A DNA stretch of 22,571 nt from the IMG/VR virus record IMGVR_UViG_3300032163_000111, positions 1 through 22,571 of that record; one strand, written 5' to 3'. Positions 1 to 22,571 of this stretch are shown here, in pieces. Position 1 is the first letter of the stretch, and each line of letters starts with the position of its first letter. This DNA is from a virus. Below the pieces are notes generated by a model that worked only from the letters and a program-made list of their open reading frames with translations, ran no database searches and was not told the DNA's origin. Both the position numbers and the translations under genes were made by a program.

Positions 1-155
1 TTGTCGGCGTCCAACGTGTAATCATCTTTTGATATTCGCGCTAGAAACATGGTCGTTAGGGGATGTCGTTAGATTTGCCGTAATACCACAGATTTAACAT
101 TGTAGGCACTTTTAACAAATGTTTGATATAATGAATAGTTGCCAGACAAAAAAAC
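1..155. other. Left-edge segment after the hub gene, possible start of next baseplate gene
   Basis: No complete gene fits here. On the minus strand an ATG at 50-48 opens a frame (MFLARISKDDYTLDAD) that is still open at the window edge. It could be the first residues of the next tail gene, but I see no Shine-Dalgarno sequence in front of it. A second short frame starting at 100 closes after 14 codons. The minus strand has a T7 run (153-147) just after the hub stop codon, but no GC-rich stem precedes it, so I do not call a terminator. Confidence 0.3.
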
Positions 156-1559
156 TTATTGCGTCAATTTTATCGATTGTTTGTAGTTGGTTCCGACCAC
201 ATGCGTGACAACGTCGGCAAACCACTTTCTTTTGTCGCTACTGCTATACTTCCCACCAAGCCCAACGATGTCGTATACCTTCCGGGGGCGAACGTGATAG
301 TTGCCGTGTGCGATCTCAAGTGTTAGGTGCATGCCAGCATCCTTTCGCTTCTTTCTTTTCTTCCCGGCCTTCTTGAGAATGGCATCTCTTCGTTTCACTG
401 GATCTTCCAACTGTTCCTTCGTCAATGGAACATCGGTCGACGGACTCCTCATGCCGGCAGGGATATGAACAATCTTGAGCTTCACGTATTGCTTCACTTG
501 TTCCCATCCTACCTCGCCGGAAGCGAACGCCCTGGCACCCCACGTAATTTTATGCGCCTTCTCATCGCGTTCGATAGCCTTGTAGTCAATTTCAAACGAA
601 TCAAAATACTCTTCGGTCGTGAGTTGAACGCCACCATTCTGATCAACGGACTGAATTTCCTCCTCGGACAACACATCCTTGAATGCATCGGCTGGCACAC
701 TTACGGTGGGAACTGCCTTGTCATCGGGGTTGTCATCGACATTGGCCGATTCAATCAGATAAGCACCATCAGATGCCAAGGGGTTAATCGACATCGGTAT
801 TTCGGAGCCATACAGAGGATACACAAACCTGAGAGGCGAGACATCCTTCATCTTCTCGGCCTCCGGAACAAAAAACAACTTAGGCACTCCATCAATGATG
901 TCGACATACACAATGCAGTCAAGTCCAGGAAATGCTTTGTCTTTCGCACTATCTTCGTCACCATGGGCAAGTCGTTTCAAGAATTTCCAATCACTCTCAT
1001 CCTGACTCTGCACGATCGGTGCTTTGGCAGAAACCTTGACCTTGGCGTAATCACTTGGGATTTCAATTCGTTGCATGTCAAGTCTTCCAACGTACCGTTT
1101 CATAACGAGCTTAACGATATTCTCATAGGTCGTGTCACCTTCGGTGGCAGATGGATATGAAACAGGTGCAACAGGTGAGTGCTTCGAAAGCAACCATGAA
1201 GGGTCGTACGCAGTAACGAACAGGTTGGGGTGGCCACTGTCGGGGAATCCGGGTCGGAACGATGCGAGATAGCCAACAAACATTTCCATATCCCGATTGA
1301 TTCGTCTGGTTCCATCCATTGGTCCGAACCACAACCTTACCATCAATCCTTCGACAAACTGGTCCATAAATCGAAATATGCTTGTGGTTTCGGTTCTCTT
1401 GAGCGTAAACGTCAATCTGTCGAGTAGGTCGGCAGTTTCCTCCAACGTCACGCGTCCATCAACATTATCGGTTATGTCGAAAATAGTGCCAACGTCATCA
1501 ATACCGGGACCGATCGGACGGTCAGGCAACATCACCTCTAATTTAAACCAACTGTTCAT
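156..1559 (-). CDS. Baseplate hub protein, phage late control gene D / XkdQ-like
   Basis: A 467-aa protein, probably the tail/baseplate hub that joins the tube to the spike. The family clue is the segment QSQDESDWKFLKRLA near residue 190: a similar 'sDw.fl.rlA' stretch is typical of gpD/VgrG/gp27-type hubs, followed by a beta-rich region. Its place just after the tape measure and a LysM-like protein matches the order in PBSX-like and other contractile tails. The C-terminal third contains a very basic stretch (KKAGKKRKKRKDAG) before a final beta-rich segment, an unusual insertion. The ATG overlaps the end of the LysM-like gene by 17 bases and has a GGTGA Shine-Dalgarno. Function is inferred from sequence resemblance plus synteny. 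Confidence 0.8.
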   Translation of the reverse strand: MNSWFKLEVMLPDRPIGPGIDDVGTIFDITDNVDGRVTLEETADLLDRLTFTLKRTETTSIFRFMDQFVEGLMVRLWFGPMDGTRRINRDMEMFVGYLASFRPGFPDSGHPNLFVTAYDPSWLLSKHSPVAPVSYPSATEGDTTYENIVKLVMKRYVGRLDMQRIEIPSDYAKVKVSAKAPIVQSQDESDWKFLKRLAHGDEDSAKDKAFPGLDCIVYVDIIDGVPKLFFVPEAEKMKDVSPLRFVYPLYGSEIPMSINPLASDGAYLIESANVDDNPDDKAVPTVSVPADAFKDVLSEEEIQSVDQNGGVQLTTEEYFDSFEIDYKAIERDEKAHKITWGARAFASGEVGWEQVKQYVKLKIVHIPAGMRSPSTDVPLTKEQLEDPVKRRDAILKKAGKKRKKRKDAGMHLTLEIAHGNYHVRPRKVYDIVGLGGKYSSSDKRKWFADVVTHVVGTNYKQSIKLTQ

Positions 1560-1851
1560 CTTTCACCCTTCTGACCATGGTGGTGAGATCGTCGAGTGGC
1601 AAAAATATGACATCTCCGACTTTCCATTCTGTGGGATCTCGAACCGGATTGACGTCAGCGATAACGTACCAGTATCGACTGTCGTCATAGAGCTTGAGCG
1701 CCAACTGCTCCAGGGGATGCAGACCGGTGATTGTGTTGACATCCTCGTATCTGAGGTGGTACTCAACGGTTTTACGGGCATCTATCCTGTTACGAATTCC
1801 GGGCCGCGTACCAAGGTCGTCAGTTATGAGTGTGCTGTTCTTATCAATCAT
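1543..1851 (-). CDS. Small LysM-like baseplate protein (tail protein X / XkdP C-terminal type)
   Basis: A 102-aa protein. The segment HPLEQLALKLYDDSRYWYVI followed by ADVNP and then WKVGDVIFLPL has the LysM layout: helix, 'LY.d...w..Ia..N', then 'G..l.lP'. In phage tails such domains (gpX, gp53, C-terminus of XkdP) sit at the baseplate hub and bind peptidoglycan or the hub itself. The ATG overlaps the stop of the upstream 200-aa gene in an ATGA, so translation is probably coupled. In many PBSX-like phages the LysM lies on the same polypeptide as the preceding protein; here the two are separate genes. Confidence 0.72.
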   Translation of the reverse strand: MIDKNSTLITDDLGTRPGIRNRIDARKTVEYHLRYEDVNTITGLHPLEQLALKLYDDSRYWYVIADVNPVRDPTEWKVGDVIFLPLDDLTTMVRRVKDEQLV

Positions 1852-2450
1852 TGTATCCTCTCGGCTAACGTGCTACCGACATTGCCGACGACTCCGATCG
1901 CACTGGTAACGGCACCTGCGCGGGCAAGTATAACACGCTGAACGGATTCGAGTTCATAGGCACTTCCCTCCTCAACAACCATGAACTTCAACCTTGAAAA
2001 CAGTCGTTGTGGCGTCAACGTCAGGGAACTGTAGAGCGTTTCACGAATAGGCGCTTCGGCCAATACTGTCTTGGCCCACCTGAGCCCAAAAATGAAATAA
2101 CAAAGCGGTGGCGCTACAAACTTTCGCTTGTCGAACATAGGCATTTGGTCGAGTGGAGATTCGGGAAGCATGAAACTTTCGAGCGTGGCGATAACGTCCC
2201 GGACACCATACGGTTTGGCAAATTGAAAATTCACCGTGGACGCAGACCCATCGGTGGCATCGGCAACAATGTCAAATTCAATCGTCTTGACGCCGTTGTT
2301 ACTGTACTCGATGATTGGCCTGTCCCATCCCGGGGGAGTCCTCAGTTCGTAATTGACAGGTTTCTGAATGTTCATTTCGTGCGGGTTGAACTGAAATTTG
2401 AACATCAAGCCTGCCTTTGGATTCGCTATGATACCTTTGACTGAATTCAT
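1848..2450 (-). CDS. Baseplate / tube-end protein with 'FQFNP' N-terminus
   Basis: A 200-aa protein. The beginning (LMFKFQFNPHEMNIQKPVNY) matches the 'F.FNP.e..i.k' start found in proteins lying between the tape measure and the hub of contractile tails and contractile injection systems (XkdP-like, Pvc7-like). It is followed by beta-rich sequence with a conserved-looking VKTIEFDIVADATDG. The C-terminus is hydrophobic and small-residue rich (ARAGAVTSAIGVVGNVGSTL). The ATG overlaps the tape measure stop (ATGA). No LysM is present in this protein; the neighbouring 102-aa gene carries it. Likely role: baseplate hub adaptor. The assignment rests on the N-terminal motif and position. Confidence 0.62.
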   Translation of the reverse strand: MNSVKGIIANPKAGLMFKFQFNPHEMNIQKPVNYELRTPPGWDRPIIEYSNNGVKTIEFDIVADATDGSASTVNFQFAKPYGVRDVIATLESFMLPESPLDQMPMFDKRKFVAPPLCYFIFGLRWAKTVLAEAPIRETLYSSLTLTPQRLFSRLKFMVVEEGSAYELESVQRVILARAGAVTSAIGVVGNVGSTLAERIQ

Positions 2451-4957
2451 CGTTTTTGATATTCCTTATGGCATTTCACCAGTTCCGGATAGAGTTTTGC
2501 GGCAATCTGTTTTGCATCGGAATCACCAGCTACATGCACATGAATACCACCAGTGACAGTCATTGAGCCGAGTGCATCGGCTTTAATGGTGGCCGGGGGA
2601 GGAACGTATCGTTTCACGTCAAATAACTCGGGTGCGGTTACAAACTTTGTGCGCCTTTCCAGCCCAACAGTTGCAGATGTTAACTTTTCCGTCCCCTGCC
2701 TCGTAGGCGTGGCCATAAATGAATGAGGTGAAATCAACTTTGTTGGTCCTTCTTGTTCAACGGCTGCGGGTGCGGTTACCAACTTTGTCCACCCTTCCAA
2801 CCCAACGGTTGCAGGTGTTGACTTTTCCGTCCCCTGCATAGGAGGCGTCGGCATAAATGAATGAGGTGAAATCAACTTTGTTGGTACTTCTTGTCCAACG
2901 GCCGCGGGTGCGGTATCGTCACCAGGGTGCGGGTGTCGCTTTGCCCAACGCGAAGAAATCTCGTCTATCTTGACGAAGCCAGCAAGATTCCAATCAAGTC
3001 CGACGAAGTTTGCGACCTTGTCGATGACACTGAGAAACTTCCAGATACCAACCAAAATGCTATCGACAAAATCATCCATGTTCCCCATTAACGTTCCGAT
3101 AAGAAGCGGAAGACCAACCAACGGATTGACGAATGAAAGGATAGCAAAGGCAAACAACGTGGCCCATTTCATCCAGACGGGTACGTCCTTGAACAAGGTC
3201 TTGAAGGCATAGTACGTTGCCATGACAAGGGCGATCGGCCAAACCATAGGTGAAAGTGCAAAATCAACTGCGGCTAAGGCGTGAGCCAATAACCATGTCC
3301 CCGCAGTCAGGACCGTCATGGCAGCAGCAGTAACACCAATCAGGTAACCAGCCGTATTCATTCCGTCGTTGCCATTTGGAATCAGGGTATCGATCAGCCA
3401 TGCGAACGGTGTCAATAGCATGTTGACCATTCGGTAGGCAAGTCCGAACGTGTCAATGAATCCACTACCGAATCCTTCCAAGAAACTTGCTACCCGGATT
3501 CGCATAACCTCCAAAAAGACTATGAATGGAATGAGGTGCGCCTTCATCATGGCTTGTGATTCCTGAACGCTATCGGCAAGCAGTCCACTCCACCGACCAG
3601 CTGCCTGTATCCATCCACCAAGTTTCTCCCCAATCTTGTCGACCGTGTGCATCAACCACCCAAACATCGTGTCGAGCACACCTTTGTTCTGCTGAATCTT
3701 CGTTGTAATGGACGTCAACCAGTCATTGGTTTTGTCATACGACTTCATCAACGGCCCTTGCAGAGAATCACCTATCCCAATGCGGAATTCGGTGAGGATG
3801 TTTTGAAATCTCTTCATCTTTCCATCGAGTGTCGCCATCTGGACGTCAGACATGCGTTGACCAGTTCCCTTGGCGAGTTCTTCGGTGAACTGTTCCTGCA
3901 GTTTTGCAATCTTCTTGGTATCGGCGGACAGCCTAATGATTAGACCGGCAGAATAGCCACCGACAATGCGGGTAAGGTCGCCGTACGGGATGACACGTAA
4001 TCTCTGCATAACCTTTATGAGTCCTTGACTCTTGATGTCAACGTCGGCAAGTGTCAAGCCGTATTTCCCCAGCACGGCTTCGTGCATCTTGGTTCCTTCG
4101 GCCAACATTTGGAACATCATGCGAAGCCTGGTGCCACCCTCACCACCCTTGTAATACAAATCAGCGGTCCCCATCAAGGCCAACAACTGATTGAACGGGA
4201 CTCCCATGGTTGTGGCTTCCGTTCCTACAACCTTTAGCATTTCGGACAATCGTCGCGCGTTAAGACTTGTGATGTTGGTGGCGAGCGCCATCTGGTCGAA
4301 CAGAATCGTAGCATCCGAAACGGGCCGGTTCAGTCGAGCCAGCAACGACAACATATCCTGTCCGGATTCCTGAACGCCAAACTGTGTCGCAGTCGCGTAG
4401 TTCAAAACGGCCTTGGTCAAGCCACTTAATTGTTCGGCGGGAATTGGCATCGTGGTCGAGAGGTCATACGAAGCATCCGCAATCTCTTTCGCCGAAAACC
4501 TGCCGGTAACGGCCATTGACCGCATTTGCATTTCCAGCATCTTCATCTGGTTGTTGTCGAAACCAGTAGCGGCCTGCATGTTCGCCAACGAATAGTAGAA
4601 TTCTCGCGTCGAACCGATAACGTCGGTGAGTCCTCGCTTCACGGCGTAGATTCCACCGAGCAATGAAACGTATGGGAACAGTCGAATGACGCCAGCGCGG
4701 AAACTAAAGAGGTGCGGTTCTGCACTTTGAAGGTGTCGCGAAAACGAACTGATACCAGCCCCCGCCCTGTTTGAATTGGTGGTGGTGGTGCCAAGCCCTC
4801 GGTTGAGGTGGTCAACGCTGGTCGTCGCCTTTGTGGTTTCGCCAGGCATCCGATCAACCAACTTCATCAACTTGTCGATCGACGACGAAATCTTGTTGGC
4901 GTTGACCGTAGCGTTGTCAGCTATGTTGATCGCCAAGCCTAAATTCAGTCCGTTCAC
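2447..4957 (-). CDS. Tail tape measure protein
   Basis: An 836-aa protein that sets tail length and is threaded through the tube. Residues about 100-400 resemble the TP901-type tape measure core (TREFYYSLANMQAATGFDNN, then RFSAKEIADASYDLSTT, then ATTMGVPFNQLLALMGTADL). Residues roughly 530-640 contain several hydrophobic segments (GYLIGVTAAAMTVLTAG; ALVMATYYAFKTLF; WATLFAFAILSFVNPLVGLP), common in this family. The C-terminal part holds a 46-residue tandem duplication. The start is a GTG with GGAGA seven bases upstream, just after the stop of the chaperone frameshift product. Position immediately after the tail chaperone and before the baseplate genes confirms the call. Confidence 0.92.
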   Translation of the reverse strand: MNGLNLGLAINIADNATVNANKISSSIDKLMKLVDRMPGETTKATTSVDHLNRGLGTTTTNSNRAGAGISSFSRHLQSAEPHLFSFRAGVIRLFPYVSLLGGIYAVKRGLTDVIGSTREFYYSLANMQAATGFDNNQMKMLEMQMRSMAVTGRFSAKEIADASYDLSTTMPIPAEQLSGLTKAVLNYATATQFGVQESGQDMLSLLARLNRPVSDATILFDQMALATNITSLNARRLSEMLKVVGTEATTMGVPFNQLLALMGTADLYYKGGEGGTRLRMMFQMLAEGTKMHEAVLGKYGLTLADVDIKSQGLIKVMQRLRVIPYGDLTRIVGGYSAGLIIRLSADTKKIAKLQEQFTEELAKGTGQRMSDVQMATLDGKMKRFQNILTEFRIGIGDSLQGPLMKSYDKTNDWLTSITTKIQQNKGVLDTMFGWLMHTVDKIGEKLGGWIQAAGRWSGLLADSVQESQAMMKAHLIPFIVFLEVMRIRVASFLEGFGSGFIDTFGLAYRMVNMLLTPFAWLIDTLIPNGNDGMNTAGYLIGVTAAAMTVLTAGTWLLAHALAAVDFALSPMVWPIALVMATYYAFKTLFKDVPVWMKWATLFAFAILSFVNPLVGLPLLIGTLMGNMDDFVDSILVGIWKFLSVIDKVANFVGLDWNLAGFVKIDEISSRWAKRHPHPGDDTAPAAVGQEVPTKLISPHSFMPTPPMQGTEKSTPATVGLEGWTKLVTAPAAVEQEGPTKLISPHSFMATPTRQGTEKLTSATVGLERRTKFVTAPELFDVKRYVPPPATIKADALGSMTVTGGIHVHVAGDSDAKQIAAKLYPELVKCHKEYQKR
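2631..2906 (-). repeat. 138-bp tandem duplication inside the tape measure gene
   Basis: Two adjacent 138-bp units (2631-2768 and 2769-2906) encode two 46-residue copies beginning TAPAAV and containing TKLISPHSFM, QGTEK and ATVGLE. A third partial start (TAPE) follows. The copies differ at several codons, so the duplication is not brand new. The reading frame is kept. Confidence 0.93.
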
Positions 4958-4968
4958 AATTCTCTCCG

Positions 4969-5196
4969 TTACGCTCCGCCAAGACGGTTAATGAGTGTCA
5001 GTAGGGCTTTCCGATACTCATATTCGCCTTCGAGGTCCACCTTTGCTCTTTCAAACATCCGGATTCGTTCATCTCGAGTTAGCGACAGGATATCACTTCT
5101 TGCGTATCCTGTCATCCGGGAAATGATATACATCTGTTCCTCGACGCCGTATTCATAGTCATCGTTGAAGAACAGAGCCGCTAACTCACTAAAGGG
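4969..5196 (-). CDS. Tail assembly chaperone, -1 frameshift extension (GT-type)
   Basis: A 75-codon open frame in the -1 frame relative to the chaperone gene, running from the slippery site to a TAA at 4969-4971. Its translation has a clear protein character: acidic start (ELAALFFNDDYEYGVEEQ), then YARSDILSLTRDERIRMFER and a helical end. It has no good start codon at its head; the first ATG is at its 22nd residue with a GAGGA upstream, so limited independent initiation is possible. Its place between tube and tape measure is the classical site of the frameshifted G/GT chaperones of tailed phages. The expected fusion is 282 residues from the upstream frame plus these 75. Confidence 0.78.
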   Translation of the reverse strand, partial: PFSELAALFFNDDYEYGVEEQMYIISRMTGYARSDILSLTRDERIRMFERAKVDLEGEYEYRKALLTLINRLGGA

Positions 5197-6041
5197 AAAA
5201 AAGACTGGTAGTTCACTCCGGCATTGTAATCATGCTGACAGTTTTCACACGTCACCTGCATGGCCAAGTTGACCTGTGGCAATCGATTGAGTGTGTCGCG
5301 TACAATCATCCGGTCGTTGGCAAACAAACCACCGCGGTCCGCAAAGAACATGAAACCTGCCTTGTACGCTTCGAACATATCATTCGGCATCACAAAACCT
5401 GTTTTGGAAGACCGCACATGTTTCAATCGGTCATTCACAATCCTGACTTGGAAGTCAAGTACTCGTGATGCGAGAAAATACTTCTCATTGTTCAGTGCAT
5501 CACCGACCGTGGGGATGCCAAAAACGAACTCGTCAAATACCTCTTTTTCCCATCCGAGTTCCTTCTGACCTGCTTTCGAGGTGTCAACAATTCGTTTCCA
5601 GCCAGTCTGCAGATGTGTGGCGATTTCATCCATTGGCGTAGCGGTGAAATCGACATCCGGCATCGTCATGTTCGAAAGATCAACATCGACGATATTGACG
5701 TGTCGGCATCCGCATTGCGTATGTTGCCCGATCAGCATCGGTCCGTAGGTTTCAATCTGCCCCATGACTAAAATGAGACCAGCATCGACTAGGGGAATGT
5801 GTCGAACGATATCGGGAATCTTCTTACCGTCTGATTCAAAGAAATCGCTAGACACAGACTTGCCTTCGATGTCGTGAAGCAAGCATGACAGAAGCGACGC
5901 CATCCATTTCTGTGGCTTTTCAGCTTTGAGTTGTTCGTTGTGAATGATGCGCTCCATGAAGCCATCGATCTTGTTCACTTCAAACTTTCGGCATTGTGTT
6001 TCATGGTAAGTGAAGCCTATTGGCAAAATCTTTTGCAGCAT
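5181..6041 (-). CDS. Tail assembly chaperone / baseplate-hub assembly protein with Cys pairs
   Basis: A 286-aa protein between tail tube and tape measure, the place of tail assembly chaperones that coat the tape measure before the tube polymerises. It carries two Cys pairs, C-G-C at residues 110-112 and C-E-N-C at 265-268, that could form a zinc site. This recalls the T4 gp26/gp51 hub-assembly type of protein more than the lambda G type. I chose the ATG at 6041, which has AGGAG six bases upstream; the open frame extends further 5' but would overlap the tube gene, and that part looks non-coding. The last residues (FFPLVS) follow a -1 slippery site, so a minority product should continue in the other frame. 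Confidence 0.72.
   Translation of the reverse strand: MLQKILPIGFTYHETQCRKFEVNKIDGFMERIIHNEQLKAEKPQKWMASLLSCLLHDIEGKSVSSDFFESDGKKIPDIVRHIPLVDAGLILVMGQIETYGPMLIGQHTQCGCRHVNIVDVDLSNMTMPDVDFTATPMDEIATHLQTGWKRIVDTSKAGQKELGWEKEVFDEFVFGIPTVGDALNNEKYFLASRVLDFQVRIVNDRLKHVRSSKTGFVMPNDMFEAYKAGFMFFADRGGLFANDRMIVRDTLNRLPQVNLAMQVTCENCQHDYNAGVNYQSFFPLVS
5196..5202 (-). promoter_or_regulatory. Programmed -1 frameshift slippery heptamer TTTTTTC
   Basis: In the chaperone frame the codons read TCT TTT TTC CCT, so the heptamer T TTT TTC fits the X XXY YYZ rule for simultaneous -1 slippage. It lies five codons before the zero-frame stop (5181-5183). Moving to -1 here opens the 75-codon extension. Confidence 0.8.
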
Positions 6042-6094
6042 ACTGAACTCCTGTGGTTTGATGGTTACGGTGTCCCCATTACCCCTGACGAAAG

Positions 6095-6130
6095 ACAAGG
6101 CTGGTGCATCAGGCGATACACCAGCCTTGT
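6095..6130 (-). terminator. Strong hairpin right after the tail tube gene
   Basis: A perfect 12-bp inverted repeat (ACAAGGCTGGTG / CACCAGCCTTGT) with a 12-base loop starts a few bases after the tube stop codon. Downstream on the minus strand is CTTTCGTC, not a real U-run, so it may be a partial terminator or an RNA-stabilising 3' hairpin that lets the abundant tube mRNA outlast the downstream message. Confidence 0.65.
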
Positions 6131-6132
6131 TA

Positions 6133-6618
6133 CTACTGAGCAGAGTTCGCTGACAACGTCGACTTGGTGGCGACGGTGTTGTACGCATCCTCCCAGTGAT
6201 CAACCTGTGCGACATAGGTCTGGTCGGACTTTGCACTGTCACCTTTGCCAGCAGTGTCGAAATCAGACACCTTGTAATCGTTCATCAGCAAGCCGGTGAA
6301 CAATACCTTCATGGCGACTTTACCATGACGATACTGGGTAAATGTTCCATTCACCTTTTTGCCACTCAGCCGAACATTTCGGACGAAGTTGGCAAATGTC
6401 GTGTCATCACCACTGCCATCGCGGGTCCGGACAATCGTGATGGGGCCATTCTCTTCAATCCCATCGCTGAAACTGTAGGTCTGGTTCGAACCACCATCAA
6501 CGATTGTCATGACGCCAGTCTTCGTGGACAATCCCTGCAACTTATGGAATTGGGGACTGGTCAGTCCCGGCAACTCCATAATCCATCCATTGTTGGGCAT
6601 CAAATCGTTAGGTTGCAT
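6133..6618 (-). CDS. Tail tube protein (T4 gp19-like)
   Basis: A 161-aa protein that should form the inner tail tube. Length, position immediately after the sheath gene, and the pattern of beta segments (IMELPGLTSPQFHKLQGLST near residues 13-32, GPITIVRTRDG, then MKVLFTGLLMNDYKVSDFD) fit the gp19/phage tail tube family. The ATG has AAGGAG about nine bases upstream. A 19-bp palindromic hairpin sits just 5' of that ribosome site and a strong hairpin just 3' of the stop. This unit is therefore bracketed by RNA structures, in keeping with a protein needed in high copy number. Confidence 0.88.
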   Translation of the reverse strand: MQPNDLMPNNGWIMELPGLTSPQFHKLQGLSTKTGVMTIVDGGSNQTYSFSDGIEENGPITIVRTRDGSGDDTTFANFVRNVRLSGKKVNGTFTQYRHGKVAMKVLFTGLLMNDYKVSDFDTAGKGDSAKSDQTYVAQVDHWEDAYNTVATKSTLSANSAQ

Positions 6619-6633
6619 AGCTATTACTCCTTC

Positions 6634-6652
6634 CGTGTCTCTCGGAGAGACA
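6634..6652 (-). repeat. Hairpin element, copy 1, 5' of tail tube RBS
   Basis: Minus-strand TGTCTCTCCGAGAGACACG forms a short stem of 7 or more base pairs with a CCG loop. It lies in the 39-base gap between sheath and tube, just upstream of the tube Shine-Dalgarno. The identical 19 bp recurs at 22502-22520. Confidence 0.85.
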
Positions 6653-6657
6653 TTGGT

Positions 6658-8142
6658 TTATTTTTCAGTTACTTTGAGATCGTCGCGTGTCTGGAAGATG
6701 TTGATGGTTCCAGATTCAATTGCTTCAACAGGATGGAAGGAGAAGTCGGCGACGATTCCACCATTGTCTGCGATCTCCTGCGTGTTGTTCTCTTCGTCGC
6801 ACTTCACTTTGGCGTTGTTCTCGTATCCACCGCGCGTGTTGAGTCCACCATTCTTGTATACGTCCTGCGCGAAAAACGTCAACGAATCAGAGAGTTTGTC
6901 GTACGTTTTCTTCACAGGCGGTTCTTGTTCAAGCCACATGAAGCTGCCTTGGAAACTGGCGATCATCCAGTTGGTCATTCTGCGAACGTGCGCGGAGTAA
7001 TGCTTTCGCAACGTTGAGAATGTCCGTGATGTCCGCACGATGAATCCCTTACCCTGCACCCATTGAACCGGGTTGAATCCAGCGGCAACTGAATTGTTAA
7101 CGTCTGTGGCAGAGTAGAACGGGAACTCCAATTCGTAGACATCACGAAGTGCAGTCGTGTCGCCAGCAGGGGCAATCCATGGGAAGCCACCACGCTGTAC
7201 GCATTTGCGAATCCATGCAGCACCGACAGCATGAGCCATCATCGGGATGGCAATTACACCACCGTTTTCGTCGTCAACATTTCCCCACCCACGCGTTCCA
7301 ACGAGGTAACTCTTGCTCTTAAGTAATGGAGCATACGTTGATGCGAGGGTCGTGATCGACGCGGCCTGGGGGGATGCAATGAGCCCGATTGCAACGCCAA
7401 GACCCTCAACATATGTCTGCAACGACTGAGCCGATGCAATGGCGTGAAGGTCAGCGTTCATAATCAACGGGATGTTGATACCGTTGAACCTGCTGTACGC
7501 GGCAATATAGTCGGAATCTGTTGGTGCAATCCCATCAAGTCCTCCGAGGAGTGCTGTTTGAGCAGCAACAACCGGAACGGTTGTGGCACCGGTAGCCAAT
7601 GCACAGATTACCCAACCAGACTTCTTGAGGAATTCATTGACAACGCTGGTGTTGTCGAGGTATTCGTGAACCTCCTTCATGACGGGTGCGAAATCCTTGG
7701 GGCCTTTGTATGACACGATGACGTCGCGTTTATTGGCATCGGCAACGTTCACCTTGATTTCGATGTACACATTACACCCATCGGCACCGGGACTCGGGTG
7801 ACCATACCAGCCAGACGTGAACACCCACGACCCCTTCGTCGCATCGTTGAACGTTTTGGTTGCGCTGACAGAGCCAGATGCACCAATGACACGACCTCCC
7901 CAAACGGTTGCACCGAATTCGCGGCAGTTGGCATACAATCCACGGCGCATGAACCCACCGAGGTATGAAGAACCATACTCACCGAAGACTTTCTTGTCGT
8001 CGGTGGGATTGTAAATAGGAACAGCGACATCGACAGGGCCACGTCGAGATGTAAACGCCATTCCCATGCTGAAAATGTCACTCGGAACAACCCGAGCCGC
8101 ATCAGCTGAATCTCTTTCGATAATGTTCATGCCTACGTTCAT
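6658..8142 (-). CDS. Contractile tail sheath protein
   Basis: A 494-aa protein forming the contractile sheath. The N-terminus (DIFSMGMAFTSRRGPVDVAV, then KKVFGEYGSSYLGGFMRRGL and GATVWGGRVIG) is the standard sheath pattern: a segment about passing over to a neighbouring subunit, then 'F.e.fG....yl......F..nGg..vyv.Rv'. The C-terminal region (TLRKHYSAHVRRMTNWMIAS, later FHPVEAIESGTI) matches the conserved C-terminal sheath domain. ATG at 8142 has GAGGAG six bases upstream. It is followed directly by the tube gene, the invariant order in contractile tails. The length lies between P2/Mu-type and T4-type sheaths. Confidence 0.93.
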   Translation of the reverse strand: MNVGMNIIERDSADAARVVPSDIFSMGMAFTSRRGPVDVAVPIYNPTDDKKVFGEYGSSYLGGFMRRGLYANCREFGATVWGGRVIGASGSVSATKTFNDATKGSWVFTSGWYGHPSPGADGCNVYIEIKVNVADANKRDVIVSYKGPKDFAPVMKEVHEYLDNTSVVNEFLKKSGWVICALATGATTVPVVAAQTALLGGLDGIAPTDSDYIAAYSRFNGINIPLIMNADLHAIASAQSLQTYVEGLGVAIGLIASPQAASITTLASTYAPLLKSKSYLVGTRGWGNVDDENGGVIAIPMMAHAVGAAWIRKCVQRGGFPWIAPAGDTTALRDVYELEFPFYSATDVNNSVAAGFNPVQWVQGKGFIVRTSRTFSTLRKHYSAHVRRMTNWMIASFQGSFMWLEQEPPVKKTYDKLSDSLTFFAQDVYKNGGLNTRGGYENNAKVKCDEENNTQEIADNGGIVADFSFHPVEAIESGTINIFQTRDDLKVTEK

Positions 8143-8155
8143 GATTTTCTCCTCG

Positions 8156-8377
8156 TTAAATGATCAGTTTCAGAATACTTGCTCGTACCAAATCTTGGAA
8201 ATGAGGACTGGCCAATATCGCTTCGGGCAATTCCTTTTGTTCATGGGGTGCGAACACAACTTCATCGCAGAATCCCGACACCGGCACGGTTTGATCTCGG
8301 TCATTCTTCACGACAACGGTTTTCATGCTAGGCGCATCCGATTCCGTTGAATTTCTTTTTTCCTTGCTCTCTTTCAT
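8156..8377 (-). CDS. Small hypothetical protein between tail terminator and sheath
   Basis: A 73-aa protein with a charged N-terminus rich in Lys, Glu and Ser, then a compact core (TVVVKNDRDQTVPVSGFCDE, then VVFAPHEQKELPEAILAS) that looks like a small beta fold. The ATG has TAGGAG upstream at good spacing. Small proteins are often found at this site in contractile-tail operons, but I recognise no family and assign no function. Confidence 0.7.
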   Translation of the reverse strand: MKESKEKRNSTESDAPSMKTVVVKNDRDQTVPVSGFCDEVVFAPHEQKELPEAILASPHFQDLVRASILKLII

Positions 8378-8387
8378 GATTCTGCTC

Positions 8388-8927
8388 CTACATTGTTTGA
8401 ACGCTAATAGTAGCCTGTTTAATGGCAGTTTTCACAACTGGATCTACAAGGTGTATCGGAATAACCAGTCGATAGGTAAAAATCCACTGGAATACACCAC
8501 CCTCAAGCTGCGGCATGTCAATCGTGTCGGTGATTTCGACGTCAAAGGTGTCACCATCAATCGTAATGTATCGTTGTGCATCTCTTTGCTGACAGATCTT
8601 CGATGCGATGAGGAAGAGTTCGTTCGCATGGTCAAATCGGTCAGCTTCGAAGGTCACTTGATATGTAAAGATCAGTTGTTCGGGTGCCTGGTCAATCGTC
8701 ACGGATTTATTCTCGGCATCATACTCTTGCGTTGGTTCAACCCATACCTTCGAGCCGGGCTTTGGTACAAATGCTTGAAACACGATGCCCGGATAGTTTG
8801 GCTTTCCCTTGAGTTTGGGCTGGTCATTGAAAAACACGACCGGAATAACGACAGTAGAACCGGTCAATTTCTTGTTAACGCATGCATCGTAAAAGGCATT
8901 ATGTACTGTCATCAAGTCGCGTATCAT
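8388..8927 (-). CDS. Probable tail terminator / head-tail joining protein
   Basis: A 179-aa protein overlapping the upstream gene by ATGA. It has an N-terminal helix (MIRDLMTVHNAFYDACVNKK), then alternating hydrophobic strands (IPVVFFNDQP; YPGIVFQAF; LIFTYQVTFEADRFDHANEL) and a C-terminal strand pair (FQWIFTYRLVIPIHL). The arrangement helix, beta sheet and helix in the middle (ANELFLIASKICQQRDAQRY) resembles tail terminator proteins. In contractile phages the tail terminator usually lies just before the sheath gene, as here. The assignment is mostly by position. Confidence 0.55.
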   Translation of the reverse strand: MIRDLMTVHNAFYDACVNKKLTGSTVVIPVVFFNDQPKLKGKPNYPGIVFQAFVPKPGSKVWVEPTQEYDAENKSVTIDQAPEQLIFTYQVTFEADRFDHANELFLIASKICQQRDAQRYITIDGDTFDVEITDTIDMPQLEGGVFQWIFTYRLVIPIHLVDPVVKTAIKQATISVQTM

Positions 8928-9421
8928 CGTCCAAATACCTCAATTCGTGTTTCGTCACTTACTTTTTGCAGCACTCCCCCCAAGTGCTGCCTCAATCCTT
9001 CGAGGGTCAATCTGTAGACTGGTCGCGCCTGCATACTTCCCCTGCGTGTTCCATACTCATGTATCAAGGCCAGAAACGCTACATCGAGCCCGGAACGTCG
9101 GTGTTTTTTACCGCCCTTTATGCCAACGAATCTTTCTCCCGGCCCTATATTATAGAGCTGAATTGCTCCCATCATTTCGCCACTGGCTATCAGGATTCGG
9201 GCGTCTAATCCCTTCTTTTCCTTCCATTGCCGATACCATTCGTTAAGCGGTCTGAGGGGTAAATCCTGATTCTTGAAGTGACCTACCAGCTCCTCGTAGT
9301 ATCGGTTGGCTATTGCGTCGGCCACGTTCTCACGCAACTTCTTGGCAAATACCGGTAACAACGTGAACGTTCGCTTTACGTCCTTCCATTCACCCAATAG
9401 TTTTACTTCGATAGTGCTCAT
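8924..9421 (-). CDS. HK97 gp10 / Mu gpG-like virion morphogenesis (head-tail completion) protein
   Basis: A 165-aa protein. The C-terminal motif LIHEYGTRRGSMQARPVYRL matches the 'iHefGt....m..Rpf......' signature of HK97 gp10-like and phage virion morphogenesis proteins, which complete the head-tail junction. The N-terminal part is helical and basic with aromatic residues (NEWYRQWKEKKG). The ATG overlaps the upstream stop (ATGA). Neighbours on both sides are connector-type genes, which fits. Confidence 0.75.
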   Translation of the reverse strand: MSTIEVKLLGEWKDVKRTFTLLPVFAKKLRENVADAIANRYYEELVGHFKNQDLPLRPLNEWYRQWKEKKGLDARILIASGEMMGAIQLYNIGPGERFVGIKGGKKHRRSGLDVAFLALIHEYGTRRGSMQARPVYRLTLEGLRQHLGGVLQKVSDETRIEVFGR

Positions 9422-9834
9422 GACATCAACGGTTTCCTGCGCTTACATGACACGATCGTGGCGATTGACGTATCGAACAGGTCGGGCCTCGCATCAATCG
9501 ACAGTATTTCGTATTCGTTATCGCCAAACATGAACCATCCCTTTTCGCGTTCAAGCACCAACACCTTGTCCTCTAATTCTTTTGTCGACAGTGTTACGAT
9601 GAGTTCAGCGTCGCGGGTCACGCCGAATGCTTGCTTCTGCTTATCACTGGGCGATTCACTGACGGCAGCATAGAGTGTAGTCTCGATGTATTCTTGGGTC
9701 GTAATAATTCCCCATCGGGAATCACTGACAGTCTTCGATGCATCGAGACATCGATACGCGATGGTGTTCGAGAAGTCATTGACGAAGAAGTCATACAGTT
9801 CATTCTTTGCATCATCTATTTCCTCTTTCGTCAT
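9418..9834 (-). CDS. Putative head closure / connector protein
   Basis: A 138-aa protein coupled by ATGA overlaps on both sides. The N-terminus is helical (EEIDDAKNELYDFFVNDFSN) and the rest is mostly beta strands (DAELIVTLSTKELEDKVLVL; GWFMFGDNEYEILSIDARPD; IATIVSCKRR). The segment 'W.m.g...YeI.sIda' is like head-completion/stopper proteins (SPP1 gp16-like), which read 'd.v.i.g..Y.I..v......'. No catalytic motif. The function is inferred from fold pattern and position. Confidence 0.55.
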   Translation of the reverse strand: MTKEEIDDAKNELYDFFVNDFSNTIAYRCLDASKTVSDSRWGIITTQEYIETTLYAAVSESPSDKQKQAFGVTRDAELIVTLSTKELEDKVLVLEREKGWFMFGDNEYEILSIDARPDLFDTSIATIVSCKRRKPLMS

Positions 9835-10517
9835 TGAGCCACTGAGAAATAGGCAACATTCGCGTGTTTCTTGAATTTGGCCATCAGTACCTCAGCCTCT
9901 TTGACGTACCCTTCGACATTGGGGGCAGGTATCGTCAAGCCGGGCAGAATAATCTGTGTCTTGGTCAATAATTCAGGTACTATCTTGTCCAATGCAGTGC
10001 TGAGAGCGTAGTCTGCAACGGCCCGTCTGTCACCAGCCTCAAGGTTGGCCTCTGCAGGGATACCGTAGCCATAGACTTCGAGGTGTCCAAAAACATTGGA
10101 TGCAAACACTAACATCTTGCGGACGAGGTCGAACGTCCAGTCGCCAAACATTTGTGTTTCGAGTTCCGTGGAATACGTGCCAAGTGGAAGAATCCCGACT
10201 TCCTCATACATCTGGACAATGCGGTCACCCTTATACACGGGGAAATTCTTCGCGACCTTTAGTTCCTCGCCGTCCAGATAAATTTTGGTCGGTTTCAATA
10301 CTACGGCAAGTGGAACGAGCATCGTGGATTCGGTTACATCAATCTGTTCCTTGACGATGAACGGTTTCATGGATGCCAACTTCTCGAGTCCTTCTGCGAC
10401 GTAAGAAACCAACAACGCGTTCGGTGTTGGATGTTTGTCGACGTCTTCGCCTGCCGGATAATACTTGGCAACGTTTCGACTTCTCAGTTCAGCAGTCAGC
10501 AGATCGATCACGTTCAT
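9831..10517 (-). CDS. Hypothetical head-tail connector-region protein
   Basis: A 228-aa protein between the MuF gene and the closure protein, overlapping both by ATGA. It has a long N-terminal helical stretch, then a strand-rich centre (STMLVPLAVVLKPTKIYLDG, EELKVAKNFPVYKG), a segment about an 'FGDWTFDLVRKMLVFASN' helix, and a C-terminal helical part. I recognise no named family. Position suggests a neck adaptor or a small head component. Confidence 0.55.
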   Translation of the reverse strand: MNVIDLLTAELRSRNVAKYYPAGEDVDKHPTPNALLVSYVAEGLEKLASMKPFIVKEQIDVTESTMLVPLAVVLKPTKIYLDGEELKVAKNFPVYKGDRIVQMYEEVGILPLGTYSTELETQMFGDWTFDLVRKMLVFASNVFGHLEVYGYGIPAEANLEAGDRRAVADYALSTALDKIVPELLTKTQIILPGLTIPAPNVEGYVKEAEVLMAKFKKHANVAYFSVAQ

Positions 10518-12169
10518 GGTTTCACCGGTCCAATAAGATTTTCAAACAATCGGCAAATCTTCATCAAGGGTTCGTCTTTTTTCGCCAGTTCATACATTTC
10601 GGAATTGCGATTCAGGAACCACGTCACGCTTTCGGCGAATTGTTCCATCGGGCTTTCTAGTGAATTCTTCGTCAAAAAACCAAATTCGGTTTTCCGTACC
10701 CAGTTTGCAGCATCGAAGACGTTGCCAGGTTCTTGTTTTGTCCAGCAGACTCGAGCGAAGGACTCGTAAAGACTGTGGAACTGGTAGTGGAGAGAGTGGC
10801 CAACTTCATGTCCGAGTGTGTAACGAAACAACTCATCGTTCATGTGCTGTGGATCGTTAAATTGAATCAGCTTGCCATCTAAGGAATACTGAGCGTATGA
10901 GGTTACGGCAGCTCCCGACGCAAGGATTTGGGTCAACTTCATGTTCTTGAGCATGACTTCATAAGGCATTGCATCCAAGATGTCGGCAATCGCGTTCATC
11001 TGTTCGATTTCAAACTCTTGGTCAACCGTGATACCATACGTGTCGGCAACATATTCAGCCGAATCCATTACACTTGTAAAATCTCCAATTCGAGTAGCAT
11101 TGACGTAAGGCTCGGGGTCAGGATTGTTTTCAGTCTCTCGTATAAACTGACCAACTCCACGTTCGTCCCGCACTCCTTCGATTCGCGCGCTTCCACTTTC
11201 GTATGTCAACGAACAACCACATTTCACAACATTCGATGCACTTGCATTGGGGTCATGCGGCCGTTCCATTTCTTCCCCACCGATGTCAAACTTTTCTTCA
11301 AACTTGAGAGACTGTCCAGCAACCGCAGCGTGAGTCTTCCGCATACTCTTCCTGATTATCTGAATCCATGTCTTGATGATCTCGACGCCATACCGTTGGC
11401 GATACTCGTCAGCGAATTCATACTCGCCGTAGTTTGCAGCGCCAGCCAATTCTGTTACCGCGATCATTTCGGCGTTTGAATCTTCTCCCAGAACTCTCCT
11501 GACACGCGAGGTCATTTGCTTTACTGATTCCCCTGTTTCATATCCTCTGGCAAGTGTCGCCTGCAGACGTTCTCTCATGTTGGTGGTGATGTTCTGCGAT
11601 GTTATCTTGAAATCCTTGCCGAATAAATACTCCCGGGCCTTTCGATTGAACTCCTCAAACTTTAAGTCAAAGTTGACGCCAATCCCGATACTGAAAGCAT
11701 CTCGTCCTTTTCGGATCTCCCGTTCAACCTTGTCAGGTATGGCGTCCATGTGTTGCCGCGCGAGGTCGAACACTTTCGCGTTACTGTTTGCCGATTTGCT
11801 TGCCCTTCGGAAATCCCTCGTCCTCTCATTGGTGTCGTGCCTCAGCATGTCGTAGGTCTGCTGTGTCGCGTTCCGCACCGTGTTTTGTTTTGAACTCGCC
11901 AATAGCGCCATCATTAAGAAAGAAAAAGGCAAGCCCTTCTGTATTCCGGTCTTCGCCCCGCCAAGCATCTCTACAGAAACCGGTTCTATTTCTGGACTTG
12001 CCTTTATGTTGAGATTATCAAGTTCGTCTACTCTGGACGCCAACAGATGGTAACCCTTCTCTTCGTCGTCCTCATCTACTCCCTCTACAATCTCCTCTGC
12101 AACATCGGCATACACACCTGACAGGGTCTCAACAAGATCCGCAACGTCTTGAGTGAAGTCATACGCCAT
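10514..12169 (-). CDS. MuF-type minor head protein fused to a HEXXH zinc metallopeptidase domain
   Basis: A 551-aa two-part protein. Residues about 190-335 form a MuF/SPP1 gp7-like head morphogenesis domain: REDLQ-like helix (RERLQATLARGYETGES), AEMIAVTELAGAANYGEYEF, then KTWIQIIRKSMRKTHAAVAG and a closing 'C.C' (VKCGCSLTYE). The C-terminal domain carries HEVGH at 454-458 and a downstream SPMEQFAESVTWFL (Glu about 513) in the usual gluzincin spacing for a third zinc ligand. MuF proteins enter the capsid in few copies. MuF proteins with variable C-terminal toxin or enzyme domains are an established class in temperate phages. This one could be ejected with the DNA, or process virion proteins. 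ATG overlaps the upstream stop (TAATG). No obvious immunity gene follows. Confidence 0.85.
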   Translation of the reverse strand: MAYDFTQDVADLVETLSGVYADVAEEIVEGVDEDDEEKGYHLLASRVDELDNLNIKASPEIEPVSVEMLGGAKTGIQKGLPFSFLMMALLASSKQNTVRNATQQTYDMLRHDTNERTRDFRRASKSANSNAKVFDLARQHMDAIPDKVEREIRKGRDAFSIGIGVNFDLKFEEFNRKAREYLFGKDFKITSQNITTNMRERLQATLARGYETGESVKQMTSRVRRVLGEDSNAEMIAVTELAGAANYGEYEFADEYRQRYGVEIIKTWIQIIRKSMRKTHAAVAGQSLKFEEKFDIGGEEMERPHDPNASASNVVKCGCSLTYESGSARIEGVRDERGVGQFIRETENNPDPEPYVNATRIGDFTSVMDSAEYVADTYGITVDQEFEIEQMNAIADILDAMPYEVMLKNMKLTQILASGAAVTSYAQYSLDGKLIQFNDPQHMNDELFRYTLGHEVGHSLHYQFHSLYESFARVCWTKQEPGNVFDAANWVRKTEFGFLTKNSLESPMEQFAESVTWFLNRNSEMYELAKKDEPLMKICRLFENLIGPVKP

Positions 12170-12564
12170 TATTCATCCTTGTGAGCTGCAGCTATGTGAG
12201 CTACCAGATTGCGTTTGGCAGGAAACGGTTTTCCACATTTTTTGCACTTGAATTCCTCGGTGCTTTGCAGTAAAGAAGTCTGACCATCCGCACTGGGTGC
12301 CAACGTTGCATTTTCAGACGATTGGTTCTCAGATGCCGGCGTTGTACCAAGATCGACCGTTACTTCTTGGTCAGTGATCACCACGTCTTTCTTGTCGAGT
12401 GACGCAACGGCCTTATTGATGTCGTCACATACCCAACCTTCTTTCTCGTTGTGAAGCTGAATCGCCAGCGTTGCGGAAACAAGCATAATACCTTGTGGTC
12501 TCACAAGTGTCCCGTAGAAATTTATCGCGACGTCTTTCGTCCAGCGAACTTCGAATTTGTCCAT
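12169..12564 (-). CDS. Small protein ending in a C2H2 zinc finger
   Basis: A 131-aa protein just downstream of the capsid gene. I start it at ATG 12564 (MDKFEVRWTKDVAINFYG), because the longer frame would run through a hairpin that looks like a terminator stem. The N-terminal half is a small beta-rich domain; residues about 75-105 are a low-complexity Ser/Ala/Thr/Gln linker. The end (FKCKKCGKPFPAKRNLVAHI then AAAH) is a textbook C-x2-C-x12-H-x4-H finger with the hydrophobic F and L positions. Such fingers are uncommon in phage. The position between capsid and MuF genes suggests a head-associated or small decoration-type protein, but this is only inference. Confidence 0.75.
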   Translation of the reverse strand: MDKFEVRWTKDVAINFYGTLVRPQGIMLVSATLAIQLHNEKEGWVCDDINKAVASLDKKDVVITDQEVTVDLGTTPASENQSSENATLAPSADGQTSLLQSTEEFKCKKCGKPFPAKRNLVAHIAAAHKDE

Positions 12565-12589
12565 TTCACACTCTTGGTTTTGTTTGGTA

Positions 12590-12621
12590 AAATTGTGGGA
12601 GAGCCTTTCGACCCTCCCACA
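12590..12621 (-). terminator. Hairpin after the capsid gene
   Basis: Inverted repeat TGTGGGAG / CTCCCACA (12614-12621 and 12594-12601) lies 18 bases after the capsid stop codon. On the minus strand it is followed by AATTTTACC, a short U-rich stretch. It could be a leaky terminator lowering expression of downstream genes, or a 3' stabilising hairpin. Confidence 0.6.
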
Positions 12622-12638
12622 TTGATTACATGCCAATG

Positions 12639-15329
12639 TTACGGCAGAACCGTGACCAACGACATCTTGTCGCCAATCGGGCTCTCGAGTGCGTCTTCCT
12701 GGTAGATGTAGTACTCATCACCACCAAGCAATGCCCCATCGGCTCCACGAACAGGGTACGGACCTTTGAGTGACATCGGTTCGTAGATGCGGAAGATCGT
12801 GGCATCTTTTTGCGACAACAGGATGTACTGATCATCGAACACATCCGAGCCGAATGTCGGCAGGTTCGCGGTGCGGCCGTAGTTACCTTCACCAACAACG
12901 GACGACGCGGAGAAGCCAGAACGTGCCTGCGAACTTGCGTACGCATCGGCCTGCGTCATGTAGTTGGCTGTCACTTCGGACGCCAATACGAATTCGGGCT
13001 TGTAACCACGGGTCTCACGGTGGTATGCAGCCTGATTCGAAATCGAAAAGAGCAGTTTGTTCATCCACTCGCCCCACTTATAGCCTGTGGCAGCCGTCAA
13101 CGAGAATCGCACCTCGTTAGTGGCTTTCTTTCCGCTTACGACGATTGCCTTTGTGTCGGCGATATTCTGCGGAGCACCGTCAGCATCAACAAACAGAATC
13201 TTTCCTTCCGGTCCACTGAGTACATAGAACGTTGTTCCGGTGACACTGACTTCATACTCGTTTATTGAGACACCATCAACCGTTACGGTGATGGGTTCGC
13301 CACTCGAGATTGACGCGCCAGAGCAAACCGTGAATTGCGACGTTGCACCGTTTCCAACGCCGTTGTACGTGAACGCAACCGACCCAAACGCAAGTGCGGT
13401 ATTCCGCATGTCAGCCATCACCATCTGCTGCAGGGACCGGCGCATGTCCCCAATCAAGTTTGCAATACCGCGACTGATACCGGTGATGTTTGGTGTTCGT
13501 TTCGACAGCGTGGCGAATTCATCGGAGAATGACGCCTGCAATTTGCTTGCAGTCGCATCGATGTCGAACCACTCTGTCGTGAGCTTGCCTTTCGGAATCG
13601 CTTTCAATTCGCCAACCTTGATTTCAGACTGACGAGCCTTGGACGGCTTGTAGGTCTTCTTCGTCCCAGCGTTGCCGGCTTCTCGACGATACCGTGTAAT
13701 CGGTACTTGGTCTCGTTTGTTCTCCATCGGACCGAAATCAACCAACTGATTGATAATCTGGTCCGAATAGACTTCCTCCAACACGATGCGCGAAATCGTG
13801 TAGGGAACATCGAAGTCCGCAGGTGTCGTGGTGGCGTCCAACATGGCCACAATCTTGGCACCTTCGGCTACGAGATTAGCCTCATGAAGAGAGTCATAAA
13901 TCTTGAGGAATTTCTGGACTGACGGTTGCCGATTCTTCCCGGAAACGATGTCCTCTTTCTTTGCCGCAACGATACCGGTTTCCAGTACCATGTCGGTCAG
14001 GGCCTCAACCCCTTTCAGATGTTCCGCCGTTACTTTGATTTCCATGCTGCCTGTTCCTTTCCCTCTGATACCTTCCGTGTTCATTTTTTCTTGAGCGACA
14101 CCAAGGTTGAACAGTTTCGTTGCATCCTCAATGGCAGCGTCGATACCGGCTTCGTTCGCAAACGTTCGGGCTTTGAGTGAATCCAGTATGCTCTTTCGGA
14201 CGTCTTCGCCTTGTGTAAGAACACCCACCTTGTCAAGCAAATACTTGCCGAGTTTTTCGGTCAACGCCCTCGCATCGCGAATTTTCTGCTCCCCGTCAAT
14301 GAACGCTTTCAACCGTGCGGTCGAATCATCGATTGCACTGACATCGACTACAGGTGTCGGTGACGCTTGAGCAGTTTCCGTTTGCGCAGGCTGCTCTGGA
14401 AGGGTCGGTGGCACGATTGTGTCGACGATCGCTTTCAAGTCGGTTGCCAACTTTGTGAGGTGTGCGTTCTTCTTTTCGGCATCAAGCGTGGTGTCGGCCT
14501 GCATCTTCTCAACGCCGGTCTTCAGCGCCGTGAACGAATCCAAGATGTCGGCAGGCAACGCGGTGCTGTTCGCCTTCACTTGTGCCTGAATGACATCGAC
14601 CAGGGTGGTAACGCTTTTGATCAGCTCCCCATTTTGGGCGGCCAATTTTTCGAGTTCTTTTGGGTCCATGAGTACTTCCTCCTGTGAATGTTTGATGTCC
14701 GTAATTCTTGTTCTATTTACCAACTTGTCCAACTCCACGGCGTCGACCAATTTCAGCCGTGTGCGTTCACCAGCGGCAGCCGAATCGAGAAAGCAGAAAT
14801 CGTAGCCGAGCAATTTCACGATTTTGTCGACCACGATGTAGTATTGACCGTCTGCATCTTCTCGCACACTCTGAATTCCGATTGCACGTTGCGACACCCC
14901 TAGTTCAACCCCCTCATCAAACAGTTGCTTGACCTTGATACCCTTCTCGGTTTCAAGCACCCTGATGTTGACAACGGTTTCACCGGTCTCGGTCAATTTC
15001 AGGATATCGGGGATACCGGCGAGTTCTTCCGGATTTCCACGAATGTCACCCTCGGGATGGCCGATATATGCAGTCAACTGCCACTTCTGAGAGGACCAAT
15101 CAGCTACCGCGTCTCTTTGCACGACAAACGGAATAACACGGTTGTTACTGTTGATGACGTTGGCGATCGAGCCAACCGTTTCGAATCGATACTTTTTGTC
15201 GGTCAGTTTTTCGACCTTGATGGGCACGACATCCGTGATGAATTCAACGGGTTTATCCAGCACCATGTCGAGCATGTGAGCCGGAATCTTGTCGATGCGG
15301 TTCATCTTTTCAACGTTTTGTTTTCCCAT
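12639..15329 (-). CDS. Fused prohead protease-scaffold-major capsid protein with internal starts
   Basis: An 896-aa protein. Residues 1-200: protease of the T4 gp21 type, with a His at 91 (IGHPEG) and Ser at 146 (LGVSQRAIG), 55 residues apart, then GYDFCFLDSAAAGE. Residues 221-428: charged, helical, Ala/Glu/Lys/Thr-rich scaffold. Residues 429-896: major capsid protein (KKEDIVSGKNRQPSVQ, QVPITRYRREAGNAG, then an inserted beta domain near 620-690). ATG at 15329 has AAGGAG seven bases upstream. Two further in-frame ATGs with good Shine-Dalgarno sequences occur exactly at the domain borders (14669 and 14045), so the same gene probably makes protease-scaffold-capsid, scaffold-capsid and capsid alone. 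An alternative is pure post-translational cleavage by the protease. Confidence 0.88.
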   Translation of the reverse strand: MGKQNVEKMNRIDKIPAHMLDMVLDKPVEFITDVVPIKVEKLTDKKYRFETVGSIANVINSNNRVIPFVVQRDAVADWSSQKWQLTAYIGHPEGDIRGNPEELAGIPDILKLTETGETVVNIRVLETEKGIKVKQLFDEGVELGVSQRAIGIQSVREDADGQYYIVVDKIVKLLGYDFCFLDSAAAGERTRLKLVDAVELDKLVNRTRITDIKHSQEEVLMDPKELEKLAAQNGELIKSVTTLVDVIQAQVKANSTALPADILDSFTALKTGVEKMQADTTLDAEKKNAHLTKLATDLKAIVDTIVPPTLPEQPAQTETAQASPTPVVDVSAIDDSTARLKAFIDGEQKIRDARALTEKLGKYLLDKVGVLTQGEDVRKSILDSLKARTFANEAGIDAAIEDATKLFNLGVAQEKMNTEGIRGKGTGSMEIKVTAEHLKGVEALTDMVLETGIVAAKKEDIVSGKNRQPSVQKFLKIYDSLHEANLVAEGAKIVAMLDATTTPADFDVPYTISRIVLEEVYSDQIINQLVDFGPMENKRDQVPITRYRREAGNAGTKKTYKPSKARQSEIKVGELKAIPKGKLTTEWFDIDATASKLQASFSDEFATLSKRTPNITGISRGIANLIGDMRRSLQQMVMADMRNTALAFGSVAFTYNGVGNGATSQFTVCSGASISSGEPITVTVDGVSINEYEVSVTGTTFYVLSGPEGKILFVDADGAPQNIADTKAIVVSGKKATNEVRFSLTAATGYKWGEWMNKLLFSISNQAAYHRETRGYKPEFVLASEVTANYMTQADAYASSQARSGFSASSVVGEGNYGRTANLPTFGSDVFDDQYILLSQKDATIFRIYEPMSLKGPYPVRGADGALLGGDEYYIYQEDALESPIGDKMSLVTVLP
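14043..14060 (-). promoter_or_regulatory. Internal RBS and ATG for capsid-only product
   Basis: AAAGGA (14060-14055) lies nine bases before an in-frame ATG (codon 429). The predicted product of 468 aa begins MEIKVTAEHLKGVEALTD, the likely start of the capsid domain. The size is normal for a major capsid protein. Confidence 0.6.
14667..14683 (-). promoter_or_regulatory. Internal RBS and ATG for scaffold-capsid product
   Basis: A perfect AGGAGG (14683-14678) stands eight bases before an in-frame ATG (codon 221 of the fusion). The predicted product of 676 aa begins MDPKELEKLAAQNG, the head of the helical scaffold segment. A full Shine-Dalgarno at exactly this domain border is unlikely to be chance. 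Confidence 0.75.
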
Positions 15330-15489
15330 TCTTCATCTCCTTTTGAAGTCGCTTCTTGCTCTCCGTGATAGGTTCAAGGACGACCTTCCCCTTGACGCCG
15401 TTGTGATTGAGTTCAACAATCCGTTCCTTCGAGGAAACGTGATCGCCACCGTTCTCAGGTCCGTGCCATCCGCTGTTTTCGTTTCCCAT
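15310..15489 (-). CDS. Small hydrophilic protein upstream of capsid fusion
   Basis: A 59-aa protein (starts MGNENSGWHGPENGGDHVSS, ends KNGKTKR). Its last 20 bases overlap the start of the capsid fusion gene, whose Shine-Dalgarno lies inside it. AAGG stands five bases before its ATG. It is highly charged, Gly/Asn-rich at the front and Lys-rich at the end, with a short strand (GVKGKVVLEPI) in the middle. No family recognised. It is the first gene of the morphogenesis operon in this window. Confidence 0.65.
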   Translation of the reverse strand: MGNENSGWHGPENGGDHVSSKERIVELNHNGVKGKVVLEPITESKKRLQKEMKNGKTKR

Positions 15490-15597
15490 AGGTGCCTTGA
15501 GTTGAATGATTGAACGTCTGTTTTTTGCTTCGTATATCGTCTTGGTTAAATCTTGTGCCTGTCGAACGAGTGACGAGATGGATTAGGACCAGACAAC

Positions 15598-15651
15598 AAA
15601 AAAGGCCAAATGTCCCGGACAACATGACGTTCTCCGAAGACCATTTGGCCT
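15598..15651 (-). terminator. Intrinsic terminator in the leader of the morphogenesis operon
   Basis: Minus strand: AGGCCAAATG pairs with CATTTGGCCT around a 29-base loop and is followed by a T6 run (15603-15598). The loop itself can form two small hairpins, one with a CTTCGG tetraloop and one from TGTCCGGGACA, so the whole may fold as a branched structure. It stands about 75 bases into the transcript of the promoter at 15730-15758 and would also end messages coming from the Cro-like gene. The structural genes begin 109 bases beyond it, so they must be reached by read-through, antitermination or an unseen promoter. Confidence 0.82.
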
Positions 15652-15672
15652 GTAAGTGGTGAATCTACTCTT

Positions 15673-15728
15673 AAACTCTACTGCGTTCCAATCCACGCGC
15701 CAACGTGCGCGCGACAAAACTCTACTGC
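15673..15728 (-). repeat. 12-bp direct repeat pair overlapping the transcription start
   Basis: GCAGTAGAGTTT occurs on the minus strand at 15728-15717 and 15684-15673, 44 bp apart (about four helical turns). The first copy spans the predicted start point. Between them lies CGCGC...GCGCG, a short GC stem. A shorter relative (TTGCAGAGTTT) lies upstream of the promoter at 15808-15798. They could be operator sites on one face of the helix, or leader RNA elements. Confidence 0.7.
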
Positions 15729-15729
15729 A

Positions 15730-15758
15730 AATATAACCATTTCATTTTGCGATGTCAA
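15730..15758 (-). promoter_or_regulatory. Strong sigma-70 promoter facing the structural genes
   Basis: Minus strand TTGACA (15758-15753), a 17-base spacer and TATATT (15735-15730): six of six and five of six consensus bases. Transcription should start near 15723. The surrounding sequence upstream is very AT-rich (UP-element-like run of A/T at 15760-15800). It reads toward the terminator and the capsid operon. Confidence 0.85.
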
Positions 15759-15790
15759 GTAAAAAATTAAACAACTTTGTTAAATGTTCA

Positions 15791-16138
15791 TTATTTTAAA
15801 CTCTGCAAGAAAACTTCGATGTCGCTCTCAAGATACAGGCCGATGGGTATATGGTGATTACATGCGACCAACAGGTGTGGGACCGTGAACGGACGATGCG
15901 TAACGGGAACGACAGCCTTGTCCTTCGGACTGGAGCCAACTTCCTCAACAAAGGGTTTCTCCAACACAGCCTTCACAAGTCTCAAATCGGTTTGGGACAG
16001 TTCTTCATTGCAGATATTTGGGCTATTGCCAGATCAATTTGCCGCGGGTCCAGGAAATTCAGTTCTGACAACAGCCTTGAAATCCTTTTCGACTTGTGGA
16101 GCGACAAAACGTCTTCCTTGAGGGGCTGACTCGCTCAT
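15791..16138 (-). pseudogene. Small early gene interrupted by an in-frame TGA
   Basis: The ATG at 16138 overlaps the stop of the Cro-like gene (ATGA). The frame reads 34 codons (MSESAPQGRRFVAPQVEKDF to PGPAAN), meets TGA at 16034-16036, then stays open for 80 more codons with a clear protein character (NEELSQTDLRLVKAVLEKPF, later VVPVTHRPFTVPHLLVACNH). No good start codon follows the TGA except TTG at 15985. A single nonsense change in a 115-residue gene is the simplest reading; stop read-through is possible. Function unknown; position resembles a CII- or anti-repressor-type slot, but no such motif is seen. Confidence 0.7.
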
Positions 16139-16371
16139 CGACAATTTGCACCATTTATCCCCCCTTTCACCGTTTCGCCATAAATCGCATGATCCGCCGA
16201 AATCCCCAACACGAGACATATCCTGCCCAGACTGTCAGATGCAAGGACAGATAAATCCCGCTCTGCCAGTGAAATGGCGCCCGGGCTGACTGCTGATTGC
16301 TTTGATAACTCGGCGATTGTGAATTTCTTAAGCGATCTTGCATTTCGTAGTCTAGTTCCGATCGTTGACAT
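16135..16371 (-). CDS. Cro-like XRE-family HTH regulator
   Basis: A 78-aa DNA-binding protein. IGTRLRNARSLKKFTIAELS, KQSAVSPGAISLAERDL and a final LGRICLVLGISADHAIYG give a complete single XRE/Cro helix-turn-helix domain with the usual 'G..lk..R...g.t..eLa...gvs...is..E' pattern. It diverges from the plus-strand repressor gene, the usual cI/cro arrangement. ATG at 16371 has AAAGGTG eight bases upstream. It is followed by a coupled, interrupted gene. Confidence 0.85.
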   Translation of the reverse strand: MSTIGTRLRNARSLKKFTIAELSKQSAVSPGAISLAERDLSVLASDSLGRICLVLGISADHAIYGETVKGGINGANCR

Positions 16372-16477
16372 CTTTTATTCACCTTTCTTTTCTAGTTGTT
16401 TTTGAGGTGTCGCTGTGATATATTTGTTGATAAATCAATCTAATAAATAATTATTAAGAATTCAAGGAAAGTAATAA
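16372..16477. promoter_or_regulatory. Divergent control region of the lysogeny switch
   Basis: A 106-bp AT-rich spacer between the two HTH genes. It holds a palindrome TTGATAAATCAA (16427-16438), a likely operator half-site pair, and AATAATTATT (16446-16455). A tentative plus promoter is TTGTTG (16424-16429) with ATAATT 17 bases on, overlapping the palindrome, so the repressor could control its own gene. The minus promoter is less clear. Confidence 0.6.
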
Positions 16478-16993
16478 TTGCATATTAAAGGCGAAACCTC
16501 GACCGTCAGAGATCGGCTGCGACTGTTTGGTAAAGAGAAGTTCACAACCATGACGAATTTTGCGGCTGCATTAAAGATGAAGCCACAGGCTCTGAATGTC
16601 TACCTTGTCGGCCAAAGTCTACCCGGAAACACCATGCAGGCAAAACTCCGAAAGATGGGTTGTGATATTAATTGGCTGATTACCGGCGAAAGAATCTTAA
16701 AAGAGAGCGAAGATAAGCGTAGTAGGAATCCGTTCGAAGTCGACCTGAGGGAAGTTTTGCGGTATCTTAATTCTTCTGGAAGAGGGCTTGATTCGGGAAA
16801 GCTGGCCCGAAAGCTTTCAATGACAAAGCAGGAAGTTGACGGCTATTTACAAGGCGAGATGCTTATCCCGTTACCTCTATTGATAAGGATATGCGAGGTG
16901 ACGAACGACCTGAGTTTGCTAAACCATGTTTTTCAAGGGCGTAAAATAGTGGTCGGATGGGCGAGAGCTGGGAGGAAGAGGGCCAAGGGATAA
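16478..16993 (+). CDS. Phage repressor-like protein with two HTH-like regions
   Basis: The only clear plus-strand gene, 171 aa, starting at TTG with AAGGA about nine bases upstream. Residues 8-70 match phage repressor N-domains: VRDRLRLFGKEKFTTMTNFA, KMKPQALNVYLVGQSLPG and finally INWLITGERI, the familiar 'g.n..WLltGe' ending. A second helical region (LDSGKLARKLSMTKQEVDGY, then IRICEVTNDLSLLNHVF) at 100-150 also looks like an HTH fold rather than a LexA/S24 peptidase domain. There is no S24 catalytic Ser/Lys part, so RecA-linked self-cleavage is not expected. Basic C-terminus (RAGRKRAKG). Confidence 0.78.
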   Translation: MHIKGETSTVRDRLRLFGKEKFTTMTNFAAALKMKPQALNVYLVGQSLPGNTMQAKLRKMGCDINWLITGERILKESEDKRSRNPFEVDLREVLRYLNSSGRGLDSGKLARKLSMTKQEVDGYLQGEMLIPLPLLIRICEVTNDLSLLNHVFQGRKIVVGWARAGRKRAKG

Positions 16994-17037
16994 GGTCAAA
17001 TTGACGCCTATCTTTTCTGTTCCTTGAAATTCACTGT

Positions 17038-17211
17038 CTAGGCCTTGGCTGATACGGGAGTGGTTTCTAAGATCTGCCAAAAGAATCGCAGCCCTAGCGG
17101 ACCAAAAACCTTTTCAACATACGGACATGGTTGAGCGACTACAATAGTTCTCGATAAACGACGGAGCAGCGTTGTTTTGGTTCTGATGCGATGTATTTGG
17201 CACGATGTCAA
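17038..17211 (-). CDS. Possible small protein at the end of the early operon
   Basis: A 57-codon frame beginning with TTG that overlaps the preceding TGA (TTGA). Its second half (TIVVAQPCPYVEKVFGPLGL, then RFFWQILETTPV) has a natural protein character, while the first half is Arg/Thr-rich. No ribosome site is visible apart from coupling. It ends 44 bases before the stop of the convergent repressor gene. It may be a remnant of a larger damaged gene. No family recognised. Confidence 0.35.
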   Translation of the reverse strand: MTSCQIHRIRTKTTLLRRLSRTIVVAQPCPYVEKVFGPLGLRFFWQILETTPVSAKA

Positions 17212-17680
17212 GAGAATGCTATTGCTTTAAGCCTGTCATTCACGAGCTTCCTTCTCTCCTGAATGAAGACCAAGAAATTGTCAAACGAGTAGGAAGCGAA
17301 GAACTTCACAATAGCCTTCGCTTTGTTTTTCCCAAAAGAGAACCAATGCCATGTAGTATCCGGGTTCGGTGTTCAGGGAAACAGAACAACTCCATGCGGG
17401 AATCGATCATGATGTCGCCATTCTGCAGGTATTGGTGCTGCATCGAAAAGAGAAGTGCGTCCTTGAAAAATGACACATTCTCAATGCTCCAAAACACCAA
17501 CGGCATGATGCCATCGGTACGTCCCGGAATTTCAAGACGCAGTCCAGGCTTGCTGCAGAATTCTTCCAACGGTCCGACCAATTCCGAGATGTCGAAATAG
17601 AACCACTGATGCTTGTCAAGGGGAAACCCTTATTGCTTAATCAACTCATTTTCGGCGAGTTTGACGGCGTCGATCATCAT
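17208..17680 (-). pseudogene. Early-operon gene broken by an in-frame TAA and a frame change
   Basis: ATGATG at 17680 overlaps the stop of the upstream gene and gives MMIDAVKLAENELIKQ, then TAA (17630-17632). The same frame continues GFPLDKHQWFYFDISELVGP ... to TGA at 17306-17308. Near that end a GGGAAAAAC tract (17333-17325) precedes poor sequence (TKRRLL), while the -1 frame gives KNKAKAIVKFFASYSFDNFL and ends at 17208. One nonsense change and one lost or gained A in a homopolymer would explain everything. Alternatives: G GGA AAA acts as a programmed -1 slippery site, or a separate 33-codon gene starts at GTG 17309 (GTGA overlap). About 156 residues in total. No family recognised. Confidence 0.6.
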
Positions 17681-18072
17681 GCGGCCAACCTCAACGGTTT
17701 CATTACAAGGTCGAGCCTAATGACCTCGAGGATATAGAGACATTCAGCAATGTTGTTCATTTGCTGTTGATGCATGCCGATGAAGTTACGTTTATGCGCG
17801 TTGGCGTCGGACTCCTTTGTCCATCGAGTCAATGCTTCTTGACGAAGGGATCGCAGCTCCTTGAAGACGCGTTCGGCAGCAACAACCTGTTCCAAAACAA
17901 AGCCGGAGCCAGAGGTCAACGCCTTGATGGGCTTTCGTTTCTCCTCAATGGCATCACCGATCGGCGACCACAAAACGCCACAGTTCATGTTGAACGTTTC
18001 TTTGAGCTTACGTTGGATGGTAACTTCTGCGGGTTCCTGATCGTCGAATGCGACCGTCACGAAATATTTCAT
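17677..18072 (-). CDS. Hypothetical early protein
   Basis: A 131-aa protein with a strong AGGAGG five bases before its ATG, so it should be well translated. The N-terminus (MKYFVTVAFDDQEPAEVTIQ) looks like a beta strand followed by a mostly helical, charged body (VVAAERVFKELRSLRQEALT, then MHQQQMNNIAECLYILEVIR). ATG overlaps the stop of the small membrane protein gene, and its own stop overlaps the start of the interrupted gene. No domain recognised. Confidence 0.65.
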   Translation of the reverse strand: MKYFVTVAFDDQEPAEVTIQRKLKETFNMNCGVLWSPIGDAIEEKRKPIKALTSGSGFVLEQVVAAERVFKELRSLRQEALTRWTKESDANAHKRNFIGMHQQQMNNIAECLYILEVIRLDLVMKPLRLAA

Positions 18073-18212
18073 ACATCCTCCTGTTTGCTGATTCGGTTAA
18101 TGGTTTCTTTCAAAGCGAAAAGTTGTGTCACAAGGCCATTGCCGAGCCATCGAAACAGTCCGACGACGACCTTGGCCAAGAGAATCAAAACGATTAAGTT
18201 TGCTAACCACAT
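18069..18212 (-). CDS. Small single-TM protein
   Basis: A 47-aa protein. I chose ATG 18212, which has AGGAG eight bases upstream; the longer frame would overlap the zinc-finger gene extensively. Residues 2-24 (WLANLIVLILLAKVVVGLF, then RWLG) form one clear transmembrane helix, followed by a short polar tail with Lys/Arg. Its role is unknown; lysis is unlikely at this early-region site, though a small membrane effector is possible. Confidence 0.6.
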   Translation of the reverse strand: MWLANLIVLILLAKVVVGLFRWLGNGLVTQLFALKETINRISKQEDV

Positions 18213-18664
18213 TTTCTCAACTCCTGAATTCTTCGGATTCCACGGCACGCCGGGTATCGAATACATCCAAAGAACTTACCATACTTGCCCTCTCGTTCAA
18301 CCATCCATGATTTGCAATCAGGGCATTGCACCAAACCGGTGGATGCCTGTCTAATGGTATCGTCAATTCTACCGGCAAGGTTCTTGGCCCAGCCAGTCGT
18401 CCGATAGACTCGCGCCTCACTCCCAACGCCACGGTTGTGTACGGTGGAGAAAATGACAACTCGGATGGCGTCAGTCCCGACAGTTCGGGCATCACCATCG
18501 CGAGTACCGATCGACGTAAAAACCCGTATCTCGAGACCGGGCTTGTCGACAACGTCCTTTGCATATAGCTCTTCGTACGTCCCCTGGACCGAGAATCGGC
18601 AAAAACCTCTCGCCAGCATGAAGGTTTCCATTTCATCGGACTGAATTTGGTAGTAAGTGCTCAT
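18203..18664 (-). CDS. Protein with C-terminal topoisomerase-type C4 zinc finger
   Basis: A 153-aa protein. The end (CPDCKSWMVEREGKYGKFFG, then CIRYPACRG) matches the zinc finger repeated at the C-terminus of bacterial topoisomerase I: 'CP.Cg..mv.r.gk.G.F.gCs.yP.C...'. It binds single-stranded DNA in that family. The N-terminal 110 residues are a beta-rich domain unrelated to topoisomerase as far as I can see (ARGFCRFSVQGTYEELYAKD, then GLEIRVFTSIG). ATG overlaps the RadC-like stop by ATGA. A nucleic-acid-binding role is likely; no catalytic part is present. Confidence 0.72.
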   Translation of the reverse strand: MSTYYQIQSDEMETFMLARGFCRFSVQGTYEELYAKDVVDKPGLEIRVFTSIGTRDGDARTVGTDAIRVVIFSTVHNRGVGSEARVYRTTGWAKNLAGRIDDTIRQASTGLVQCPDCKSWMVEREGKYGKFFGCIRYPACRGIRRIQELRKCG

Positions 18665-19137
18665 AGCAGTCCTCGTTCTGCAAACGACGTGTAGCTATTG
18701 CGTGTAAAAATTACGTGATCATGCACCGGAATTCCATTCACCTTGCCGGCTTCGACAAGTTGGCGCGTTATGGCGAGATCTTCTTGACTTGGCTCCGGAT
18801 TACCGGACGGATGATTGTGCGCCAAGATTACAGATGCTCCAAGTCCCTCGATGCATGCGCGAAAGACTTCTCGCGGATGCGTCAGACTTGAATTCAAAAG
18901 ACCTTCCGAAATAACGTCGACTGCCGTAACTCTGTTGCTAGCACTCATGACAAAGACCAGGAAACGTTCGCATGGATAATCGTCAAACAAAAACTTGTAT
19001 TTAAATAGATCTTCCGGCGACCGAACAGGTTCCCGACTAAATCCTTCTGGAACGTCCTCGCATTCCTTGACACGCCAAACAAGCTGCATCAACTTCGCCC
19101 GACTGTACCGAAGCACTGGATTCTTTTTCTCATCCAT
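18661..19137 (-). CDS. RadC-like JAB-domain protein
   Basis: A 158-aa protein. ILAHNHPSGNPEPSQEDLAI is the H-x-H-P-S-G-x7-S-x2-D metal-binding motif of the RadC/JAB (MPN) fold. Upstream FLVFVMSASNRVTAVDVISE and FRACIEGLGASV also match RadC. Full-length RadC has an N-terminal helix-hairpin-helix part; here only about 50 unrelated residues precede the JAB core. Phage and plasmid copies of this size are common near DNA-processing genes. Despite the name, a repair role for RadC is unproven. ATG 19137 has GAGG six bases upstream, better than the GTG at 19149. Confidence 0.87.
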   Translation of the reverse strand: MDEKKNPVLRYSRAKLMQLVWRVKECEDVPEGFSREPVRSPEDLFKYKFLFDDYPCERFLVFVMSASNRVTAVDVISEGLLNSSLTHPREVFRACIEGLGASVILAHNHPSGNPEPSQEDLAITRQLVEAGKVNGIPVHDHVIFTRNSYTSFAERGLL

Positions 19138-19280
19138 GATTGTCCTCACGATTCAATGAATATGTGTAGTGAATTGTGATTTCAATCTGGTCGATGAAAA
19201 ACAGTTGAGTCAAACCGAACAGGAATCGGTTACGGGTAGTGGAAGATAGAATCCGATCGTTGCATCGTCCGGGGATCAGA

Positions 19281-19667
19281 TTAAGTCGATTGTGGCGCCG
19301 TGTTTTCACGGGGTTGAGGTTGTGCCGACAGGATTCGTTTGACCTGTTCGTTAAACCAGTGACGAGCTGCGTCTTTGAATTTCTGGCGCTGTGCAAACGT
19401 GCAGTGCTTCCAATCCTTGCCCTGTGTCTGAGCGATGACTTTCTGCAGGTACGATTCGGCGTGCCAGTGATTGTCGAAATGGATTCCACATATTCGACAG
19501 AGCAGTGGTGCGGGTTTGCCGGTGAACGGACGGAACTGGTGCTTCAACGGTATCTTGACGTACGTCGGGGGTGGAACGTCTTCATTGGGAGCAACCTTGA
19601 ATGTATCGTCGACAAGGACAACGTCTGCTTTCACGACCTCTGCGGCCGTGGGTGCATCGTTCATCAT
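19281..19667 (-). CDS. Hypothetical protein with possible Cys/His zinc site
   Basis: A 128-aa protein. Centre: LLCRICGIHFDNHWHAESYL offers C-x2-C followed by H and H-x-H... ligands, a plausible zinc site. C-terminal half is helical and basic (FKDAARHWFNEQVKRILSAQ). N-terminus is acidic and Ala/Val-rich. ATGATG overlaps the previous stop and has GGAGG four bases upstream. Function unknown. Confidence 0.65.
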   Translation of the reverse strand: MMNDAPTAAEVVKADVVLVDDTFKVAPNEDVPPPTYVKIPLKHQFRPFTGKPAPLLCRICGIHFDNHWHAESYLQKVIAQTQGKDWKHCTFAQRQKFKDAARHWFNEQVKRILSAQPQPRENTAPQST

Positions 19668-19861
19668 GGAGCCTCCGTATCAAATGTTCTGGGTAAGTTG
19701 GACTTGCAGAATTTATGCCCCTTGCTGAATAGTTTGCAGTCAACAAGGAACTGCGTGACGGCTATCGGGAACGTGAGCGACTTTGTTGTCTCGCATCGAT
19801 CACAACGAATGACCTGTTTCTCGGCATCAATCACAATCCATGGACGTGGTTCATTGCTCAC
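19664..19861 (-). CDS. Small hypothetical protein with Cys pair
   Basis: A 65-aa protein (MSNEPRPWIVIDAEKQVIRC ...). I prefer GTG 19861, with GAGG six bases before it; a longer frame would lie across the upstream gene. It contains C-D-R-C near residues 20-23, a further Cys at about 42 and Cys at 52 (HKFCK), a likely zinc-binding set (C-x2-C ... H-x2-C) seen in small phage proteins. Function unknown. Confidence 0.6.
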   Translation of the reverse strand: MSNEPRPWIVIDAEKQVIRCDRCETTKSLTFPIAVTQFLVDCKLFSKGHKFCKSNLPRTFDTEAP

Positions 19862-20192
19862 GAGGAACCTCGCCGGTGATGCCTGCCAATAATTTGGCAA
19901 CCATTTCTTTGCGTTCGGCAACGGCCTGACCGAAGCCATATGCGAGCAAGTCCTCAGACTTCTGCGTGTCGCCCATCTGAGCCCATGAGAACGCGCGACC
20001 TTCCCGCATGGATTCCCTCATGACACCACACTCAATCACGATCGCCACGTTGGGTAATTTGAACTTCTGTCGCAATTCACGGACGCCTTCATAAAATGAT
20101 TCAATGGCGCGATTGGCCGATTCTTCGGAATCGAATGGATTGTCAAGTTTACGAAATAAGACGGGGTCGTTGACAACTTTTCTGTCACTCAT
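19851..20192 (-). CDS. Hypothetical early protein
   Basis: A 113-aa protein starting MSDRKVVNDPVLFRKLDNPF, ATG overlapping the previous stop (ATGA). Helical overall: SEESANRAIESFYEGVRELR then a hydrophobic strand (LPNVAIVIECGVM) and a C-terminal helix. No motif recognised. The longer open frame that exists upstream overlaps the neighbouring gene and was discarded. Confidence 0.62.
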   Translation of the reverse strand: MSDRKVVNDPVLFRKLDNPFDSEESANRAIESFYEGVRELRQKFKLPNVAIVIECGVMRESMREGRAFSWAQMGDTQKSEDLLAYGFGQAVAERKEMVAKLLAGITGEVPREQ

Positions 20193-20479
20193 CGTGCGAC
20201 CCCTTCCATGATGGACGCTTCGATTGATGAATTGACTATTGCCTCGGCCTCCTCCGGCGAAACACCGCCTTCCAGATTCTTTTCCTTGCAGATTTCGAGG
20301 GCTGCCTTGAAGTCGCCGCCCCAGTACCATGGCGCTGTTTCACCACCACCATTGGGGAAGTGCCCGGCAACATCCTTGAAGACTACTGACGGCCTGTATC
20401 CTTTGCCGGGAACGTGACTGTCGATTGGTACGTAATAGCAGAAAGGTCGACCTTCTGCCATAAGTTGTCGGGCGGTCAT
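20189..20479 (-). CDS. Hypothetical early protein, aromatic/Gly-rich
   Basis: A 96-aa protein with a strong AAAGGAGG before its ATG. The middle (PSVVFKDVAGHFPNGGGETA, then PWYWGGDFKAALEICKEKN) has a conserved-looking Gly/Trp/Tyr cluster and the C-terminal part is helical and acidic. ATG overlaps the 60-aa gene stop. No family recognised. Confidence 0.65.
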   Translation of the reverse strand: MTARQLMAEGRPFCYYVPIDSHVPGKGYRPSVVFKDVAGHFPNGGGETAPWYWGGDFKAALEICKEKNLEGGVSPEEAEAIVNSSIEASIMEGVAR

Positions 20480-20658
20480 GTTGTTTCCTCCTTTGGTATG
20501 GTTGGTGAATGTTCGGCCACCAGCGTTTGCTTGAGGACAGTACTAAAGCGCCGGTCGCGTTTCCGAAGCGCAAACGGAATCATCTTTTCGTGCGAGACAT
20601 CAATCTCGATCACCCTGGTCTTTTGGTCCGTATCGCGATATTCGACAACGTACGTCAT
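20476..20658 (-). CDS. Small hypothetical protein
   Basis: A 60-aa protein starting MTYVVEYRDTDQKTRVIEID. It is a short strand-rich and basic protein (PFALRKRDRRFSTVLKQTLV). The ATG lies four bases after the ATPase stop, and an AGGAGG stands 13 bases upstream, somewhat far. Function unknown; it could be a partner of the ATPase given the tight linkage. Confidence 0.58.
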   Translation of the reverse strand: MTYVVEYRDTDQKTRVIEIDVSHEKMIPFALRKRDRRFSTVLKQTLVAEHSPTIPKEETT

Positions 20659-20662
20659 GCAG

Positions 20663-21949
20663 TTACGCGGCCTCCTTTTTGATGAGTCCATCTTCAATCG
20701 TGATACCGACACCACGCTGTCCGACCTGGGTGACGAAGTATTGAGTTTCATCAATTCCCATCTGTTTCAAGAACAGCGCGTAGGATTCATCATCAAGTCG
20801 TTCGATGCCATCGACACATACGATGCCGAACTTTCCATTGAGTGCTTTGGCGATGGAGAGTGAAACATCAATCCGTTCCTGACCGCAGAGTTGGTCAAAC
20901 GTCTTGCCGTCAAACAAGAGTCCATCATCCGTAATCACCATACCCTTGAACGGCAACGTAACGCGGCCCATGAGTTCAGCCGGCGCATCCGTCGTAAGGG
21001 TGTCGACAATCTTGTCCAATACGGCAGCCTCATTTCGAACTTCCGAATACTCTGCCCGAAGGTCAACCAACTTCTTGGCGTTATCACAATGCTTTTTCAT
21101 CACCTCATACTCAGCAACCTTGGTTTCGATTGCCGCAACATCAATCTCTTTGAGGGTGGCAAGTTCAGCGTCGATGGTGGCACGTTCGGTCTGTTTATGC
21201 TTCAATTTGCGTTCAAGTTCCACGATGTCGAGGCTGACCCGCTGGGCGTCGGTCGTCAACGTCTTGATGCGGTTATTCGTCTGTTCAGCAGCACGCACCT
21301 GATTCGTTAGATTCGTGAGTCCCTTTTCGTCGAACGAGGCAATATCAAAGTTCGGTGGCACGTTCTTGGCCATTTCTTGCCCGGCCTTGAGTTTGGCATC
21401 TACCTCACGGTTCACAACGGTCCTCCGTTCATAGAAATGTTTGCGGAGTTTTTGTACAACTTCAATGCCATGACCAGCAAGAAGGATTTCGCTAAAAGCG
21501 TCGGGGAAACCATTGCACCATTTGGTAACATCTGCCTTTGACACCTTGATGGGAAACGATTGCAGGATGTATTCTCGCTGTTGAGCGTTCTTCAACGTAA
21601 AGAACTCAGCAGGATCGAAACTAAACCCGCCAACAATGCTGTCGAGATGTTCCTGTGGCCGTTTGATGATTTCACCCGTTTTATCCACCACGTTCAGGGA
21701 GTTCTTGCCAGACCGCGAAATGCTGCGCTGAACATAGAGTTCATCCAGTTCAACCAATATCTCGGCAGACGACTCACCGTTCCGAATCTTGGCAGACTGG
21801 TCACCAGCCTGAAACGCGGCTTCAATCGCCTTGATGAGTGAGGTCTTGCCCTGGCGATTCTTGCCCTTTACGATATTGACTTTGTTGGTCTTGATATCGA
21901 CCTCTTTCAGCCCAATGAAGTTGCGAATCTGCAACCGTACGATGTTCAT
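20663..21949 (-). CDS. SMC/RecF-like ATPase
   Basis: A 428-aa ABC-type DNA-processing ATPase. Walker A is GKNRQGKTS at residues 29-37, right after the family opener RLQIRNFIGLKEVDIKTNKV. A coiled-coil region covers about 215-310 (ELERKLKHKQTERATIDAEL). The signature-like QLCGQERIDVSLSIAKAL comes at about 353-370 and Walker B (FGIVCVDGIE) at 374-383, followed by a His/Gln-loop-like VTQVG. The short coil and lack of a zinc hook separate it from Rad50/SbcC; it resembles the phage 'AAA family ATPase' proteins found with recombination genes. No nuclease partner is visible here. Coupled by ATGA to the upstream 99-aa gene. Confidence 0.85.
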   Translation of the reverse strand: MNIVRLQIRNFIGLKEVDIKTNKVNIVKGKNRQGKTSLIKAIEAAFQAGDQSAKIRNGESSAEILVELDELYVQRSISRSGKNSLNVVDKTGEIIKRPQEHLDSIVGGFSFDPAEFFTLKNAQQREYILQSFPIKVSKADVTKWCNGFPDAFSEILLAGHGIEVVQKLRKHFYERRTVVNREVDAKLKAGQEMAKNVPPNFDIASFDEKGLTNLTNQVRAAEQTNNRIKTLTTDAQRVSLDIVELERKLKHKQTERATIDAELATLKEIDVAAIETKVAEYEVMKKHCDNAKKLVDLRAEYSEVRNEAAVLDKIVDTLTTDAPAELMGRVTLPFKGMVITDDGLLFDGKTFDQLCGQERIDVSLSIAKALNGKFGIVCVDGIERLDDESYALFLKQMGIDETQYFVTQVGQRGVGITIEDGLIKKEAA

Positions 21950-22245
21950 GGTCGTTTCCTTTCGACGTTGATGATTTTCTGTGCTTTCGTGCGGAGTATC
22001 TCAGCAGTCAGAGCAAACTTTGCCCACTGTTCAACCACTTCGTAGACCGCGTGGTCAACCAATCCCTTGAATCGAACGCGCAGCTTGTACGTTCGACTCG
22101 AATCGTTTATTTCGACGGCAATCAAAATGGTTTCACGATGCCGAATCACTATCCAGATAGAGGCAAGCGTTGAACGCAATCGCCAAAACCAGCCGGTGTA
22201 CGAGTGTTCTTGCACATCTCTGATGGAGTAGTCTTCTTCCTGCAT
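21946..22245 (-). CDS. Hypothetical protein ahead of the ATPase
   Basis: A 99-aa protein, ATG at 22245 with AGGA (TAGGATG) upstream. Trp-rich amphipathic start (YTGWFWRLRSTLASIWIVIR), then strand-like ILIAVEINDSSRTYKLRVRF and a C-terminal helix rich in Lys/Arg. The hydrophobic stretch is broken by Arg, so a true TM helix is doubtful. It is translationally coupled to the ATPase. Function unknown. Confidence 0.6.
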   Translation of the reverse strand: MQEEDYSIRDVQEHSYTGWFWRLRSTLASIWIVIRHRETILIAVEINDSSRTYKLRVRFKGLVDHAVYEVVEQWAKFALTAEILRTKAQKIINVERKRP

Positions 22246-22305
22246 GCAAACATCCTATGTTTTTGAATGAGAATAATCTAGTCGATGGATTAAGGTGGTG
22301 TCAAA

Positions 22306-22485
22306 TCAACGCTCCCGATTCAGTACGTCGATGTCACCGAACGTGGGACGACGACGACGGATGCTGCCGCATACCAACAGGTTGGTTCCGTTGGTAAAGC
22401 CGATGCCGAGGGATTCAAGTTTTGCGGCCAGCGAGATGGATTTTGCAGAAGCCTCCACGAAAGGAACGTGAACATTTTGACTCAT
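22306..22485 (-). CDS. Truncated Pol X / nucleotidyltransferase-like stub
   Basis: A 59-aa protein (ATG 22485). The tail LVCGSIRRRRPTFGDIDVL is the palm motif of the DNA polymerase X/nucleotidyltransferase superfamily: G-S-x-R-R ... G-D-I-D, where the two Asp bind metal. The frame stops five codons later, so the third catalytic Asp and the rest of the palm and thumb are missing; full relatives are much longer. No continuation is seen in the other frames of the next 60 bases. It is either a relic or a stand-alone fragment. A 19-bp hairpin lies just upstream. Confidence 0.7.
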   Translation of the reverse strand: MSQNVHVPFVEASAKSISLAAKLESLGIGFTNGTNLLVCGSIRRRRPTFGDIDVLNRER

Positions 22486-22501
22486 GTCTGTCAACCCTTT
22501 G

Positions 22502-22521
22502 CGTGTCTCTCGGAGAGACAC
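22502..22521 (-). repeat. Hairpin element, copy 2, upstream of Pol X stub
   Basis: Same 19 bp as at 6634-6652, here extended to a perfect 8-bp stem (GTGTCTCT / AGAGACAC) with a 3-base loop. It is 16 bases upstream of the ATG at 22485. A T-run flanked by AAGA/TCTT (22523-22538) stands upstream of it on the minus strand. Confidence 0.85.
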
Positions 22522-22571
22522 AGAAGAAAAAAATCTTCGTTTGCGACATTATTTATTTAGTACGTTTAGTA

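Follow-up and report, generated by a model that had tools for sequence, protein, structure and literature searches.

How does a phage that encodes its protease, scaffold and major capsid protein in one gene avoid placing a protease and a scaffold on each of several hundred shell subunits? This problem is posed by every tripartite capsid gene, and we addressed it for a gene on the minus strand of the window, by which we mean the whole analysed stretch of 22,571 nucleotides of IMG/VR record IMGVR_UViG_3300032163_000111 (Table 1). An initial annotation of this DNA had described an ORF of 896 codons and proposed that two in-frame internal starts, located at the domain borders, give three nested products and thereby set the stoichiometry of the head proteins. 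The ORF is indeed open over 896 codons plus stop, from an ATG preceded by its own Shine-Dalgarno (SD) sequence (aaaaggagatgaagaATG), and it encodes a protease, a scaffold and an HK97-fold capsid domain in that order, with no stop codon in frame between the scaffold and capsid segments. A further ORF of ~57 codons (MGNENSGWHGPENGG..., window 15330-15487, minus strand) lies ahead of the fused gene and extends, in a different frame, over the SD and start of that gene; translational coupling between the two is possible.

Table 1 Features of the fused head gene, in window coordinates. Internal starts and their products are predicted.
Feature	Position	Strand	Basis
Single ORF, protease-scaffold-major capsid protein fusion, 896 aa	12639..15329	minus	homologous fused ORFs
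Shine-Dalgarno of full-length start, AAGGAG	15337..15342	minus	-8.7 kcal/mol
Start codon 1 (ATG), full-length protease-scaffold-capsid	15327..15329	minus	open RNA
Protease segment, residues 1-220, Peptidase S77 / T4 gp21 type	14670..15329	minus	profile and fold matches
His91, predicted catalytic, invariant	15057..15059	minus	alignment
Ser146, predicted catalytic nucleophile, invariant	14892..14894	minus	alignment
Internal Shine-Dalgarno of start 221, AGGAGG	14678..14683	minus	conserved in 54/54 fusions
Internal start ATG, codon 221, scaffold-capsid product, 676 aa	14667..14669	minus	M221 conservation, open RNA
Helical scaffold segment, residues 221-428	14046..14669	minus	helices 223-418 in AlphaFold model
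Internal Shine-Dalgarno of start 429, AAAGGA	14055..14060	minus	kept in 4 clade members
Internal start ATG, codon 429, capsid-only product, 468 aa	14043..14045	minus	clade conservation, open RNA
Major capsid protein segment, residues 429-896, HK97 fold, nearest T4 gp23	12642..14045	minus	predicted structure

The individual domains were compared to known head proteins. The protease segment matched the head maturation protease family phrog_207 (E 1.2e-10), and the window protein scored 23.1-24.9 bits against PF03420 (Peptidase S77), under the curated cut-off of 27; the same profile was matched by 43 of 44 relatives at E<=0.01. A profile built from the family matched T4 gp21 (5jbl) with an E-value of 2.8e-15. 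The AlphaFold model of residues 1-430 contained a confident protease beta fold at residues 45-204, for which Foldseek returned 5jbl as the best match (E 1.9e-6, TM 0.67 on target), with herpesvirus proteases next. The protease of the fused ORF is of the T4 gp21 (S77) type and not ClpP-like, and the His91 and Ser146 signatures, found where the initial annotation had placed them, were invariant in 43-44 aligned relatives. The capsid model (residues 400-896) adopted an HK97 fold, with 286 PDB matches at E<=0.001 headed by phage capsids and the T4 head chain 7vrt_bj as the best structural match (Z 17.4, rmsd 2.6, 244 aligned). Against PF07068 (Gp23) the window protein reached 17.2 bits, compared to a cut-off of 24.4, and 10 of 54 relatives matched at E<=0.01; NCBIfam gave no match for the fusion. 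Residues 197-218 were modelled with pLDDT < 50, and residues 423-432, which include Met429 (residues 24-33 of the capsid model), with low confidence. The AlphaFold models thus agree with the domain borders drawn in the initial annotation, Met221 and Met429 each lying inside a disordered inter-domain linker.

Domain order and identity both recall the T4-like phages, which likewise have an S77 protease, a helical scaffold and a gp23-like capsid protein in the order 21-22-23 but encode them in three separate genes. Tripartite genes have been described for Gifsy-2 (Effantin et al. 2010, cited in PMC7762592) and for Pseudomonas phage MD8 (PMC8508860), where gp5 comprises protease, scaffold and major capsid protein. 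The window gene is of the same kind and shares their domain order, but represents a different lineage: the Gifsy-2 and MD8 genes belong to other sequence lineages and carry a ClpP-like protease domain, in whose place the window gene has the S77/gp21 profile and fold match.

Direct searches of viral and genome contigs with the window protein alone gave no match. An alignment-based scan of IMG/VR recovered 80 loci, in the majority of which a single frame of 740-1060 aa runs from protease to capsid without a stop, and removal of sequences >80% identical left the 54 fusions used below; as they were fetched by similarity to a fused protein, the set is biased towards fused forms, though not towards SD sites. 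The nearest loci, by best tblastn segment, were L008 (59%), L009 and L010 (57%), and L011 and L013 (31%), one contig of the last pair being found also in a deltaproteobacterial MAG. Comparable single ORFs are present in two isolate or enrichment records, Virus Rctr41k (Rctr41k_30, KX853513), whose 871-aa product is annotated 'capsid protein and protease', and Microcystis phage yong1 (QNL13339), with 848 aa and a Mu-I-like protease. Gp6 of Brevibacillus phage Emery (L105, 2955-5975), entered as a 'hypothetical protein' of 1006 aa, gives a match to the Rctr41k fusion over the protease-scaffold part and is probably another unannotated fusion. In one prophage relative (L024, ~4462-4480), a TAATG stop/start interrupts the fused ORF shortly before the point at which the mature capsid protein is predicted to begin, and near relatives (L033 and others) are fused; this may be either a natural split or a frameshift.

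At the protease/scaffold border, the AGGAGG reported 8 nt before ATG221 was confirmed. Duplex energies with the 16S tail were -8.7, -10.3 and -5.8 kcal/mol for the sites of codons 1, 221 and 429, respectively, under the assumption of an E. coli-type anti-SD, which may not be that of the host; SD-like sequences do precede most of the window's own genes. All 54 non-redundant fusions had an SD-preceded ATG or GTG at this border (SD dG <= -6 kcal/mol, 5-75 codons past the protease end), with 15.7 expected from the frequency of such upstream sequences elsewhere in the same ORFs and the count of start codons in the stretch. The exact Met221 alignment column was used in 43 of the 54, the next-best column of the whole alignment in 16, and Met221 was >=90% conserved amid an otherwise variable linker. 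The distance from SD to start ranged from 5 to 11 nt. The GGAG core lay in codon phase 2, 0 and 1 in 34, 18 and 2 sequences, respectively, and was spelled by 45 different hexapeptides (e.g. SQEEVL, KQGDDE, SRRKHI, TGDPPT), which indicates that the nucleotide motif rather than the peptide is under selection.

The RNA around these starts was also unusually open. The openness of the border-1 start, calculated over 70 nt, ranked at a median of the top 2.3% of its ORF and within the top 5% in 37 of 54 fusions, as compared to a median of 63% for 198 other in-frame ATG/GTG codons with equally good SDs (Mann-Whitney p = 2.7e-27), a difference that may partly reflect the AT-rich linker and its base composition. 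In the window ORF, local RNA energies were -6.4, -6.5 and -3.0 kcal/mol at codons 1, 221 and 429 (ORF mean -15.7 +/- 3.9), and the most open few percent of its ATGs comprised only codons 1, 9, 221 and 429, with an SD at 1, 221 and 429. Synonymous-codon shuffling singled out neither 221 nor 429 (p 0.13-0.57); this test is weak because the SD motif is already dictated by the residues of the linker, and it was replaced by the position-wise expectation, the codon-phase counts and RNA openness. Taken at the level of sequence, internal initiation at codon 221 is strongly supported.

SD strength by itself was a poor guide to starts. The strongest SD-like sequence of the window ORF (-11.5 kcal/mol) precedes GTG145 in the protease active site, a candidate that was rejected as its local RNA is structured (-14.0 kcal/mol). 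Similar SD-like decoys occur in ~15 relatives at the active-site EGG-V-M column (window 14892-14950), and such sites are a warning against calling starts from the SD only. The GTG codons that lie close to the Rctr41k capsid border, and comparable sites with a strong SD-like sequence, were likewise discarded, being structured or outside a conserved column, as was ATG185 of MD8 (SD -11.4), which lies inside the ClpP domain and at which 80% of positions are as open, versus 0.9% for ATG220.

The second internal site, AAAGGA nine nucleotides before ATG429, is present as described. Codon positions with an SD that equals that of 221 in strength make up 0.7% of the ORF, and those with one that equals that of 429 make up 7.8%, so that 221 stands out on SD alone and 429 does not. 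The pair of SD and ATG429 was retained in all four non-redundant members of the window's clade, as AAAGGA in the window and L008, AAAGGG in L009 and AAAAGGAG in L011. Over aligned columns, L008, L009 and L011 share 61%, 59% and 38% identity with the window, and no other SD in the ORF of L011 is as strong as this one. The border-2 linker of the clade has few invariant residues besides Gly420, Lys424, Gly425 and Met429, and ATG429 is the most open ATG of the window gene (top 0.9%). A search for further two-start clade members in viral and genome contigs returned the same loci only. We consider it fairly probable that start 429 is real, as a feature of this clade.

Start 221 could also be the only addition to start 1, with ATG429 an ordinary Met following a G/K-rich linker and the capsid protein freed by proteolysis alone. 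An SD and start at border 2 are absent from 50 of the 54 fusions, where proteolytic release would have to occur, and most of these have a conserved VLE(S/N/K)E-TG-P motif at this position; Rctr41k_30 and yong1, homologous or analogous fusions which resemble the window in having an SD and ATG at border 1, differ from its clade in that no comparable pair was found at border 2. The 429-equivalent RNA was open only in the window and not in L008 (37%), L009 (26%) and L011 (93%), the shuffling result applies to 429 as well, and conservation of Lys424-Gly425 could be at the protein level. What speaks for a start is that the clade has few invariant Mets, of which Met429 is one, that every member has an SD before it, that in the window ORF no ATG lies in more open RNA, and that L008 and L009 do not have the VLE(S/N)E motif which is frequent at this place among the other fusions. 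Release by proteolysis alone is the less likely alternative. As a separate observation, L004, L005, L026 and others, fusions in which start 429 is absent, conserve G-(P/D)-V-(L/I)-E-x-E-(T/L)-G-x-P at the scaffold/capsid border, a candidate maturation cleavage site.

Fusions with other protease types were then compared. All six had an ATG with SD at the protease end, namely PAJU2, RHph_X2_26 and EcoS-705R7 (HK97-type prohead protease), MD8 and its relative mEp213 (ClpP-like), and RcBaka; five of these junction starts were in the most open 2% of the ORF, the exception being RcBaka (42%). Moraxella phage Mcat7, which is related to the PAJU2 fusion, encodes protease and capsid in two overlapping genes, the second of which starts at the protease/capsid junction behind the SD AAGGAG; the internal start thus has its counterpart in the start codon of what is an independent gene elsewhere. 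In the T4-like cyanophage P-RSM4, 21, 22 and 23 are individual genes that follow one another in this order, with an SD-like sequence before each. It is reasonably likely that fused head genes as a general rule keep the ribosome-binding site of the downstream gene as an internal start, across S77, Mu-I-like, HK97/PAJU2-type and ClpP-like lineages. If so, fused capsid genes would encode sets of C-terminally nested subunits in which capsid >= scaffold >= protease, and the window clade would be an extreme case, with starts at both borders and a shell built from three nested forms.

For the window, we regard it as very probable that a T4-type head module has been fused in one frame, fusion being the presumed direction of evolution, and that the ribosome-binding sites of the former downstream genes are used as in-frame starts. 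Initiation at codon 1 would yield protease-scaffold-capsid (896 aa), at codon 221 scaffold-capsid (676 aa) and at codon 429, in the window and its close relatives, the capsid alone (468 aa). All these subunits, nested at the C-terminus, would assemble together into the shell, a minority with protease and a subset with scaffold, so that scaffold and protease would enter the prohead tethered to a shell subunit via their own capsid domain. During maturation the protease would cut away the scaffold and the capsid arm, as T4 gp21 does, with cleavage after L/I-x-E freeing the parts.

The three nested products proposed in the initial annotation are accordingly supported to different degrees, strongly for start 221 (54 fusions) and moderately for start 429 (four relatives). 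Its stoichiometric argument, few protease copies, more scaffold and most capsid, can be retained as a rank order, because the capsid C-terminus is shared by all products and capsid >= scaffold >= protease would follow from nesting whatever the rates; SD strengths alone do not make the capsid-only form the main product. Its analogy to lambda C/Nu3, whose nested scaffold was reportedly described by Shaw and Murialdo in 1980 and is paralleled by Mu I/Z, applies to the in-frame internal start at the protease/scaffold border, seen in the window at the sequence level only, and fails for the free scaffold: the lambda frame ends after the scaffold, whereas the window frame runs on into the capsid protein and, with no stop between the domains, initiation yields no free scaffold.

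Nested translation was also weighed against a single 896-aa polyprotein that gives rise to smaller species by autocleavage, its internal SDs being coding coincidences. Cleavage by S77 proteases takes place after L/I-x-E (PMC9026906), 32 of 46 S77-type fusions have such a site upstream of the border-1 Met, and a self-processing fusion has been proposed for PAJU2 (cited in PMC8306868). The window, however, has no L-x-E site before Met221, and a polyprotein would fix protease, scaffold and capsid at 1:1:1, with a protease on every shell subunit. It also leaves the SD and start of all 54 fusions, kept in open RNA despite shifting codon phase and peptide, to coincidence, and related fusions have split-gene cousins that start at the same junction, which together make a polyprotein-only gene very unlikely. 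Loss of both internal sites from homologues that keep the fusion, named in the initial annotation as evidence against nested starts, was not seen in this set: none of the 54 lacks the site at 221, and 50 lack the one at 429. That the SD-like motifs are instead ribosome pause sites for co-translational folding at domain borders would fit their location in inter-domain linkers but is hardly credible, as pausing requires no ATG/GTG 5-11 nt downstream, found in 54 of 54 and in one shared column in 43, and predicts no selection for open RNA around it.

Several elements of nested translation are known from other systems. Fused protease-capsid genes occur in Arthrobacter phages (PMC5513430) and PAJU2 (cited in PMC8306868), and a nested start in separate protease/scaffold genes is known from lambda (cited in PMC8508860). 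T4 gene 21 itself has a second start, at Met45, that gives an essential short product (PMC9026906). The delta domain of HK97 gp5 is, like the window scaffold, fused to the capsid N-terminus, but there scaffold and capsid are fixed at 1:1 (PMC10275583) and the protease gene is separate; a capsid-only start in the window would permit a scaffold:capsid ratio below 1:1. MD8 gp5, with its SD and ATG after the protease, showed no second start at the capsid border, and the accessible part of PMC8508860 makes no mention of internal starts in this gene. Tripartite capsid genes and nested starts in separate genes are thus already known, and what appears new is internal starts inside the fused gene, of which we found no report in a literature that was covered in part and whose silence is no proof of absence. 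Nested products would be missed by annotation pipelines because one ORF is called, and many phage 'capsid-protease fusion' entries are predicted to hide one or two further products. The comparison suggests nested translation as a common answer to the problem posed by tripartite genes.

Regarding the gene neighbourhood, neither a portal nor a terminase was identified in the examined parts of the window. The minus-strand gene at 10514-12169 encodes a Mu F-like head morphogenesis protein (PF04233, above cut-off) with a possible zinc metallopeptidase C-terminal domain (PF15890, below cut-off). The product of 6658-8142, also on the minus strand, gave a sub-threshold match to a phage tail sheath C-terminal domain, which suggests a phage with a contractile tail.

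Follow-up and report, generated by a model that had tools for sequence, protein, structure and literature searches.

A promoter, structured leader and terminator shared by three phage lineages ahead of their head genes: a probable late control region resembling lambda pR'-tR'

The question raised by this locus is why a phage should place a near-consensus promoter ahead of its head genes and then a strong terminator only ~126 nt into the transcript. The leader lies on the minus strand of the window (the whole stretch of DNA analysed here, 22,571 bases that make up one entire IMG/VR virus record), where it separates the head operon from a short gene remnant, and nearly all of the main genes run in the same direction. 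A first-pass annotation had described a promoter, a repeat pair with a GC stem between its copies and a terminator ending in T6, and had proposed an RNA of about 125 nt serving either as an attenuated late leader or as a small stable RNA. All of the elements it named are present on the minus strand, and the length of the RNA predicted here, 126 nt, agrees with its estimate. The features, with both ends of the leader RNA predicted from the sequence, are as follows.

15791-15985, minus strand: C-terminal remnant of ORF110 (N-terminally truncated)
15758-15730, minus strand: sigma-70-type promoter TTGACA-17-TATATT (-35 at 15758-15753, -10 at 15735-15730)
15717-15728, minus strand: repeat copy 1, GCAGTAGAGTTT, exact, covering the predicted start site
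15723-15598, minus strand: predicted terminated leader RNA, ~126 nt
15685-15720, minus strand: GC-rich 5' hairpin (from folding) at the 5' end of the RNA, between the repeat copies
15673-15684, minus strand: repeat copy 2, GCAGTAGAGTTT, exact, 44 bp from copy 1, start to start
15661-15678, minus strand: small second hairpin GAGUUUA-AGAG-UAGAUUC (from folding)
15598-15651, minus strand: intrinsic terminator, a long interrupted hairpin (15651-15603) with an internal G-G mismatch, and T6 (15603-15598)
15490-15597, minus strand: non-coding spacer from terminator to ORF59, weakly conserved, 108 nt (111 nt in both relatives described below)
15310-15489, minus strand: ORF59, a small conserved protein of 59 aa (MGNENSGW...), the first gene past the terminator
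12639-15329, minus strand: 896-aa head protein (capsid gene)

The description of the promoter as near-consensus was borne out: it matches at 11 of 12 positions and is both the sole 11/12 site and the best match in the whole window, compared with a mean of 0.17 such sites in 100 dinucleotide shuffles. The leader RNA folds at -47.2 kcal/mol (z -4.22), and none of 200 shuffles was equally stable. The terminator, at -27.0 kcal/mol, ranks first in stability among the window's 31 candidates, the second being at -19.7; it had been called a branched hairpin with T6, of which the hairpin and the T6 stand, but the structure is better drawn as one long interrupted hairpin. Past the leader the order is ORF59, the 896-aa head protein, a MuF-like protein, tail sheath, a tube-like protein and tape measure. 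ORF59 of the window matched no family in Pfam, and the N-terminal part of the head protein has a weak match to prohead protease (Peptidase_S77 below the cut-off; phrog_207, head maturation protease). Two observations on this operon are that a 155-aa protein encoded at 12169-12636 (minus strand) ends in a C2H2 zinc finger that passes the Pfam cut-off, an odd-looking feature in a phage, and that the tape-measure gene contains, at 2629-2914, a direct repeat of ~148 bp, with copies 138 bp apart and ~89-90% identical, which came to light through the match to record L002.

Searches for relatives with the capsid protein as a single sequence gave no result and the syntenic records L004 and L006 were instead reached via the tail sheath, with L008 reached via a capsid alignment. 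Single-sequence searches of viral_contigs with the capsid and MuF-like proteins revealed no close relatives, neither the capsid protein by itself nor a capsid alignment found any in genome_contigs, and a search with ORF59 added no new record. The leader DNA compared with 50,697 phage records gave chance matches only, with E values of 0.8 or worse among the matches listed. A looser promoter-plus-terminator pattern run over all viral_contigs returned three records, all of them these already-known phages; its gap limits were taken from the relatives, and the longer spacing of the window would be missed by it. Rfam at the gathering score gave no matches in the window or in the 89,932 bases of window and relatives together.

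Among the records found, only L004, L006 and L008 extend as far as the leader region, and the arrangement is present in each of them. They stand for two further distinct lineages, L006/L004 and L008, in which it sits at the same place: ORF110 is followed by the promoter, TTGACA-17-TATNTT, and by one or two hairpins; next comes a long interrupted terminator ending in T6, and beyond it are a 59-aa ORF and the capsid gene. L004 and L006 have identical leaders. They were treated as a single lineage together with L009-L012, L020-L022 and L024, which repeat one or the other of these two phages and share that leader. L013, L018, L019 and L023 are repeats of L008 and were left out of the counts. The leader region is not shown by L002, L003, L005, L014 or L015, the first of which matches positions 1-9667 of the window only. 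The lineages are well separated, the capsid protein of the window being 59% identical to that of L006 (57% by tblastn) and 59% identical to that of L008 in the best segment.

The promoter is TTGACA-17-TATCTT (10/12) in L006 and TTGACA-17-TATATT (11/12) in L008, so that all three phages retain TTGACA and a spacer of 17 bp, the spacer itself having only 3 invariant columns of 17. A consensus of TAnnTTTG has been given for the -7 element of Bacteroidetes (PMC7366714). Read from the sequences, TATATTTG of the window promoter fits that consensus as well, L008 fits it with a shift (TATTTTTG) and L006 does not match. No sigma-70-type promoter of 9/12 or better occurs on the coding strand of the terminator-ORF59 interval in any of the three phages, and transcripts from upstream promoters must therefore cross the terminator to reach the head genes; the scan is blind to any phage-specific late promoter 3' of the terminator. 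L006 has one 9/12 site farther downstream, within ORF59. The spacer between terminator and ORF59 has 27 invariant columns, compared with 17.7 (sd 4.4) in 150 shuffles, three of which were as high.

Conservation of the terminator extends to its structure, L006 and L008 likewise having a long interrupted hairpin with T6. A structure model (R1) trained on the terminators of L006 and L008, with the window left out, detected the window terminator at 28.4 bits (E 7.8e-5; 12 sources, 170,722 bases). When run on the window alone with filters off it ranked the terminator first (E 1e-5), and the runner-up, at 6094-6131 (E 0.0099), was matched on both strands and was taken as chance. A sequence-only model (R2) run over the same bases did not list the window terminator at E values up to 10; it listed the training sites and their copies alone, on both strands. 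Because the hairpin is close to a palindrome, R1 picks up the opposite strand of its training sites too. It gave no match in the 48,503 bases of lambda, and the matches it lists do not include the other strong terminators of these phages. Further strong terminator-like hairpins occur inside the structural operons (G001:C1 24641 and G002:C1 16464, minus strand), one directly after the capsid gene and the other directly after the tail tube gene, in different phages.

Covariation among relatives had been suggested as a check in the first-pass annotation. R1 finds the window terminator, but the 4 of 19 pairs altered on both sides between L006 and L008 were equalled by 38 of 500 shuffles in this two-sequence comparison. 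The flanks of the G-G mismatch are the same in all three hairpins, with two pairs outside it (A-U, G-C) and the first pair inside (A-U), forming a GAGA/UGUC motif conserved in all three leaders, and the pairs farther out vary (C-G, U-G, G-C, U-A). With so few sequences this pattern of conserved and changed pairs is suggestive only.

In front of the terminator the leaders have little sequence in common. Their folds have z scores of -4.22, -7.13 and -8.50, with none of 200 shuffles as stable in each case, and hairpins occur at the same place in L006 and L008, unrelated in sequence to the 5' hairpin of the window. There are two hairpins 6 nt apart in the window, two 1 nt apart in L006 and one in L008; the distance from the -10 to the terminator stem, read from the sequences, is ~80, 66 and 46 nt respectively; and the longest word common to all three before the terminator is 4 nt. 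A leader peptide was considered and rejected, since ATG is confined to the terminator hairpin or the sequence beyond in the window and L008 and is absent from the whole examined stretch of L006.

These observations, namely which elements are present and in what order, that three divergent phages have kept them, that the terminator structure is conserved and that no recognisable sigma-70-type promoter lies between terminator and ORF59, are the basis on which we consider promoter, leader and terminator to be probably the late control region of a tailed phage. It would seem, on balance, that the leader works as a late leader of the lambda pR'-tR' kind, in which termination holds back the head operon until antitermination lets polymerase through. 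Host RNA polymerase would initiate at the near-consensus promoter, make an RNA of ~100-126 nt with a strong 5' hairpin and halt at the long hairpin and T6, where most transcripts would be stopped; a phage factor would then let polymerase pass the terminator, and the head and tail genes would be expressed through regulated read-through.

The likeness to lambda (read from NC_001416) lies in the succession of promoter, 5' hairpin and terminator with the late genes behind, and it includes the hairpin of tR', which is also interrupted and when folded in the same way gives -26.9 kcal/mol, compared with -27.0, -29.0 and -28.2 here. The differences are that the lambda leader, known as the 6S RNA, is 193 nt long compared with 100-126 nt here, that the lysis genes come first in lambda and the head genes here, and that neither a match to a Q family nor a conserved Q-binding site was found in these records, which are fragments. 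In NC_001416 Q is annotated just upstream of the pR'-tR' leader. The corresponding place is taken here by ORF110, which is intact in L006 and L008 (112-115 codons) directly upstream of the promoter, yet in the window it is an N-terminally truncated remnant; this speaks against it as an essential antiterminator.

Three Q families, PF06530, PF03589 and PF06323, are named in PMC7171158. Neither PF06530 nor PF03589 was found in any of eight records (the window included, all records being fragments), and the first-pass statement that the window has no lambda-type Q gene holds for these two; PF06323 (Q82) was likewise absent from all eight fragment records, but here no control genome matched either. 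The NusG family PF02357 had no match in the same eight fragments, and no antiterminator emerged from PHROG scans of ten early proteins of the window and ten from the relatives. According to PMC6606751, Q needs a DNA site between the -35 and the -10 together with a -10-like pause element. No element of the first kind is clearly conserved here (3 of 17 spacer columns are invariant), and such elements may differ among phages. A -10-like TAnnnT near the start is present in two of the three, 6 nt past the -10 in the window and 9 nt past it in L008, and is absent from L006; neither kind of element is conserved well enough for a claim.

Other systems in which a leader terminator is passed differ in their details. 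In AlpA-PalpB-tB of Pseudomonas aeruginosa and with Q of phage 21, a promoter-bound factor lets polymerase pass a downstream terminator (PMC9371919 and PMC6606751). The elements for AlpA and phage 21 Q lie between the -35 and the -10, whereas the three phages here share almost nothing there. The put RNA of HK022 is, like these leaders, a structured nascent RNA able to influence termination (PMC9378689), and it is a V of two stem-loops; hairpin number and spacing vary in the three leaders here, which sets them apart from put. An antiterminator recognising the RNA of the terminator itself might dock at the GAGA/UGUC motif, the target then being neither promoter DNA (Q, AlpA) nor upstream RNA (N, put); we offer this as a speculative and on present evidence unlikely variant.

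The same motif could serve as a protein site if the element made a stable small RNA of ~100-126 nt, with a target in trans or a protein partner, and the head genes were expressed from another, phage-specific promoter. Such an RNA, which we regard as rather unlikely, would be in keeping with the strong promoter, the compact and well-structured transcript and the terminator of its own. A precedent is found in PMC4825925, in which IsrK of Gifsy-1 is a terminated leader that doubles as a small RNA; IsrK further resembles the present case in that one promoter, there in a prophage, gives both a terminated leader and a read-through mRNA, and differs in that it targets its own long form in trans and precedes an anti-repressor gene, no such target being seen here. 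The parts conserved between lineages are the promoter and the terminator, Rfam recognised nothing, and with no shared word of more than 4 nt before the terminator there is no conserved base-pairing seed. Of the two functions first proposed for this RNA, the late leader is favoured by the retention of promoter, 5' hairpin and terminator in both other lineages whose records cover this place and by the lack of a sigma-70-type promoter of 9/12 or better before ORF59, and the small RNA is weakened by the lack of any such word. A locus free of regulation, with a constitutive promoter and a terminator that is leaky or insulates early from late genes and with no dedicated antiterminator, is decidedly unlikely in our judgement. 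With nearly all surrounding genes in one direction a terminator at the early/late boundary is plausible, and the structural operons of L006 and L008 contain other strong terminators, from which partial termination may be usual in these phages; an insulator, though, needs no conserved promoter of its own ~100-150 bp upstream, and the pair is kept in all three lineages.

The repeats invite two further explanations. The two copies of GCAGTAGAGTTT, 44 bp apart with the first over the predicted start, are exact, as had been reported, and one exact 12-mer repeated within 100 bp compares with a shuffle mean of 0.13 and maximum of 3; the pair is real, though it stands out only mildly when the entire window is considered, and its place in the leader is suggestive. 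It had been proposed that they are operators; one of the HTH proteins might loop or block the promoter through them, and the overlap of copy 1 with the predicted start and the presence of a divergent repressor/Cro-like pair at 16135-16993 would fit. This proposal gained no support from comparison with the relatives, both copies being missing from L006 and L008, and no additional copy with up to two mismatches lies near the HTH genes, the only other such match in the window being at 3260; we consider it very improbable. Loci of the type III toxin-antitoxin kind have a promoter, short repeats, an attenuating terminator and a downstream small gene, an order that the present one resembles. They are characterised by tandem antitoxin repeats and a ToxN-type toxin. 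The repeat period of 44 bp might bring such a locus, or a CRISPR-like RNA, to mind, but only 12 of 44 bases repeat, the relatives lack the repeats, ORF59 of the window is without a Pfam match and CRISPR-DR9 scored at chance level (14.4 bits, cut-off 45), which leaves this explanation with hardly any credibility. The exact pair was found nowhere else across viral_contigs, and, as a guess, it may have arisen when a segment around the 5' GC hairpin was duplicated or inserted locally in this phage alone.

The late leader favoured here would belong to a conserved and compact type in a lineage that perhaps infects hosts of Bacteroidota-like or related affinity. Among phage records the tail sheath is closest to those of Maribacter and Bacteroides phages (24-29% identity). 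In L008 a fragment at 885-1301, near the end of the phage contig, has a Por_Secre_tail (secretion system C-terminal sorting) domain; it is a piece of host DNA bordering a prophage, or else a gene that was acquired. Taken together these two hint at a host in the Bacteroidota or a related phylum. In open-licence PMC papers no account was found of late antitermination in phages of Bacteroidota or Ignavibacteria, the process being detailed for lambdoid phages and a few others, and the available fragments of this lineage contain no member of a Q family. The locus provides a short stretch of DNA amenable to testing, together with a small set of early genes in which a new antiterminator can be sought.

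Upstream of the leader two divergent HTH genes, at 16135-16371 (minus strand) and 16478-16993 (plus strand), resemble a Cro/repressor switch and suggest a temperate phage; beyond them lie genes for a zinc-ribbon protein, RadC and an AAA ATPase. An AT-rich inverted repeat is found near the HTH pair at 16441-16487. The accessory genes just upstream of ORF110 differ in each relative, and L006 has, at 228-1719, genes for a HipB-like HTH protein and for HipA N-terminal and C-terminal parts where the window has the HTH pair. Predicted structures of ORF110 (mean pLDDT 41.8) and ORF59 (53.2) were too poor for use. In L008 a promoter-like TTGACA-17-TAGATT is found at 1436-1474, and since its -10 ends 8 nt ahead of the ATG of ORF110, that gene may be expressed from a leaderless mRNA.
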